Shown here one piece after another: positions 1 through 64,000 of a stretch of DNA of 64,000 bases. Origin of the DNA: Alphaproteobacteria bacterium 46_93_T64 (GTDB taxonomy: Bacteria > Pseudomonadota > Alphaproteobacteria > Sneathiellales > Sneathiellaceae); contig MAAN01000022.1 of assembly GCA_002163135.1 (NCBI GenBank), positions 124,001 to 188,000 on the forward strand, written 5' to 3'. How positions within the stretch are numbered: position 1 is the stretch's first letter; every line of letters begins with the position of its first letter. Below the pieces are notes generated by a model, which was not told where the DNA came from, did no database searches, and was given only the letters and a program-made list of their open reading frames with translations. A program made the translations under genes and the position numbers.

Positions 1-428
1 TCTTGGTTTATGTTTGGGTTCCCCTTCATTACCTTGCTTAAGTCCTGCATGTAAGAGTTGTCTATTTCGCCCTCAATTTTCGTTTCTGAAGGGAAGATTG
101 TCCAAGAAGCCATTCCATCAATACGCATTTGGGCGGTACCTATTGGAATGAAAGTTTTTGTGTTGCCAATAGTAATAGGAGGACGTGTCAGCCCAATGGA
201 TATTTCACCCTTCCTAATTTCCACAAGAGGGTAAATCGCGTTTGCCGTTCTCCAAGCAAAGCTATTACCTTGTTTGATATTCCATGTGGATATTTGGCAT
301 TTCGAAGAATCGTCGAAGGGATCTATTTTATTGCTAACGTGCCACTTGAACTCTGTCTGATTACCTGTCGTCTGGCAACCAACAAGTAAGAAACTCATAA
401 CTATCAGCGCAATTTTTCCACTATTCAC
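1..428 (-). CDS. Putative lipoprotein, C-terminus beyond window
   Basis: Open reading frame on the minus strand from a GTG at 428 to the left edge, about 142 residues without a stop, so the C-terminus is missing. The N-terminus is a typical lipoprotein signal: a lysine, a hydrophobic run and a lipobox LVGC with the cysteine at residue 18. An internal ATG at 396-398 would leave too short a signal, so GTG is preferred. The rest has many Trp, Ile and Asn residues and no recognised domain. Function unknown; predicted to be lipid-anchored in the cell envelope. Codon-level coherence on this strand makes the opposite-strand reading at 129-389 a shadow. Confidence 0.6.
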   Translation of the reverse strand, partial: MNSGKIALIVMSFLLVGCQTTGNQTEFKWHVSNKIDPFDDSSKCQISTWNIKQGNSFAWRTANAIYPLVEIRKGEISIGLTRPPITIGNTKTFIPIGTAQMRIDGMASWTIFPSETKIEGEIDNSYMQDLSKVMKGNPNINQ

Positions 429-741
429 TTTGATACTCCAATAGCAACTATTTGTTAGAAGTCCATGTTAGGCTGACTTGGTTAGCAAGCTCCTATTAGT
501 TGCATCATGAGAAGAATTTGGCTTGATTGCAATCTACTTTATGGCTTGTTGTAAAAAAAACATGCGAAACTCGAAGTTGCATAAATTGCGTGGCGTCATT
601 CTCCGTCAAATATGTGGAAGGTAGAGGGATATATTCAGAATATTCAATACCTAGTAGGATATTTTGATTAATCGAAAACCCAAAGGTGTATTGAAGGGAA
701 TAGTCCCGAAAAAATCAAGGCTGTGGATCCAATTTTAAAAT
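429..741. other. Divergent intergenic region
   Basis: AT-rich gap between the leftward lipoprotein gene and the rightward Sel1/ankyrin gene; it should hold both promoters. No convincing promoter pair, operator or small gene was recognised. Confidence 0.4.
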
Positions 742-2625
742 TTGACGGAAAAATTGAGCTCATTTAATCGGCTTTTAGAAAATAAGTCATTTGCTGCGAG
801 CAAGCAGAGCAAGTCTTCTTCACACGCAGAAAACATAATTGGTTTTTGGGATTTTGAAACTATTGGTAATAACAAAATTTCAGATGGGAACAAATGCAGC
901 CAATACGTGGAAGCGTTTTTTGCAGATGGAAAATATATCTATCTGGACAGGTATACGGATAAAAACGGCTTGAAAATGATTTTCATCAAAAGCGGCATCT
1001 ATACTTTGACGGACAAAAGTGTCGCCATCAAAGTAACGGCTGCTCAATTTATTCGAGACGGCGAACCCCAACCTAAAAAGAAAACAGAACAATATACAAA
1101 ACGGAAAATTAAAAATATTGCCACTGATACCTACTCAACTTCAGATACTGAAAAATACTACATAAGAGATTCAAAACGAGTGGAACGTAGAAAATTGTCA
1201 ATCGGTTGGGTGCGCTGTCGCGAAGTAGAAGTCTTATGGGCCTTGGAAAATGGAAATATTGGTGAAGCGTATTTCTCAACTGAAAATGACGACTTGAAAA
1301 AGGCGGTTACAGCTGAATCTCTTGGGAAAATGGCCGTATCCTCTTACGCTGTGAAAGATTACTCAAATGCCCGTATATGGGGAGAGAAGGCGGCTGAGAA
1401 AAATCAAGCTGAGGGTTATTGGGTGCTTGGAAAACTCCATTTTTCGGGAGCTGGAGGGTATAAATCCGATTATGTGGAGGCTGTTAAATGGCATAGAAAA
1501 GGCGCTGAGGCAGGACATCCAGGGTCTCAGAATGCTCTTGGCAATGCATATTACAGAGGACGTGGTGTGAAACGCGATAATTCTTTGTCCGTTGATTGGC
1601 ATGAAAAGGCGGCTGAGCAAGGGCTGGTATCTTCACAATTTTTCTTGGCGACGACGTTCTGGTATGGAGAGCCAGATATAGAAATTGATCTTGAAAAGTC
1701 GTTGTTGTGGTTTGAGAAAGTCATTTCATCAAATTCTGTAGATGCCAAAATGATGGAACGATCCAGAAAAAGTGTTAGGCATTTGAAAGACCAAATCAAA
1801 GAGGAAGCAGAAGAGTTAAAACTCGAGCTGGCAAGGAAGAAGCAACAAGAAGAAATCGATAAAGACGAATTTTGGACTGCGATAAGAACCAATGATTTCG
1901 GGTCTGCTACGAGACTAATTCGTGCAGGGAAGTCCCCTAATTCACTTTTGGGAGGTATTTCTTACGTTCATCGCACAGCGTCGTATGGTTCCCCGAAAAT
2001 GCTCGAATTTTTGTTAGCCAACGAAGGTGATGCTAATTCAATTCTCAAAGGTAAAACACCGCTTTTCCTCGCAGCTTCCAAGGGCAGAATTTCAAGCTTA
2101 GAAGTTTTGATTAAACATGGTGGTGATGTTCACGCGGAAATTAAATCGGGGATCAATATCTTATCATATGCGCTGGGTGGAGAAAATCTTGAAGTTGTCG
2201 AATATTTGTTGAAAAAAGGCGTTAAATTCACTCCTGAACTCAAAAAATACATTGATGAACTATTTAGAAAAAGACAAACGACAGGCTCCATCATTGTGCA
2301 ATCAAAAGCACTGACTGACTATGTTATTAAATACGGTCCAAAGCCGATGCATGCTGTTGATTATGAAAGATTTGCAAGTACCAATTTCGAAGAATTCGAT
2401 TCTGTTTATAAAGTGATGCAACATTTTAAAGGAAAACTGAATGCGGGTCAGGTCAATCGAGAACATCAGTTTTATATAACAGAGCTGGCAAAACAATGTG
2501 AAAGATTTATCGATATGACCATGGAAATGCATAACCGCAGACTTTGGTCAGCGCGTTTGGCAGAACAGTATTCATCCGAATGTTACCAAATGTATGAGAA
2601 GAATAAACGACTGTTCAAATCGTAA
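742..2625 (+). CDS. Sel1-repeat and ankyrin-repeat protein
   Basis: A 627-residue repeat protein of unknown function. Residues about 40-120 form an unrecognised N-terminal domain. About 180-330 carry Sel1-like (TPR-related) repeats with motifs such as AVKWHRKGAEAGHPGSQNAL and DWHEKAAEQG. A charged, likely coiled segment lies at about 340-385, and ankyrin-like repeats (GKTPLFLAASKG, EVLIKHGGDV) at about 390-500. The C-terminal 120 residues are unassigned. No signal peptide is visible, so it is probably cytoplasmic. Such repeats mediate protein-protein contacts. The start is TTG at 742, just after an in-frame stop at 736-738; the ribosome site is poor, so the true start may be a little downstream. 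It lies left of the first attachment-like repeat and may be cargo of a neighbouring island. Confidence 0.75.
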   Translation: MTEKLSSFNRLLENKSFAASKQSKSSSHAENIIGFWDFETIGNNKISDGNKCSQYVEAFFADGKYIYLDRYTDKNGLKMIFIKSGIYTLTDKSVAIKVTAAQFIRDGEPQPKKKTEQYTKRKIKNIATDTYSTSDTEKYYIRDSKRVERRKLSIGWVRCREVEVLWALENGNIGEAYFSTENDDLKKAVTAESLGKMAVSSYAVKDYSNARIWGEKAAEKNQAEGYWVLGKLHFSGAGGYKSDYVEAVKWHRKGAEAGHPGSQNALGNAYYRGRGVKRDNSLSVDWHEKAAEQGLVSSQFFLATTFWYGEPDIEIDLEKSLLWFEKVISSNSVDAKMMERSRKSVRHLKDQIKEEAEELKLELARKKQQEEIDKDEFWTAIRTNDFGSATRLIRAGKSPNSLLGGISYVHRTASYGSPKMLEFLLANEGDANSILKGKTPLFLAASKGRISSLEVLIKHGGDVHAEIKSGINILSYALGGENLEVVEYLLKKGVKFTPELKKYIDELFRKRQTTGSIIVQSKALTDYVIKYGPKPMHAVDYERFASTNFEEFDSVYKVMQHFKGKLNAGQVNREHQFYITELAKQCERFIDMTMEMHNRRLWSARLAEQYSSECYQMYEKNKRLFKS

Positions 2626-2643
2626 GTGTATGGTCTAGGAATT

Positions 2644-2700
2644 GCTCCTTCAAATCAATTTGATCAGTAAGTTCGGGATGTTGTACCGATGTGAAGGAGC
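2644..2700. repeat. 9-bp inverted repeat downstream of Sel1/ankyrin gene
   Basis: Perfect arms GCTCCTTCA (2644-2652) and TGAAGGAGC (2692-2700) with a 39-base spacer. There is no T-tract, so it is not a clear terminator. It sits between the gene end and the attachment-like repeat. Together with the repeat it accounts for the gap 2626-2991, which has no other visible gene. Confidence 0.35.
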
Positions 2701-2793
2701 TGTCGGCAGTACCGTATTATGCTGCGGATAGATCAGTGGATCGCTAAATATTCGAAAAAAGGATGCCAGTGAGGCCGGATTTTTTCAAATCTC

Positions 2794-2911
2794 TTGACGT
2801 GGTCCACTTTAGTGGTCCAAAATCGATTTTTTAGGGTTCGCAGTAAGTTTTTAAGTTATTGATATGTTTGAATAAATAAGAAATTTGGTTCGAATCCTAC
2901 CACCCCGACCA
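2794..2911 (+). repeat. 118-bp attachment-site-like direct repeat, copy 1
   Basis: The same 118-bp sequence occurs at 9667-9784, equal in length and close to 88% identical by eye. It opens with TTGACG and an imperfect hairpin (GGTCCACT, TT, AGTGGTCC), goes through an AT-rich middle, and ends in GGTTCGAATCCT plus an acceptor-like stretch and CCA. The end looks like the TPsiC loop, acceptor strand and CCA of a tRNA gene, but no D or anticodon arm precedes it. This is what a right-hand attachment site of an island integrated at a tRNA 3' end looks like (known biology of tyrosine integrases; the assignment is inference). Confidence 0.75.
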
Positions 2912-2991
2912 ACTATTTAAATTTGAGTGTTGGAATTGACAATTGTTTGGAGGTTTTTATCTTTCGTTGAATTTTCCGATAGGTATGACGA

Positions 2992-3273
2992 TCATTGAAG
3001 TTTCTTATATTTCTCAATCAATTCAACCGGATATTCTCTGCAATGGGTCGCGAGGTGCAAGATGGTTAGATGCTCCTCAAAATTCTTGTCAGCCCATGGA
3101 TTAGGGTCCAATTTGCATAACCAGTGGAAAAGGCCATCCGCAGTATACCAAGTTGTAGAAATGCTGTAGCCGAGTTTTGGCGTCATCGTAACTGCAATGA
3201 ATTTGCTTCGATCAACAACCTTCATAGCATTGAGCAGATTATAGAGCGGTGTTTTTGAAAACTTCTCATTCAT
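2992..3273 (-). CDS. Hypothetical small protein (93 residues)
   Basis: Start chosen at the ATG at 3271-3273 because GGAGAG lies four bases upstream; a longer reading to 3327 would bypass this site. The protein starts MNEKFSKTPLYNLL, has a tryptophan-rich middle (WYTADGLFHWLCKLDPNPW) and ends in a basic helix. No signal peptide or known domain. It is the last gene of the leftward island group, about 100 bases downstream of the DnaQ-like gene, so is probably co-transcribed with it. Function unknown. Confidence 0.6.
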   Translation of the reverse strand: MNEKFSKTPLYNLLNAMKVVDRSKFIAVTMTPKLGYSISTTWYTADGLFHWLCKLDPNPWADKNFEEHLTILHLATHCREYPVELIEKYKKLQ

Positions 3274-3372
3274 CTTACTCTCCGGTACCACGTTTAAACT
3301 CGAAGATGTTGCTGTTAATGAGATCACATCGGTTCTTTAGTGAAATGTGGTGGAGAGCTCGTGAGGTAATAT

Positions 3373-3927
3373 TTAGTCATCCAATCCTATTTTCAGTTTT
3401 TCCGAGGAAAGGCATTGATAAATTTTCGCCATTAAAAGTGCATCATGTAAACGTATGTTGGGTGGCATTGGTTGGTCGGTGATATCAAATCGGTTGAGTA
3501 AAGCCTCCAGACTAAGAGGTGTATCTGGAAACAGAGCTTTTGCCATTTCAAGGGTGTCAATCAATCGATGCTTTGGGATTGGTTTTCTGTTTTCACTCAG
3601 AAGGACAGCGTTGATAAAGCTAATATCAAACCAACCGTAATGTGAAACAATCGGATCCTCACCAATAAACACCATTAATTCGTCGAGGACATCAGTAATC
3701 ACCGGATGCCCGTTCACCTGAATATTATCAATACCGTGAACCGCTGTTGCAACAGCAGATATCAAAATTTGTGGATCAACGAGTGTATGAAAATTGCTCA
3801 CTGTAACTTCACGATCAAGTAATTCAATTGCTGAAAGGGAGACAATTTTATCGACGTCTGGCCTTACACCCGTTGTCTCAATTGAAATAACGACTTCTCT
3901 TGCCCTGTGGTTTCGTTTTCTTGACAT
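3373..3927 (-). CDS. DnaQ-like (DEDDh) exonuclease-fold protein, probably inactive
   Basis: A 184-residue protein with the layout of the epsilon-type 3'-5' exonuclease domain. Exo I reads VVISIETTG (12-20), where active enzymes have D-x-E: Ser15 replaces the first aspartate and Glu17 is kept. Exo II reads HYGWFDISF with Asp101 kept. Exo III reads LHDALLMAK: His161 is kept, but Met166 sits where the last metal-binding aspartate should be. Two of the four acidic ligands are therefore missing, and nuclease activity is unlikely. It may have become a nucleic-acid-binding or inhibitor subunit. It lies 73 bases downstream of the DUF2779 gene on the same strand, probably as one operon. Confidence 0.8.
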   Translation of the reverse strand: MSRKRNHRAREVVISIETTGVRPDVDKIVSLSAIELLDREVTVSNFHTLVDPQILISAVATAVHGIDNIQVNGHPVITDVLDELMVFIGEDPIVSHYGWFDISFINAVLLSENRKPIPKHRLIDTLEMAKALFPDTPLSLEALLNRFDITDQPMPPNIRLHDALLMAKIYQCLSSEKLKIGLDD

Positions 3928-4000
3928 TGCCTATGACCCTTTGGTGATGCCTGTGGGTTTCGAATAATCTGGGTTATCCAGAGTTGCAGATAACATTCCC

Positions 4001-5584
4001 TTAAGGCGATCCTGACTTATTCCACAAACCCTTATGAATAACGATCATGGCAATGGTGTCATACTGACAATAGGCCAGTAGCGTATCCCGTAAATCTTGT
4101 CGGTTCTCGTCTACGGCAAATTCACCGCTGACCAATCTGTAGAATGCCTCTGCAGCTGCATCACCTTTGGCAATACCTGTAAGGTTGGCATAATCAAATT
4201 CAGGATCGAAAGCGTTGGCGATAGTTTTAATACTATAGGTGCCACCACTCAGAGAGAGTGGTTTTTTGAAAAATTCAGGTAGACATGTATGTGAGCGCAC
4301 GACGGGGAGTAAGTCGCGCAGTCTGGGGAGAAGAGAAAGTAATTCTGCACTCCGCTCTGGGACACGCTTGGCGAGACTTTTAATCGCTGATTTTTCAGCA
4401 GTCGCATGATAGACGAGTATTGGATACTGATCTTTTCCAAGAATATCCAAGAGCTTTTCAGCGCATTCGCGAGACGGATCTACATCACCATCAGCCAGAT
4501 ATTCAAAATGGCTATTGGGCTTTGTTCCTTTGCCTAAAGATAAGCAATCAGAAACCGTAAGTTTTAAAAGCTCTTCTTTATTGCTGATAAAATGGCAGGA
4601 CCACTGAAATGCTATCAGTTCCGTTGGGGTCGTATTTTGGAAATATGGAAGTGTAGGTCGCGAAAATTCAAAATCTAGATAATGTGCAGGGGGCCCAAAG
4701 TCACTTAACGCATCTGGCAACCCCTTCGATATAAATTCTTTGCCGGTTTTATGGGTGTAATATTCGCGGGATTGATCAGCGGAGAGATCGTAATCCAAAG
4801 GTATATCCGCAGCAGAAACGACTCCAGAAATTTCGAGAGCACTGGCAACCTTCCAATTCATCCGATACAATCTATGAACCCAATCCAGAGGTTTACTTGC
4901 CGTACAATCCTCCCATTGTTCGCATGTGTATGGCTTGCTACATCTGTTTTTATTGGGCGCGACTTCCGGCGCTTCGTTTCCAGCCAGCATAGACCTTTGT
5001 TCTGCGAGTGCAGTGGCAACCAGATTTTGGCGAGCTAACACAGCCTCGGTTTGATCTTCGAGCACAAAATAGGTTTCCCAATCGATTGTGTTGGTTGTCT
5101 TTGTATATTCTTTGTTTATTCGCCCAACTTGGGCAGAGCGTATTTTTAGACCGCATTGGGTCAATACATAATATTGAAGGGCGGCGTCATTAACATGGTG
5201 GTCTTTGACCGTTGAGGCCGATTTGATTTCTATAAGGCTCCAAGAGCCATCTTCGTGTCTCTGCAATATATCGACGCGAATTCTGATGTTGTTATATTCA
5301 AACGCGGCTTCAAAAATCGCCGGAATTGCAGCGTTATCAATTGCGTTTTGAGTAGAGCGTAGCGCGGCCTCATGTTCAAAAGCGGCTTCTTCAATAAGAA
5401 TTCCGTCTGGAAACAAATTATGCGCGGCTTCTCCGATTTTTGAGCCAATGTGAAATCCGGAACCCGGGATAGGTTCTTGATAGTCAGTCTTTGAGTGACA
5501 TTCCAGCCAGAGCTTTTTATGGCATTGTAGTCCGGAGATAAACTTGGATTTGGTGAGATGTGGCTCTCTTATTTTTGTGAACAT
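4001..5584 (-). CDS. DUF2779 protein: Cas4-like nuclease fused to DEDD-type exonuclease fold
   Basis: A 527-residue protein opening with SKFISGLQCHKKLWL, typical of DUF2779. The N-terminal half has RecB/Cas4-type nuclease motifs: GEAAH (His55), Asp105 (RVDIL), Glu119 and Lys121 (LIEIKSA) and Gln137 (ALQYY). Cysteines 21, 215, 221 and 227 could bind an Fe-S cluster as in Cas4 and AddB. The C-terminal half has YLDFEF (Asp304, Glu306) and YCQYD (Tyr505, Asp509), which fits an RNase-H-like DEDDy exonuclease. A DNA-processing enzyme is likely, but its substrate is unknown. It heads the leftward group; its start is only 23-32 bases from the start of the divergent 94-residue gene. Confidence 0.85.
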   Translation of the reverse strand: MFTKIREPHLTKSKFISGLQCHKKLWLECHSKTDYQEPIPGSGFHIGSKIGEAAHNLFPDGILIEEAAFEHEAALRSTQNAIDNAAIPAIFEAAFEYNNIRIRVDILQRHEDGSWSLIEIKSASTVKDHHVNDAALQYYVLTQCGLKIRSAQVGRINKEYTKTTNTIDWETYFVLEDQTEAVLARQNLVATALAEQRSMLAGNEAPEVAPNKNRCSKPYTCEQWEDCTASKPLDWVHRLYRMNWKVASALEISGVVSAADIPLDYDLSADQSREYYTHKTGKEFISKGLPDALSDFGPPAHYLDFEFSRPTLPYFQNTTPTELIAFQWSCHFISNKEELLKLTVSDCLSLGKGTKPNSHFEYLADGDVDPSRECAEKLLDILGKDQYPILVYHATAEKSAIKSLAKRVPERSAELLSLLPRLRDLLPVVRSHTCLPEFFKKPLSLSGGTYSIKTIANAFDPEFDYANLTGIAKGDAAAEAFYRLVSGEFAVDENRQDLRDTLLAYCQYDTIAMIVIHKGLWNKSGSP

Positions 5585-5607
5585 ATCTACCCCTCTCGCT
5601 AGTAACT

Positions 5608-5892
5608 TTGTTTAAGGTGACGGTTGGCAATAATGAGTATTGGTCACATTATTTGAAATCTCACTCGTCATTAGCAAAATTTGTAACACTCCCTTGTGTC
5701 AATTACGGTCGCAGAGAGCTTGATGAAAGCATTGAGTATGGATGCGACCAAGTTTTCCACGAGGCCACAGCAGCAGTCAAAATTCCTTGTGGTTCACAAA
5801 AAATATATACGACCGTTATTGACGCACATGACCTTTACAAGGGTATATCAGAACACTACGTTCTAGGGATATTACTGCTAAAGGAGGAATAA
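5608..5892 (+). CDS. Hypothetical island protein (94 residues)
   Basis: Small protein of unknown function, first in the rightward group. Start is TTG at 5608 or GTG at 5617; neither has a strong ribosome site. It has three cysteines and several His and Tyr residues, with no signal peptide or membrane segment and no recognised domain. The stop at 5890-5892 is five bases before the start of the WYL regulator, and the regulator's ribosome site lies inside this gene, so the two are translationally linked. That coupling suggests it acts with the regulator. Confidence 0.6.
   Translation: MFKVTVGNNEYWSHYLKSHSSLAKFVTLPCVNYGRRELDESIEYGCDQVFHEATAAVKIPCGSQKIYTTVIDAHDLYKGISEHYVLGILLLKEE
5881..5887 (+). 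promoter_or_regulatory. Strong ribosome binding site fixing a TTG start
   Basis: AAGGAGG, ten bases upstream of the TTG at 5898. It overlaps the last codons of the preceding small gene, and supports the TTG as the true start of the WYL regulator. Confidence 0.7.
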
Positions 5893-5897
5893 ATACA

Positions 5898-7013
5898 TTG
5901 GGAAATAGATTTGATGGCTCAGTAGATTTACTTCTACTCATGCGAATGCTGGAGCGGCCGCAAGGTATTACACTATCGAAAATAATTGAAGAATTTGACG
6001 TTGGGCGGCGAACGGCCGAACGTATGATGTCTGCTGTAAAGCGGCTGGCTTCGTGGCAGGGTGTTGGTCATACAGCATCCGATTATCAAAATGGCGCTAT
6101 TTATCCTACCGACGTAGAAACAGATGACGGAGATGGTCGAAAAACACAACAAGCATGGCGATTGGACCCGGATTCACTCAATTCTTTAAAGCGTGAGAGC
6201 CTTTTCTTCGGTCGTGTCGTTAATGAAGAAAATACTATTGTTGCTCTTGATGCGGCCTTGCGGTTGTTGAAGAAAGAAAACCAAACCAGTTTTGTGAAAG
6301 ACTTGATGCGCTTGAAGGAAGAAATTCTGCGTTCAAAAAGTGAGACGGTGCATTCTAATATCGAATACGCTGCAGAGTTATTGGAGTTTTCAACACGTCC
6401 GGGCCCGAAGAAAGACACGCCGCCGGAAACCTTGGCAAATTTGGTCCGCGCTATAAGTGCATGGAAAGAAATTTCCTTTGTCTACTCTGACCCATGGCAT
6501 GGCACAACCACCAGAGAGACGTTCCAGCCTTATGGGATTATCAACGGAGAACATCACTACATTGTTGGCAAAGTTAAGGGGACGGATAAAATTGAACGCA
6601 GGAGAATGCCGAAGGTATCGGATCTAAATGTCCTAGAGACTACCTTCACAAAGGATGGCGATTTTGATCTGAAAAAATATGCCGACCAATCCTTCGGAAC
6701 GTATCAAGAGGAACCCGCAATTAGGGTGAAATGGAAAATTCTGCCGAAGAAGAAACTTGGCGATCCAACAACACAATTCGGGTCATCGCCGAAAGGGGCT
6801 GAAGATGCTGCCGCTTACAAGTTTCACCCAACGCAGAAGCCATTGGTCCTTTTGGAGGACGGTAGCGTTATCGTTGAATTTGAGGCTAAAGGCACGATTG
6901 AAATGTGCTGGCACCTGTTTACTTGGGGGGATCGTATTGAAATTATTGAACCTGCGTCACTGCGGGAGACTTATTCAGATTTATTGAGTGCCGCGTTAGC
7001 GAACCACAAGTAA
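5898..7013 (+). CDS. WYL-domain transcriptional regulator
   Basis: A 371-residue regulator. The N-terminus (about 5-55) is a winged helix-turn-helix: LSKIIEEFDVGRRTAERMM. A middle segment links to a WYL domain at about 180-250 with FVYSDPWHGTT, then PYGIINGEHHYIVGK and RRRMPKVSDL, which fits the family pattern of an arginine- and tyrosine-rich ligand pocket. A C-terminal WCX-like extension ends with a tryptophan-containing stretch (CWHLFTWGDRIEI). WYL proteins sense nucleic-acid or nucleotide ligands and control defence loci. It sits between a small gene and a nuclease gene on the same strand, probably controlling the divergent island operons. Confidence 0.88.
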   Translation: MGNRFDGSVDLLLLMRMLERPQGITLSKIIEEFDVGRRTAERMMSAVKRLASWQGVGHTASDYQNGAIYPTDVETDDGDGRKTQQAWRLDPDSLNSLKRESLFFGRVVNEENTIVALDAALRLLKKENQTSFVKDLMRLKEEILRSKSETVHSNIEYAAELLEFSTRPGPKKDTPPETLANLVRAISAWKEISFVYSDPWHGTTTRETFQPYGIINGEHHYIVGKVKGTDKIERRRMPKVSDLNVLETTFTKDGDFDLKKYADQSFGTYQEEPAIRVKWKILPKKKLGDPTTQFGSSPKGAEDAAAYKFHPTQKPLVLLEDGSVIVEFEAKGTIEMCWHLFTWGDRIEIIEPASLRETYSDLLSAALANHK

Positions 7014-7093
7014 TAAGAGATTAACTTTAGATGTGTATTGAGCATGGGTGGCTTTATGAGAATTCTAAACAATTATATTCGGAAAGGTAACCA

Positions 7094-8590
7094 ATGACTG
7101 ACTTGAATGAATGGGCTGAAGGCACAGATTTTAGAGAATTTGTTGATCATTTCGGATATCGACCTTCACTTAGTGTTTATGGGTGCGATCGAATTGAAGA
7201 CACTCATAGCGATTTTTTCGCGTGGTTACTTGATCCGGCTGAAAATCATAATCTTGGGAACCAACCCCTCATTCAATTTTTATTGGCGTTAAAAAAATTG
7301 AGTCCGGAGAACGAAGGCGCACATGAAAAACTAGCCAAACTCAATGAAGGCCGATTGGTATTATCAAATGAATTTTTGGGTAGCTTAAAGGAACCTGCCA
7401 CTAGCATTTCAAATGTTGATGTGAAGAGGGAGTTTCAAGACGCTTGGAATGGTAATGTTAGAAATTCTGTACGCCCTGATATTCTTCTTACGGCAGAAAT
7501 CAACCAGACGAAATTTGTTCTGATTCTCGAAAACAAAATCTACAGCACAGAAGGCGAAGATCAAACTGTTGATTATTTTGACTGGGCTAAGAATAAATAT
7601 CCTGAAGCGACAATATTATGCGTTTACGTCAATCCTTATCTAAACAAAAAACTTGCTGACTTAAGTAAGAATCCGTTTTCTTCAAATGATTTCATATTCA
7701 TTACCTACCAATTTTTGTTAGATAATTGGCTGAAGGCATTCGGTGAAAGTAACCATAAGAATGTACAGATCGATGATTACATTCGAAGCCTTAAAAATCG
7801 CTCTCTCACCAATCGCTCCAAAAACAGAAAAAATGTTGCATTAGCCATATCGCAGCTGGATAGAGACGTTTGCAAAACATTCTTGGAGAAATCGAAGAAA
7901 CAATTGCTCCGAGTTAGGGATGCATTGAGGTCCGATGATACAGAGATACCAAGCTTAGTTCACAAGATTATGCCAATTTTACAGGAGATAATCCCGAATT
8001 CTGATCTAGAACAAGACGGTTTCAGAGTCATTGAGGTTCGTAAAGGAACGGATCCTTGGAACGAAAAAAATGTCGCCGCGGGGCATCTAGCTGAAGGTGT
8101 AGCGACTGAATTGAATGCATTAGAAGCAGTCAATAGAGAGGTGTCCTTTGTTGGAGGCGCAACCTACAGATATATTATTCCAGCAGGGGATCCGCTATTG
8201 GGGCGTGGGATAATAAAATGGGGTTTTCGCAATATCGGTGCACAAATTGGATTTTGGATTAGCCCAAGATTTCAAGTGGAAGGTAGCAAAGCCTATCGCG
8301 GTAATTTTGAAGAAGTCTTTAGTGTTCTAGAAAATTTGACACGTGAAATAAACGAAAAACACAACCAAGCATATATCTGCAGAGAAAGGCCATTTGCGGA
8401 GAGAGTTGATCAACAAGAACATCCTTCAATTTTCGTCTACTCGACAATTAAGAGAGATGATGCTTCCGCAGGAATAGTCAGTAGCGAGCTAATAAAAATG
8501 GCAGAATATTTTGTTCCAGAAATGATACGAGACATTGCGACGGAAGGACAGTCGAAAACTTTGTTTGATCCGTTTGTGGAAGCTATTTAG
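7094..8590 (+). CDS. PD-(D/E)XK nuclease superfamily protein
   Basis: A 498-residue protein with the signature of the PD-(D/E)XK group often annotated PDDEXK_4. The N-terminus has E35-x2-H38-S-D followed by WLLDP. The catalytic core reads RPDILL (Asp129), LILENK (Glu146, Lys148) and EDQT (Gln157). The C-terminal 250 residues have no recognised domain and may specify target or partner. GGAAAGG lies upstream of the ATG. It follows the WYL regulator by 80 bases on the same strand. Family members occur in defence islands and restriction-like systems; the target here is unknown. Confidence 0.85.
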   Translation: MTDLNEWAEGTDFREFVDHFGYRPSLSVYGCDRIEDTHSDFFAWLLDPAENHNLGNQPLIQFLLALKKLSPENEGAHEKLAKLNEGRLVLSNEFLGSLKEPATSISNVDVKREFQDAWNGNVRNSVRPDILLTAEINQTKFVLILENKIYSTEGEDQTVDYFDWAKNKYPEATILCVYVNPYLNKKLADLSKNPFSSNDFIFITYQFLLDNWLKAFGESNHKNVQIDDYIRSLKNRSLTNRSKNRKNVALAISQLDRDVCKTFLEKSKKQLLRVRDALRSDDTEIPSLVHKIMPILQEIIPNSDLEQDGFRVIEVRKGTDPWNEKNVAAGHLAEGVATELNALEAVNREVSFVGGATYRYIIPAGDPLLGRGIIKWGFRNIGAQIGFWISPRFQVEGSKAYRGNFEEVFSVLENLTREINEKHNQAYICRERPFAERVDQQEHPSIFVYSTIKRDDASAGIVSSELIKMAEYFVPEMIRDIATEGQSKTLFDPFVEAI

Positions 8591-8738
8591 CCCTTAAATC
8601 GACAATGGAATAGTTGCAACTGAGTGAGACTAATAGCTTTCAAGAGATGCTTCTCTATTTTGAATTAGCAAGGGCAAAAATATTCACAATGACCTTATTT
8701 TTTTTATCTATCTATCAATGTTAAATCGAGAAAAATAC

Positions 8739-9003
8739 ATGAGTAAGGCACTAATTGATCTGATGAACGATATTGTAGAATGCGATGAAGTGACAGAACA
8801 TATGCGCAGTTTGCAATTTGAAGATCGGCCCCCCTCTATTTGCAGCTGATCCACTGTTCCAAGCAAAGATAGAAGGTTATCGTGAAAGCCACACATTACA
8901 TCATCTAGCCGGAAAAATAGTAACGGCAAGAATGAGTTTCCTCGGCTTTGAAAAACTAAAGGGTCGTACGAGGCGGGCAAAGAAGCAGATGGTTGTGCGG
9001 TAA
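8739..9003 (+). pseudogene. Small island gene broken by a frameshift at a C-run
   Basis: ATG at 8739 reads 36 codons (MSKALIDLMNDIVECDEVTE and on) and stops at the TGA at 8847-8849. Removing one C from the six-C run at about 8827-8832 would give one frame of about 87 residues ending at the TAA at 9001-9003, with a very basic tail (RTRRAKKQMVVR). Both parts have coding-like composition, so this is probably one gene with a one-base insertion, a sequencing error or a programmed slip. No family recognised. Confidence 0.5.
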
Positions 9004-9131
9004 AAAGCGGCGTTACTTTCGTTAAACGTAAAGAAATTAAATATCACGATTAGGCGGTTAAACAATAATGTGCGACCGGTTCTGCCGCTGCCGGAATGTA
9101 TAGATCATCTCATAAACAAAGAGGATCAATC

Positions 9132-9248
9132 ATGGCTACTCAAGGAAAGAAGAAAACTTATAATTTGAGCAACGGAAAAAAAATTCCGGCCCGGGGTTTC
9201 AAAAAGAAGCCGGCAGGCAGACCGATGCCGAAGCGCAAGCGAAAATAG
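9132..9248 (+). CDS. Very basic 38-residue peptide with AT-hook-like tail
   Basis: ATG at 9132 preceded at six bases by AGAGGA. The 38-residue product has about 15 Lys/Arg and few acidic residues. The C-terminal segment PAGRPMPKRKRK resembles an AT-hook (a GRP core flanked by basic residues), and RGFKKK precedes it. It probably binds nucleic acid. It is easily missed because of its length. It lies in the island between the frameshifted gene and the 93-residue gene. Confidence 0.55.
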   Translation: MATQGKKKTYNLSNGKKIPARGFKKKPAGRPMPKRKRK

Positions 9249-9342
9249 AAAGGTGACGCCCATCAATTCAGGTGTGATGGCTGGAACCTTTCACCCGAAC
9301 CCAAAATGAGATGACAGCATGCAAACTGTCTTATGTTGAGGA

Positions 9343-9624
9343 ATGGATAGAGTAATGAGCAAATTTGATGATGTGGGCTTTCCTGAGGGTGCAACTGAAT
9401 ATTCAATTGCATTGACGAATTCTGGAAGTGTTTTTTCTTATTGGCTGGAATCCAAAACGTTTGGTCAAAGCGAAGAGACTGATAAAGCTGTCGCCTTCTC
9501 AGAGCCTAAAGATGCATACGAAACGATACAGACATACAATCTAAATGCAAAGGCCCAAGACACGGGAGTTTTGCAAATAGTGGAAACACCTAATAAGGAA
9601 ATAGACTCCAAAAATTCTGTTTGA
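9343..9624 (+). CDS. Hypothetical island protein (93 residues)
   Basis: Acidic small protein with no signal peptide or recognised domain. Start at 9343 (GAGGA directly before the ATG) or the ATG at 9355, which has better spacing. It has a Tyr/Phe-rich middle (GSVFSYWLESKTFG) and a polar C-terminus. It is the last gene before the right attachment-like repeat, 42 bases from it. Terminal island genes often travel with the attachment site. Function unknown. Confidence 0.55.
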   Translation: MDRVMSKFDDVGFPEGATEYSIALTNSGSVFSYWLESKTFGQSEETDKAVAFSEPKDAYETIQTYNLNAKAQDTGVLQIVETPNKEIDSKNSV

Positions 9625-9666
9625 CGATAACCTAATTCAATTATCTTTTGTTCTCATAAAAATACA

Positions 9667-9784
9667 TTGACGTGGTCCACTTTAGTGGTCCAAAATCGGT
9701 TTTTTAAGGTTCGCAGTCAGTTTTTAAGTTATTGATATATATAAGAAAATACGAAATTTGGTTCGAATCCTGCCACCCCAGCCA
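9667..9784 (+). repeat. 118-bp attachment-site-like direct repeat, copy 2 (right end of island)
   Basis: Second copy of the repeat at 2794-2911, with the same length, hairpin, AT-rich middle and tRNA 3'-end-like terminus (GGTTCGAATCCTGCC then acceptor-like bases and CCA). Differences cluster in the middle and in two bases of the acceptor-like part (CAGCCA here, CGACCA in copy 1). DNA to the right looks like ordinary chromosome, so this is probably the outer boundary of the islands. Confidence 0.75.
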
Positions 9785-9870
9785 TTTTCCTACAGACTAT
9801 ATTCAAGCCTTGTCATTTTATTCTAATAGCTTGTCTTATGCGGGCTGACAAAACGTATTGTCGGTAACAT

Positions 9871-9894
9871 CAAAATCCGCCGAAGCGGATTTTG
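9871..9894. terminator. Perfect 10-bp hairpin, possible bidirectional terminator
   Basis: CAAAATCCGC, loop CGAA, GCGGATTTTG. A short T-run follows on both strands. It lies downstream of the leftward hydroxylase gene and just right of the island end. Confidence 0.5.
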
Positions 9895-9941
9895 TGCCGG
9901 GTGAATTCATTAAAATAGAAATATATTTTTCTTCAGCTCTT

Positions 9942-10700
9942 TTATTTTACGTTGGTTGTTGCTTCGAAACGCTCCAAGTATTCTGGATGTTCAGTGCCCA
10001 TCAACCGATCCCACCAAGTAAAGTAGAGACCGAAGTTCCATCTAGCGTTTTGATGATGCAGGTCGTGGTGGGTTACACTCGTTATCCATCCGAAGTAGCG
10101 GCTACGAGGCATACTGGCTGGGAATAACTCGTATCCCGAATGACCCATGACGTTTCGTATCACCATATGAAGGCTCCAAATTAGCAAGGCTACTGGATGA
10201 ATTGGAATGAAAAGAGCAAATAAGGGGGCAAAGGCCACTTGAATGACAGCTTCAATTGGATCGAAACTATAAGCTGTCCATGGCGTTGTCACACGTGATC
10301 TATGATGCAATAGATGGGTGACGCGTAACACCGACGGAATATGCATCAAGCGATGGGTCCAATAAAAATATCCATCATGAGCCACGATCATCACTAATAG
10401 GCTTAACAAGAGATACGCCCACCCATAATCAGATATGTCTGTGTAGATTTTGTTTATGCCAAGGGTAGCAAGACCCATTATACCAAGCATGCTGACACTG
10501 GCGAAAATGGTAGCTGATAGTAAGGACCAGCCAATTTCGCGAAAAATTTGACGACGGTTAGTTTGAGTGATCTGAATTTTTCGGCTGCTTAGAGCCTTTG
10601 CAAGCACTACTCGTGTTACAAAGAATACGGCTCCCGCCGGAATTAGGTATTTGAGTATGTCATGGCTGACGAAACCCACCCAAGTGGAGAAATCAAACAT
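9942..10700 (-). CDS. Sterol desaturase / fatty acid hydroxylase family membrane protein
   Basis: A 252-residue integral membrane protein with several hydrophobic spans and the histidine boxes of the di-iron hydroxylase superfamily: HRLMH, HLLHH and HHDLHH. Family members hydroxylate or desaturate sterols, fatty acids or carotenoid-like lipids using O2; the substrate here is unknown. Its start overlaps the end of the upstream methyltransferase gene by 8 bases, so the two are one operon and may modify the same lipid. Confidence 0.85.
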   Translation of the reverse strand: MFDFSTWVGFVSHDILKYLIPAGAVFFVTRVVLAKALSSRKIQITQTNRRQIFREIGWSLLSATIFASVSMLGIMGLATLGINKIYTDISDYGWAYLLLSLLVMIVAHDGYFYWTHRLMHIPSVLRVTHLLHHRSRVTTPWTAYSFDPIEAVIQVAFAPLFALFIPIHPVALLIWSLHMVIRNVMGHSGYELFPASMPRSRYFGWITSVTHHDLHHQNARWNFGLYFTWWDRLMGTEHPEYLERFEATTNVK

Positions 10701-11343
10701 GTGCTTCTCCCCCTGTCAGGGTTTTGCTGGCAGTTATCCAGTACATTATGTGTCCTGAAATATTCTGCTTTTGAAGCCTTACTTGACGGAACCCACATTG
10801 TCTAAGCAGTGCATCAATCTTTGCTGCTGTTCGCAAGTTGTAAATTGATGCAGGGAATTTTTCAGCAAAGGCAGCATCATCGCCTGATCTGAAGCCAAGG
10901 ACAAACTGGCCGCCTGGGGTTAGAACACGCAGAATTTCTTGCAGGTGTATTTCCGGATTTTGCCAAAAATAGATAGTATGAACTGAATAGATTTTATTAA
11001 AACCGTCATTCAAATAGGGAAGATTGGCACTGTCTCCTTTGTCAATTTTCACGTGGCCTGAGGTTATAAGCTTTCTATTACGGCGACGAGCAACGTTGAG
11101 CATAACATCGGAGAAATCAATGCCAGTGACTGATAGATTTACGCACCGCTTAGCAGCACTCCGTAGTGTTTCTCCATGCCCACATCCCACTTCTAGTATC
11201 TTGTCGTTGGGTTTCATTTCCAACAAATTGAGAGTTTGAACGTTTTCTGGTTCCGTTTCACTTGCCATAATGAAGGCGACAAGATAGCCCAAGAGACCTG
11301 AAGGTCGTCGTCCCTGACGCGCAATAAACTCGGGTTTACGCAT
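10693..11343 (-). CDS. Class I SAM-dependent methyltransferase
   Basis: A 216-residue protein with a Rossmann-fold methyltransferase core: motif I ILEVGCGHGET, then GIDFSDVML and an FNKIYSVHTIYFWQ segment with RVLTPGGQFVLGF, like the Methyltransf_11 family (UbiE-type small-molecule methyltransferases). It overlaps the downstream hydroxylase gene by 8 bases. Substrate unknown; a lipid or small hydrophobic molecule is plausible from the neighbour. Confidence 0.85.
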   Translation of the reverse strand: MRKPEFIARQGRRPSGLLGYLVAFIMASETEPENVQTLNLLEMKPNDKILEVGCGHGETLRSAAKRCVNLSVTGIDFSDVMLNVARRRNRKLITSGHVKIDKGDSANLPYLNDGFNKIYSVHTIYFWQNPEIHLQEILRVLTPGGQFVLGFRSGDDAAFAEKFPASIYNLRTAAKIDALLRQCGFRQVRLQKQNISGHIMYWITASKTLTGGEAHV

Positions 11344-11587
11344 AATGAACTCCTCCGGTCAGAATGGAGAGAACGCTATATATGCGAATAAATTTGTATC
11401 GCTGAAAATCACGATTTTTGGCCATGTCAATACTCCCTAATTATTTCAATCGGGCGGAAAGTAATTCCCGCGGCGACAAATAGAGAGTTAGCTTGATCCT
11501 TGATTGCGGTCTTATCGATCCCGGATAAACTATAGTCGATTTCGAAATCAGCTATGTTTTGTAGTGATTTTGGTTAGTTGTTGTTCT

Positions 11588-12649
11588 TTATAACGCCAAT
11601 TTTTGTGCACGGTATTCTTTTGGCGTTACACCAGTTTGTTCTTTAAATGCGCGGTTGAAGGGGCCAAGTGACGAATATCCGCAATCCATGGCCAAAGTTA
11701 AGATAGGCATTTTCACAAGCTCTGGATTGGATAGCTTCGTTTGAATTTCTGTAATTCTATGAAAATTTAGGAATTCGTTGAAATTGCGATACCCCAATTC
11801 ACCGTTGATAAGTCTACGTAGAAGATATTCCTGTGTATCCAATTCTGCTGCCAGCTGTCCGATGGACAAGCCTTCTTGACGATATATGAAGCGGGCTTCA
11901 ATAAGTTGCTTCAAATTTCTTTTCTGTTTCTCCATCTCTGGGTCTGTTGGAGATGAGATTGCTGAAGATTTCTTAAATGCAAATACGGGCTCTAATCCTG
12001 ATTTTAGCTGTGTCATCATGATAGCAAAAACGAATGAAAGGAGGAAAATAGCCGCTATATTGATAAGCTCTAAAGTTTGTGGTGCGGTTTGATCTCTTAA
12101 GACAATTTCGACGACGAGTACGATGAGGATATAACCACCGCAAACACCAACAAACACATCGCGAAACTTCCGTCTTGATTCAACTAAATCACTAGCCTTT
12201 CCTTTTCTCGCGAGCACGAGAGCTGATACCGTAATCCCTAGTGAGAGAATTTGATGTAATGCGAGTGATACTGTCTCTGAGTTAAAAGCCACATTTGTGT
12301 CAGAATTCATACTTTCGGCATATCGGTGCCAAAACCCCAAAGCAATCATAATGACAAGCAAGACAGCGTTCCAGGGGCGCAGTTGAAACTGGTCATCAAA
12401 AATTGCCCGAGACATCAGAAAGAAAAATACTGCAGCACTATAGCAGCCAATAAAAAAGGGAACTTCAATAATACCTAATTGCCATTCACGAACCATTGGC
12501 GGGCATAGTAGATATGAGGCAATGCTAAAGCAAAAAAGAGCGACCAATATTCCAAGTTGTTTTCCATGTACATCTCGTAACCATAAAACAGCAATAAAGG
12601 CGAGGGCCGTGACACCGGAAAAACGTATCGCTATTTCAACAGTGCTCAT
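11588..12649 (-). CDS. Membrane-bound AraC-family transcriptional regulator
   Basis: A 353-residue protein. About seven hydrophobic spans fill residues 5-215 (for example ALAFIAVLWL, FFIGCYSAAVFFFLM). A C-terminal AraC helix-turn-helix pair lies at about 250-350 (LSIGQLAAELDTQEYLLRRL; LTLAMDCGYSSLGPFNRAFK, then TGVTPKEYR). It probably senses a membrane or outside signal and regulates nearby genes. It ends 244 bases before the hydroxylase operon on the same strand and diverges from the peptide-synthetase genes, so either could be a target (inference). Confidence 0.85.
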   Translation of the reverse strand: MSTVEIAIRFSGVTALAFIAVLWLRDVHGKQLGILVALFCFSIASYLLCPPMVREWQLGIIEVPFFIGCYSAAVFFFLMSRAIFDDQFQLRPWNAVLLVIMIALGFWHRYAESMNSDTNVAFNSETVSLALHQILSLGITVSALVLARKGKASDLVESRRKFRDVFVGVCGGYILIVLVVEIVLRDQTAPQTLELINIAAIFLLSFVFAIMMTQLKSGLEPVFAFKKSSAISSPTDPEMEKQKRNLKQLIEARFIYRQEGLSIGQLAAELDTQEYLLRRLINGELGYRNFNEFLNFHRITEIQTKLSNPELVKMPILTLAMDCGYSSLGPFNRAFKEQTGVTPKEYRAQKLAL

Positions 12650-12902
12650 ACTTGTATACCTTGATTAAGTTTCAGTTCCATCAAACGCAGCCCTTTATCA
12701 CATTACGTGCTGGTTTCTTCTTATGTTAAACAGGATGTCATCGATGGGAAAGAGAACTCTTGGTGCGTTATTAGGAATTCTTTTGTGCGATTACGGTGCG
12801 TTGCAACAAAAAATAACATTCATCTCGACTTTCCGATATTTTGAAACATAAGATAAACCGAATAAATCCGCACGTGATCTTGGTGGTCTCATCGGGAGGC
12901 CA

Positions 12903-14033
12903 TTGCCAGAAGGATGGAACGAGGAGAAGGACGGCTTGAAAAAATCAGACGATGGTGCGATGCCAGACGACGGAACTACAGACAAAGCGAAAGAATTTGA
13001 AGGGTGCAGTGACCTTGAGATTGCCCTTGCCACTTGCTGGAAAAGATGCCTGAATGTTGATGGTCTTTTGTTCTCCGCCAGCTTTCTCGATCTGGGTGGC
13101 ACGCCGGCCCTTGCTAAATCTCTGGCGATGGATATTGAGCAGGCAACAGGCCAAACACTGGATCCTGAAACGGTTCTACAGCTGGAAAATTTTGGCGCGT
13201 TGAGTACTATTATCAGTGCACCAGAAATTCCGCTAAGAGATCTGATAGTTACCTTTCAGGAGGGATCACAAAAGACAGCATTGATCTGCGTTCATGGCAT
13301 TACTTACTACCGGGAAATTTCCACAATATCGTCCCCTGATACGCCGGTTTACGGGTTGCTAGCGAAAGAGCATCAGGCGCTTGTTTCAACCGTTGGTGAG
13401 GGTCAGGACCAAGAGGTCGATCTGGATCGTCTCATTGAAACCTATTACACCATGATCCGTAATCTGCAGCCAAAAGGCCCCTATCAATTGATAGGCCATT
13501 CCTTCGGCGGGGTGATTGCTTTTGAAATCGCAAAGCGGCTCAGAAATGAAGGGGAAGCTGTTGACAAACTGTTTCTCATTGATGCGCTGCTGAAAGATCC
13601 GTTTTATCCTTATATGGTTCAAAAAATCGTGAAATTATTTCGCTTGATCCGGCAAGGGAATTGGGGTGATCTGGGACGGATCATGAGACGGGTAGGGAGC
13701 AAATTCATGCGCTTCGGCCGCCATTGGCAATACCGTGTGAGCCCTTCGAAACTGAGCCCCTCAAGTCCCGCTCTGGCGGAAAGAGTTACGGGGAAATATC
13801 GGCAGGTCATGCATGGCTATATTCCGGCGAAGGGCGTGTATGACAGCCCTGTGATCCTTATACGGGCACATAAAACACGCACTCTCAGCGCAAATAGAGA
13901 TGATTATGGCTGGCAGCCGTTGATTGGCCCACCAGTAGAGTTTATCGACCTGCCAGGGACGCATTTGACATGCGTTGTGCAACCGAACATCAACAATTTG
14001 GAGCGTTATTTCGCGAAAAATACATCTGTCTGA
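12903..14033 (+). CDS. Stand-alone carrier-thioesterase protein with degraded carrier site
   Basis: A 376-residue paralogue of the C-terminal part of the peptide synthetase at 15071-19339. Residues about 35-110 match a carrier (T) domain but read FLDLGGTP at the attachment motif: Pro68 replaces the serine that takes the phosphopantetheine arm. Residues about 120-375 form an alpha/beta-hydrolase thioesterase with GHSFGG (Ser200). Start TTG at 12903 follows GGGAGG by only three bases. The frame is open upstream to a stop at 12849 and reads like coding, so this may be the 3' remnant of a larger synthetase. It may act as a type II (editing) thioesterase. Confidence 0.8.
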   Translation: MPEGWNEEKDGLKKSDDGAMPDDGTTDKAKEFEGCSDLEIALATCWKRCLNVDGLLFSASFLDLGGTPALAKSLAMDIEQATGQTLDPETVLQLENFGALSTIISAPEIPLRDLIVTFQEGSQKTALICVHGITYYREISTISSPDTPVYGLLAKEHQALVSTVGEGQDQEVDLDRLIETYYTMIRNLQPKGPYQLIGHSFGGVIAFEIAKRLRNEGEAVDKLFLIDALLKDPFYPYMVQKIVKLFRLIRQGNWGDLGRIMRRVGSKFMRFGRHWQYRVSPSKLSPSSPALAERVTGKYRQVMHGYIPAKGVYDSPVILIRAHKTRTLSANRDDYGWQPLIGPPVEFIDLPGTHLTCVVQPNINNLERYFAKNTSV

Positions 14034-14038
14034 AATCT

Positions 14039-14065
14039 GTATTTCCTTTTTTGGAAACGAAATAC
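14039..14065. other. Hairpin downstream of carrier-thioesterase gene
   Basis: Arms GTATTTC and GAAATAC with a nested TTTCC...GGAAA. No T-run follows, so it may be a weak terminator or an mRNA-stability element between this gene and the next. Confidence 0.3.
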
Positions 14066-14132
14066 AAGATTACTTCATGATAATTATATAATTAGATAAA
14101 TCGCATCTTGTTATGAGGGTTTTGTCTGATAT

Positions 14133-15047
14133 ATGCTTAAAAACAAGACAATTGCTAGGACGTTGCCTGAGTATTGTCGGTTTATGGTTGATTGTCACCG
14201 TTCAGCCCTTCACTGTGATTGTTTGTTGGCGAAAAAGAAATGTATGGAATCACAGGCTAAAACGCAGACTGAGAAAGACGTGTTCAAGACGCTCTCGCCG
14301 GACACGGCTCATATCTGGCATTTTGACCTCAGGCAATATGTTGCTAGTGGTTTCTCCAGCATACTGTCGGCGGATGAGGCCGAGAGAGCTGAAAATTTTC
14401 GTTTTCGAAAAGATGAACTTTCTTACCGTTTTCGTAGAAGCATTTTACGGTCACTTTTGTCGGGATATCTAGAATGTCGGCCGGAGGACATTTCGTTCAC
14501 CTATGGACCGCAGGGAAAACCAGGTGTCTGCACCGAGGAAAGTCGCCAACGGATACAGTTTAACATGTCGACCAGCGACGGAATTTGTGTGTTGGTTTTC
14601 TCAACCAACACCGTCGTCGGCATTGACGTTGAAAAAATCCTACCCTTGAAAGATTGTGAACAGCTTTTACAGATTTTTGCCACTGACCGTGAACAGCGCC
14701 ATCTGCATCATCTTCATCGGACTGAAAGACTGAGCGAATTCTATCGATTATGGACGATCAAGGAAGCCGTCCTGAAGTCGGTGGGTTGCGGATTTTCAAC
14801 TCCTGGAACATCCGTGGCTGTGCCGCCAGGGGGACTGGCACATGTAACAAACGAGGTCGAAATTGGACCGCAGAACGCCAAAAAACACAGGTATTTTAGG
14901 CAGCTGGATCTTGGCGCAGGGCTCTCTGCAGCTGTTGCCTCCGACCAGTCTTTACTGCACTTGCAATATTTTGACGGATTGGAGTACGGGGCGCTAGTGG
15001 ATATTCAGTTAGGTGTGCAGGGCTTGATGAACAGAAGCATTAGATAG
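14133..15047 (+). CDS. 4'-phosphopantetheinyl transferase (Sfp/EntD type)
   Basis: Transfers the phosphopantetheine arm of CoA to the serine of carrier domains, here probably those of the next gene. Motifs: FNMSTSDG, GIDVEK (Mg-binding Asp and Glu) and FYRLWTIKEAVLK (the WxxKEA signature). The reading from ATG 14133 gives 304 residues with a 37-residue cysteine-rich leader; the ATG at 14244 starts at MESQAKTQTE, closer to family length. The true start is uncertain. It lies 23 bases upstream of the synthetase on the same strand, in the same operon. Confidence 0.9.
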   Translation: MLKNKTIARTLPEYCRFMVDCHRSALHCDCLLAKKKCMESQAKTQTEKDVFKTLSPDTAHIWHFDLRQYVASGFSSILSADEAERAENFRFRKDELSYRFRRSILRSLLSGYLECRPEDISFTYGPQGKPGVCTEESRQRIQFNMSTSDGICVLVFSTNTVVGIDVEKILPLKDCEQLLQIFATDREQRHLHHLHRTERLSEFYRLWTIKEAVLKSVGCGFSTPGTSVAVPPGGLAHVTNEVEIGPQNAKKHRYFRQLDLGAGLSAAVASDQSLLHLQYFDGLEYGALVDIQLGVQGLMNRSIR

Positions 15048-15070
15048 GCCAGAGAAGGGATCCGAAAAAA

Positions 15071-18000
15071 ATGCGAAACGATTTGAATCCTGTGATTAAA
15101 GAGAAGTCAGTCGTTTCAGAATTCGAAGAATGGGTCCGGTTAGATAAAGACGCACCGGTATTGAGTCTGGACGGTGAGGTCTGGTCCTATGATGAGCTCA
15201 ATAACCTAGCCAATCAACTGGCGCTCCGGCTGGTGGACGTGGGCGCAACGTCTGGCCAGAATATCGGAATTGATGCCAATTGTGGACGTTGGTTTGTTGT
15301 TGGAGTACTGGCGATCTTGAAAACCGGTGGCGCCTATATTCCACTGGATCCGCTGTTTCCTACGACTCGTTTGAGATATTGTGCTGAAGAAACCAGCATT
15401 GATATCGTGGTATGTGGTTCAGGATCCCTTCTGAATACCCATTTGACGGTCTCCCACTTTGTTGATTTCGAAGAGGCGCTGGATAAGACTAGACTAACCG
15501 GAAATTTGAACATACCTGTTGGGCCTGATGATATTGCCTATGTCATGTACACATCCGGTACAACATCCGATCCAAAGGGCGTTGAAATCAGGCATAGGAG
15601 CATCCTACATCTTGTCCAATCAGCAACCTATGTAAGGCTCGGACCGGCAGAAAGGCATTTGCAATTAGCGCCTACTGGCTTTGATGCTTCCACTTTTGAG
15701 ATTTGGGCGCCCTTGCTTAATGGTGGTACCTGTGTTGTCTATCCCGGGAACACAATTTCACTCACCGAGCTTGCGGGTGTTTTGCAGTCCGAGAAGATTA
15801 GTGTTCTGTGGTTAACCTCTTCGCTGTTCAACATGGCGATAGAGCAAATACCGAGCGCGCTTAAAAATGTTACACAATTGCTGACAGGCGGTGAGGAATT
15901 ATCGGTCAAACATGTGCAAATGGCTCTGGATTTGTTGCCTGAGACAGCACTGATCAATGGCTACGGACCCACGGAAACAACGACTTTTGCATGCAGTCAC
16001 GCGATTACATCTGCCGGACTCGAGAGTTTTTCGTCCGTGCTCATCGGAAAACCGATAAACGAGTCCTATATTCGAATACTGGATGTCGATCACAATGAAG
16101 TGCCTGTGGAAACCACCGGCGAGTTGTGTGTCGGTGGTCCCGGATTGGCCCGTGGGTATATAAACGATCCTGCTCTCACAGCTAAAAAATTCATCGAATA
16201 TTCTGATGATGGCGGCGGCAGGACCGAGCGGCTATATCGCACAGGTGATTTAGCGCGCAGGCACAAAAATGGATCCATCGAATTCTTGGGGCGGATCGAT
16301 GATCAGATCAAAATACGTGGGCATCGCATTGAACCTGGCGAGATTGAAGCGATTTTGACGGAAAAGACTGCCTTTATCAACTGGGCTGTTGTCACATTTA
16401 CCGCGCGAACGGGTGATCTCGCTCTCGGTGCTATCTTGGCCACGGGAGGGACAAAACCGACGATCGATTTAAAGAGAGTTCGAACCGTCCTTGAAAAATA
16501 TCTGCCCGTCTATGCCATTCCATCAAAAATCCTATATATCGATACACTGCCGCTGACGAATAATGGAAAACTCGATCGGGCGACTTTGTCGGCTCTGCTC
16601 GGCGACACTGATTTGCAGGAGCAGACGGCGCGACGTTCCGTGACCGAGGAGACCAACGAAAGAGTTGCCAATCTCTGGAAGAAAATCCTTCGTGCCACAG
16701 ATATCGATGACAATGATAATTTCTTCCAGTTGGGTGGCAATTCGTTGCAGGCGATCCAGATGATTGCAGAGGTTGGCGAATCTCTGCACACTCGTTTGCC
16801 CTTGTCACTGATATTCGCCCATCCGACACTGGCCGAATTCTGCGCTGCGCTGCTTCGAATTGAGCGACAGTCTCCGTTGTCGCCTGTCATCAATCAAGCG
16901 GCGATTAAAACGCGACAGCTCTCCTTTGGTGAACGACAAATCTGGTTTGAACATCATAATAGTTCTCGTCATATCGCCTATAACATTGTGATATCAATTG
17001 AGTTTTCCGGTCGTTTTCAATTGTCGGCGATGAAGACGAGCCTTCGCCAAATCGTCAGAAAACATGAAATATTCAGAACATCCTATTCTCAGGAAAATGA
17101 GCAGATCCTGGCCCGGACGGACAAGATCGATGATGTTTCCGTTATTACGACATCATTACAGGAGATACAGGCACCATCATTCAATGAGTTGACATCACAG
17201 CTAATCATGGAGGAGGCGGCACATGTCTTTTCCTTTACTGGTGAGACGCGGCCGTATCGGTTTCGGCTCATTCAATGCGCCGAACAGCATCACGTGCTGC
17301 TGCTCAACTTGCATCATATCCTGGTTGACGAATGGTCTATCGGCATACTTATGCAAGAGTTTGAGGCCGGATATGTACGGGCACTATCCCCCGTGTCAGC
17401 GGTTGGATCAACAGAGACGATTGAGCTGTATAGCGATTTTTGTTCCTGGCAACAGGCGTTGGTTGATGGACCTGAGTTTGAAAAACAACTCGGATATTGG
17501 CGCCGACAATTATCGGGCCTCTCTCCTGTCCTAGCTCTTCCGACTTCAGAGCAACGGCGTGAAGAGACTCTTTCTGGCTATGGTCGACTTGATTTTACCA
17601 TTCCGGAACAAATGTCCACGGCTTTGGAAAATTATGTGTCTTCAAAAAAAACAACGTTGTTTGCCCTCTTACTATCGGTGTATGCCATTTCGCTGGCGCG
17701 GTTTGGCCAGCAGAACGAGGTGTCCATTGGCATCCCTGTTTCCATACGGGATGACAAGAAACTCCATATGCAAGTGGGATACCTGCTAAATACCGTTGTC
17801 ATGAGAATACAGGCGAACAAGGGTATGGATTTTTCTGATATTCTCGAACAGGTGCATGAGAGCGTGTTACAGGCACTTGCTCATAAAGATGTTCCGTTGG
17901 AATTGCTGGTCATACATCTTGCCCCTGAACGGGACGACACAGGTCGACCCTTTTTTCAGACGCTGTTTTCCTTGCGCCAAGCACGGGTACATGGGGAGAG

Positions 18001-19339
18001 CATCGCTGAGTGTGACATTCATATTGCCTATCATAACGCTCCTGAATGCAAAACCGATATTGCCCTGCAGTTCGATCAGACTTCTGCTGGACTAAAGGGA
18101 GTGATCGAGTATTCACCGGCCCGGTTCGGCGTGTCGCTGATTGAGGATATTAGTGAATTTTTCCAATCCTTTCTGGAAAAGATAGTGACCTGTGAGGCTA
18201 TTCCTGAGGCGCAAAGCGCCGCTTCATTCGTCCATATTAGGCCCTCGGAAGCGGAGGTTGAAGAATACAGCGGTTTTACGGGTGATTTTGAAGACAACAA
18301 TGACTTGAAAATTGCTCTTTCAAGATGTTGGAAGAAATGCCTGAAAATTGACAGTTTTTCTGACTCTGACAGTTTTTTTGATCTTGGCGGAAATTCCATC
18401 AGGGCGTTGTTATTGGTTTCGGAAATCGAAAAAACAACCGGCCTTCATTTGAATTTGCCAGCGATTTTCGAATTCAAGACCTTTGAGGCGATATACAGGA
18501 ATTGTGTAACTGAGAAGATGCCTTTGGGCGACCTCATCGTTTCGATTAGACGCGGATCGGAAAAGCCCGCTTTGATCTGTATTCACGGTCTGACCTACTA
18601 TCAGGAAATAGCCAATATCACTCCGCCAGGTATACCGATTTACGGTCTGTTGGCAAAAGAGCACCAACTGCTTATTTCGAAATTGGGTGCTGGACTGGAT
18701 TGGCACGTTAATCTGCCTGAACTTATCGACGCATATTATCAAATAGTTCGCGACCTTCAACCAACAGGACCTTATCAATTGCTTGGCCACTCTTTTGGTG
18801 GCGTGGTTGCTTTTGAAGTCGCAAAACGGCTCAGAAATGAAGGCGAGACTGTTGAAAGATTGTTTCTTGTTGATGTCCTTGTTGCCGGCTCTTCCTATTC
18901 CTATTCCTATCCCTATTTGAAGCTTTTGATACTGTGGCAACATGTTCGAAACAGGGAGTGGCGTCATTTGGCACGGAGCGTGCAAAGGATCTCCGGAAAA
19001 ATCTACAGATCTACGCCTCTTGCGTCCTTATTTTCCAGTGCCTCATCTGCTCTCTCTCCTGGCAGAATTCTGGCAAGACAAGTCACGGCAAAATATCAAC
19101 AAGTTATGGGAGCCTATTCTCCTGGAAGGGATCTGTATGACAGCCCTGTAATCCTTATACGGGCACATGACACAAAAACGATGAGTGCCTGTGCCGAGGA
19201 TTTCGGTTGGCAAGCGGCGGTAAAGGAACCGATGGAATTTATAGATTTGCCTGGAAATCACTTGAGCTGTTTGTCTCAGGAAAATATTGAAAATCTGGCA
19301 TGCTATTTTGAGAATAACATGGCAAAACAACATGGGTAA
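15071..19339 (+). CDS. Nonribosomal peptide synthetase, A-T-C-T-TE
   Basis: A 1422-residue single-protein synthetase. Adenylation domain, about 20-520: YTSGTTSDPKGV, FDASTFEIWAPL, NGYGPTET, YRTGDLAR, NGKLDR. Aligned by eye to GrsA, the ten-residue-type pocket reads D-A-F-W-L-G-G-T-F, close to a known valine code. T1: LGGNS (Ser558). Condensation domain, about 610-1050: LSFGERQIWF and HHILVDE (His748-749, Asp753), where Glu replaces the usual Gly. T2: FFDLGGNS (Ser1109). Thioesterase: GHSFGG (Ser1241). T2 has no adenylation domain of its own, so the single A domain may load both carriers, or T2 is loaded in trans. ATG follows AGAAGGGA. Confidence 0.93.
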   Translation: MRNDLNPVIKEKSVVSEFEEWVRLDKDAPVLSLDGEVWSYDELNNLANQLALRLVDVGATSGQNIGIDANCGRWFVVGVLAILKTGGAYIPLDPLFPTTRLRYCAEETSIDIVVCGSGSLLNTHLTVSHFVDFEEALDKTRLTGNLNIPVGPDDIAYVMYTSGTTSDPKGVEIRHRSILHLVQSATYVRLGPAERHLQLAPTGFDASTFEIWAPLLNGGTCVVYPGNTISLTELAGVLQSEKISVLWLTSSLFNMAIEQIPSALKNVTQLLTGGEELSVKHVQMALDLLPETALINGYGPTETTTFACSHAITSAGLESFSSVLIGKPINESYIRILDVDHNEVPVETTGELCVGGPGLARGYINDPALTAKKFIEYSDDGGGRTERLYRTGDLARRHKNGSIEFLGRIDDQIKIRGHRIEPGEIEAILTEKTAFINWAVVTFTARTGDLALGAILATGGTKPTIDLKRVRTVLEKYLPVYAIPSKILYIDTLPLTNNGKLDRATLSALLGDTDLQEQTARRSVTEETNERVANLWKKILRATDIDDNDNFFQLGGNSLQAIQMIAEVGESLHTRLPLSLIFAHPTLAEFCAALLRIERQSPLSPVINQAAIKTRQLSFGERQIWFEHHNSSRHIAYNIVISIEFSGRFQLSAMKTSLRQIVRKHEIFRTSYSQENEQILARTDKIDDVSVITTSLQEIQAPSFNELTSQLIMEEAAHVFSFTGETRPYRFRLIQCAEQHHVLLLNLHHILVDEWSIGILMQEFEAGYVRALSPVSAVGSTETIELYSDFCSWQQALVDGPEFEKQLGYWRRQLSGLSPVLALPTSEQRREETLSGYGRLDFTIPEQMSTALENYVSSKKTTLFALLLSVYAISLARFGQQNEVSIGIPVSIRDDKKLHMQVGYLLNTVVMRIQANKGMDFSDILEQVHESVLQALAHKDVPLELLVIHLAPERDDTGRPFFQTLFSLRQARVHGESIAECDIHIAYHNAPECKTDIALQFDQTSAGLKGVIEYSPARFGVSLIEDISEFFQSFLEKIVTCEAIPEAQSAASFVHIRPSEAEVEEYSGFTGDFEDNNDLKIALSRCWKKCLKIDSFSDSDSFFDLGGNSIRALLLVSEIEKTTGLHLNLPAIFEFKTFEAIYRNCVTEKMPLGDLIVSIRRGSEKPALICIHGLTYYQEIANITPPGIPIYGLLAKEHQLLISKLGAGLDWHVNLPELIDAYYQIVRDLQPTGPYQLLGHSFGGVVAFEVAKRLRNEGETVERLFLVDVLVAGSSYSYSYPYLKLLILWQHVRNREWRHLARSVQRISGKIYRSTPLASLFSSASSALSPGRILARQVTAKYQQVMGAYSPGRDLYDSPVILIRAHDTKTMSACAEDFGWQAAVKEPMEFIDLPGNHLSCLSQENIENLACYFENNMAKQHG

Positions 19340-19392
19340 TATGCTGAATTAGGTATCAGTTGTGATAGTAGAAGCGATCGAAAGAGCATGGA

Positions 19393-20994
19393 ATGTCTGA
19401 TAATATGGCGGTATTTCTTACATTTGTTTTTCTAGCCTTACTTCCTTGGCCCATTTGGCGTTTAGGATTGTTTGAAGCCTATCGTCTCTGTCAGTCACCT
19501 GTTGCTGTTCATCGGACTATCTTTTCGTCCGGATTTTTACGGGGTCGGGTAGGCAAGTTATTTGTTGGCCTTGGTATCTATTGGGCAGCGGTTTATCTAA
19601 CACTGTATTTTTTCCCGGACCTCAAGATTGCGCTGCTGGTAACGGGATTTGTTGTCGCTGGATTTTACCTGATCCGCGCACGAACGGATTATGGTCTGTG
19701 GTCAGGGATGCCACCCGGTAAACTGACTTTTCTGCCCATTCAGCCCGCTCTTGATGAAAATTACTACCTTCAGAAACGGGAAAAATTGGGGCCCATTTTT
19801 AAAATTGGATCCCCGCCTGATCTGCGGTATCTGAGCTTTCGCCCGCTGGTTTGTATTGTGGATTTAAAACTGGGCCGTGAATTCCTGAAACAGCATGACT
19901 TATCCCTGCTAAATGAACCCGTGGCCCCGTTTAGTTTACAGTTTGAGGCTGGTGGCTTACGCGATATGTCCGATGTAGATCACAAGAAATACCGAAAACT
20001 ACATCATCGCGCCTATTCCAATATTAACCCAAAATATCTAGACAGAATTTGCCGAGAATGTACGCAAACTGCATTGTCAAAAATGCAGTCGAGTAAAAAG
20101 ACGTCTCGCTTAACCGGCGTAGATCCTCGCCCGTTTTTTGATCAAATGATGTTTGAAATTCTCGCCCAAATTCTATTTGGAATTCATCGGGGCAGCCCGC
20201 AATTTACAGAGCTCATGGGGCATGTTTATGAGATGAACCTGACCCATGTGACCCGTCGTACCCGTAAATCAAAATTCAGGCCCAAACTGCAAAAAACACT
20301 GGATTTCCTGCGGGATTACCACACATCGAAATCTTCTTCGATGCTAGGCGATACGAATAGAGAAAAATCCGTACTCGATCTGATCGGTGAACAGGACAGG
20401 AATGCAATTTTTGACGACAATGTTTTATGCAACCTATTGAATGATTTTTGGTCTGGCCGAATTGACACGACAGGTTTGCTAACTTGGACCTGCAAGTTTA
20501 TAACAGAGAGTAGTGGCCGTACTGAACTGGCAAAAATTTCAGTCCTGAGTGACGACGCTGCAGACATCAGATCTGATAATTTTGTGAAAGAGGTACTTCG
20601 GCTCTCGCAAAGTGAATGGCTGCTGAGACGCGTTACAAAGACGATTGAATTTAACAATTTTAGAATAAAAAAAGGCTGGAATGTCAGGATCTGTGTACGT
20701 GAAGCCCATCGGCTCCCAGAGTCATTTGTCTGCCCGCATGCCTTTGATGTCGATCGGTTCGAACAGGATGAGCTGTCAGCTGCTCAATATGCCCCTTTCG
20801 GATTATACCGGCATATATGTATAGGTGGGCATATCGCTCATGCTGCGTCGCGCGCGCTGATTCTGTCAGCGGCGACAGAATTTGACATAGACGCGGTACA
20901 AGATGGGCCGCTAATTCATTTATGGCTTCATTGGGCTCCCAGCCGGTTTTTTAAGGTAGCTATTACTAACAAAACCTCTGGTTCCATCATGTAG
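19393..20994 (+). CDS. Membrane-anchored cytochrome P450-like protein
   Basis: A 533-residue protein, probably a heme oxygenase that tailors the peptide product. Three hydrophobic segments at about 4-24, 55-75 and 78-95 suggest membrane anchoring, unusual for a bacterial P450. P450 marks follow: I-helix-like SGRIDTTG, the ExxR motif (KEVLRLS), and a heme-ligand region FGLYRHICIGG with a cysteine. That last one departs from the usual FGxGxRxCxG because Tyr replaces the Gly/Asp. It starts 53 bases after the synthetase on the same strand, so is probably the last gene of the operon. Partner reductase not seen here. Confidence 0.8.
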   Translation: MSDNMAVFLTFVFLALLPWPIWRLGLFEAYRLCQSPVAVHRTIFSSGFLRGRVGKLFVGLGIYWAAVYLTLYFFPDLKIALLVTGFVVAGFYLIRARTDYGLWSGMPPGKLTFLPIQPALDENYYLQKREKLGPIFKIGSPPDLRYLSFRPLVCIVDLKLGREFLKQHDLSLLNEPVAPFSLQFEAGGLRDMSDVDHKKYRKLHHRAYSNINPKYLDRICRECTQTALSKMQSSKKTSRLTGVDPRPFFDQMMFEILAQILFGIHRGSPQFTELMGHVYEMNLTHVTRRTRKSKFRPKLQKTLDFLRDYHTSKSSSMLGDTNREKSVLDLIGEQDRNAIFDDNVLCNLLNDFWSGRIDTTGLLTWTCKFITESSGRTELAKISVLSDDAADIRSDNFVKEVLRLSQSEWLLRRVTKTIEFNNFRIKKGWNVRICVREAHRLPESFVCPHAFDVDRFEQDELSAAQYAPFGLYRHICIGGHIAHAASRALILSAATEFDIDAVQDGPLIHLWLHWAPSRFFKVAITNKTSGSIM

Positions 20995-21307
20995 GTTTTG
21001 GGCTTTCAAGATAAAACGATTGTCTCATGTGAGGTGCGTCAAGCTTCTTCTAGGATGGCGACGGAGCGTAAAAGCGTTGGTGGAGAAAAATGTTCTGGAT
21101 CAATCGGATAGTGAAATCCAAACTTTGCTAATACCCTTCTACTTCAAGTTTCTGACTTGCCGTAGAGACTTTTCGTTTTCTTAAGTTTGTTCGGGTTTCG
21201 GTACAAAATTGAGGCTGTTTTATTTTGTGACAATCACCTGATTTGGCTACCAGAATTTGTGAGTAAACTGCTTATTAGGTGCTGGGCGGGAACCCGGCCT
21301 TGATGGG
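20995..21307. other. Intergenic region, possible gene remnant
   Basis: No intact gene. On the minus strand about 35 open codons ending in a stop at 21039-21041 read coherently (HYPIDPEHFSPPTLL and on), but they follow a stop and have no start, so this may be a decayed 3' gene end or chance. Confidence 0.25.
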
Positions 21308-22057
21308 TCACTGAATGACCACATTTTTTTCTATCCAGGTGTTTAATTTCTCTATAACACTATCCTCCACGCTTAAGCTGCAGAGGATATAGCGTTTGTT
21401 TCCAGCAGGCATATCTGAAAATCGGATGAATTTAAATTCGTCTACGGAAAAGTTTGCCTTCCTGATCAAGCCATTAGCCTCTTCTTCTGCCATGAAGATG
21501 TAATCTGCTCTTTCCACTTTTAGCATATGTACCATATTCAGGTTTTCAACGGATACAGCCACCCGACTTGGGTTTGTCTCGCGAATAAGATCATCAATAT
21601 ATTTTCCGTAAGAATAGCCCTTTTTTACCAATAGACTTATTTTCTTGTTCTGAAGAACGTCCTTAAGACTTAGATCACTTTCAATGTTGATATTGCTGAA
21701 TAAGGCCAAACCAATTGCCGGTTTGTCGCGATAAATAGGCTTGGTATATTTAGAGAATTTCTCTCTCGCTGAATTTTTAAACCATCCGACAAGGCAGACT
21801 TTGCCCTTATTCTTCTGGAGAATATTCATTTGCCGGATAGACGGAATTTTTTCCCAAATGTGCGGGATTCCCAATTGTTGAAACGCAAAACTTGCCGGTG
21901 TTCCCGTTAATCCTGTGACAACGCCTGGAGAAGCGGTAAGGAAATATGGTGGACGTTCGTTGTAGAGAAGACGGATGGGTTCATTAGCCTCGCTTGTAGA
22001 AATAAAATTTCCAAGTAAACCGATTACAAGAGACATAAAAATTATTTCTGTTTTCAT
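21308..22057 (-). CDS. Periplasmic substrate-binding-like protein
   Basis: A 249-residue secreted protein resembling family 3 extracellular solute-binding proteins. A signal peptide (about residues 1-24, ending near STSEA) precedes LLYNERPPYFL, and KISLLVKKGYSYG and MAEEEANGL fall where the second lobe hinges lie. The start is taken at the ATG at 22055-22057 behind AAGGAG. No permease or ATPase genes are adjacent, so it may serve sensing or be an orphan. Its neighbour to the right is a chemoreceptor gene, far upstream and on the other strand. The ligand is unknown. Confidence 0.7.
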   Translation of the reverse strand: MKTEIIFMSLVIGLLGNFISTSEANEPIRLLYNERPPYFLTASPGVVTGLTGTPASFAFQQLGIPHIWEKIPSIRQMNILQKNKGKVCLVGWFKNSAREKFSKYTKPIYRDKPAIGLALFSNINIESDLSLKDVLQNKKISLLVKKGYSYGKYIDDLIRETNPSRVAVSVENLNMVHMLKVERADYIFMAEEEANGLIRKANFSVDEFKFIRFSDMPAGNKRYILCSLSVEDSVIEKLNTWIEKNVVIQ

Positions 22058-22869
22058 CACAACTCCTTAGACGTTCAGTCAGTCGCGCTGATAGATGGTG
22101 CTAAATCCGGCAATTCTCAGATAAACTCTAAATCAAAGCCAATTGCAGTCAAATCCCACCTCTGATAGAAGGATTTTCTCCGGACGGGTCGGCAGATGGA
22201 TGTTGCATCAACACATGCTTTGCGAAATAGCATTGAAGTTTAATATGTTTCATGAATTTTCCGTTACAAGAGGCCAACCGTTGTCCATTGCGTTGGAGGG
22301 CATTGTCAGAGGAAATGAGTTTGGGCGCTAGAGACATCGGATTTTTGCTCACCCGATGAAAGATGCCTTCCGTTATTTTAGGCAGTCACCTGAAATCACC
22401 TGCTTAACGGTAATAATGCACATTCGCTTTGGGCCATCATTACCAGACACCATTCAGCCAATCAGAACCTCTTGATAACGTGTTTACAGGCTAATGATGT
22501 TCAATTTGCGGGAACATTGTGGGAGCGTGTCAACTAGGGTTACCTATTTTTGCCCGAGAGTAAATTTCAAGGGAAGAACAGGGTATTCTTGGGTTTCTAC
22601 GTTTTATGTTCGGCGGCGAGTAGGAACCTGCCGTATTATCGACTTCTGTCAAATAATCTTATTCCTCAGATCGAGCCATATGCCATTGCGCTTAAGCCAC
22701 TGACCTAAAAGTAATACCTCAAATGGTTAGTAGAGAATACTCCAGAAAAAACTCATTCAACAATAATTAACTTCTTTCAGTCAAATTATCGGACAATTGT
22801 AGTGATTTCTCTACAGGCTAGACAAATAATGATTTGAAGCGGGCCTGTAAAAGAGTGTGGAGAGATAAG
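22058..22869. other. Long intergenic region without a recognised gene
   Basis: About 810 bases between the divergent binding-protein and chemoreceptor genes. Short open frames on both strands at 22140-22350 look like noise or decayed coding sequence. The right part is AT-rich and should hold the chemoreceptor promoter; none was resolved by eye. Confidence 0.35.
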
Positions 22870-25083
22870 ATGGGTATTAGTGTTCGTAACAAGTTGATTA
22901 TGTTGCTTGTCGTATCAAGTTTTATTCCGGCAATTGCCATTTATAGTATTTTTCTCGCAACCGGTGGTGCATTGAAGGAAGCATTAAACTCTCCTCTGCA
23001 GACTGCCGCCCAACAACTCAACTCGGCAGTGGATAGCAATCTTGTAAAATTCTATAATGATGCACAAAGTTTCGCGAGTGATCCGAACCTTCTTTATCCC
23101 GCTAATATGAAAAACCTGAAACCTTCCAATCCTGTTGTTGCAGCAATAAATAAGCAGGTCACTCAAAATGCCGCTTATAAGCTGACTATGTTCCTGAATA
23201 AGGAGGGAAAGCCCCTTATCGTAAATACGGTAGACAATCAGGGAAATCCTCTCACCACACTTGATACCTTTTTAGGTACGAGTTTCAAGGACACAGACTG
23301 GTTTAAAAATACGATAGCCAAGAAGTTCGCAGACACCGGTGATGGATTTACCGGAACCGTAGTTTCTGCTCCTGAAAAGCGATCTTTCCTGTCTTCCGTT
23401 TATCCGGAAAATGACGGATACAGCATGATATTTGCAGCCCCTGTTATAAATGCTTTCGGTGGTGTTATGGGGATCTGGGTGAACGTGGTCAGTGTAGATT
23501 ATCTTGAAAACGTCACACGGGATGCCTTTGGTAATCTTGCTAATTTCGATGGTGCTGGATATCAGCTCCTAAATGCTGAAAAACAGCTTATTATCGACTT
23601 CAATATAGCCAACCTTTCAGAAGATGGTCTTTTCACGCGTAATCTAGAAAACATGGCTGCGAACAATGACGTCATTAGCGAGGATGTCGCGGTCGTTTCC
23701 CTTGCAGAAGGAAATGACGGTTATTTGACGGATGAAACTGAAAACGGAACATATATTGTCGGATATGCGGTGAGCAAGGGGGCTTTCGGTTATTCCGGGC
23801 TTGGTTGGTCAACGACTGTTCGCATCCCTCAAGAACAACTTCACGCATCATTGGATACGGTTTCGTTCTGGATGTTATTGGCTGCTGCAATTGTTCTGGG
23901 TCTGGCACTTGTATCTGGAACTCTTTCTGGAATACTATTTGTCCGGCCGATTAACCGCCTAACGACTGTTATGAGCAGCCTGGCTGATGGTGATAAAAGT
24001 GTTGAGGTCCCTTTACTTGATCGCAAGGACGAAATGGGAGCAATGGCCAGCGCCGTTCAAATCTTTAAAACCAATGCGCTTGAAATTGACCGTATGCAGG
24101 AAGAAGACGAGAACCGCCGTACAGAAGAAGGCGCAGCCAAAGAGCGCCGAGATAAAGAGAAACAAGTGCGGGCCATTGAGCGCAAAGAAGAAGAAGAGAG
24201 ACAGCAAGAGGCGGCAGAGTCAGCCAAAAATGCTGAAATGCTCGAACTTGCGATGGGCTTTGAAAATGGTATTAAGTCTGTCGTAGAAAACGTGACCAAT
24301 TCGTCCTCACAGATGCAGGAGACGGCAGTCTTTATGCAAAAAACGGCGACTACGGCGCAGGAACAATCTGATTTGGTTGCTCAGGCTTCCGATAGATCAT
24401 CCGGCAATGTGCAAACAGTGGCGGCTTCAGCCGAAGAGTTGACGGGGTCGATCTCTGAGATCAGTAACCTGATTACACGATCTGCGAATATCGCAACACG
24501 AGCTGTTGATGAAGCCGCAAAAACCGATGAACGTATGAAGGAGTTGTCCAAGGCCGCTGAACGCATTGGAGAAATCGTCTCCCTGATCAATGACATTGCA
24601 GGTCAGACAAATCTGCTCGCGTTGAACGCGACAATTGAATCTGCGCGGGCTGGAGAAGCCGGAAAGGGATTTGCTGTAGTGGCTTCCGAGGTTAAATCAC
24701 TTGCAGGCCAGACTGCCAAAGCCACAGAAGATATCTCTGCACAGGTTGCAGGGCTTCAAAATGCATCCAGTGTCACGAGTGATGCCATTGTTGAGATTGG
24801 AAATACGATAGCCGAAATCAACGAAATCGGCACCTCCATTGCAGATGCTATGGAAGAACAGCGTTCAGCTACCAATGAAATCAGTAAAAATGCACAACGG
24901 GTTGCTCAGGAAAGTGATGATGTTTCCAGCAACATAACCAAAGTCCGCAAAGCCACGGGAGATACCGGAGGTGCTGCTGATCAGGTTCTGGATGCCGCAC
25001 AGGATCTTTCAGGGCAAGCAGAAAAACTCAACGAGCAGGTTGATCTGTTCCTGAATAATATCCGTAATCAGAGTGCTGCGTAA
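22870..25083 (+). CDS. Methyl-accepting chemotaxis protein with Cache sensor
   Basis: Inner-membrane chemoreceptor of 737 residues. The start is the ATG at 22870 behind GGAGAG; an upstream TTG at 22834 would add 12 basic residues. TM1 lies at about 8-28, a periplasmic Cache-type sensor at about 30-330, TM2 at about 338-360, HAMP at about 362-415, a charged coiled coil, and the signalling domain with the hairpin tip [20 protein letters not shown]. It signals through CheA and CheW, neither of which is in the window. Ligand unknown; Cache domains often bind amino or organic acids. Confidence 0.92.
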
Positions 25084-25218
25084 TGGTAATTTAAAGCAAG
25101 ACGTATAGGTGGATTTAAGAATTGCCTAGTCTCATGGGACAAGTTTGTATTTCCATTAACAACTGGTAACATGGATTATCTTTGGGAAGTAAGTAACGGC
25201 AAGGGTGGAATATAATTC

Positions 25219-25731
25219 ATGCGCGCAATGAGCAAAATACTGTTAGTTTTTTTGTTAATTTCCTATGGTCCACCTTTAGCCGATGCGATGGACATTAAAA
25301 AACGGTTTAACCAATCAGAAATAGATGATGCTTATGGTCAAATTGACGGCATATGGACGGGAACCTATAATTTCGTTCATTCGACGACTAAACTTCCTGA
25401 GACTAATATCAAATCTTTAGACGTAAAGATGATAATAAAGGGCAAAAAATTACTGTTCAATATTAGGGAAGTTGGGGGGGATTGGCGCGGAATAAGTGAT
25501 CACCTAAAAATTCTAGTAAACAATTTGGTAGTCACTATTCATGCTGTAAATCCTCATAAGGGTTGGTTGGAAACTATCGACATAGTCATTCATAGAGAAA
25601 CAAAAAATTCTGCAAAATTATATCTGCAGCGTTCAGTGAACAACTGGGCTGTCGAGGTCGAAGGGATCGACCGTATTTATAGTCTCATGGCAATTGGAAA
25701 CTTAGTGAGACAATATTCGCCGGCAAATTGA
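25219..25731 (+). CDS. Hypothetical secreted protein (170 residues)
   Basis: Start MRAMSKILLVFLLISYG gives a signal peptide, probably cleaved after ADA near residue 23. The mature part (about 147 residues) is rich in beta-strand-like alternation and contains GIWTGTYNF, a pattern seen in small lipocalin-like or calycin beta-barrels, but the family is not certain. It lies between a chemoreceptor and the repeat protein on the same strand. Function unknown. Confidence 0.6.
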   Translation: MRAMSKILLVFLLISYGPPLADAMDIKKRFNQSEIDDAYGQIDGIWTGTYNFVHSTTKLPETNIKSLDVKMIIKGKKLLFNIREVGGDWRGISDHLKILVNNLVVTIHAVNPHKGWLETIDIVIHRETKNSAKLYLQRSVNNWAVEVEGIDRIYSLMAIGNLVRQYSPAN

Positions 25732-25809
25732 GTTGAAAAAAAATGGCTATCAATTTTCCGTGAATTATTATACATATCTAATATGCAGATGTATTTGGGC
25801 GGAAGTACA

Positions 25810-26673
25810 ATGATCTCTATAGAAAAAATTTCCAATATTTTTAAGTTGTTTTTTACTGTTTTATTCTTTTGCACACTGAGTTTTACAGTTCAGGCAGCCA
25901 GCTATGACATACTCTATGAAAGTGATACCGATACGACCACCAATGAATTGGTTCTGAATAGCTTTGACAGCTTCAGTGATGTAATTAACTATAATTATTC
26001 AGCAACCATAGTTGATGTAGACATCAGCGCGGCATACTCATCTACGGGATTAACCTATGATGGTGATGATTGGCATATCCTTTATGAGAGTGATGCCGAT
26101 ACGACAACCAACGAACTGGTTCTGAATTCCTTTGATACTTGGGCAGATGTTATTGATTACAACTACACTTCTACAATTATTGATGTAGATATCAGCGCGG
26201 GCTATTCTTCTACTGGACTAGCCTATGAAAATGGTAAATGGCATATCCTTTATGAAAGTGATGCTGATACAACGACCAATGAACTGGTTATCAATAGCTT
26301 TGATGACCTTGATGATTTAATCAATTACAATTATTCAGCAACCATAGTTGATGTCGATATTAGCGCTGGGTATTCCTCAACAGGATTTACTTACGATGAT
26401 GGAGATTGGCATATTCTTTATGAGGCTGATGCCGATACAACGACTAATGAATTGGTCATTAATACCTTTAGTAGCTTTGGCGATATAATTGACTACAATT
26501 ATGCATCAACAATAGTCGACGTAGATATTAGTGCAGCCTACAGTTCGACAGGGTTTAATGCGCTGCCGCCACCAGATGTCTCAGTTGTACCATTGCCCGC
26601 AGGAATATGGCTTCTCGGAACTGGTTTATTCGGTTTGTATGGCCTACAACGTCGGCGAGAAAAGATAGTCTAA
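25810..26673 (+). CDS. Repeat surface protein with VPLPA-CTERM sorting signal
   Basis: A 287-residue exported protein. Start at the ATG at 25810 (MISIEKISN), with a GGAAG upstream; the ATG at 25783 lies further upstream. A signal peptide ends near VQA. Four tandem repeats of 56 residues follow, each beginning near (W/Y)(H/D)ILYES/EADADTTTNE and ending in DVDISAxYSSTG. The C-terminus reads VPLPAGIWLLGTGLFGLYG followed by QRRREK: a VPLPA (PEP-CTERM-like) motif, a transmembrane helix and a basic tail. Such signals are processed by an exosortase and attach proteins to the surface or matrix. No exosortase is in the window. Confidence 0.85.
   Translation: MISIEKISNIFKLFFTVLFFCTLSFTVQAASYDILYESDTDTTTNELVLNSFDSFSDVINYNYSATIVDVDISAAYSSTGLTYDGDDWHILYESDADTTTNELVLNSFDTWADVIDYNYTSTIIDVDISAGYSSTGLAYENGKWHILYESDADTTTNELVINSFDDLDDLINYNYSATIVDVDISAGYSSTGFTYDDGDWHILYEADADTTTNELVINTFSSFGDIIDYNYASTIVDVDISAAYSSTGFNALPPPDVSVVPLPAGIWLLGTGLFGLYGLQRRREKIV
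25903..26574 (+). repeat. Four 168-bp in-frame tandem repeats
   Basis: Unit starts at 25903, 26071, 26239 and 26407, with exact 168-base period. They encode the 56-residue repeats of the VPLPA-CTERM protein. The high DNA similarity suggests recent duplication or gene conversion. Confidence 0.85.
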
Positions 26674-26697
26674 ACATATATCGTATATTGATAATAC

Positions 26698-26727
26698 GGC
26701 CCATTGTGGCGGCCTTTTTCTTGATCA
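26698..26727 (+). terminator. Possible Rho-independent terminator
   Basis: GGCC and GGCC arms around CATTGTGGC, followed by TTTTTC, just downstream of the repeat-protein gene. A weak stem. Confidence 0.35.
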
Positions 26728-26757
26728 TGTGATATCGATTATCTGATCGCAAAGGGA

Positions 26758-27081
26758 TTGACTAAAGCACAGCCGGAATTTGGCATCTTCGCCGCAAAGC
26801 TAAATGCGGAATTGGTGGGATATGCATCTTACTACTCAATTCCGTTCACCTATAGCCTGCAGCCAACATTCGTTTTGCAGCAGTTGTATGTGAGTCAGTC
26901 TCATCGATCTAACAAAATAGGGAAATTTCTATTTAACGAACTGAAGCTTCAGGCCCGCGACGCAGGTGCAGGGAAACTTGAATGGCGAGTAATGCCTTCA
27001 AATACTCTCGCAAAACGCTTTTACAGATGTTTGGGCGGACTGGAAGAGGATACGTGGGAGCATTGGACAATCACACTGTAA
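26758..27081 (+). CDS. GNAT-family N-acetyltransferase, N-terminally short
   Basis: The 107 residues cover the C-terminal two-thirds of a GNAT fold: LVGYASYYS, LQQLYVSQSHRSNKIGKFL (acetyl-CoA-binding Q/R-x-x-G-x-G/A region, degenerate) and LEWRVMPSNTLAKRFYRCLG. Full-length family members have about 40-50 more N-terminal residues. The frame is open upstream only to a stop at 26722-26724, so the N-terminal part is missing. Start TTG at 26758 has AAAGGG close by. Probably a truncated gene, or an unusually short acetyltransferase. Confidence 0.55.
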   Translation: MTKAQPEFGIFAAKLNAELVGYASYYSIPFTYSLQPTFVLQQLYVSQSHRSNKIGKFLFNELKLQARDAGAGKLEWRVMPSNTLAKRFYRCLGGLEEDTWEHWTITL

Positions 27082-27128
27082 TCTTTCATCTCGGCGCGTT
27101 TGGTATTTTCATCCATTTTTGAATTTAA

Positions 27129-27743
27129 TTAACCTTGTGCAGCAGTAGGGATTGGCGGTAAGGCCATCATTGCCACGTCAATGACGCGGTGGAGAACGGT
27201 GATGTTGGCTCCCGCACGGCAAAGGACACCCAGAGACAGAATCTGGCCCGAGAAGAAATCTGCCAGCGCTTCGGTATCTGAACCTGGAAGTAAATCACCT
27301 TGCTGCTCAGCCCTTTCAAAACGCAGGGCGAATGCTGTGCGCCGTTTTGCAACGAATGTTTGACTGAGAGAGACAATTTCTGCAGGCTGTACCGTCCCCT
27401 CGGTCAAGCAATTGACCAAGAAGCAACCTTCCGGATTTGATTTGTCAACGAGCATAGAGGCCGCAGCCTCTAGAAATTGCCGAAAACAGACAGAGACAGG
27501 TTTTGGGGAGTGGATGAGTTCTTCAAGCCAAGCAGCCCCGAAATCACGGATATACCGTTCAAGCGCCAGCTTATAGAGTGCTTCCTTATCACCAAAATTG
27601 CTATACAGCCCGGGTTTTACCATACCGGTTGCTGCCACGAGGTCACTCATCGAAGTGCCCGAAAATCCTTGTTTCCAGAACAATTTCATAGCTTCTTCCA
27701 GCACCATATCTGGATCTGTCTTGCGGGGGCGTCCTCGTCCCAT
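27129..27743 (-). CDS. TetR/AcrR-family repressor
   Basis: A 204-residue regulator. The N-terminal helix-turn-helix (about 10-55) reads MSDLVAATGMVKPGLYSNFGDKE, typical of the family; the C-terminal ligand domain is variable. It diverges from the SDR gene across a region with two near-palindromic TACC...GGTA sites, the likely operators for itself and the SDR. The ligand is unknown; the SDR substrate is a candidate. Confidence 0.9.
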   Translation of the reverse strand: MGRGRPRKTDPDMVLEEAMKLFWKQGFSGTSMSDLVAATGMVKPGLYSNFGDKEALYKLALERYIRDFGAAWLEELIHSPKPVSVCFRQFLEAAASMLVDKSNPEGCFLVNCLTEGTVQPAEIVSLSQTFVAKRRTAFALRFERAEQQGDLLPGSDTEALADFFSGQILSLGVLCRAGANITVLHRVIDVAMMALPPIPTAAQG

Positions 27744-27768
27744 CTTATAAGTCCGTTCTATGATTAAG

Positions 27769-27834
27769 TACCAATCGGTATTTTATTTGCTTGACAGGAA
27801 AAGGCAAGCCTTTATATTTTAATACCGAACGGTA
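27769..27834 (+). promoter_or_regulatory. TetR operator pair around the SDR promoter
   Basis: TACCAATCGGTA at 27769-27780 and TACCGAACGGTA at 27823-27834, 54 bases apart. Between them lie TTGACA (27791-27796) and TATATT (27813-27818) at 16-base spacing, a good sigma-70 promoter for the SDR gene. Repressor bound at both sites would block it. Confidence 0.7.
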
Positions 27835-27880
27835 TATTATTAACCTTATCGCCTGCGGGCACCCTCTAGGAGAATTATCA

Positions 27881-28621
27881 ATGAGTAAAATCAAAGGGCA
27901 AACAGCACTGGTTACAGGTGCAAATCGCGGTATCGGACAGGCATTTGTTGAAGAATTACTGTCAGCGGGTGCTGCAAAAATCTACGCAACAGCTCGGAAT
28001 GTGGAGAGTCTGAAAAATCTTGTGGAGCAAGGGAGTGGCAGGGTTGTGGCAATCCAACTTGACGTAACAGATCTTGATCAAGTCGACCGCGCAGCTAAAA
28101 ACCATACAGATGTTTCGCTTTTGATTAATAATGCAGGAATTGCCACGTTTGAAGGATTAATCGCGGCAAAGGATAGTAATGCTGCTCGCCAAGAGATGGA
28201 GACCAACTACTTTGGCACTCTGAATATGATCCGCGCATTTGCATCAACTCTTGGGAGCAATGGTGGCGGTGCGATCATAAATCTATCTTCGATTGGTGGA
28301 CATGTGAATTTTCCGGTGTTGGGTTCTTACAGTGCCTCCAAAGCCGCTGTTCATTCGCTAACGCAAGGTGTCCGTGCTGAATTGGCCGCGCAGGGAACTT
28401 TGGTTGCCGGGGTATATCCTGGGCCAGTAGATACATCAATGGCTGCCAGTTTCCCCATGGATAAAACAGCGCCAAATGAGGTGGCGAAGGCTGTCCTTAC
28501 CGGAGTTGACGCGGGGGAGGAGGATATATATCCCGACCCAATGTCCATTGAAATGCACGCGGCATTACGCGGGGACCCGAAAGCTGTCGAACGTCAAACC
28601 AGTGAAATGCTGCCTGCTTAA
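27881..28621 (+). CDS. Short-chain dehydrogenase/reductase (SDR)
   Basis: NAD(P)-dependent oxidoreductase, 246 residues. Cofactor motif TGANRGIG, then NNAGIA, an active-site Ser in INLSSIGG, and YSASK (catalytic Tyr and Lys). The start is the ATG at 27881 behind AGGAGA; a frame open further upstream begins inside the promoter and is not used. It diverges from the TetR repressor, whose sites flank its promoter, so it is probably induced by its own substrate or a related compound. The substrate cannot be told. Confidence 0.92.
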   Translation: MSKIKGQTALVTGANRGIGQAFVEELLSAGAAKIYATARNVESLKNLVEQGSGRVVAIQLDVTDLDQVDRAAKNHTDVSLLINNAGIATFEGLIAAKDSNAARQEMETNYFGTLNMIRAFASTLGSNGGGAIINLSSIGGHVNFPVLGSYSASKAAVHSLTQGVRAELAAQGTLVAGVYPGPVDTSMAASFPMDKTAPNEVAKAVLTGVDAGEEDIYPDPMSIEMHAALRGDPKAVERQTSEMLPA

Positions 28622-28653
28622 TCATTAGCGATACAAATATACGCTTCTTACCT

Positions 28654-28686
28654 CCGCCCGGTAAACAAAGTGCCGGGCGGTTGGTT
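28654..28686 (+). terminator. Terminator of the SDR gene
   Basis: CCGCCCGG and CCGGGCGG arms (28654-28661, 28673-28680) with an 11-base loop, then TTGGTTT. Confidence 0.6.
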
Positions 28687-28721
28687 TAAGAATAGAAATA
28701 CTCACAAGGAGAAAATCAGTA

Positions 28722-29330
28722 TCACTTTGGTCTCGTAAATTCCTTGCGTGCTGCCTCAACTTTGGATCTGCACGCACAATCCTCAACATGGTCGTTGATT
28801 AGCCCCATTGCTTGCATGAATGCGTAGACGGTGGTTGGTCCGACGAACTTCCAGCCTTGCTTTTTTAAATCCTTTGAAAGGGCGATTGAGGCAACAGACG
28901 TTGAAGCCGTTTGTGGTTCTGAAAGTTGCGCTGGATCTGGTTCAAATCGCCAGAGATAGGCAGCCAAGGATCCATCTCGTTTGACAATTTCCTGAGCACG
29001 GCTTGCGTTATTGATGACGGCCTCTATCTTGCCGCGATGTCGTACGATACCCGCATCTTTAAGAAGGCGACCTACATCGTCTTGTGTGAAACGTGCAACT
29101 TTGTCGAAATCAAAACCGCAAAAAGCAGCTCTAAAATTTTCACGTTTGGCGAGGATAGTTCGCCAACTCAACCCAGATTGAAAACTTTCCAAACATATTT
29201 TTTCAAACAATCTTTGATCGCTCGCAACGGGGAAACCCCACTCAGTATCGTGATAGTCAAGAAACTCTGGTGCGCTACAGCTCCAGCGGCATCGCGGGTT
29301 CCCATCTGGGCCTAATATGGTTGTACTCAT
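28722..29330 (-). CDS. tag: DNA-3-methyladenine glycosylase I
   Basis: Removes 3-methyladenine from alkylated DNA in base-excision repair. At 202 residues it is slightly longer than the E. coli enzyme. Family marks: RCRWSC (zinc-site Cys near the N-terminus), YHDTEWGFP, FEKICLESFQSGLSW, GIVRHRGKIEAV, GPTTVYAFMQA and NDHVEDC (zinc-site His and Cys). It is followed on the same strand after 30 bases by the YCII gene's upstream end, so may share a transcript with it. Confidence 0.93.
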   Translation of the reverse strand: MSTTILGPDGNPRCRWSCSAPEFLDYHDTEWGFPVASDQRLFEKICLESFQSGLSWRTILAKRENFRAAFCGFDFDKVARFTQDDVGRLLKDAGIVRHRGKIEAVINNASRAQEIVKRDGSLAAYLWRFEPDPAQLSEPQTASTSVASIALSKDLKKQGWKFVGPTTVYAFMQAMGLINDHVEDCACRSKVEAARKEFTRPK

Positions 29331-29360
29331 ATGTTCTTATCCATGTTTCGTAGGGGTGCT

Positions 29361-29648
29361 TTATCCGAGAAGAAACTTTAACCGCTCGTCAGTTTTAGCC
29401 GGTGTGATTTCAAGGATTTCAGGGCTCACTACATTTTCTATAACGAACGGGTCTTCACTCACTCTGATTTCCAGATCTTCCCGTGAGGTGTCATGGGCAA
29501 AAACGGCACCGCCCAATTTCGGTTGAAGGCCACCCACCATCAAAAAAATGCCGTCATCAAAGCCGCGTTTGATCCATGCATTGTGCCCATCCATGAATTG
29601 ATTAGCTTGGTCTTTGTTGTCTGAAAATTTAAGCTGTACGATAAACAT
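29361..29648 (-). CDS. YciI-like (YCII domain) protein
   Basis: A 95-residue single-domain protein: FIVQLKFSD at the start, HNAWIKRGFDDGIFLMVG and FVIENVVSPEILEITP, the layout of YCII/dimeric ferredoxin-like folds. Members are often small accessory or dehalogenase-like proteins with a conserved His-Asp pair; the His is at HNAW. It lies between the TetR gene and tag on the same strand, with gaps of 22 and 30 bases, suggesting one operon. Exact activity unknown. Confidence 0.8.
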   Translation of the reverse strand: MFIVQLKFSDNKDQANQFMDGHNAWIKRGFDDGIFLMVGGLQPKLGGAVFAHDTSREDLEIRVSEDPFVIENVVSPEILEITPAKTDERLKFLLG

Positions 29649-29670
29649 GTAAGTCTGCTTTCTTGCTATT

Positions 29671-30267
29671 TTAATTGTGAATTGAACTTTCGCTTGCTGC
29701 TGTTTCGATGCTTGAATTCAGCCAGTGATACATTTGATCCACTTCTTGGTTGATGAATTCTTCGTCGTCGAAAGCGCTTGCCAATGTTGCAACCCCTTGA
29801 CTGCGGGCAAGAAGATGCATGGCGAAAGTATCTGCGTCTTTCTCGAGGCCGAGCAGTATGAACTGCTGACGCAACCAAGTGCGGAAAAGCGTAAACAATT
29901 TGGTCGCATCGGCTTGTGACGCATGGTTTAGTTTGGAAAGTTCAGTGCTAAGCGTCCCCAATGGACAGCCATAGCGTTTAATATCGGTACGGTTCGCAAT
30001 CAGAATATGGATGAAGCTTCGAATACGATCTAACGGCTGACGTCCATCCAGTTTCCATTGATCCAGCATCGCCTTTTTATTGGCTATTCGAAGGGTAATT
30101 ACCGCATCCAAAATTTCGTCCTTTGTTTTGAAGTGGTAGTAAAAATTACCGCGCGAAATGTGCACTGTTTCCGCGATGTCGGAGAACGATGTATGTTCAA
30201 AGCCTTGCCTGTAAAAGAGCTGGTCAGCAGCTTCAACTATGTGGTCACGCGTTGTTTTGTTCTTCAT
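29671..30267 (-). CDS. TetR/AcrR-family repressor
   Basis: A 198-residue regulator with an N-terminal helix-turn-helix (FSDIAETVHISRGNFYYHFKTK). It diverges from the CaiB/BaiF gene. Two copies of a 16-bp near-palindrome lie between, the nearer one only 12 bases from this gene's start, so it probably represses itself. It heads the group with the YCII and tag genes. The effector is unknown. Confidence 0.9.
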   Translation of the reverse strand: MKNKTTRDHIVEAADQLFYRQGFEHTSFSDIAETVHISRGNFYYHFKTKDEILDAVITLRIANKKAMLDQWKLDGRQPLDRIRSFIHILIANRTDIKRYGCPLGTLSTELSKLNHASQADATKLFTLFRTWLRQQFILLGLEKDADTFAMHLLARSQGVATLASAFDDEEFINQEVDQMYHWLNSSIETAASESSIHN

Positions 30268-30278
30268 AGAAAATATCC

Positions 30279-30320
30279 TAGGATGATCGTCCTATTTTAA
30301 TTATTAGGATGATTGTCCTA
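30279..30320. promoter_or_regulatory. Two TetR-type operators
   Basis: TAGGATGATCGTCCTA at 30279-30294 and TAGGATGATTGTCCTA at 30305-30320, centre spacing 26 bases. Both are near-palindromic (TAGGA...TCCTA), differing at one base. They lie beside the TetR start and upstream of the CoA-transferase gene. Confidence 0.75.
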
Positions 30321-30466
30321 GAGAGTCAATCGGATAAAATTGATGCTTTCTGGCGTGGAACACAAACAGAGCTTATTGAGTTCGAATATCGGAATAATGT
30401 TGTTTTTCTAATGCATGTGTGTGCTGTATATTGGACAAAAAGTAAAAAAATCTGGAGAACAGAAAA

Positions 30467-31864
30467 ATGAATACCGCTCTAAATGAACTGCTGCAGATCC
30501 GCAATCGCACTGATGATGGTTCTGTTGAAATATCCGGCAAAGATCCAATCTATTCCACCAATTTTAAAGTCGCTGAAACGGCTGCAGGAGTTCTTGCCGC
30601 AACGGGTGCCGCGGTTTCAGATATTTGGGAAATGAAAACTGGACGCCGCCAGAATGTATCGGTTGATATTCGTCATGCCGCCGCCGCGATAAACAGTCAT
30701 AGCTATTTGCAATTTCGTGAACCTGATGGGAGCTATCAGGCCAGACCAGACTCGCCCTTGGCGCAAATGGCTTATGATACCGTTAAAGCCTATCAAACTA
30801 AGGATGGGCGCTGGTATCTACCGCATTTTGGAATGAAACATCTGAAGGAAAAGGTGCTTGGTATTCTGGATTGTGAAATGTCCATGGAAAGCATCGGCGC
30901 CGCTGTGGCCAAGTGGGATGCTGAAGAGTTGGATGAAGCCATTGCAGAGGCGAACACATGTGGCGGTATCATTCGAAGTGAAGAAGAATGGTTAAAACAT
31001 CCGCATGGGCAAGCATTAGCGGCTCAGGCCGTCGTCGAAATCGAAAAAATTGGGGAAAGTGATCCAGAACCCTTCCCAGAAGAGGGGCCCGCTCTTAACG
31101 GTATCCGTGTTTTGGATTTGACACGTATTCTTGCGGGACCAGTTGCGGCTCGAACTTTGGGGGAGCATGGCGCAGATGTTCTGATGATAGCGGCGAAGGG
31201 AATTCCGCAGCTGAAGAAATTTGTCATAGATTTATCTCATGGCAAACGGAGCTGTTTTTTGGACCTTAACGTTTCGGAAGAAGCGGCCCAGCTGAAAGAG
31301 CTGATTAAGGGTGCGGATGTTTTCTCTCAAGGATATCGTCCAGGAGTTTTAGACGCCCGTGGTTTTGGAGCTCAGGAGTTGGCAGCGCATCGCCCGGGGC
31401 TGATTTATACTTCTATTAATTGCTATGGATCCGGCGGTTCTTTTAGTGACCGCGGGGGATGGGAGCAGGTGGCACAATCAGTGACAGGTATAAGTCATGA
31501 AGCTGGAAACCCACCCACTCTTTTACCTGTGTTCGTCTGTGATTATATGACCGGATATCTTGGCGCATATGGCACGATGCTCGCACTGGCCAAACGTGCG
31601 GTTGAGGGCGGCAGTTATCATGTGAAGGTGTCTTTGTGCCAATCTGCAATGTTCCTTCAACGCCAAGGTCGTGTTGAATATCTGAAAGAGGGAATGGGTC
31701 TCTCCGACGAGCAGGTTGCACCGTTGCAGATGGACAGCGACACATCATATGGCCAAATAAGGCATTTGGGGCCAGTTGTCCGGTTTTCAGAGTCTGTTCC
31801 GAAATGGTCTCGCCCTTCACCAGCACTTGGCGGAGATCCCGCTGAATGGCTAAAAACAAGCTAA
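30467..31864 (+). CDS. CaiB/BaiF family III CoA-transferase
   Basis: A 465-residue cytosolic enzyme that moves CoA between carboxylic acids. The second half opens with LNGIRVLDLTRILAGPVAAR, the classic family start, followed by LGEHGADVL, FVIDLSHGKRS and DVFSQGYRPG. The first half is a second family-like part (FKVAETAAGVLAATGAAVSD and HAAAAINSH), so the enzyme looks like a two-part fusion. The catalytic Asp region is not certain. Two TetR operators lie upstream; the gene is probably controlled by the divergent repressor. Substrate unknown. Confidence 0.85.
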   Translation: MNTALNELLQIRNRTDDGSVEISGKDPIYSTNFKVAETAAGVLAATGAAVSDIWEMKTGRRQNVSVDIRHAAAAINSHSYLQFREPDGSYQARPDSPLAQMAYDTVKAYQTKDGRWYLPHFGMKHLKEKVLGILDCEMSMESIGAAVAKWDAEELDEAIAEANTCGGIIRSEEEWLKHPHGQALAAQAVVEIEKIGESDPEPFPEEGPALNGIRVLDLTRILAGPVAARTLGEHGADVLMIAAKGIPQLKKFVIDLSHGKRSCFLDLNVSEEAAQLKELIKGADVFSQGYRPGVLDARGFGAQELAAHRPGLIYTSINCYGSGGSFSDRGGWEQVAQSVTGISHEAGNPPTLLPVFVCDYMTGYLGAYGTMLALAKRAVEGGSYHVKVSLCQSAMFLQRQGRVEYLKEGMGLSDEQVAPLQMDSDTSYGQIRHLGPVVRFSESVPKWSRPSPALGGDPAEWLKTS

Positions 31865-31971
31865 AACCCGTCCTCGTTGCCTTGTTGCAGACGCTTTTTT
31901 GAGCGATCTACTGTCACGATTTCGGTGATGTAAGCGTTTATATGGTTAATCCCACACATTGGAGGAATAAC

Positions 31972-32328
31972 ATGCCGAACGCAGACTATACGGTTAATGT
32001 TGAGCAACAGAAATTGATAATCGGAGAAATACTTGGAGACGTAACTGATGAGATATCGCTTGCCTTAGAAGCTTCCATTAATTTTGAAACAGCTCACCGC
32101 GTTATTGAAGACTTTTCCGAGAATAACCATCAGCGCTATTGTGTCGCTCCCGAGTTCTTTCAAGGTGTCATGGCATGCTTGAAACAATATGTTCGTAATG
32201 CACCAATTTTTAACATAACGCCTGAAAATTTGGCCAAGAGTATGAAAGAGAACCACAATTCGATCAAACGACAGATAGTGGACAGATACCAAGCCGCCGC
32301 TCTTGATGATCCTGAAGGCAAAGAATAA
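31972..32328 (+). CDS. Hypothetical protein (118 residues)
   Basis: Start at the ATG at 31972 behind GGAGGA; an ATG at 31942 lies upstream without such a site. The product is small, acidic and mainly helical, without signal peptide or membrane segment. It contains ASINFETAHRVIEDFSENNH. No family recognised. It stands alone between the CoA-transferase gene and the 384-residue protein, all on one strand. Confidence 0.6.
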   Translation: MPNADYTVNVEQQKLIIGEILGDVTDEISLALEASINFETAHRVIEDFSENNHQRYCVAPEFFQGVMACLKQYVRNAPIFNITPENLAKSMKENHNSIKRQIVDRYQAAALDDPEGKE

Positions 32329-32493
32329 AATTAATCTATAACGTGAAATTCAGAGGCTCTGGTTTGGTAAATCGTTTGAATATTCATCTAGAAACAGAGT
32401 TTCTGAAGGACCTGATACTCCTGCATTCTTTCTGGTCACAGTTTTTACTCATGAGCGTTTCCTTGGCATCGCAATACCAAAACGAGGTCTAAA

Positions 32494-33648
32494 ATGCCGC
32501 ATAAATATCAGAATACTTTAGTAGAGTTCCTACAACAAACTGTCGTGGAAATACGGGCAAGGTCACTGGGCGAGTTCAATTCATTGCTTTTTGACAATAT
32601 GGCGAGACTTTCATCGAAACACCCTGAACTAGTGGATTACGTCAAACCACTCCTTTCGGCATTAGATGACGTTATCGACCCTAAGAAGTATCCGGAGGAT
32701 AAGGTTGAAATGGTTCGTCAACTCATCTTGGATCAGAGTGAAGATATCGTTGTCTATGCATTGAAATTGGCGGCGCCTATGCTTGCCGCGGATGCACCAT
32801 TCGACGCTGGACAGGGGGAAGATGATGGCGGAATATCTGCTCCTGTTGGCGCCAGGAACAGGGAAGAGAAACATGAATATCAGGATCCCTACCAGTATTT
32901 CAGAGCTTCCTCTAAGAAAATGAAGAAGGAGATTTTATCTGGCTTATCCGCTGCTCAAACAAAGCAAATGGAAGAAAGGGAATTAGCCCATCTGAAAAGT
33001 GAGGTTTATATCGATTATACATCAACAAAAATCGAAATCCGCCTTGCTTTTGAAGATTTCTTTCGGATTTTTTCTGTTAGATCAGGTGGATTGGAAAATT
33101 ATAGAATTCTTGGTAATCTGCTGTCAGATATTACTCAAAGTTTGATTTCAAAACCAAATATTAGAGATAATCTGGAGCAACTTTCGTATACCTGCCACGT
33201 CATGGCTAGTGTCACAAAGTTTGCCATTCTCCATGAGGAATTAAGAGGAAATGCAGCGCATTTCACAATTGACCTTTCGAATTGTGAATTGGTTTTTATT
33301 AATGAAGCTAGCATGTCGTACCTTGATAGAGGCACCTTCCCGATGCGTGACGTTGTGAAGACGATTGGCCTTATCCACGGGGCTGCAGCAACTATTGTTA
33401 ATTTGAAATCCCGAGATGAACTCACGTGGATTGGAGTAGAGAAAGCAATCAAGTCTGCCGGACTTGAAAAACAAGAAGTTGAAAATCTTGTGCCTGTGCT
33501 TCTAAAATTGCTTTTCAGAACAAAAGTCAGAATGGAAAATGATCAGTTAGATCCAGAAGTGTTCTTCGAATGTATGCTGATCAATGCCTCTAAAATAATG
33601 GCAATTGTGTATAATATTGAAGACTTGACGGAGAAGTGTCAGCACTAA
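32494..33648 (+). CDS. Hypothetical cytoplasmic protein (384 residues)
   Basis: Unrecognised protein. The N-terminal 110 residues are helical (RSLGEFNSLLFDNMARLSSK, then DDVIDPKKYPEDKVEMVRQL), followed by an acidic Gly-rich linker (GQGEDDGG) and a second helical domain of about 220 residues. No signal peptide or membrane segment. GAGGT lies before the ATG. The pattern of paired helices around a linker could suit a repeat or scaffold protein, but that is a guess. No clear link with neighbours. Confidence 0.6.
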   Translation: MPHKYQNTLVEFLQQTVVEIRARSLGEFNSLLFDNMARLSSKHPELVDYVKPLLSALDDVIDPKKYPEDKVEMVRQLILDQSEDIVVYALKLAAPMLAADAPFDAGQGEDDGGISAPVGARNREEKHEYQDPYQYFRASSKKMKKEILSGLSAAQTKQMEERELAHLKSEVYIDYTSTKIEIRLAFEDFFRIFSVRSGGLENYRILGNLLSDITQSLISKPNIRDNLEQLSYTCHVMASVTKFAILHEELRGNAAHFTIDLSNCELVFINEASMSYLDRGTFPMRDVVKTIGLIHGAAATIVNLKSRDELTWIGVEKAIKSAGLEKQEVENLVPVLLKLLFRTKVRMENDQLDPEVFFECMLINASKIMAIVYNIEDLTEKCQH

Positions 33649-33845
33649 AGAAGAAATCCCAATTGATTTTTTGAAATTGTTGGCTGCAGATCTTCCTGAA
33701 TATTAAGGGAAAAGCTCTGGCGTATTTGCAGCCTCATAAGAAGTTGAGAAGCATTAGATTTGTTAGGCAAGCTGAACTATAATTTCTCAATGAACGAAAA
33801 GGCTTGAGACTGTGAGCCGCAAAAAATAACAAGAAAGAAAAAAAC

Positions 33846-34862
33846 ATGCGAGCCATTGTAATAAAAGAATTTGGGCATTATCGGGAAAAAGCAGTCTTGG
33901 AAACGTTACTGATCCCCGAGCCCGGACCGGGGCAAGTTGTTGTTCAAAACAAGATCGCGGGTGTTAGTTTTGCGATGTCACTTGTTATGGCTGGAAAATA
34001 TCAACGCAAACCACCACTCCCCTTTACGCCGGGGACAGAAGTTTCTGGTGTTGTACACAGCGTCGGTGCGGGAGTGACCCGCGTCGCGTCGGGTGATCGT
34101 GTCATGTGTAATGCGGATCAAGGCGGTAATGGCGGTTACAATCTCGTTGATGAGCTTTGCTGCCATAAAATTTCCGATGACATCAGTTTTCAAGAAGCAA
34201 CCATGATGGTTCTTTCCTATACGACATCTTATGGCGCACTTGTCAGACGCGCAAAGCTCGAAAAAGGTGAGACGTTACTGGTTCACGGAGCCGCGGGAGC
34301 TGTTGGGGTGGCCGCCGTTGAAATAGGTAAGGCACTTGGTGCAACGGTCATAGCTGTGGCCGGAGGCAAAAAACACTGCGACATGGCAGCGCGACATGGG
34401 GCGGATTACGTGATCGATCATAGGGAAGATGAATTTAGAGAAAAGATACTGGAAATTACTGAGGGGCGCGGTGTGGATGTTGTATATGACAGCATTGGCG
34501 GCGACGTAACTCATCAGTCCATTCGCAGTATGGCGTGGGAGGGCAGGCTACTTACCATTGGATACGCGTGCGGTGAGATCCCAAAGATACCTGCGAACTT
34601 GCTTCTTCTTAAAAATATATCCGCGATGGGGTTTAATCTTGGGCATTATTACGGATGGACACCCGGGGTCGAGCGCAAAGATTTTGTTCACATTGTTGAC
34701 GAAATGGTTGCTGGAGTGTTGAAGCTCCATAGCGAAGGAATGATCAAACCAGAAGTCGGGGCGGTCTATTCGCTAGCAGATTTCAATGAAGCCATGGACG
34801 CAGTTCTTGAGCGAAAAGTGGACGGGAAATGCGTTGTTGAGCTCACCGATGATGATTATTAA
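33846..34862 (+). CDS. NADPH:quinone oxidoreductase-type medium-chain dehydrogenase
   Basis: A 338-residue oxidoreductase of the zinc-independent quinone oxidoreductase branch. Marks: PFTPGTEVSGVVHSVGAGV near the N-terminus, the Rossmann motif LLVHGAAGAVGVAAVEIGKA, and GVDVVYDSIGGDV. Zinc-binding cysteines of the structural loop are not evident. Its stop overlaps the stop of the convergent TauD-family gene by 4 bases. Substrate is unknown, perhaps a quinone or enone. Confidence 0.9.
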   Translation: MRAIVIKEFGHYREKAVLETLLIPEPGPGQVVVQNKIAGVSFAMSLVMAGKYQRKPPLPFTPGTEVSGVVHSVGAGVTRVASGDRVMCNADQGGNGGYNLVDELCCHKISDDISFQEATMMVLSYTTSYGALVRRAKLEKGETLLVHGAAGAVGVAAVEIGKALGATVIAVAGGKKHCDMAARHGADYVIDHREDEFREKILEITEGRGVDVVYDSIGGDVTHQSIRSMAWEGRLLTIGYACGEIPKIPANLLLLKNISAMGFNLGHYYGWTPGVERKDFVHIVDEMVAGVLKLHSEGMIKPEVGAVYSLADFNEAMDAVLERKVDGKCVVELTDDDY

Positions 34863-35716
34863 GCACTGCGCAGCGCGACACCTTCCAATGTAATTCGGTG
34901 CATCAAACGGCGTTCTCCATGATAATCGTTTAGAGCTTTATGCCACGTCGCACGATTATCCCACATGGCGATAGAACCGTCTTGCCACTCGAAACGATAG
35001 GTGAATTCTGGTTTGCTTGCATGCTCATACAGGTAATTGAGCAGAGGTTTGCTTTCTGCATCTGTCCAGCCTTTAAAGCGCAGGGTAAAACCGTCATTAA
35101 CATAAAGCGCTTTTTTACCGCTAATCGGATGGCGGATTACAACGGGATGGACAGCATCCTGTGTTGCTTTTTCGGAATTTCCAAGGCGGTTAGTTGTGTC
35201 TAGTTTTCCACTTCCCGCTTTCGAATTCGCACCAAATCTGTGACGGGATGAATGTTCAGCTTCAAGTCCATCAAGTATCTTTTTAAGGCCGTCTGATAAA
35301 GCGTCATATGCTAAATACATATTGGCAAATAACGTGTCACCTCCATGATTTGGTAGTTCTTTTGCAAGAAGGATTGAGCCCAAGGCCGGTATCTGGTCGT
35401 AGGAGTGGTCCGTATGCCACCCCTCGCCAATAGCATATTTCTGATCCGGCTCCTTTCGAACCTCAGCAATCCTTGGGTGACCTTCGACAGGTTGGAAGAA
35501 CCGGTTGATGTTGATAGTTCCCAGCTTTTCAGCAAATCTCTCATGTTCTTGCGGGATCAAATGCTGATCCCGGAAAAACAAAACGCCGTATTCACCCAGT
35601 GCTTCGATAATCTTTTGTGAAGTTGCGGTATCCAGGCCGGCTGCTAAATCGACATTTTCAACAAAGGCGCCCGCGCCGCCATTTGTTTGTCGGAAAGAAA
35701 TTGCTGCATTTGTCAT
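34859..35716 (-). CDS. TauD/TfdA-family Fe(II)/2-oxoglutarate dioxygenase
   Basis: A 285-residue enzyme with the HxD iron site in GWHTDHSYDQ (His and Asp), a 2-oxoglutarate-binding Arg in the C-terminal region and a distal His in RLMHRITLEG. TauD-type enzymes split sulfonates or related compounds; here the substrate is not known. It is alone on this strand, convergent with the quinone oxidoreductase gene (4-base stop overlap) and upstream of the serine hydrolase gene's end. Confidence 0.9.
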   Translation of the reverse strand: MTNAAISFRQTNGGAGAFVENVDLAAGLDTATSQKIIEALGEYGVLFFRDQHLIPQEHERFAEKLGTININRFFQPVEGHPRIAEVRKEPDQKYAIGEGWHTDHSYDQIPALGSILLAKELPNHGGDTLFANMYLAYDALSDGLKKILDGLEAEHSSRHRFGANSKAGSGKLDTTNRLGNSEKATQDAVHPVVIRHPISGKKALYVNDGFTLRFKGWTDAESKPLLNYLYEHASKPEFTYRFEWQDGSIAMWDNRATWHKALNDYHGERRLMHRITLEGVALRSA

Positions 35717-35864
35717 AATATATGCCCCATGGTTCTTTTTATGCCATTTTTGACGGTGCTTGATGGTCCGATACTAAACAGTAGAGAAGGTGAAGTTCAA
35801 TACTTATTTTAGAAATCTAATAATGTGAATTTTGCAATAGCTGCACGGTGCCTTTTGATAGATT

Positions 35865-37034
35865 TTAAAGCAGTGCTTCATAAATTTCTTTTCGAAATTC
35901 CTGACGCAAGGGATAGGATCTGGACGGCATATATTGCGTCAGTAAAATTGCCCCGATCTGAAGAGTTGGATTAATCAGGAATACGGTGCCAGCCGCGCCT
36001 GTCCAACCGTATTCTCCCAACGATCCCGGCAAATTTGGCTTCTTTTCGTCGATTACGACACTAAAACCCAATCCGAAACCAATACCATCCCAATTAGCCC
36101 CATTAAAATCTTGTGCTCCGCATTGGGACATATCGCCATCAAGATGGTTCCGTGTCATTTCGGCTAAAGTTTCAGCGTTTAGTATTCTTGTCCCTCGAAG
36201 CTCCCCTTTATTGAGGAGCATTTGCATAAATTGCAAATAATCTGTGGCTGTTGATGTCAGGCCGCCGGAGCCACATGGAAATTCGGGTGGCATTAGGAAA
36301 TTGCTCTGAGAACCTGGGTCAATTACGGAGCCAAGCTTTCCGTTTTCAATATTGTAGTTTGTGGTAACCCGTGAGGCGTTCTGAGGTTCAATTTGAAATT
36401 TAGTTTCTGACATTCCAAGCGGTACCAAGATACGAGAGGAAACAAACTCCTCAAACGGCATATCACTCCACACTTCTACTAAACGGGCTACGATGTCGGT
36501 TGCCATGCTATAGGCCCATTCCGTGCCAGGCTCATGCTTAACAGGCAGAGGACCAAGTCTATCGATAATACTCGTTAGATTGCCTTTACTCCGCATGCCG
36601 TCCAATTGGTGCTCAAGATAGAGGGGAACTAAATGGTCATCACTGAAGGCAGGGAGTGTAATGCCAGCGGTATGGCAAAGAATATGTCGAATGGTTACGG
36701 GAGTTTTCGCAGAAGTTATTTTGCCGTTCGGGCTTAAAACTTGGGTGTTTTCAAAAGAAGGTAAAAATTTAGCAACGGGGTCATCCAAATCGAACTTCCC
36801 TTCCTCCCATTGCATCATGGCGGCGATACTCGTAAGGGGTTTTGTCATCGAATAAATACGAAAAATGGAATCCCATTCCATTTTGGTTTTTGTTTCGATG
36901 TCTTGGTACCCATAATTCAGCGAGTGCAGGATTTCGTTTCCATCAGTGATGGCGGTAACGATACCAGCTATTCGATTGGAATCTACGTAGTTGGTTAGCA
37001 ATTTGTCGAGAGAATTAAAGTTCCTGTTTGCCAT
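35865..37034 (-). CDS. Serine hydrolase of the beta-lactamase / penicillin-binding family
   Basis: A 389-residue protein with the class C beta-lactamase fold. The SxxK motif is in IYSMTKPLTS, the YxN-like motif in WAYSMATDIV, and HTAG follows SxxK at the usual distance. The C-terminal GWTGAAGTVF holds the (H/K)TG-like part. No signal peptide is evident, so it is probably a cytosolic esterase or peptidase rather than a cell-wall enzyme. Substrate unknown. Confidence 0.85.
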   Translation of the reverse strand: MANRNFNSLDKLLTNYVDSNRIAGIVTAITDGNEILHSLNYGYQDIETKTKMEWDSIFRIYSMTKPLTSIAAMMQWEEGKFDLDDPVAKFLPSFENTQVLSPNGKITSAKTPVTIRHILCHTAGITLPAFSDDHLVPLYLEHQLDGMRSKGNLTSIIDRLGPLPVKHEPGTEWAYSMATDIVARLVEVWSDMPFEEFVSSRILVPLGMSETKFQIEPQNASRVTTNYNIENGKLGSVIDPGSQSNFLMPPEFPCGSGGLTSTATDYLQFMQMLLNKGELRGTRILNAETLAEMTRNHLDGDMSQCGAQDFNGANWDGIGFGLGFSVVIDEKKPNLPGSLGEYGWTGAAGTVFLINPTLQIGAILLTQYMPSRSYPLRQEFRKEIYEALL

Positions 37035-37281
37035 GCTTTATATTTTCTTTTTCTTATTAGATAGTGCTGGAGGACTAAAAAAAGACAAAATCTAATGGAA
37101 ATGTTCCGATATCAGAAATGATAAAAACTAAATTACATTTTTATTGACTTTGCCTCAGGTTGCATCTGAGAATACGGTGTGAGGGGTCACTACAAAAGAA
37201 ATAAATTCTGAACGCTTAACAAAAAACACCTAATCGCGTCGGAATGACAACAGAAGCAAACTTTTACTGTGGGAGGAAAAT

Positions 37282-38355
37282 ATGCTGACTGTAAAGAAAA
37301 CCAAAGGGAATTTGTTTTCAACTTTAGCTGTGGGAGCTTTGTTGTTGGGGTTGGGAGCCACAACAGCTGAAGCTCTTGAACTTCGTTATTCTGATCTGGG
37401 GCCGCCGAGGGGGCCACGTGCTGATACACTTAAATGGTGGGCAGGCGAGTTGGATAAACGTACTGGCGGAGAAATTACTGTAAAGTTTTTCTGGAGCCAA
37501 TCTCTGGTCAAAGGCAAGGAGACGATGAAGGCTGTTGGCTCTGGATTGTCTGATACAGGTACCATTCTTGGTATTTATACGCCATCTGAACTTCCTATCT
37601 GGAACTTGGCAAATGCACCATTTGGTGTGCAAGATCCATGGGTTGGTATGCGCACTTGGCAGGAAATGCGGGAAACCGTGCCTGAACTCCGCGCGGAAAC
37701 CAAGAAGAGAAATATTCGTATCTTCTTGAATTACACGACTGGTGCTGTTGATCTCGTATCGAAAGATCCAATTCGTTCTGTCGAAGATATCGCAGGTAAG
37801 AAAGTTCGAACCAGTGGTGGGTGGACAAACCTAATAAAGGCCCTTGGTGCGACGCCGGTAAAAATCGGGTTTGGTGAATTGTATCAGGCACTCGACCGCG
37901 GAACTGTTGACGCGACAATTAACTACGTGCCTGCTGCAAAAGCATACAAGCATTATGAAGTCGCTGGTAATATGACTGAAATCCAGATGGGACAGGTTTT
38001 GGGCTATGGCGCAGGTATCAACCTGAAAACCTACAACAAGTTTTCCGCTGGAAATAAAAAGATTTTTGATGAGCTGGGCATAGAATTTATGGATCAGTAT
38101 GCGAAAAACTATCTAGAAGGAGCGATGTCCGCTAAGGCCGCGATGATGGCTGGTATCGATGGCAAAAAAGTTACGTTTCATACAGTAACTGATGTCGATA
38201 AGTGGAAAGCTGCTGGCGCAAGTTATACGACTGACTGGATCGCCAAAATGAATAAAAAGGGCCTTGATGCGGAGGCTTTCGTTATGAAGTTCGAAGCAAC
38301 GAAAGCGAAGTATGAGGCAGAACTAAAAGCAAAAGGCTACCCTTGGACACGCTAA
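37282..38355 (+). CDS. TRAP transporter substrate-binding protein (DctP family)
   Basis: Periplasmic receptor of a TRAP importer, 357 residues. Signal peptide at about 1-30 (LAVGALLLGLGATTAEA). Family marks in the mature part: DTLKWWAGELDKRTGGEITVKFF and GKKVRTSGGWTNLIKALGATP and the ligand arginine region. ATG behind GGAGGA. First of the operon; a terminator separates it from the membrane subunits, so it is probably made in excess. The ligand is an organic acid or related compound, not identifiable here. Confidence 0.93.
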   Translation: MLTVKKTKGNLFSTLAVGALLLGLGATTAEALELRYSDLGPPRGPRADTLKWWAGELDKRTGGEITVKFFWSQSLVKGKETMKAVGSGLSDTGTILGIYTPSELPIWNLANAPFGVQDPWVGMRTWQEMRETVPELRAETKKRNIRIFLNYTTGAVDLVSKDPIRSVEDIAGKKVRTSGGWTNLIKALGATPVKIGFGELYQALDRGTVDATINYVPAAKAYKHYEVAGNMTEIQMGQVLGYGAGINLKTYNKFSAGNKKIFDELGIEFMDQYAKNYLEGAMSAKAAMMAGIDGKKVTFHTVTDVDKWKAAGASYTTDWIAKMNKKGLDAEAFVMKFEATKAKYEAELKAKGYPWTR

Positions 38356-38370
38356 ATTTAGAGAACTGAT

Positions 38371-38403
38371 TTGGTGCGGCTTCATTGAGCCGCACCAATT
38401 TTT
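38371..38403 (+). terminator. Attenuator-like terminator between TRAP receptor and permease genes
   Basis: TTGGTGCGGCT (38371-38381), loop TCATTG, AGCCGCACCAA (38388-38398), then five Ts. It would let most transcripts end after the receptor gene while some read into the permease genes. Confidence 0.8.
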
Positions 38404-38417
38404 CTAGGGGAGTATTT

Positions 38418-38927
38418 ATGTTTAGAGTTGTTGATTGGTTCAGCAAAGCATTTGCGTATCTCGCAATGGCAGTGTTGATATTTATCATGTTGTTCATAAC
38501 GGTATCTGTGTGCGGGCGCTATTTTTTCAATCAACCCATTCCAGATGACATTGTAATTATGCAAGCGCTATTGGTCGTTCTAGTGTTTTTGCCATTTGCT
38601 TTTGTGCAGCAAGAAAAGGCACATCTTTCCGTTTCAATTTTAACCGACAGGATGGGCCCAAAAGGGCAGTTCTTTTGCGATATGTTAGGTCTGGTTGTTG
38701 GAATGATTTTCTTGGGAATAGTCACTGTTGCCTCATTTGGGGACGCCTTGGCTGCGTTTTTTGATGGTGCGGTGTTCGAAGGCCCGTTGGAAATTCCGGA
38801 ATGGCCTGCACGGGGATCTGTTTGTCTTGGCACAGGTTTACTGCTGCTTAAATTACTTGCCGACTTCATAAAAGGACTAATTGAAGGTCCGTCGGATGTG
38901 CAAGTTTCGCACATGCCAGATCACTAG
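38418..38927 (+). CDS. TRAP transporter small permease (DctQ family)
   Basis: Small membrane subunit with four hydrophobic spans (for example LAMAVLIFIMLFITVSV and LLVVLVFLPFAF). Start at the ATG at 38418 behind GGGGAG; 169 residues, a usual length. A longer reading from 38385 lies inside the terminator. It sits between the receptor and the large permease of the same operon, 12 bases before the latter. Confidence 0.9.
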   Translation: MFRVVDWFSKAFAYLAMAVLIFIMLFITVSVCGRYFFNQPIPDDIVIMQALLVVLVFLPFAFVQQEKAHLSVSILTDRMGPKGQFFCDMLGLVVGMIFLGIVTVASFGDALAAFFDGAVFEGPLEIPEWPARGSVCLGTGLLLLKLLADFIKGLIEGPSDVQVSHMPDH

Positions 38928-38938
38928 GATAACTACTC

Positions 38939-40276
38939 ATGGAACCACTTAATTTAGGAATCTCAGGTCTTGTAATCCTGTTGGTGATGATCTTTGTGCG
39001 CATACCTATCGCCTTTGCGCTTGGGGTCGTTGGCTTTTTCGGTTTGATTTTAGCTATAGGGTGGCCGAAGGGGGGAGAACTTGATCTGGAACGCGGTTTT
39101 GAAGCTGCATGGTCATTTGTCAGTTTCGAGCCTTTTTCATTCATTGCCTCCTTCTCATTAGTTGCAATTCCGCTTTTCCTTCTTATGGGATATGTGGCTT
39201 TTCACGCAGGCTTTACAAAAGATATTTATCATACAGCGCGAATGTGGCTTTCTGGATTGAAAGGCGGATTGGCAATGGCTTCTGTGGCCGGCTGTGCAAT
39301 GTTTGCAGCCGTTAGCGGATCCAGCCTTGCGACGGCTGCTGCGATGGGTAAGCTCGCGGTCCCTGAAATGCTGAGATACAAATATGACAAGGGTCTTGCC
39401 ACGGGGGTTGTTGCCGCAAGTGGCACGCTCGGGTCATTAATACCGCCCAGCATTCTGATGATCCTTTATGGGATTTTTACGGAACAATCCATCGGTAAAC
39501 TCTTAATGGCTGGTTTCATCCCAGGCGTACTTTCTGCTGCGATCTATATGTTGATGATATGGTGCCGTGTGGCAATTAATCCTGAACTGGCGCCGAACCC
39601 AGAAAGGGCATCGTGGAGCGAGAAGTTTCATTCCTTGAAAGGAACTTGGTCCATTATTGTTCTGTTCACTATAATTATGGGCGGAATTTATACTGGATTT
39701 GTGACACCGACAGAGGCTGCAGCAATTGGTGCTATCGGTGCTTGGGTACTCGCTTTTATATCTAAGCGAATGACTAAAGAGCGTTCAAAGAATGCGATCG
39801 TGGAAACCATTACCCAAATCAGCAGTATCTTTGCTGTTGTATTAGGGGCGAAAATTTTTGTTGGCTTTATTGCGATTACCGGTGTTGCGAGTGTCTTGGC
39901 CGATTGGGCACTCACGCTGGATTTACCGCCAATTGGAATTTTGCTAGCTTTGTCACTGGTTTATATCATTCTTGGTACTTTCATGGATCCTCTGGGAATT
40001 ATGTTGCTAACCTTGCCGGTTGTGACGCCCGTGATTGAACAGCTCGGTTTTGATTTGATTTGGTTTGGCGTGATTATGATCAAGTTCCTTGAAATTGGGC
40101 TTATTACACCTCCGGTGGGTTTAAATGTGTATGTCTTGAAAGGCGTGGTGGGGGATTCCGTTCGTCTTGAAACTATATTCAAGGGCATCATGTGGTTTCT
40201 CTTAATGGATGTGGTGACCTTGTTTCTTCTGATCGCTTTCCCTCAAATCAGCCTATGGCTTCCAAGTCTCCTCTAA
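38939..40276 (+). CDS. TRAP transporter large permease (DctM family)
   Basis: Large membrane subunit of 445 residues with about 12 spans. Family motifs: AAVSGSSLATAAAMG, GTLGSLIPPSILMILYGI, TPTEAAAIGAIGA and LITPPVGLNVYVLKG. It provides the ion-coupled transport channel. Last of the operon, 12 bases after the small permease gene; a strong terminator follows. Confidence 0.95.
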   Translation: MEPLNLGISGLVILLVMIFVRIPIAFALGVVGFFGLILAIGWPKGGELDLERGFEAAWSFVSFEPFSFIASFSLVAIPLFLLMGYVAFHAGFTKDIYHTARMWLSGLKGGLAMASVAGCAMFAAVSGSSLATAAAMGKLAVPEMLRYKYDKGLATGVVAASGTLGSLIPPSILMILYGIFTEQSIGKLLMAGFIPGVLSAAIYMLMIWCRVAINPELAPNPERASWSEKFHSLKGTWSIIVLFTIIMGGIYTGFVTPTEAAAIGAIGAWVLAFISKRMTKERSKNAIVETITQISSIFAVVLGAKIFVGFIAITGVASVLADWALTLDLPPIGILLALSLVYIILGTFMDPLGIMLLTLPVVTPVIEQLGFDLIWFGVIMIKFLEIGLITPPVGLNVYVLKGVVGDSVRLETIFKGIMWFLLMDVVTLFLLIAFPQISLWLPSLL

Positions 40277-40315
40277 ATTGTCATTACATATGTCCAGAAA
40301 TGGATCGACATAAAG

Positions 40316-40358
40316 AAGGGCCAATGTTGCAAAAAGCAGCTTTGGCCCTTTTCATTTT
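40316..40358 (+). terminator. Terminator of TRAP operon 1
   Basis: AAGGGCCAA (40316-40324) pairs with TTGGCCCTT (40342-40350); an inner GTTGC/GCAGC extends the stem. TTTTCATTTT follows. Confidence 0.75.
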
Positions 40359-40458
40359 AGAGCTAGTATTTGCTTGGGAGAATTTGACAACGTTGTTGGA
40401 CAGCTTCGATGTTGAAATGTAATAGAAAATGTAATTCAATAAGCAGGGAAAAAAGACG

Positions 40459-41211
40459 ATGTCAGCAACCTCTGAAGAGTGGCGGCCGCCTTTATCATTT
40501 GAAGAAAAACTAAAATCTATATTTGTGCCGCCTTCACTTTATATTTGGTACAAAGTAAAAAAAGAGCTGAATAAGGGCGAGGAAGAGATCAAGCTATTAC
40601 CGTTTCTTGTACCTGCGGACCGTATAGCTATAGATGTTGGCGCCAATAAGGGTGTTTGGAGTTACATGCTAGCCAAACAATGTCGAGAAGTTCATGCGTT
40701 CGAGCCCAACCCGAAAATGTTTGACGTTCTGAAACAGTGCGCTGGCGATAAAATCAAAACTCATCAAATCGCCTTATCAAATGAAAGCAAAAAAGCTGAA
40801 CTACTCGTGCCGCTCAGCTCCAAAGGTTACTCCAATCAGGGAGCGTCTCTTAGCTCGGTGAAAGTTTCAGGAGATCACAAATCGGTTTCTGTCGTAGCTT
40901 GCCGTTTAGATGACATGGATCTGGGGGATATAGGGTTTATCAAGATTGATGTTGAAGGGTTTGAGCTTGAGGTTTTAGAAGGGGCCCGAGAGACTCTTGC
41001 AAGATGCCGCCCTAATTTGATCATCGAAATGGAAGAAAAACACACTAAACGGCCTCTGTTAGAGCTAATCGAAACAGTATGTGGGTACGGGTATGAGGCA
41101 TTTGCCCTCAACGGCGGTGTGCTTACAAAGTTCGAGCTCGCCCATGCATCGGATCATAAGGATCATTTCGGGAAATATTTGTTTAACTTCATATTTTTAC
41201 CGAAAGATTAA
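40459..41211 (+). CDS. FkbM-family methyltransferase
   Basis: A 250-residue SAM-dependent methyltransferase. Motifs: AIDVGANKGVWSYML, VHAFEPNPKMF and FIKIDVEGFELEVLEGA, the FkbM signature. FkbM enzymes often methylate sugar or polyketide hydroxyls. No sugar or polyketide genes are adjacent. A terminator follows. The target is unknown. Confidence 0.9.
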   Translation: MSATSEEWRPPLSFEEKLKSIFVPPSLYIWYKVKKELNKGEEEIKLLPFLVPADRIAIDVGANKGVWSYMLAKQCREVHAFEPNPKMFDVLKQCAGDKIKTHQIALSNESKKAELLVPLSSKGYSNQGASLSSVKVSGDHKSVSVVACRLDDMDLGDIGFIKIDVEGFELEVLEGARETLARCRPNLIIEMEEKHTKRPLLELIETVCGYGYEAFALNGGVLTKFELAHASDHKDHFGKYLFNFIFLPKD

Positions 41212-41215
41212 AAAC

Positions 41216-41260
41216 ACAGACCAGCCTTGAAAAAGTTACTTTCATGGCTGGTCTGTTTTA
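41216..41260 (+). terminator. Terminator after FkbM methyltransferase
   Basis: ACAGACCAGCC (41216-41226) and GGCTGGTCTGT (41246-41256) form an 11-bp stem followed by TTTTA. It also faces the convergent acyl-CoA synthetase gene. Confidence 0.75.
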
Positions 41261-41283
41261 ATAGATGTTATCTGTGCGAATGA

Positions 41284-42918
41284 TTAAACGTTGCGAAGCT
41301 CGCGCCTCAGAATTTTACCAACTGTTGATTTTGGCAATTCATCAATGAATACAATTTCCTTAGGGTTCTTGTATCCTGTCAGATTTTGGCGGCAATACTC
41401 TTTGATCTCTTCTACTGTGATGTCTTTATCAGGCAATTTAACGACAAAGAGTTTTACAGCTTCGCCGGTACGATCATCGGGCACACCAATGCAGGCGCAC
41501 TCTGCGATGTTATCGAGCTCAGCTGCGATAGCTTCAACCTCGTTGGGGAACACATTAAAGCCGGAAACCAAAATCATATCTTTCTTACGGTCAACGATAT
41601 GGAAATAACCATCTTCTGACATGTAGGCAACATCACCTGTACGGAAGTAACCGTCTTGGGTCATAACTTCGGCAGTTGCCTCTTCACGCTTCCAATACCC
41701 CTTCATTATTTGGGGGCCGCGGGCACAAATTTCACCATTTTCGCCTTGAGGCACTTCATTTCCATCGTCATCGCGAATAGAAATTTCAGTCATTGGGATC
41801 GGAATACCAATTGAGCTGCGAAATTCGCTAGATTTTGGTGGGTTGAATGTCAAAATAGGTGATGTTTCTGACAAACCATATCCTTCGCGGATATGACCTC
41901 CTGTAAGGGCCTTCCATCGATCTGAAACTGCTTTTTGTACTGCTGTGCCGCCGCCTGCACAATTCCGCAGGTTAGAAAAGTCGCATTTTTCAAATCCTGG
42001 GGTCATTAGCATGCCAGCGAACAAGGTGTTTACGCCGGTAATCATCGTGAATTTATGCTTTTGTAGCTCAGCTACAAACGCTGGCATATCCCTTGGGTTC
42101 GTAATAAGGACATTTTCAGCGCCTGCTAGGAAATAGCTGACGAAATTCACCATGAGTGCAAAAATATGATAAAGCGGCAATGCGGTGATGATTAGCTCGT
42201 CACCTTCTTGTACCAGATCGCCCACAAACGCACGATACTGTAGAACATTGCTGATGAGATTTCCGTGGGTCAGCATAGCGCCTTTTGAGAGACCTGTTGT
42301 CCCGCCCGTATATTGCAAGAATATCAGATCGTCGTGAGTGATTTCAACTGGTTCAAATACAAGTTTTTCTCCGGCATTTAGGACATCCGTTAGAGATGTG
42401 GCGTTTGAAATGCGTTCGTCTGCTGGCGGGCTTGGCAAAGCAGCATTACCCAAATCGCCAAGGGCAACGGTGATAACATTTTTAATAGGCGTGTTTTCAA
42501 TGATTTCCGCCAATACAGGTGTGGAACCAGTGAAAATTATTATTGTTTCAACGTCTGCGTCATTTAGCTGGTGATCAAGTTCCCTTGGAGTGTACAGCGG
42601 ATTTACGTTCACCTGAACGAGGCCCGCACGAAGAACCCCCAACATTGCCGCAGGAAAACCCATAATGTTTGGCATCATCACTGCAACGCGGTCACCTTTT
42701 TTATGGCCAAGGCTTTGCTGCAAGTAGGCTGCAATTTTACGAGACTGTTTGTCCAGCTCGCCAAACGTCATCTTGGCACCAAAATTCTGAAAGGCAGTAT
42801 TGTCACCAAATTTGCCAATTGCCTCATCGAACATAGCTATGACACTTGGATAAGCATTTAAATCAACTGTCGTTGGAATATCGCTTCCGTAATGTTGGTA
42901 CCAAACCTTGTCAGACAT
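41284..42918 (-). CDS. fadD: Long-chain fatty acyl-CoA synthetase
   Basis: Activates fatty acids to acyl-CoA with ATP. At 544 residues it is of usual length. Motifs: LQYTGGTTGLSKGAMLTH (ATP/AMP P-loop), GYGLSETSP, YFRTGDVAYM, DRKKDMILVSGFNVFP and a C-terminal Lys in STVGKILRRELR. The overall pattern is closest to FadD. It stands alone on its strand with a gap on both sides, and should supply acyl-CoA to beta-oxidation, where the acyl-CoA dehydrogenase at 53430-54635 would act. Confidence 0.92.
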   Translation of the reverse strand: MSDKVWYQHYGSDIPTTVDLNAYPSVIAMFDEAIGKFGDNTAFQNFGAKMTFGELDKQSRKIAAYLQQSLGHKKGDRVAVMMPNIMGFPAAMLGVLRAGLVQVNVNPLYTPRELDHQLNDADVETIIIFTGSTPVLAEIIENTPIKNVITVALGDLGNAALPSPPADERISNATSLTDVLNAGEKLVFEPVEITHDDLIFLQYTGGTTGLSKGAMLTHGNLISNVLQYRAFVGDLVQEGDELIITALPLYHIFALMVNFVSYFLAGAENVLITNPRDMPAFVAELQKHKFTMITGVNTLFAGMLMTPGFEKCDFSNLRNCAGGGTAVQKAVSDRWKALTGGHIREGYGLSETSPILTFNPPKSSEFRSSIGIPIPMTEISIRDDDGNEVPQGENGEICARGPQIMKGYWKREEATAEVMTQDGYFRTGDVAYMSEDGYFHIVDRKKDMILVSGFNVFPNEVEAIAAELDNIAECACIGVPDDRTGEAVKLFVVKLPDKDITVEEIKEYCRQNLTGYKNPKEIVFIDELPKSTVGKILRRELRNV

Positions 42919-43386
42919 TTTTTTATTACTTTCTACTTGAAGACAATCGTAATTTTGAATTCTTAAATGGAAATTCCCAGAAACTGACGCCGATCGTAAA
43001 ATTGTCTCGCCAGATATTCAACATTTTTATGGCCATCTTTGCGACTTAAAATCTAAAAATATCGTTCGGTTGCCGGAGATCCTAAATCCAGTGAAGAAGT
43101 ACACCTTTATTGCCGGAGGAGTTCATTAACTTGAAAGGACAAAAAAACGGCTATTCTATGAACTATTTTAACTTGCGATAGTCAGAAACCGATCCTGTTT
43201 GGTTTCGCTAGAAAATTTAATTAAATTTTACTAATTTTGTGTTTGAATTATATAGTTGATTAACGCTCGACCTGCTGTTTTATGCTGGAATTTGGCGAAT
43301 AGTACTTATTTAGTACCAAGTATTTATTCTAAAGGCATGGCAGAATTCCAAGTTGAGCTAGAGTTCCTTATTTGGAGTAACCTGTC
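42919..43386. other. Divergent intergenic region, no gene seen
   Basis: About 470 bases of AT-rich sequence between the acyl-CoA synthetase and chemoreceptor genes. It should contain both promoters; no operator, RNA gene or credible small frame was recognised. Confidence 0.4.
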
Positions 43387-45273
43387 ATGAAAATGTCGCT
43401 CTCAAGAATGGTTGCCAGCTTGGGTTTACTAAATGCAGTAGCCCTTATTTTATTGACTGGGGCCTTTTATCTCTACAATTCATCACAAACAGACGTTACA
43501 AACAGTCACGAAAATAAGTACAGATCTTATTTGTTAGCTGATGAGTTGCGTCAAAGTTCTGATGATTTGACACGCCTTGCCAGAACCTATGTTGTCTCCG
43601 GGGATTCGAAGTATGAAGTTCAGTATTTTGATATTCTGGATATTCGTAACGGCAAAAAAGCGCGCCCAAATAATTATCATCGAATTTATTGGGATTTTAT
43701 TGCAGCAGATCTACCTAAGCCTCAAGCAGATGGGGAGACAATTTCTCTTAATGAGTTAATGGTAAACGCAGGCTTCACAAAAAAAGAGTTTGGCTTTCTA
43801 TCTCAGGCGCAGGCCAATTCAGACGGTTTAGTTGGTTTGGAAGTAAAGGCCATGAACGCGGTTAAAGGTTTGTTCGATGATGGGAACGGAAATTATACTG
43901 TTAAGAAAGATCCTGACTTCAAGATTGCAAGAGAGCTTCTTCATTCTGTTGAATATCACAAATATAAAGCCGATATTATGGCTCCAGTCGATAAATTCTT
44001 TGAATCTTTGGAACAAAGAACAAATGCCGCCATTGGTTCGGCTGAAGGGTTATCGGAATTTTATGGAACTCTAGCAACAATTGCTTTCTTGAGTGTGGCG
44101 GTCTCTGTTGCGATTACATTCTGGCTAGTTGTGAAGCGCGTAATTCATAGTCTTGGCGGAATGAACGAAGCCATGAATGAATTATCAAATGAAAACATGG
44201 ATTACGAAATACCGGAAGCCGATAGAGAAGACGAAATAGGCGAAATGGCGAAAGCTGTGCAATTCTTTAAAGATGGTATGCTCGAACGTAGGGCGCTACG
44301 TGAAGAAGCTAAAAGATCAGAAAAAGAGCAAACCGAACGTATAGAACAAGAAAGGGTTGCCAGACGAGAACGTGAAGAGCAGGAAAGAATTAAAGAGCAT
44401 GCTGAAGTGGAAGCACGTGAAAAACGGGCGAAACGAATATCAGATATGATCGGGAAATTTGAAAATACAATTTCAAATTTACTCAAAACACTTTCCGGTG
44501 CAGCATCCGAGCTGCAAAATACTGCAAATTCTATGGTTGCGACAGCAGATGGATCCAGAGAATTATCTGCTACGGTTGCTTCAGCGTCGCAAGAAGCATC
44601 TACCAACGTGCAAACTGTTGCGGCGGCAGCTGAAGAATTGACCTCTTCAATTCAAGAAATAAGCCGTCAAGTTCAACAAGCCAGTAGTGTTTCTGAAGAT
44701 GCAGTTATTGAAGCCCAAAACAGTTCCGATTCGGTTGCCAATCTGGCAGATACAGCCAAGAAAATTAGTGAAGTCGTAGATATGATTAGTGATATTGCTG
44801 AACAGACAAATCTTTTGGCGTTGAACGCGACTATTGAAGCCGCGCGTGCTGGCGATGCCGGTAAAGGTTTTGCGGTCGTCGCATCAGAAGTTAAGAGCCT
44901 TGCTAACCAAACAGCAAAAGCAACGGAGGAGATTGGAGCCCAAATTAACGACATGCAAAGTGCTTCAGATGCTGCGGTTACAGCGATTGGAAATATCGGA
45001 AATGTGATCAAAACAATTCGTGAAGCAACGGTTGGTATTTCTTCTGCTGTTGAAGAGCAGAGCGCAGCGACTAATGAAATTTCGAGAAATGTTCAGGAAG
45101 CTTCAAGTGGCACAAATGAAGTTTCTTCAAAAATCGAAATGGTATCGGAGAAATCAAATGAAACAGGAGCCGCTGCCTCTGAAGTGCTCTCCGCATCCTC
45201 TGAGCTTGATACGTTGTCGGCGGACCTGAGAACAGAAATTGAAGAATTCCTTAAGGACGTTTCAGCGGCTTAG
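43387..45273 (+). CDS. Methyl-accepting chemotaxis protein
   Basis: Inner-membrane chemoreceptor of 628 residues. TM1 at about 10-28; the periplasmic part of about 190 residues has no Cache signature seen here; TM2 at about 225-245 (LATIAFLSVAVSVAITFWLV); HAMP at about 250-300; a highly charged coiled coil (about 300-355); and the signalling domain with tip [24 protein letters not shown] lies upstream of the ATG; a second ATG is two codons in. No CheA or CheW nearby, so it is an orphan receptor. Ligand unknown. Confidence 0.93.
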   Translation: MKMSLSRMVASLGLLNAVALILLTGAFYLYNSSQTDVTNSHENKYRSYLLADELRQSSDDLTRLARTYVVSGDSKYEVQYFDILDIRNGKKARPNNYHRIYWDFIAADLPKPQADGETISLNELMVNAGFTKKEFGFLSQAQANSDGLVGLEVKAMNAVKGLFDDGNGNYTVKKDPDFKIARELLHSVEYHKYKADIMAPVDKFFESLEQRTNAAIGSAEGLSEFYGTLATIAFLSVAVSVAITFWLVVKRVIHSLGGMNEAMNELSNENMDYEIPEADREDEIGEMAKAVQFFKDGMLERRALREEAKRSEKEQTERIEQERVARREREEQERIKEHAEVEAREKRAKRISDMIGKFENTISNLLKTLSGAASELQNTANSMVATADGSRELSATVASASQEASTNVQTVAAAAEELTSSIQEISRQVQQASSVSEDAVIEAQNSSDSVANLADTAKKISEVVDMISDIAEQTNLLALNATIEAARAGDAGKGFAVVASEVKSLANQTAKATEEIGAQINDMQSASDAAVTAIGNIGNVIKTIREATVGISSAVEEQSAATNEISRNVQEASSGTNEVSSKIEMVSEKSNETGAAASEVLSASSELDTLSADLRTEIEEFLKDVSAA

Positions 45274-45287
45274 TGAAAAATTAAACA

Positions 45288-45319
45288 GACAAGGCGTGAA
45301 AGAATAATTACGCCTTGTC
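45288..45319. terminator. Hairpin between convergent chemoreceptor and oxyR genes
   Basis: GACAAGGCGT (45288-45297) and ACGCCTTGTC (45310-45319). The minus strand continues into TGTTTAATTTTT, giving a terminator for oxyR; its arm covers the last codons of oxyR. On the plus strand the tail is weaker. Confidence 0.5.
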
Positions 45320-46216
45320 GCAAAATTTCTCTAACTGCGTACTAAACAATTTCATTAAGAGTTCAATATTACCAAGCCCCACATAATTTGGTCGCGTGAT
45401 GAAGGCGAGTGTTCTGTGAGGGCCGGGTTCTTCCAGTTTAAGAGCTCGAAGCTCGGAGCTTTCATGTAGCATTTGATCAAGCGCCATTTGTGGAACTAAA
45501 GTAGTTCCCATATGCCCGGCTACCATTTGAACCAGAGTATGAAGGCTTGTTCCGGCTAACGAATGATCCATATTGGTCGAAGGTAATCGGCAGGCAGACA
45601 ATGCATGATCTTTTAAACAATGCCCATCTTTTAAAAGTAACAGACGTTTTGTATCCAGCTCCTTACTTGTGATCCCCTCTTGGCCGTCTGGAACATCCGC
45701 ATTATGGGCAATCACGTAGAAATCCTCTTCCCAAAAGCTGAAGGCATGTAAGCCTGAGTGAGCATAAGGAAGGGCGAGTATTGCAGTGTCAATTTCCCCG
45801 CTTCGAACCATTTCGACCAGAACATGCGATTGCTCTTCCACAATTGATAATTGGAAATCAGGATATTGCGACCTTACTTTAGGTAAAACTTTTGGAAGCA
45901 AGTAGGGGCCGATTGTGGGTATGAGACCAATCGTCATAGGGTGGTGCAGGGGCAACGCTTGATCCTTTGAAAGAAGATGTAAATCATCTATTTCCAGTTT
46001 GATATTTCTAGCTTTAGCAAGGATCTGTTCACCGATTGGTGTGATGAGGACTTTTTTGTTATCTCTTTCAAAAATTTGGACGCCAAGCTGCTTTTCAAGT
46101 TCTGAAATTGCGGTACTCAATGCGGATTGGGAGACACCGCATTGTGCCGCGGCCCGTTTGAAATGGCGGGTTTTTTCAACTTCCAGAGCATATGTCAGCT
46201 GTTTAAAAGTAAGCAT
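45308..46216 (-). CDS. oxyR: Peroxide-sensing LysR-family regulator OxyR
   Basis: A 302-residue activator. The N-terminal helix-turn-helix reads HFKRAAAQCGVSQSALSTAI. The regulatory domain has GHCLKDHALSAC: two cysteines nine residues apart, as in the redox-active pair of E. coli OxyR. Oxidation by hydrogen peroxide turns the family's members into activators of peroxidase genes. It diverges from ahpC with 136 bases between; this shared region has palindromic sites. Confidence 0.92.
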   Translation of the reverse strand: MLTFKQLTYALEVEKTRHFKRAAAQCGVSQSALSTAISELEKQLGVQIFERDNKKVLITPIGEQILAKARNIKLEIDDLHLLSKDQALPLHHPMTIGLIPTIGPYLLPKVLPKVRSQYPDFQLSIVEEQSHVLVEMVRSGEIDTAILALPYAHSGLHAFSFWEEDFYVIAHNADVPDGQEGITSKELDTKRLLLLKDGHCLKDHALSACRLPSTNMDHSLAGTSLHTLVQMVAGHMGTTLVPQMALDQMLHESSELRALKLEEPGPHRTLAFITRPNYVGLGNIELLMKLFSTQLEKFCDKA

Positions 46217-46234
46217 TTTATAGTTCTATAAAAT
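46215..46234. promoter_or_regulatory. Perfect palindrome at the oxyR start, likely OxyR site
   Basis: ATTTTATAG, TT, CTATAAAAT: 9-bp arms, overlapping the oxyR start codon. The ATAG/CTAT halves resemble OxyR half-sites, with closer spacing than the E. coli consensus. A second inverted pair, GTAAAAT and ATTTTAC, lies just to the right, nearer ahpC. Autorepression of oxyR and activation of ahpC are plausible. Confidence 0.55.
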
Positions 46235-46352
46235 CGATCGTAAAATTCATTTTTATTCATTTTACATTAACGATGCAAGTCCCTAAATTCCAATCAACGT
46301 TACGAGAGACGTTGAAAATTTGAATAATTGTACAGCTTAGGAAACTAATTAA

Positions 46353-46916
46353 ATGTCTATAATCAACCAAGAAATCCCTGAATTTACAACTGAAGCATTC
46401 CATAACGGCGAGTTCAAAACGATCTCATCTGAAGATGCAAAGGGTAAATGGTCGATTTTCATGTTCTACCCAGCAGATTTTACATTTGTTTGCCCAACAG
46501 AACTTGAAGATATGGCCAACCACTACGAAGAGCTTCAGGGTCTTGGTGTAGAAGTATATGCAGTGTCAACAGACACACACTTCTCACATGCAGCATGGCA
46601 CGGTTCAAGCGAAGCAATCGGAAAAATCACATATCCAATGCTCGGTGATGCGACACACGCAATCTCTCGCGGCTTTGATGTGTTGATTGAAGACGCCGGT
46701 CAAGCGCTTCGCGGTACATTCCTTGCGAACCCAGAAGGCATTGTCAAAGTTGCTGAAGTTCACGATCTTGGTATTGGCCGTTCTGCAAAAGACATGGTTC
46801 GTAAAGTGAAAGCTGCACAGTATGTAGCGACACATGACGGCGAAGTTTGTCCTGCAGCATGGGAAGAAGGTGAAGCAACATTGACACCTAGCCTTGATCT
46901 TGTTGGCAAAATCTAG
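46353..46916 (+). CDS. ahpC: Alkyl hydroperoxide reductase subunit C (peroxiredoxin)
   Basis: Reduces hydrogen peroxide and organic peroxides in the cytoplasm. At 187 residues it is a typical 2-Cys peroxiredoxin: peroxidatic Cys47 in FVCPTE, resolving Cys166 in [12 protein letters not shown] lies about ten bases before the ATG. It is followed by ahpF in the same operon and is divergent from oxyR, the usual arrangement for peroxide induction. Confidence 0.96.
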
Positions 46917-46936
46917 TTTTAAGTAAAAGTAATGTT

Positions 46937-46963
46937 GCAGCAGGCAGTATTTCTGCCTGCTGC
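46937..46963 (+). other. Strong hairpin between ahpC and ahpF
   Basis: Perfect 11-bp stem GCAGCAGGCAG / CTGCCTGCTGC with loop TATTT, no T-run. It may stabilise the ahpC end of the mRNA or act as a partial stop, so that more AhpC than AhpF is made. Confidence 0.6.
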
Positions 46964-46985
46964 TCGTAAAGAGTAAGGCAGAAAC

Positions 46986-48539
46986 ATGTTAAATCCTGAA
47001 ATCCTCGAAGCCCTGAAGGGCTATACCGCCAACATGTCAAACAAAGTGACTTTGGTTCTGCAAACCGGTATCCATAAAAAACGCGCTGAACTTGCTAAGT
47101 TTTTAGCTGACTTCGCGACTGTGTCCGACAACCTCATGTTTGAGGAGCGAGATACGGGTGGCGCCCTTAGAAGCCCATTGAGCTTCATGATTGAAGTGGA
47201 CGGGGTTCCTAATGGGATCGTTTTCTCCGGCATTCCTGGTGGTCATGAATTCAATTCTATGGTCTTGGCGGTTCTTCATTCATCTGGCACAGAACTTAAA
47301 CTTGATGACAGTATCAAGAGCATTATCAGTAATGTCCAAGAAGACTTGAAGTTTGAGATATTTGTAAGTTTAAGCTGCCATAACTGCCCTGATGTGGTTC
47401 AAGCACTCAATCAGTTTGCAATTCTTAATCCAAAGATCACAACAGAAACATTAGATGGCGGTTTGTATCCGGAGATTATCGCAGAGCGAAACATTCAAGG
47501 TGTCCCAACTGTATTCTTGAACGGAAAAGTTTTTGCCAACGGCAAAATTGATATCGCTCAGCTCCTGGAAAAATTGATGGCTGAGTATCCGAATGTGACG
47601 GATGCTGATAAAGGCACTCAATTGCCGTTGCAGGATGTAACAATTATTGGCGGTGGCCCCGCGGGTATTTCTGCCGCGATTTATTCTGCCCGTAAAGGCC
47701 TGAATGTGACGATTGTGACTGATCGTATTGGCGGTCAGGTAAAAGATACTATGGGAATTGAGAATTTGATTTCAGTTTCCAAGACGACGGGGCCTGAACT
47801 TGTCGGCAACCTAATCAGTCATATGAACGATTATGAGATTACTTTAAAAGAACACTTGCGTGTTGACCGAATTGAGAATGGAGATGTGAAAACCATTACA
47901 TTGTCTTCAGGTGAGCAAATTCGAACAAAGACAATCATTGTCGCGTCAGGCGCTAAGTGGAGAGAGCTTGGTATTCCAGGTGAGAAAGAAAACATCGGAA
48001 ACGGTGTTGCTTATTGCCCGCATTGTGATGGTCCTTTCTTTAAAGGCAAGGATATAGCAGTTGTTGGCGGCGGGAATTCTGGTATTGAGGCCGCGCTGGA
48101 TCTCGCTGGCATTGTGAAATCGGTTACCGTGTTTGAATTTCTGCCGGAGCTTAAAGCCGATCAAGTGTTGGTGGAGCAAGCAAGTAAGCGAGATAACATT
48201 AAAATTCTGAAGAATGTTGCTAGTAAGCAGGTTTTAGCCAAGGACGGAAAAGTAACTGCATTAGAATATCTGGACAGTGAAACTGAGGAATTGCGAACAC
48301 AAGATCTGGCCGGTATTTTTGTTCAAATCGGATTATTGCCCAATAGCGAGTTTCTAAAAAATGTGGTGGATTTGACATCTCATGGTGAAGTTGTTGTGAA
48401 CGAACGGTGCGAGACAAATATTCCGGGGATCTACGCCTGCGGCGATGTCACAACAGTTCCTTATAAGCAAATCGTTATTGCCATGGGAGAGGGATCCAAA
48501 GCGGCTCTGTCAGCATTCGATTACCTTCTAAAGAGCTAA
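46986..48539 (+). CDS. ahpF: Alkyl hydroperoxide reductase subunit F (flavin disulfide reductase)
   Basis: Reduces AhpC with NADH. 517 residues, typical. N-terminal double-thioredoxin domain with CHNCPD (redox pair), then the thioredoxin-reductase-like part: [18 protein letters not shown] (FAD), CPHCDG (second redox pair), [17 protein letters not shown] (NADH) and GIYACGDVT. Second gene of the oxyR-controlled operon, 69 bases after ahpC. A strong terminator follows. Confidence 0.96.
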
Positions 48540-48567
48540 CAATGCGCTCAAAATATTCAAATGAAAC

Positions 48568-48606
48568 AGTTCGCTGTGAAGTTTCTATTCGCAGCGGACT
48601 TTTTTT
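48568..48606 (+). terminator. Terminator of the ahpCF operon
   Basis: AGTTCGCTGTGAA (48568-48580) pairs with TTCGCAGCGGACT (48588-48600) including two G-T pairs, followed by seven Ts. Confidence 0.8.
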
Positions 48607-48673
48607 ATACTTTTTAGACGGATCAGATCATTTCATGCGTTAAACTAAACAGTATCCTTATTTGGAGGTGTTT

Positions 48674-50026
48674 ATGTCGGATGTAGAAGCATTTATTGCC
48701 TTGAACAGGTTTGGCCTTGGCGCGGGGCCTGGGGATCTGGAAATTGTGACAGAAGATCCAGCACAATGGCTTCGTTCTCAAATACGAGCTGATGCTGCAA
48801 TTGCTTCTAGGCTTAATGCATTTGGTAGTTCTTCTGATATCGTTAAAGATATCTTCGAAGCGCGTATGACCAGCGACAAAGGGCTCATAAAAGAAGTCAA
48901 AAAAAAATATAATAAAAAATTCAGAATTGAAGTTGCAGCCCGAATGCAGCATGCAGTTCAAAGCACCACTCCATTTGCGGAAAGAATGGTTGCCTTTTGG
49001 TCAAACCATTTCACTGTTTCCAGAACGAAAGCGGTAACCGGCCCGATCCTTCCAGCATTCGAACGTGAAGCAATCCGCCCGCACGTATTTGGAAAATTTG
49101 ACGACATGTTGCAGGCGGTTACGGGGCATGTCGCGATGTTATCTTATCTCGATAATGTGGTGTCTGTGGGCAAAAATTCGAGATTGGGCAAGCGACGCAA
49201 TAAGTCCATGAATGAGAATCTGGCGCGTGAGATATTGGAATTACACACACTTGGTGTCAACGGTGGGTACACACAAAAAGATGTAATGGAATTTGCTAAG
49301 GCTTTAACAGGTTGGAGTTTTGGCGGATATCGTAATCGGAAGAATAAGAAGCGGAGAGCCGTGCATGGCGGGTTTGAATTTAATTCGGCAATTCATGAGC
49401 CTGGCGTGAAGAGCATTCTGGGAAAAACCTATCATGAAGGCGGTGTGAATGAAGCAAAACGAATTTTGACTGACCTCGCCCTTCATCGTTCTACTGCTAA
49501 CTTTATTGCAACTAAGCTCGTTCGGCATTTTGTAAATGATGATCCTCCGCCTTCTGCAATTCGTAAAATTGAAAGAGTATTTTTCAATAGTGGTGGTGAT
49601 TTGAAAGAAGTTAGTCAGGCCCTGATCTCACTTGAAGAAGTCTGGCAAGAGCCGCTACCAAAAGTTAAGACACCATACGAGATGGCGGTATCTGTCTTAC
49701 GTGCAGTGGACGGAACACGCGTTCCGCCAAATTTACTGGCAAAGGGCTTAACCAGTATGGGGCACAGTCCCTTTAATGCACCTTCACCGGCAGGGTGGCC
49801 AGACGTCGCCTCTCATTGGTTGTCTCCCGAAGCGTTGATGCGAAGGGTAGAGTGGGTGCGAACTATTTCAACACGGCTTCCCGCCACCATGGATCCCACC
49901 AGATTACTCGCGCAGACAGTCGCCCCCGTCGCTTCGGGGCAACTACGCGATATGATAAGCGGGGCGCCAACAACAGATGTTGGGATTGCCTTGTTGTTTG
50001 CAAGTGCTGAATTTCAGAGGAGATAA
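48674..50026 (+). CDS. DUF1800 domain-containing protein
   Basis: A 450-residue protein of the DUF1800 family, function not established. Marks: LNRFGLGAGPGD near the start, FWSNHFTVSR, NENLAREILELHTLGVNGGY and FAKALTGWSF. No clear signal peptide is seen. The start is the ATG at 48674 behind GGAGG; a TTG at 48662 overlaps that site. The stop is two bases before the start of a DUF1501 gene, the common DUF1800-DUF1501 pair. The pair may handle an exported or surface-bound molecule, but its substrate is unknown. Confidence 0.9.
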   Translation: MSDVEAFIALNRFGLGAGPGDLEIVTEDPAQWLRSQIRADAAIASRLNAFGSSSDIVKDIFEARMTSDKGLIKEVKKKYNKKFRIEVAARMQHAVQSTTPFAERMVAFWSNHFTVSRTKAVTGPILPAFEREAIRPHVFGKFDDMLQAVTGHVAMLSYLDNVVSVGKNSRLGKRRNKSMNENLAREILELHTLGVNGGYTQKDVMEFAKALTGWSFGGYRNRKNKKRRAVHGGFEFNSAIHEPGVKSILGKTYHEGGVNEAKRILTDLALHRSTANFIATKLVRHFVNDDPPPSAIRKIERVFFNSGGDLKEVSQALISLEEVWQEPLPKVKTPYEMAVSVLRAVDGTRVPPNLLAKGLTSMGHSPFNAPSPAGWPDVASHWLSPEALMRRVEWVRTISTRLPATMDPTRLLAQTVAPVASGQLRDMISGAPTTDVGIALLFASAEFQRR

Positions 50027-50028
50027 AA

Positions 50029-51225
50029 ATGATTAATCGACGTCATTTTTTATATGGATCTGCAATGGCAGGGTTAGCGACAGCGATGACGGGTCCGCGA
50101 ATTGCGTATGCAACGGCACCCGGCGAAAATCGGTTTGTAATGATTATCCTCAGGGGCGGTATGGATGGATTGCATGCATTGCCGCCTTACGCTGACCCAT
50201 ATTACAAGAAACTTCGCCCTAGGTTGGCGGTAAAGGCCCCTGGCTTTGAAGGGGGTGTCCTCAACCTTGATGGCAGCTTCGGATTACATCCAGCTTTTGA
50301 GAAACTTCTCCCTCTATATAAAAGCAAAGAGCTTTTGTTTATTCCTGCAGCGTCTACCCGATATCGCAAACGTTCTCATTTTGACGGCCAAAACATACTT
50401 GAAAATGGCACGGGAAAACCGTTTGGAGCCAATGATGGTTGGCTTAATCGTGCACTTACACATTTAAACGACGGAGATCAAAGGTTGGGATTGGCTCTCG
50501 GCTCAAACGTTCCACTGATCCTACAAGGTGGAGCTGGTGTGCAATCATGGGGGAAAAGCCCTTTTGGAGAAGTCGACGAAGATTTTTTGATGCGCCTGAC
50601 GTATGCATATGAAGAAGATAAATTATTTTCTTCTGCTTTTTCCGAAGCTCGCAATGCACCAAAAATTCCTGGAATGGATGAGGATGCTGGAAAAGGAAAA
50701 AGAAAAAGAAACAAAGAAAACACAAACCTGTTTGCTAAAGCGACAGCGGAGTTGTTAAACAGAGACGATGGACCGCGGATCGCTGTTATGGAAACGACTG
50801 GGTGGGACACGCATTTCGGACAAGCAGGAAGATTAAATCGACTGTTTAAACAATTAGGGTCGGCAATACTAACTCTTAAACATGGATTGCAGGATAACTG
50901 GGTAAACACTCAAGTTTTGGTCGTGTCTGAGTTCGGGAGAACCGCAGCGGAAAATGGTAATGGAGGAACCGATCACGGTGTTGGTGGTTTGGCGATTCTG
51001 GCAGGCGGTGCAATCAAAGGTGGCCAAGTCGTCGGGGATTGGCCTGGACTATCACCCCGCTCATTATACGAAGGGCGCGATGTTTTCCCCACGACAGATT
51101 GCGAAAGCATCTTTAAATCCATTTTGTCGAATGGGTACAATATTGGCCAAGCAGTTGTGGAAGATCAAATCTTCCCAAATAGCCGGAAATCAATACCTCT
51201 TGATGGTTTGTTTAAAGGTGCATGA
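50029..51225 (+). CDS. DUF1501 domain-containing protein with Tat-type signal
   Basis: A 398-residue protein. The N-terminus NRRHFLYGSAMAGLATAM is a twin-arginine-type signal, so it is probably exported folded. Family marks: LRGGMDGLHALPPYADP, WDTHFGQAGRLN and VVSEFGRTAAENGNGGTDH, resembling metal-binding residues of alkaline-phosphatase-like/sulfatase-type folds. It follows the DUF1800 gene by two bases on the same strand, so the products probably act together. Role unknown. Confidence 0.9.
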   Translation: MINRRHFLYGSAMAGLATAMTGPRIAYATAPGENRFVMIILRGGMDGLHALPPYADPYYKKLRPRLAVKAPGFEGGVLNLDGSFGLHPAFEKLLPLYKSKELLFIPAASTRYRKRSHFDGQNILENGTGKPFGANDGWLNRALTHLNDGDQRLGLALGSNVPLILQGGAGVQSWGKSPFGEVDEDFLMRLTYAYEEDKLFSSAFSEARNAPKIPGMDEDAGKGKRKRNKENTNLFAKATAELLNRDDGPRIAVMETTGWDTHFGQAGRLNRLFKQLGSAILTLKHGLQDNWVNTQVLVVSEFGRTAAENGNGGTDHGVGGLAILAGGAIKGGQVVGDWPGLSPRSLYEGRDVFPTTDCESIFKSILSNGYNIGQAVVEDQIFPNSRKSIPLDGLFKGA

Positions 51226-51671
51226 ACGTATTTCTTGAATCCAACGTTAGATCTATACGATGCACAGGGCCAAGAGCTTAAGCCAGCACGCTAATTGGAC
51301 GTGCTTCCTAAAATCCGACACAACGTATCTAGAAAGCAGTATCTAATCAGGCGCTTTTTTTGTGAAAGGCAATAAATTGAGGGGGACATGCCAGAAATCT
51401 TAAGTGATTCGTGCGGATGTGACTTTTAAGTTACATGGAGAGTGGCGTTGGCTATATAAATATTTCATTTATAATATTTTTATTGAATTAAGTGTTGAAT
51501 TAGAGATAGTGCAATATATCTATCGTCGGAAATTCCACTTTGTTTTCAGAGTTCTAGTGATTTTCGATATAACTTGAATTAGTCGCATTTAGACTGGATA
51601 CTCATCTTCATTGATCAGTTGCACAACTGGTCTTCTGGATATCTCCCCCTCGATATCCGACCTTAGTATCA

Positions 51672-51805
51672 AGTAGCGTAAATAGTACCGAGTAGTATCA
51701 AGTACCCAGTAGTAGCGTAAATAGTACCGAGTAGTATCAAGTACCCAGTAGTAGCGTAAATAGTACCGAGTAGTATCAAGTACCCAGTAGTATCAAGTAC
51801 CCAGT
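51672..51805. repeat. 39-bp tandem repeat (VNTR-like)
   Basis: Three near-identical units start at 51672, 51711 and 51750, followed by a partial fourth of 17 bases at 51789. Each unit holds AGTAGCGTAA, ATAGTACC, AGTATCAA and CCCAGT, itself made of smaller AGTA-type repeats. Non-coding. Could vary in copy number. Confidence 0.9.
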
Positions 51806-51879
51806 AGTTGAATAATTAGTAGTAGTATGTATCCTAATACCCCACTGGAATGTTCCATATTTCCAGATGATATTATGAT

Positions 51880-51906
51880 CCCGGCACCCCCCCCCTTAGT
51901 GCCGGG
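51880..51906. other. Hairpin with a nine-C tract
   Basis: Arms CCCGGCAC (51880-51887) and GTGCCGGG (51899-51906). The loop contains the C-run 51887-51895. It lies four bases from the ChaC gene end and may act as its terminator, but there is no T-run. The C9 tract could slip. Confidence 0.5.
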
Positions 51907-51909
51907 TCA

Positions 51910-52587
51910 TTATCTTTCTCCCTTCGGATATTCAGCCAGCAATTGATCTCTCAATTCGTGTAAATATCCGTCTCTCACATTTATCTCATCTAGATGCTCA
52001 ATCGTGTTTTCCAGATATTCTCGACTTGTGCCAAGATATCCTTCTCCTTGAGCCAACCGTATGAGCGTTTCATCTACTGTTAGATGCGGTAGGTATCGCG
52101 AGTGTTTTCGGTTAACGACGAACGTTAATCCGGAAACGGTCTTACCTTGGAGCTTTATTTTCCCCCAATGAGGGAGGTACGCACCCGAGAGCATTTCGCG
52201 CATCCATAGGATCTGAGTTTCACTCTCAATTTCTTTAGGGTCGATCAAGAAAGCTTGTCCTTCACAGGAGCCGCCCGTATCAAGTGCGAGCATAATCCCC
52301 GGCTTCTCAGGACTGCCGCGTCCAATATTCATATGAAGACAGAAGTGTCTGCGATATCCATACAGTTTTGCGGGTTCCGAACTGACAAAGTTAAACGCAG
52401 GGTTCCATAACAAAGAACCGTAGCCAAACACCCAAAGTCCCTCTGAGGGTATCTCGCTTGAATTTAGGAATTGCTGACGATTGTTTTCTCGTTCTTCGTG
52501 TGTAAGCGCTTCATAAGGCCCATGCTTCCGTGCTTCCGCTATCAAATTATCAATTCTCTCGGGCGTAAAATCTTCACGGGTGAGCAT
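51910..52587 (-). CDS. ChaC-like gamma-glutamylcyclotransferase
   Basis: A 225-residue cytosolic enzyme that splits gamma-glutamyl peptides, probably glutathione, to 5-oxoproline. The signature WVFGYGSLLWNPAF lies in the first third, followed by FCLHMNIGRGSPEKPG and a catalytic-Glu region. Ribosome site not strong. It lies 51 bases downstream of the sulfotransferase-like gene on the same strand, so a common transcript is possible. Confidence 0.88.
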   Translation of the reverse strand: MLTREDFTPERIDNLIAEARKHGPYEALTHEERENNRQQFLNSSEIPSEGLWVFGYGSLLWNPAFNFVSSEPAKLYGYRRHFCLHMNIGRGSPEKPGIMLALDTGGSCEGQAFLIDPKEIESETQILWMREMLSGAYLPHWGKIKLQGKTVSGLTFVVNRKHSRYLPHLTVDETLIRLAQGEGYLGTSREYLENTIEHLDEINVRDGYLHELRDQLLAEYPKGER

Positions 52588-52638
52588 AAGCAGCTTCCTT
52601 TATACGTTTATCGTAACAGCAGATATGGAACTACTGGT

Positions 52639-53382
52639 TTAGAGCGTCAGCTTTCCACTTTTCAGTTCTAAATAAATGGGTTCCAACTGCCGTGCGAGTG
52701 TTTCTTGTTCACTCGTTAATTCCACTTCCTTTGGGGAGTAGGGGGCAAATCCTGTTGAACTCTCAACGGCATTATACCAATGGGCGCCCCAGATGCCATC
52801 CTCCGGCTTTTTGCCTGCGGACCAGCCAAGCATCTTATCTGAAAAAGGAATATCACAAGTAGCACATAGCTTCTTTAGCATGTCGTCTGGTGAGTTTTGA
52901 ATATCTTCGCCTTCAACAATTACAGGTGATTTTTCTGAGTGTTGACAGAAGTATTCGAACAATTCCATTTGTTGCTGAAAACCTGTAGAACTGGCATCCA
53001 CCTGATCCCATTTTTGGGAAAAGGACGCTATTACCAGACGGGGATCGCGGATCAAAAAGCAATGAGTGTGCTCGGTCATATGCGACAGGTCTATCTGCGG
53101 GAGCATATGCTGGGTCATGTGTTTCAAATATAGAATTTTGGTTTTCTCAGGAAGCGTGTCTTCCATTTGAGAAAGGACGTCCTGCCAGTTCTGAGGCTGG
53201 CTAGCTAGAACTTCATCCCGCATTGGGTGCTCTAAGCCTGTTTCTTTTAAATAGAACGCATAGAAAGGTTCATCAACAGCAGTGCAGTCAGGACGATTGC
53301 CGAAAGATCGCATCATCGCTGTCGAGATATTTCGTGGTCCTGACCACATAGAAAATCGGGTAATGGACCCACTTCTTGACAT
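52639..53382 (-). CDS. Sulfotransferase-like protein
   Basis: A 247-residue protein. The N-terminus FSMWSGPRNISTAMMRSFGN is like the PAPS 5'-phosphosulfate loop of sulfotransferases and a large sulfotransferase-related family in alphaproteobacteria. FLIRDPRLVIASF fits the 3'-phosphate-binding motif. Acceptor unknown. It is between the acyl-CoA dehydrogenase and ChaC genes on one strand, with a terminator in front, so it is probably a separate unit. Confidence 0.7.
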   Translation of the reverse strand: MSRSGSITRFSMWSGPRNISTAMMRSFGNRPDCTAVDEPFYAFYLKETGLEHPMRDEVLASQPQNWQDVLSQMEDTLPEKTKILYLKHMTQHMLPQIDLSHMTEHTHCFLIRDPRLVIASFSQKWDQVDASSTGFQQQMELFEYFCQHSEKSPVIVEGEDIQNSPDDMLKKLCATCDIPFSDKMLGWSAGKKPEDGIWGAHWYNAVESSTGFAPYSPKEVELTSEQETLARQLEPIYLELKSGKLTL

Positions 53383-53390
53383 AGTACCTC

Positions 53391-53422
53391 GTAAAACTAG
53401 GCGAATACTTGCGTATTCGCCT
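53391..53422 (-). terminator. Terminator of the acyl-CoA dehydrogenase gene
   Basis: Minus-strand stem AGGCGAATAC / GTATTCGCCT with a four-base loop (53399-53422), then AGTTTTA. Confidence 0.65.
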
Positions 53423-53429
53423 GTAAATA

Positions 53430-54635
53430 TTAAAGACCCAAAATCAGTTTGGCCATAATGTTGCGCTGGATTTCGTTAGAACCGCCATAAATGGAAACTT
53501 TTCTTGCGTTGAAATACCTGGGGGCAACACCGCTGGAATAGTCAGAACCAAGTACATCTTCATTCTGTCCGGCACGAAGCGGGATGAACGGCATAGAATA
53601 TGTGCCAACCGCCTCAAGCGCCATTTCCACAACTTCCTGATAAAGATCTGTGCCGCGACATTTCATAAGAGACGACTCTGGTCCCATATTTTGTCCTGAA
53701 CTCAATTTACTTAGGATCCGAAGTTCAGTCATTTCCAAAGCCTGAATGCTCACTTCTAGCTTTGCTAGTTTTGATCTAAAGGATGGGTCATTGATAACCG
53801 GTTCCCCGCCATCAAGTTCTTTTGTTGCTATATTGCGAATTTTTTCGGCGCCACGTTTCAAGCGACCTGCATACGCATTCCCGCGTTCAAATTCCAATAG
53901 ATATTTGGCGTAGGTCCAACCCTTATTCATTTCACCAACGAGGTTTTCTTTTGGAACAATAACATCGTCAAAAAATACTTGATTGACCTCTTGAGCACCT
54001 TTTACAGGGAGATCTAAAGTCTGAATGGGATCGACAGTAATACCGGGTGTTTTCATATCGATTAGAAGGAACGAAATTCCTTGCTGGCGAACGCCTTCAT
54101 TTGAAGTTCGTACGAGGCAGAAAATCCAATCTGCATACTGCGCTAACGTGGTCCAGATTTTGGATCCGTTACAGACAAAATGATCCCCTTTGTCTTCCGC
54201 TTTCATTTGTAAGGAGGCAAGGTCTGATCCTGAACCTGGTTCAGAATATCCCTGACACCACCAATCTTCGTTGGACAGCATCCGCGGAAGGAATTTCTTC
54301 TTCTGTTCGTCGTTGCCGAATTTCATGATTACAGGGGCACACATTTTCGATCCGAACGGAATTACACCTGGCGCATTATGATTGGCCATCTCAGTTTCAA
54401 AAATGTATTTTTGAGTTGTCGTCCAGCCCGGCCCACCATGCTCAACTGGCCAATCAGGGACAAGCCAACCCTTTTCATTTAACGACTTCTGCCAGCGAAC
54501 ATGATCTTCTTTTGGAAGATAACTATTTCGATTTTCAGCCATTTTTTGCTTTAAATCAGCATCCAAATTCTGATTGATAAATTCGATCACTTCCTTGCGG
54601 AATGTGTTGTCTTCAGCTGTAAATGAAAGATCCAT
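53430..54635 (-). CDS. Acyl-CoA dehydrogenase
   Basis: FAD enzyme for an oxidation step of acyl-CoA breakdown; 401 residues. Motifs: GWLVPDWPVEHGGPGWT, YSEPGSGSDLASLQ (FAD/substrate loop), NGSKIWTTLAQYADW and the C-terminal IYGGSNEIQRNIMAKLIL (the usual end of the family). Probably mitochondrial-type bacterial acyl-CoA dehydrogenase; chain length not told. Functionally related to the FadD gene upstream in the window, but not adjacent. Ribosome site weak. Confidence 0.93.
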   Translation of the reverse strand: MDLSFTAEDNTFRKEVIEFINQNLDADLKQKMAENRNSYLPKEDHVRWQKSLNEKGWLVPDWPVEHGGPGWTTTQKYIFETEMANHNAPGVIPFGSKMCAPVIMKFGNDEQKKKFLPRMLSNEDWWCQGYSEPGSGSDLASLQMKAEDKGDHFVCNGSKIWTTLAQYADWIFCLVRTSNEGVRQQGISFLLIDMKTPGITVDPIQTLDLPVKGAQEVNQVFFDDVIVPKENLVGEMNKGWTYAKYLLEFERGNAYAGRLKRGAEKIRNIATKELDGGEPVINDPSFRSKLAKLEVSIQALEMTELRILSKLSSGQNMGPESSLMKCRGTDLYQEVVEMALEAVGTYSMPFIPLRAGQNEDVLGSDYSSGVAPRYFNARKVSIYGGSNEIQRNIMAKLILGL

Positions 54636-54759
54636 GCTTTCCTCGTTATTTTTATTACTTGTTTTCCAACTAGCGCCATCTGAGCGGAAATTGTAGCATA
54701 ATTTATGTGATGTCGCGCAAGCGATATCGACAGACTACAACTACATTCTCGGAGATGAA

Positions 54760-55158
54760 ATGAAAAAAACTGTAAAACAAATGGTCAAGGAAGCCAACGG
54801 CCGAATTGAGACTCTCTCCATCGAAGATGCTTTGGCAGCCCATGGTCAGGAAAATACCTGTTTTGTTGATATTCGCGATGTGCGGGAGTTGGAGCGTGAA
54901 GGGGTTGTTCCTGGCGCCATACATGCACCGCGTGGGATGTTGGAGTTTTGGGTGGATCCAGAAAGTCCGTATCACAGGGAAGAATTCGCAAGTGACAAAA
55001 AATTTGTGTTCTTCTGTGCCGCTGGATGGCGATCTGCACTTGCCACTGACACTGTTCAATCAATGGGACTGGAAAATGTATGCCATATTGAAGGCGGATT
55101 TGGCGCGTGGAAGAAAGCGGAAGGCCCTATTGAAGAACGTAAATCTAAGAAAAGTTAA
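54760..55158 (+). CDS. Rhodanese-domain protein
   Basis: A single rhodanese domain of 132 residues. FVDIRDVRELEREG opens the domain, and the active-site loop FFCAAGWRSALA carries the catalytic cysteine. Such proteins move sulfane sulfur from thiosulfate or persulfides. Alone between the acyl-CoA dehydrogenase gene (other strand) and the broken binding-protein gene. The sulfur donor and acceptor are unknown. Confidence 0.9.
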   Translation: MKKTVKQMVKEANGRIETLSIEDALAAHGQENTCFVDIRDVRELEREGVVPGAIHAPRGMLEFWVDPESPYHREEFASDKKFVFFCAAGWRSALATDTVQSMGLENVCHIEGGFGAWKKAEGPIEERKSKKS

Positions 55159-55199
55159 GTCCTATTTAGATCTTGAGTTTGAAAAATTTAGAAATTAGC

Positions 55200-55975
55200 T
55201 TAGCGATACTTTGCCCAAAGCTCAGTTATCCTACCACTTTTTTCTAATTTCATTAATTCTCTATTGATCGAACTTAGCAGTTTTTCTGGGTTTGGTGCGG
55301 CTTTTGAAATCATTAGATGAAGATCAAAAGTCGTACCAGTATCTGCCGGTACTATCACAAGATTAGATTTCTGATTTTGGTCATCAGATCTGAATATTGT
55401 ATTAGCCGCGACTTCCTCAAGTGTTAGAAATGCGTCACAGCGTCCTTCCAGTACCAGCTTCAGGCCATGCTCCACACTGTTGGTTCTAAGAGAGATATCC
55501 TCATCTTCAAAATTATATGCACTTAGATTTGTTCCCCTGTTTGAACAAACAGTATGATTTGATTGTTCGAAATCATCAGAGTTGAGCTTGTCAGAACTCG
55601 CCCATTTTGAACCAGCTTTCACTATCAATGAAGGGTGTAGGACGTGCATTCTTTCGCTGTAGAGGAAGAATTTTTCTCTACTTTTTTGTACGAGCCGTCA
55701 GCGATGATTTGAAAATTCTGCCCCTTTTTTACCCACCCGTAGCAGCGTTTCCACGGTAGAGCAGAGATATGTACAGGTTGTGACATTGACTTAAAAATTT
55801 CCTTTACGATCTCAATGGAAATTCCCTTCATCTCGCCGGTTTTGGCCTCGTCCTCCCAGTAATGATAGGGGGGATAGCCGCCGTTTCCATGGCATATGGA
55901 AATGGTGTCTTTTGCAATTGATAGGTTAGGGGATAGAAATAATATAACCAATAATAGGGATACACAGTACTTCAT
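55200..55975 (-). pseudogene. Periplasmic substrate-binding protein gene broken by a frameshift
   Basis: ATG at 55975 begins a signal peptide (MKYCVSLLLVILFLSPNLS) and the first lobe of a family 3 binding protein (ICHGNGGYPPYHYW). The frame stops at 55625-55627. The second half (55200-55649) continues in another frame with the second-lobe sequence to the stop at 55200. A change of one base in the A-run (T5 on the plus strand, 55671-55675) would rejoin the two near KKVEK and FFLYSERMH. Either a decayed gene or a sequencing error. It is upstream of the divergent amidohydrolase operon. Confidence 0.75.
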
Positions 55976-56081
55976 GTCTTTCTCACCTCAAGGTGTTTCT
56001 TTTCCTTGTTGTTTCAGTAGAAACGCGAAATAATAATACTGAGTTAAACGTATATTTTTTATGAATATAGGTGACATTCTA

Positions 56082-56921
56082 ATGTTGAAACTGACTAATA
56101 TTAGGAAATTACTAGGATTATTTATTTCGATATTGTTCTTTTCAAGCAGCGTATATGCCGAAGAACGACGACTGCTGATTGATGCACATATTCATTATAG
56201 TCATGACGCATGGGATATGTTGCCACCGAAAGTAGCCATAAAAGTTCTGAGAGACGCAGGCTTAAAAAATGCCTTTGTTTCAAGCTCTAGCGATAAAGGA
56301 ACACAGCTTCTTTACAACGAGGCACCCGATCTAATTGTCCCCGTTTTACGGCCATACCGTAAAAGAGGTGAGCTTAGTACTTGGTTCTTGGATGAGAGTG
56401 TCATTGAGATGATCGAAGGCCGTCTCTCGAAATACACATTTGCTGGCATTGGTGAATTCCATATTTTTGGAGAAGACGCCAATGTACCTGTTATGAAACG
56501 AGTGGTGGCGCTAGCAAAGGAATATGGCATTTTCCTTCATGCACACTCAGATGCGGAAGCCGTCGAGAATATCTTTAGACAAAATCCGGAAGCAATGGTG
56601 CTTTGGGCTCATTCAGGTTTTGAGGGGCCGGGCAAAATTTCGGAAATGCTCGCCAAATATCCCAATCTGAGGGCTGATCTCGCGTTTAGAAATGAACATG
56701 CTGATAGTGGTAAAGTCGATGAAGCATGGCGTAAATTATTCCTCGCATTTCCCAACCGAATAATGATCGGTACGGATACTTATACCCCTGAACGCTGGTA
56801 CTACGTTATTGATCATGCTAATTGGACAAGAAACTGGTTGCGTGATTTACCCAGTGAAGTCGCAGATAAAATAGCATACAAAAATGCACAAAAATTAGCA
56901 GATTGGGCGCTTAAGAAATGA
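56082..56921 (+). CDS. Exported amidohydrolase-family metal-dependent hydrolase
   Basis: A 279-residue protein. Start ATG 56082 behind AGGTGA; the upstream ATG at 56061 overlaps that site. Signal peptide at about 1-24, ending near VYAEE. The mature part reads LLIDAHIHYSH (metal-binding HxH), FLHAHSDAEA (His), LWAHSGFEGPG (His) and MIGTDTYTPERW (Asp), as in TatD/amidohydrolase barrels. It may bind one or two metal ions in the periplasm. It is first of a three-gene run with a YtkA-like protein and a MauG-like di-heme peroxidase, overlapping the next gene by 4 bases. Confidence 0.85.
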   Translation: MLKLTNIRKLLGLFISILFFSSSVYAEERRLLIDAHIHYSHDAWDMLPPKVAIKVLRDAGLKNAFVSSSSDKGTQLLYNEAPDLIVPVLRPYRKRGELSTWFLDESVIEMIEGRLSKYTFAGIGEFHIFGEDANVPVMKRVVALAKEYGIFLHAHSDAEAVENIFRQNPEAMVLWAHSGFEGPGKISEMLAKYPNLRADLAFRNEHADSGKVDEAWRKLFLAFPNRIMIGTDTYTPERWYYVIDHANWTRNWLRDLPSEVADKIAYKNAQKLADWALKK

Positions 56922-57325
56922 AGTTATCGAGTTTTTGTTTGGGAGTTTGCTTGTCTTTTTTCTGGAGTGGAATATCGTTAGCGTGTGACCTGACTAAGAC
57001 AGAGAAATCAGCTCACGGAATTGGCGAGAATTACACTGTATCGTTTTTGACTACGCCGGAAAAGATTATGGTGGGAATGCCATTTTCGATACTTTTGACT
57101 GTCTGTAAAAATAATGGCGAAGCTTTTGATGGGAGTGTGAAGGTCACAGCGTCAATGCCTGCCCATGGCCATGGAATGAACTACAAACCCTCGGTCGCCA
57201 AACTGTCTGGTGGAAAATTCAACATGGAGGGTTTTCTATTTCATATGCCGGGACGTTGGCAGTACGCATTTGATTTAACAGACGGTTCTGCCGCAGAAAA
57301 AATTCTCATAAATCATAAGTTATGA
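56918..57325 (+). CDS. YtkA-like exported protein
   Basis: A 135-residue secreted protein with a signal peptide (about 1-22, ends near ISLA). The mature domain matches YtkA/FixH-like: KIMVGMPFSILLTVCKN, MPAHGHGMNY and FHMPGRWQYAFDL. The His/Met-rich centre (AHGHGM) could bind copper or another metal. It overlaps both neighbours by 4 bases (ATGA), so it is translated with them. Role with the peroxidase unknown; metal delivery is a plausible guess. Confidence 0.85.
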   Translation: MKLSSFCLGVCLSFFWSGISLACDLTKTEKSAHGIGENYTVSFLTTPEKIMVGMPFSILLTVCKNNGEAFDGSVKVTASMPAHGHGMNYKPSVAKLSGGKFNMEGFLFHMPGRWQYAFDLTDGSAAEKILINHKL

Positions 57326-58458
57326 ACACGCTTGCGCTAAGGCTTTTTGCAATATGGCTTGTTGTATTTGGATCTGTCGGAATTTCTTTAGCAAGCGAGT
57401 TTTTTTCTGAAGCAGAGAAAACTATCATCCAGTCGTTTGGTCCATGGCCGCCACCACTTATTGCTGACCCCAGCAATAGCGTTTCCCAAAATTCAGAGGC
57501 GATATCGCTAGGTAAAAAACTGTTTTCTGAAAGGCGATTGTCTTTGGGGCGAGATTTAGCCTGTTCTGATTGTCATGCACCTGATCAATTCTTTACTGAT
57601 GGAACCGCGCTCAACTCCGCTCATGGCCGTGCAACGCGGAATACGCCTGGATTGCTTAATCTTAGGTGGAGCAGTTGGTTTGGATGGGGCGGTGCCGCTG
57701 ACAGCCTCTGGGCGCAATCCATTCGCCCACTGCTTTCCAAAGAGGAAATGAAATTTACTGGTAAAAAATTGAGAGAACTATTTAGTGAAGACATAGCATT
57801 GACCCAAAAAGTACAAGAGCTTTTCGAGATTTCAGTCGTTGATCAATCTGATGAGGCGCTTTTTGTGATAGTTGGGAAGTTGCTTGCGGCTTACGAGGAA
57901 ACGTTGATCTCCGGTTTGTCTGAGTTTGACCGTTTCAATGTAGCCCTGTCGGCTAGTGACAACATTGGGATAGAAAGCTATCTCGCAACCGCAAAGCGGG
58001 GATTGAAAATCTTCATTGGAAAGGGGCGATGCAACCTTTGCCATTTCGGACCAACCTTTACGAACGGTGAGTTTGGCGATATCGGGGTTACGCAGTTTAT
58101 CACAAAAGGGCGGATTGATAAGGGGAGGTATCAGGGGATTAAAGCCTTACAATCGAGCCCGTTCAATCTATTGGGTGAATATAATGACGATCAGCAAGGG
58201 ACGTCGAGAGTTCGGACTGAACATGTCACGTTGCAACATCGAAACTGGGGGGAGTTTAAAATTCCATCCCTTCGAAACGCCGTAAAGACAGCACCATATA
58301 TGCATAATGGAAGTATTGAAACGCTTGCGGGCGTTGTTGAGTTTTATTCAAATCTTGATGAGGAACGGCTTCACATCCGAGGTGAAAAAATTCTAAGAAC
58401 GCTAAATTTGACTCCGCAAGAAAAGAAAGATCTCGTGGCTTTCTTAAGGACACTCTAG
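57322..58458 (+). CDS. Di-heme cytochrome c peroxidase / MauG-family protein
   Basis: A 378-residue periplasmic protein: signal peptide (about 1-24), first heme site C81-S-D-C84-H85 and second C237-N-L-C240-H241. FGDIGV and NTPGLLNLRW are shared with the MauG and cytochrome c peroxidase families. It may reduce hydrogen peroxide or oxidise a partner protein. Overlaps the YtkA-like gene by 4 bases. The three-gene set may be one metal-dependent periplasmic pathway (inference). A terminator follows. Confidence 0.92.
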   Translation: MNTLALRLFAIWLVVFGSVGISLASEFFSEAEKTIIQSFGPWPPPLIADPSNSVSQNSEAISLGKKLFSERRLSLGRDLACSDCHAPDQFFTDGTALNSAHGRATRNTPGLLNLRWSSWFGWGGAADSLWAQSIRPLLSKEEMKFTGKKLRELFSEDIALTQKVQELFEISVVDQSDEALFVIVGKLLAAYEETLISGLSEFDRFNVALSASDNIGIESYLATAKRGLKIFIGKGRCNLCHFGPTFTNGEFGDIGVTQFITKGRIDKGRYQGIKALQSSPFNLLGEYNDDQQGTSRVRTEHVTLQHRNWGEFKIPSLRNAVKTAPYMHNGSIETLAGVVEFYSNLDEERLHIRGEKILRTLNLTPQEKKDLVAFLRTL

Positions 58459-58477
58459 TCATAAAAGACAAAGAGAA

Positions 58478-58507
58478 AATGGAGAGAACTTTCAAGCTCT
58501 CTCCATT
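58478..58507. terminator. Bidirectional terminator
   Basis: AATGGAGAGA (58478-58487) and TCTCTCCATT (58498-58507). The minus strand continues into a T-rich stretch, ending the AsmA gene; the plus strand ends the MauG operon. Confidence 0.6.
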
Positions 58508-58514
58508 CAGTATA

Positions 58515-60533
58515 TCAGTTTTTCTTTGTGCCGAATAGGCCACCTAGACCGCCTTTAATACCGTCGGTTATACTGCCTAGGCCACTTTTGGATTCGCCGT
58601 CGGTGGTTGCGCCGCCTTTGAGAATACCATCAAGCTGCCCTTTTCCAACTTTCTCCAAAGTATCCTTTAGCGCTTTCGGATCTGCCATATTGCTAATGGC
58701 GCCAGCAAGGTCGGGAGCATATTGAGGATTGGCCCAATTGCCCGATATTATAATCGGAATACTGATGCCTGTGGTCCCACCGCTGCCTTGCCCTTCACTG
58801 GATGCAGTTACCTTTGGCACAAGTCGATAATTCAGTGTTTTAGGAGGCATACTGACAGTACCTTTGCCTGTAACCTGAATGAACGGGTTCAGCAATTTTA
58901 GATCGTTATTAGTCAGGAGCCCGTTTACGATATCGTAGGTTCCAGAAAGTTCTGCGAAATCGGTTTTCTGAACGTCCCCTCCGCCTGTAAATGCACTTGT
59001 TACATTGCGGGCCATAGCCGCCAGATTGACACCTGTGATGGCACCATCGCTGAACAGGATCTTGCCCCCGCCGTTTAGATTATCAACCATCGTTTTTTGT
59101 GATGTGCCAACAGTCGTAATGGCGAGTTGAAACATTCCCGTTCCTTCAAGACGCTCAAAGTCAGCCGCATCAGTAAGGAATGGTTTTAATTGAAGTCCTT
59201 CAAGCGTAAATTTCTGGGATATTTTGGCTTGAGATTCACTTGCATCCACAGTCACGTTGCCTTGTCCGCGGCCGTCATAGAGTGCCAGTTCATCCAAGTT
59301 CAGATCAAAAACACCATTGTTTAAGACAGCATTTAAAGATGTTTTGCCGATGGTCATTTTCTGAATTAGAAATTTGCCAAGTGTTAGTTTGAATTCTGCG
59401 TTAGCAGCTTTTAAGCCGCTGAAATCAATTGGGGCACTGTCCCAATTTTCACTGCTTGCAGGTGCGGCAGTTTTTTCTTCTGTCGCATTTCCACCACCCT
59501 CTGTGAGGTATGGATTTACGTCAAGAACAGGAAGATCCAAGCGTCCTTTCAATGATGGGACTTTTCCGCCAAGATCTACGGAAAAATCGCCATTGGCTTG
59601 AATTTGGTCAAATGCAAGGTCTGCGTTAGTGAACGAGTAAACACTACCGTTCACTCCGACCTCACCTTTGATCGATACCTTCTCAAAAGTTCCTGCATTT
59701 GCTTCAATAGGCTCTGCGGCCCAAGCGAGGAGTCCTTTTAGCGATGGGACATCAAGTTCAGTGCTCCCACCAAGTATTAGAGGTGCAGTTGATTGAAGGT
59801 TGCCGTCAAATGTGAGGCTTACTTTTGCTGATTTTACAGCAGCTTTCACGGATGTTGCCCTGTTTTTGAGAACAGCTCGAAGAGCACCAAGCTCAGTATT
59901 TAGCTCAATTTTCTCACCCCGCCAAACGGCAGAGCCTTCTGTCCGGAAGATTTCGTCCAAACCGCGTAAATCGAGAGAAAGATTAGCTTCTTTAATTTCG
60001 TGGCTGACATTTGATTGAGCATCTGAATATGTGATGGATCCATCAATAATTTGGACATCACCTAGATTTAAATCTTGAATGCCAAGATCCATCTCACTCT
60101 CTTCATCACTTTCCTTGGCTTCGCTCGCCTCTTGTTCTTTTTCAACTGATGCAAATTCCCAGTTCTTCTTGCCTGCTTTATCAATTTCCAGAACAATAAC
60201 AGGTTTGTTGAGAACGAATTTATCCACAGACACCTGACCGGACAAAAGCGGCATAAGGTTGAGTTCAATGGTAAGTTTTTCGATGCTCGCCATGTTTGGG
60301 ACGTTGCTATTGGGCGTATTGGAAAATGAAACCTTGGTTGCATTCAGGCCCAATACCGGAAAGACACTTACACCAAATTCCCCGTCAATGGAGAGAGTTC
60401 GCCCCGTTGCATCGTTGGCAGCGATCATTATTTCTTCTTTCAACCTTTCTGTAGGGACCAGAAAGGGGATCGCAATTACTGCGACAATGATCAAAACGAT
60501 CAACCCAATTACGCCATATACAAGCTTCTTCAT
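58515..60533 (-). CDS. AsmA-family protein
   Basis: A 672-residue inner-membrane-anchored protein. A single N-terminal span (about 5-27) is followed by an AsmA-like start (IDGEFGVSVFPVLGLNATKV) and a C-terminal AsmA_2-type part (GTGMFQLAITTVGTSQ, GNWANPQYAPDLAGAI) with a Gly-rich tail (GSITDGIKGGLGGLFG). AsmA proteins are beta-rich and thought to move phospholipids between membranes. Glu/Lys-rich linker at about 150 (EKEQEASEAKESDEESE). Alone on its strand except for the transporter behind it. Confidence 0.93.
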   Translation of the reverse strand: MKKLVYGVIGLIVLIIVAVIAIPFLVPTERLKEEIMIAANDATGRTLSIDGEFGVSVFPVLGLNATKVSFSNTPNSNVPNMASIEKLTIELNLMPLLSGQVSVDKFVLNKPVIVLEIDKAGKKNWEFASVEKEQEASEAKESDEESEMDLGIQDLNLGDVQIIDGSITYSDAQSNVSHEIKEANLSLDLRGLDEIFRTEGSAVWRGEKIELNTELGALRAVLKNRATSVKAAVKSAKVSLTFDGNLQSTAPLILGGSTELDVPSLKGLLAWAAEPIEANAGTFEKVSIKGEVGVNGSVYSFTNADLAFDQIQANGDFSVDLGGKVPSLKGRLDLPVLDVNPYLTEGGGNATEEKTAAPASSENWDSAPIDFSGLKAANAEFKLTLGKFLIQKMTIGKTSLNAVLNNGVFDLNLDELALYDGRGQGNVTVDASESQAKISQKFTLEGLQLKPFLTDAADFERLEGTGMFQLAITTVGTSQKTMVDNLNGGGKILFSDGAITGVNLAAMARNVTSAFTGGGDVQKTDFAELSGTYDIVNGLLTNNDLKLLNPFIQVTGKGTVSMPPKTLNYRLVPKVTASSEGQGSGGTTGISIPIIISGNWANPQYAPDLAGAISNMADPKALKDTLEKVGKGQLDGILKGGATTDGESKSGLGSITDGIKGGLGGLFGTKKN

Positions 60534-60560
60534 GATTTTCCCCTTGTGTCGAACGGTTTG

Positions 60561-61466
60561 TTACTGGCCTCGACTGACCAGATAAAGCCCCATGAACATC
60601 AAAACAATACTTGGTAAAATGTACAACTCAAAACTTTCGCCAAAGACTAGATACCCAAAAAACAATGTGGTTATTGTAATAAAATAGGAAATTTGACTGA
60701 AATAAACAGGGTCGGCGATACGCTGTAACTCAAAATAGAAGATAAAGCCAACATAAGACATAATAATATTACCAGTCAGAATGGCAGTTTGAATATTTGA
60801 TGTAAATCTTGGAATGATTGGAGCGTCGGTTAGGAGAAGGGCCGGCAGTAATAAAATGCTCGTCGCGATGAGCATTCCTGCCGCGAGCGGAAGAGACGCA
60901 GACCCCGCAGGCCAATCAATACTTCTGTAAATATTTCCAAGGCCCAGGAATACAGGAATAGTAAATGCCAACAATATCCAAAGCGGAGGAAGCAAGGCGA
61001 TCTCCTCAGGGTTTTTGTTGAGCATGGGCGGTAGCACAATTATTAAGGCCCCAAACAACCCAAACAGCATTCCGATAATCTTCCACTTACGTATTCGATC
61101 AAGGCGCATGATGAGCGAAAAAGCATATGTGAAAACAGGGGACAGCGGATAGACCAGACCGGTAAGTGCCGCGCCGATTTTAATCGATGCGGTGAAAGCC
61201 AGTGTCGTTGGCAGCGCATTACCCAAAATTCCAGCCACAAAATAATATCTAAGATACCGGGGACTGAATTTTAAAGGTTGCTTTTTAAATGCCGCAGTTA
61301 ATGCGAGAAGTAATCCACCCGCAAGCATTTGCCAGAAGACAAGAGACAAAGGCTGGATACCATGATTTGCCGCCACCTTAGCCATTGAGATGGTCGCACC
61401 AAATAACACTCCGAATATCAGTACATAAAGTGGCGCCCGATATTTGCTGGCAGCAGAGTTTGTCAT
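60561..61466 (-). CDS. EamA-family (DMT superfamily) permease
   Basis: A membrane transporter with about ten spans and two EamA repeats. Start chosen at the ATG at 61464-61466 (MTNSAASKYRAPLY); a TTG at 61565 adds 33 residues but lies in the terminator of the TRAP operon. Hydrophobic segments such as LYVLIFGVLFGATISMAKV, ALTGLVYPLSPVFTYAFSLI and ITTLFFGYLVFG. Substrate is unknown; relatives export amino acids or metabolites. It lies 28 bases upstream of asmA on the same strand. Confidence 0.85.
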   Translation of the reverse strand: MTNSAASKYRAPLYVLIFGVLFGATISMAKVAANHGIQPLSLVFWQMLAGGLLLALTAAFKKQPLKFSPRYLRYYFVAGILGNALPTTLAFTASIKIGAALTGLVYPLSPVFTYAFSLIMRLDRIRKWKIIGMLFGLFGALIIVLPPMLNKNPEEIALLPPLWILLAFTIPVFLGLGNIYRSIDWPAGSASLPLAAGMLIATSILLLPALLLTDAPIIPRFTSNIQTAILTGNIIMSYVGFIFYFELQRIADPVYFSQISYFITITTLFFGYLVFGESFELYILPSIVLMFMGLYLVSRGQ

Positions 61467-61567
61467 TTCTTTTGGCAATCCGATATTCTCAAGAAGTGTT
61501 GAAGTTACTTTCAACAGCTTAGAAAGAATTAAAAGAAATGTGTAAGAGAAAATGTATTTGGACAAAA

Positions 61568-61602
61568 CAAAACCCCTAAGTTTTTAATTCTTAGGGGTTT
61601 TG
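61568..61602 (-). terminator. Strong terminator of TRAP operon 2
   Basis: Perfect 13-bp stem CAAAACCCCTAAG (61568-61580) / CTTAGGGGTTTTG (61590-61602) with a nine-base loop. The A-run on the left gives a T-tract on the minus strand. Confidence 0.85.
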
Positions 61603-61616
61603 AATTAGGAAACGTT

Positions 61617-62981
61617 CTATTTGATTATGAGTTCCGGTCCCATTAATTTGGTCGGTAACCAAGTAGACATCTGCGGTATGTATGTCACCATTATGAGGAA
61701 GATGAACATAATCCCCACAAATGGCAATGCAGCTTTTACGACCCGTAGAACTGACATATTCGCGACACCTGCAGTCACAAACAAATTAAGTCCGACGGGC
61801 GGCGTTATCATCCCAATTTCCATATTCACCACCATAATAATTCCAAGATGAATAGGGTCGATCCCCAACTGCATGGCAATTGGAAATACCAGCGGGGCAA
61901 CAATCACTAGCAGTCCTGATGGTTCCATAAATTGGCCGCCAATCAATAGTATGATATTGACAACCACAAGGAACATAATAGGTCCGAAGCCTGCACCTAA
62001 CATGGCTTCTGTGATAAGCTGAGGAATACGCTCTTCTGTTAAGACATGCTTCAAGATCAGTGCATTGGCAATGATGAACATTAGCATGATCGTGAGCTTG
62101 CCGGCTTCCAGAAGCGCCTTCTTTGTATCTGGATGCCAGAAAATCGAGACAGTTTTTAGAACGAAGTTACGTGTGCTTCCACCTTCGCTGCTAAAGGGTC
62201 CCATGTCACGATACACGAAATTTGCAATGATAAACGCATAGACTGCGGCAACCGCAGCCGCCTCTGTCGGTGTAAAGATACCGCCGTAAATACCGCCCAG
62301 AATAATTACAATCAGCAATAATCCCCAGATGGCATCGCGTGCAGATTCGTATATTTCTCTCCAGCCGGCCCAAGGCTGAGAGGGAAGGCCCTTCCATTTT
62401 GCGGTGACATAGATGCCGATCATCAGCATCAATCCGGCAATGAGGCCCGGAATGACGCCTGCCAAGAACATTCGTCCGACGGACACGTCAGTAGCAGAGG
62501 CGTAAACGACCATAACAATGGACGGAGGAATTAGAATTCCGAGCGTTCCCGCGTTACAGATTACGCCTGCTGCGAATTCCTTGGTGTAACCTGCTTGGCG
62601 CATACCAGCGATAACGATGGAGCCAACAGCAACAACTGTTGCAGGGGAGGAACCTGACAAAGCCGCAAACATCATACAAGCGAAGACTGATGCGATAGCG
62701 AGGCCGCCCGGCATATGGCCAACTGTTGCGATCGCAAAGCGGATAATACGGCGTGCAACGCCCCCCGTTGACATGAAGGTAGAGGCCAGAATGAAGAATG
62801 GGATTGCCAGAAGCGTGTAATGGCCTTGAAAGGCGGAGAACATGGTCTGGGCAACAGATGTGAGCGACCCGTCAGAATATATCAACAAGAAAATGATACT
62901 GGACAGACCAAGCGATATAGCGATTGGAACGCCAATGAACAAAAGTGCGATGACGAGGGCAAAGAGAATTAGAACTTCCAT
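61617..62981 (-). CDS. TRAP transporter large permease (DctM family)
   Basis: A 454-residue membrane channel subunit with about 12 spans. Marks: FAALSGSSPATVVAVGSI, GTLGILIPPSIVMVVYAS, TPTEAAAVAAVYAFI and MITPPVGLNLFVTAG. It lies three bases after the small permease gene. Last of the operon; a strong terminator follows. Confidence 0.95.
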   Translation of the reverse strand: MEVLILFALVIALLFIGVPIAISLGLSSIIFLLIYSDGSLTSVAQTMFSAFQGHYTLLAIPFFILASTFMSTGGVARRIIRFAIATVGHMPGGLAIASVFACMMFAALSGSSPATVVAVGSIVIAGMRQAGYTKEFAAGVICNAGTLGILIPPSIVMVVYASATDVSVGRMFLAGVIPGLIAGLMLMIGIYVTAKWKGLPSQPWAGWREIYESARDAIWGLLLIVIILGGIYGGIFTPTEAAAVAAVYAFIIANFVYRDMGPFSSEGGSTRNFVLKTVSIFWHPDTKKALLEAGKLTIMLMFIIANALILKHVLTEERIPQLITEAMLGAGFGPIMFLVVVNIILLIGGQFMEPSGLLVIVAPLVFPIAMQLGIDPIHLGIIMVVNMEIGMITPPVGLNLFVTAGVANMSVLRVVKAALPFVGIMFIFLIMVTYIPQMSTWLPTKLMGPELIIK

Positions 62982-62984
62982 GGA

Positions 62985-63611
62985 TTAATTTTCCCCGTGT
63001 GGATGTGAACCCATGGTTTCATCCATGTCATCAGCTTCGTGACTGGCAATAATTATGTCGATTTTACCTGTTAGAATTTGCCAAGCTGCTTGTAGAAAGC
63101 GGAAGGTTAAAAGCAGCATTCCAAGTGGGAGTGCCAGGTATGGAATGAATCTTGGGAGCTTTTCATAGCGTTCCCCTTCATTTAGCCATTGTGACAAAAA
63201 TTGAAGGAAGTCGGGCATGGGAACGTCATCTGTTTCCAAGAAAGCAAGTTTCGTCACAAAAGGATACCAATAATCCCAGCTGCCTTTAAGCATAAGGGCG
63301 CAAAAGGCGAGGCATGCTGCAACGGCCAGCAAGGCCATAATACGGCGCGTGGGGCCGGACAGCATATTTATAATAACATCGACACCTAGATGAAGGCTCT
63401 TTTTGGCGCAATACGAAACGCCAATCAGTACGAGCCAAGCAAATAGAAATACCGTTGCTTCCAAGGCCCATAAAAGATTATCGTTGAAGACGTATCGAGC
63501 AATAACGTTGGCAAATGTCACGAGCGTCATTAATCCTAAAAATATAGCGATTAATGTTTCTTCGAGACTATCCACCCATTTTCCAAATGACGAATGTGGT
63601 TGAATTGTCAT
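62985..63611 (-). CDS. TRAP transporter small permease (DctQ family)
   Basis: A 208-residue membrane subunit. The start is the ATG at 63609-63611 behind AGGGAGG (a further ATG at 63630-63632 lies upstream of that site). Four spans, for example FLGLMTLVTFANVIARYVF and IMALLAVAACLAFCALML. It carries a long periplasmic loop between spans. It lies between the receptor gene on the right and the large permease gene on the left. Confidence 0.9.
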   Translation of the reverse strand: MTIQPHSSFGKWVDSLEETLIAIFLGLMTLVTFANVIARYVFNDNLLWALEATVFLFAWLVLIGVSYCAKKSLHLGVDVIINMLSGPTRRIMALLAVAACLAFCALMLKGSWDYWYPFVTKLAFLETDDVPMPDFLQFLSQWLNEGERYEKLPRFIPYLALPLGMLLLTFRFLQAAWQILTGKIDIIIASHEADDMDETMGSHPHGEN

Positions 63612-63738
63612 TGGAGCCTCCCTAGGTTCCATAAATATATACTAGTTAAATATCCCGAGGTCCGTATTGCTACGTTTGCAAATTTGTAACCCCGGAATAT
63701 TTCATTATTAGCCTTATCGGGCTATTTAAACATCAGGT

Positions 63739-64000
63739 TTAGTTTGCAGCCTGTGCAGCAGCAATAGTGTCAACCCCAACGTCTTTTTCGAACTTAGCCC
63801 AAACTGGCTTCAACGCATCTACCCAAGCTTGACGCTGTTCAGCATTAAGTGTGCGAACAGTTCCGCCAGCTTCAATGATTTTAGCTTTGTTTGCTTGGTT
63901 CACTTTGAAGGACTCGCTGTTGCGAGATACTGTGACTTCTTTGATAATTGTGCCGAGCTGCGTGCGAATATCGCTTGGCAGGCCTGCCCACCATTCATCA
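63739..64000 (-). CDS. TRAP transporter substrate-binding protein (DctP family), N-terminus beyond window
   Basis: The last 86 residues of a receptor, stop at 63739-63741. WWAGLPSDIRTQLGTIIKEV and RQAWVDALKPVWAKFEKDVG are typical of the C-terminal helices of DctP proteins. The operon order (receptor, small, large permease) agrees. About 106 bases separate it from the small permease gene; a weak hairpin lies there. The start is outside the window. Confidence 0.9.
   Translation of the reverse strand, partial: DEWWAGLPSDIRTQLGTIIKEVTVSRNSESFKVNQANKAKIIEAGGTVRTLNAEQRQAWVDALKPVWAKFEKDVGVDTIAAAQAAN

What the first reader, a model, noticed from the sequence alone, without database searches (positions are those of the whole stretch)
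2992..9624. Candidate defence system: WYL regulator, Cas4-like fusion, inactive DnaQ-like protein and PD-(D/E)XK nuclease
Seen: two divergent groups, one with a DUF2779 nuclease fusion plus a DnaQ-like protein, the other with a small protein coupled to a WYL regulator and a PD-(D/E)XK nuclease, all in one mobile island. Known: WYL regulators and these nucleases are frequent in defence islands. Inference: this combination may be an uncharacterised anti-phage module. I do not recognise it as any named system.
Basis: partly seen in the sequence, partly recalled or inferred. Interest (0 to 1): 0.82.

Follow-up and report, generated by a model that had tools for sequence, protein, structure and literature searches.

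The report
Mobile WYL-controlled nuclease cassette
A small piece of mobile DNA in a bacterium carries two nuclease genes and a regulator related to one that senses single-stranded DNA, which suggests, without proving, a nuclease response switched on by foreign or damaged DNA.

Summary
The genes are there, and two of the proposed nuclease sites (D105/E119 and D129/E146) are intact. They lie in a 6.87-kb unit between copies of a tRNA-Gln 3' end, behind a 17.5-kb integrase-bearing element. The WYL protein (F) resembles Caulobacter DriD, an ssDNA-activated transcription activator, and has the same recognition-helix motif. DUF2779 nucleases like D recur beside F-like WYL genes (16 of 53 loci), 14 of these 16 with a double-AAA ATPase that this element lacks. 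The full set of four families was found in none of 103 other loci surveyed. A DriD-like operator matrix made from the ATPase genes' upstream regions scores 5807-5827, before F, highest in 104 kb; weaker sites precede D and a 38-aa ORF. At the lowest score of a held-out site the element has 3 hits against 0.015 with permuted matrices. I read it as an ssDNA-inducible nuclease module: control of F-G likely, control of D and the 38-aa ORF inferred, defence untested. A genome-wide pattern test was circular and is not used. Novelty: a new variant of WYL-regulated nuclease modules.

The parts
2787..2911 (+). left boundary repeat, ends in a diverged tRNA-Gln 3' end (2887-2911)
   Evidence: 125-nt direct repeat, 88% to 9660-9784; tRNA-end pattern
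2992..3327 (-). B, 111 aa, unknown
   Evidence: ORF; coding-like codon use; plasmid matches in 135 records, best E 4e-3
3373..3927 (-). C, DnaQ-like, predicted catalytically inactive
4001..5584 (-). D, Cas4-like PD-(D/E)XK plus DUF2779 (RNase H-like) nuclease
   Evidence: family placement from PMC3985635 passages
5608..5892 (+). E, 94-aa ORF; gene or chance frame across a two-way promoter region, undecided
5694..5714 (-). weak DriD-like operator candidate, 130 nt before D
   Evidence: 15.9 bits, fourth in 104 kb
5807..5827 (+). DriD-like operator candidate, 91 nt before F
   Evidence: 23.2 bits, best in 104 kb; 16/21 to didA and 17/21 to driD sites
5898..7013 (+). F, DriD-like WYL/WCX regulator
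7094..8590 (+). G, PDDEXK_4 nuclease
9070..9090 (+). DriD-like operator candidate, 62 nt before the 38-aa ORF
   Evidence: 17.6 bits, second in 104 kb
9132..9248 (+). 38-aa very basic ORF
   Evidence: sequence; codon use not clearly coding
9343..9624 (+). H, 93 aa, unknown
   Evidence: ORF; coding-like codon use
9660..9784 (+). right boundary repeat, ends in a tRNA-Gln 3' end (9760-9784)

Best explanation
A mobile, tRNA-Gln-inserted cassette with an inducible nuclease response. F is a DriD-type WYL activator: ssDNA made during phage replication, plasmid entry or damage binds its WYL domain, F binds a DriD-like operator at 5807 and turns on F and G, and probably also D-C-B (operator 5694) and the 38-aa ORF with H (operator 9070). 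D (Cas4-like plus 3'-5' exonuclease-like) and G (PD-(D/E)XK) then degrade DNA; C is a non-catalytic partner. Shown by sequence: gene content, intact motifs of D and G, loss in C, boundaries, recurrent WYL-DUF2779 linkage, an operator family tied to F-like WYLs. Likely: control of F-G. Inferred: ssDNA sensing, control of D and of the 38-aa ORF, nuclease activity, defence.
For: F's best solved relatives are DriD structures (9pfq E 2.3e-28, 8tp8 E 5.4e-28) with the same VGRRTAERM motif. DriD is ssDNA-activated and activates an operon divergent from its own gene (PMC12340889, passages and section 6). D relatives: F-like WYL in 16 of 53 loci, double AAA in 14 of 53, all 14 with WYL; no AAA2 hit without a WYL in any of 103 surveyed loci. 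Of the 6 closest D relatives (37-41%) 5 have a WYL; the sixth, L041, has 2.3 kb upstream and 10 kb downstream held and none. AAA2 genes: 14 of 22 have a site of at least 14/21 to didA/driD upstream, 1.83 expected. F-like WYL genes: 13 of 58 have a consensus site of 10/14 or more upstream, 4.6 expected; 5 of 11/14 or more, 1.0 expected. Matrix test: loci with WYL that gave no site to the matrix, 20 hits in 658 kb, 0.4 expected with permuted matrices; loci without WYL, 6 in 859 kb, 0.6 expected. Element: 3 hits at the lowest held-out score, permuted mean 0.015, at most 1 in 200 permutations.
Against: 26 of 53 WYL loci have no operator hit at the quartile threshold, among them L010 and L043. Only 5807 passes that threshold in the element; 5694 is outranked by a site outside it (L004:14745). 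With 1000 permuted matrices the element held the best site 55 times (its share of the DNA is about 66), two or more of the top three 9 times, all three once; the real matrix gives two of the top three. D genes in general show little operator excess (3 of 22 with WYL against 1.8 expected; 5 of 48 without against 3.1). The plain DriD consensus is not significant in the window (3 hits, 1.4 expected, 19 of 100 shuffles as many), and 36 of 300 shuffled 64-kb windows hold a 16/21 match to the didA site. The genome-wide pattern was written from the window sites and gave 5 matches against 6 for its backwards control. The matrix excludes the window, but this path was chosen after the 5807 site was seen, and the scores were known before the threshold rule was set. 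Loci are not all independent (L089 resembles L062 and L063). F is a long branch of unresolved place. The second Arg of the WYL pair is Lys in F (alignment). The AAA partner is absent.
Confidence: 0.5

Rival explanations
1. F is a repressor, as BrxR and CapW are, which keeps toxic nucleases off until a ligand releases it.
For: BrxR represses (PMC9122601 passages); PMC11804915 passages speak of WYL repressors linked to immune systems; CapW from the search listing only. An operator over the -35 region could also block.
Against: F's closest solved relatives are the activator DriD, whose sites also overlap the -35 region.
Confidence: 0.25
2. The cassette is a DNA-repair or damage-response module of the mobile element, not defence.
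For: DriD is a damage-response regulator (PMC4211646 passages); that Cas4/RecB-like and DnaQ-like proteins also serve repair is general knowledge.
Against: Rare genes: D in 11 of 385 class genomes at E 1e-20, G in 1 of 385 at 1e-5, F in 1 of 25 family genomes at 1e-10, the window's own genome counted each time.
Confidence: 0.2
3. The two gene groups are unrelated cargo that share an island by chance; D-C-B and F-G act apart.
For: The four-family set is in none of 103 other surveyed loci; the site before D is weak and D genes show little operator excess.
Against: WYL beside D in 16 of 53 loci and, in L044, one site between D and a divergent operon that holds the WYL gene.
Confidence: 0.25

Closest known systems
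DriD of Caulobacter crescentus
   Same: WYL/WCX regulator, same recognition-helix motif, similar operator
   Different: the DriD targets named in the passages seen (didA, bapE, dnaG, recJ, an operon with a TonB-dependent transporter) are not an adjacent nuclease cassette; ssDNA binding of F is untested
Unnamed double-AAA + WYL + DUF2779 gene set (14 of 53 D loci here)
   Same: WYL and DUF2779 genes, operator type
   Different: this element lacks the AAA gene and has G and C
TM0106-family nuclease divergent from a WYL gene (plasmids L010, L094, L095, L096)
   Same: WYL gene divergent from a PD-(D/E)XK plus RNase H-like nuclease
   Different: the TM0106/COG2251 family often has tandem AAA domains (PMC3985635 passages); of 52 plasmid records 6 were looked at, 4 had this pair
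PADLOC candidate PDC-S26
   Same: G matches its models at up to 3.1e-19
   Different: the matched stretches lie in about the first 250 of 498 residues; what PDC-S26 does is not described in the papers searched

Membership tests
DriD-like WYL activators | wHTH, WYL and WCX domains in one chain | tested here: met
   Pfam WCX 4.6e-10; WYL 0.0004, 20.8 bits, just under its cut-off of 21.8; HTH_11 only 0.074; two-part alignment to DriD covering the N-terminal motif and the core
DriD-like WYL activators | DriD-type DNA site before a controlled gene | tested here: inconclusive
   5807 strong, 9070 and 5694 weaker; path not blind
DriD-like WYL activators | activation by ssDNA | not testable with these tools
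   needs binding assays
double-AAA + WYL + DUF2779 set | AAA gene present | tested here: not met
   no AAA2 hit among ORFs of window 1-16000
Cas4 of CRISPR-Cas | CRISPR-cas neighbours | tested here: inconclusive
   PADLOC scan of 8 ORFs gives weak Cas4 and Cas1g matches for D, WYL and Cas3c (5.7e-9) for F, DEDDh for C; no Rfam match in 1-12000; no dedicated CRISPR-array search was made
active DEDDh exonuclease (C) | four acidic residues and His | tested here: not met
   S15 and N157

The most novel reading that the evidence does not exclude
A self-contained mobile regulon: one DriD-like, ssDNA-sensing WYL protein carried by the element drives all three of its transcription units, so that two nucleases and a basic peptide are made only when ssDNA appears, with an inactive DnaQ-fold protein as targeting partner at replication forks.
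Probability: 0.2. Interest if true: 0.8.

Novelty: new variant of a known kind. Interest (0 to 1): 0.6.

Why it matters
It links uncharacterised DUF2779 nucleases, found here in records from several bacterial phyla and one archaeon, to a regulator family whose trigger is known, and gives a short, testable operator by which such modules can be found and their induction measured.

Tried and rejected
Rejected or corrected. (1) The genome-wide pattern was built from the window's own sites and gave 5 matches against 6 for its backwards control: no evidence. (2) The 15.85-bit cut-off was set to take in the weakest window site; its '0 of 1000' is not used. The 25 loci listed there were picked by me; L010, L033, L043 and L130 had no hit. 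(3) In a note I wrote that the top three of 104 kb all lie in the element; one search shows the third is L004:14745, which one search had already listed. (4) In one search the window site counts under both D and WYL. (5) A -10 element first put at offset 15 was moved to offset 7-10 after seeing the AAA2 promoters; T9A10 in 26 of 50 sites, and in all three window sites, is after the fact. (6) My note on the last motif of C was wrong; D162 is kept, N157 replaces His. The PDX4, DNAQ and AAA2 profiles were built from some of the loci that they then match; independent support is blastp and Pfam. Led nowhere: G in plasmids, no match; G in viral contigs, none confirmed; two partial phage matches of 24.7% and 23.4% identity; D in phages, no match; inverted repeats at 5540-5920, none; sigma-70 scan no better than shuffles, 17 against 16.1. 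Literature: nine searches by DUF2779, TM0106, PDDEXK_4, PDC-S26 and WYL terms; their listings showed no description of this set. Subscription papers are mostly not held.

Full report
Place and boundaries. The window is C11:124001-188000 of its genome. A tRNA-Gln gene lies at C11:109301-109375. Its 3' end is repeated at window 2887-2911 (diverged) and 9760-9784, inside a 125-nt repeat 88% alike. So a 17.5-kb element with an integrase next to the tRNA is followed by a 6.87-kb unit that holds the finding; no integrase was seen in that unit. In the relative G016 the stretch from the tRNA to the fatty-acid-hydroxylase gene is 3.2 kb, here 24.6 kb. At E 1e-10 F is absent from the other 24 family genomes searched.

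Genes. D joins a Cas4-like domain to DUF2779; PMC3985635 (passages seen) places DUF2779 among RNase H-like presumed 3'-5' exonucleases and notes the DUF83 fusion. In 36 sequences (D and 35 homologues) the residues D105, E119, K121, D304, E306, D509 and three cysteines are invariant. C keeps E17, D101 and D162 but has S15 and N157; the genome has another DnaQ-like gene, 35% alike. G matches PDDEXK_4 and PADLOC PDC-S26. B, E and H have no family in Pfam, PADLOC or PHROGs; H has one NCBIfam match at E 0.1. Codon use is coding-like for B, E and H, not clearly for the 38-aa ORF.

Neighbourhoods. One genome-contig scan gave 53 D loci; some are near-copies, and L071, L074 and L083 are contigs also seen under G handles. 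An F-like WYL is present in 16 of 53, a double-AAA gene in 14 of 53, always with the WYL; L062, L063 and L089 have AAA, WYL and D in a row. In the class search D is in 11 of 385 genomes, 12 places, of which 2 (the window and L033) have an F-like WYL in the stretch held; F is in 27 of 385, 38 places, and G in 1 of 385. PDDEXK_4 with WYL is in L010 and in the near-copies L142 and L144; DnaQ-like proteins with WYL in the near-copies L058 and L059 and in L135. Of 52 plasmid records with an F-like WYL I looked at six, not drawn at random; four (L010, L094, L095, L096) have a TM0106 nuclease divergent from the WYL.

Regulator. F's solved relatives are DriD. PMC12340889, a preprint (passages and section 6 seen), reports ssDNA-triggered activation, a site over the -35 region, and control of a divergent operon. 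F keeps the helix motif and the WYL Tyr; of the Arg pair that PafBC needs (PMC11804915 passages) the second is Lys in F.

Operators. The consensus alone is not significant in the window. The site at 5807 is 16/21 to didA (2 of 5000 shuffles of the D-F interval, but 36 of 300 shuffled 64-kb windows hold one somewhere) and 17/21 to driD. Upstream of AAA2 genes such sites are frequent: 14 of 22 at 14/21 or more, 1.83 expected, 10 of these 14 at 64-70 nt from the start. A matrix of 12 AAA2 sites was then tested with thresholds from leave-one-out scores, all 103 surveyed loci kept, permuted matrices as control: loci with WYL that gave no site, 20 hits in 658 kb (0.4 expected), in 14 of 40 loci; loci without WYL, 6 in 859 kb (0.6 expected), in 4 of 50; the 13 loci that gave sites have 19 hits by construction. 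In 104 kb around the element the ranking is 5807 (23.2), 9070 (17.6), L004:14745 (16.6), 5694 (15.9). At the lowest held-out score (13.0) the element has 3 of the 7 hits in 104 kb; permuted matrices give 0.015 in the element on average. At the quartile score (18.4) only 5807 remains, and none at the median (24.0). The scores had been seen before this rule was set. I take the tie between this operator type and F-like WYLs as well supported, control of F-G as likely, and control of D and the 38-aa ORF as inferred. Results against this reading are given in the Against line and Tried and rejected.

Novelty. The 2023 PADLOC library has no model for D beyond weak Cas4 matches, and the nine literature searches listed no description of the set. 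Parts and regulator type are known; the combination is a variant. Defence remains an inference from family associations (PMC9122601 and PMC5704561, passages).

Noticed in passing
L004:5409-7167: The integrase beside tRNA-Gln is read in two overlapping frames, so it may be broken.
   Followed up: no
L004:19021-19650: A second, 209-aa tyrosine recombinase near the far end of the larger element (PHROG integrase).
   Followed up: partly
L004:8466-9080: Weak match to a phage terminase small subunit in the larger element.
   Followed up: no
window 742-2625: Sel1-repeat and ankyrin-repeat protein just outside the unit, in the larger element.
   Followed up: no
window 8739-9003: An open stretch that continues in another frame; possibly a broken gene.
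   Followed up: no
G000:C33:237204-237896: A second F-like WYL gene in the same genome; no operator hit in its 20-kb locus L040.
   Followed up: partly
L048, L051, L053, L060, L072, L077, L079 and others: A ~260-aa protein (cluster c3), PD-(D/E)XK-like by eye, directly before DUF2779 genes; 13 loci hold it; no Pfam or PADLOC match for the one tested, L060.
   Followed up: partly
L012, L068, L080, L086: DriD-like operator hits in loci where no F-like WYL was detected.
   Followed up: no
window 25909-26544 and 51672-51809: Direct repeat arrays of 168-nt and 39-nt spacing.
   Followed up: no
L011 and L013: DUF2779 genes in other multi-gene contexts: with helicase-type genes and dGTPase (Aliarcobacter), with helicase, ATP-binding protein and phospholipase D family protein (Planktothrix).
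   Followed up: no
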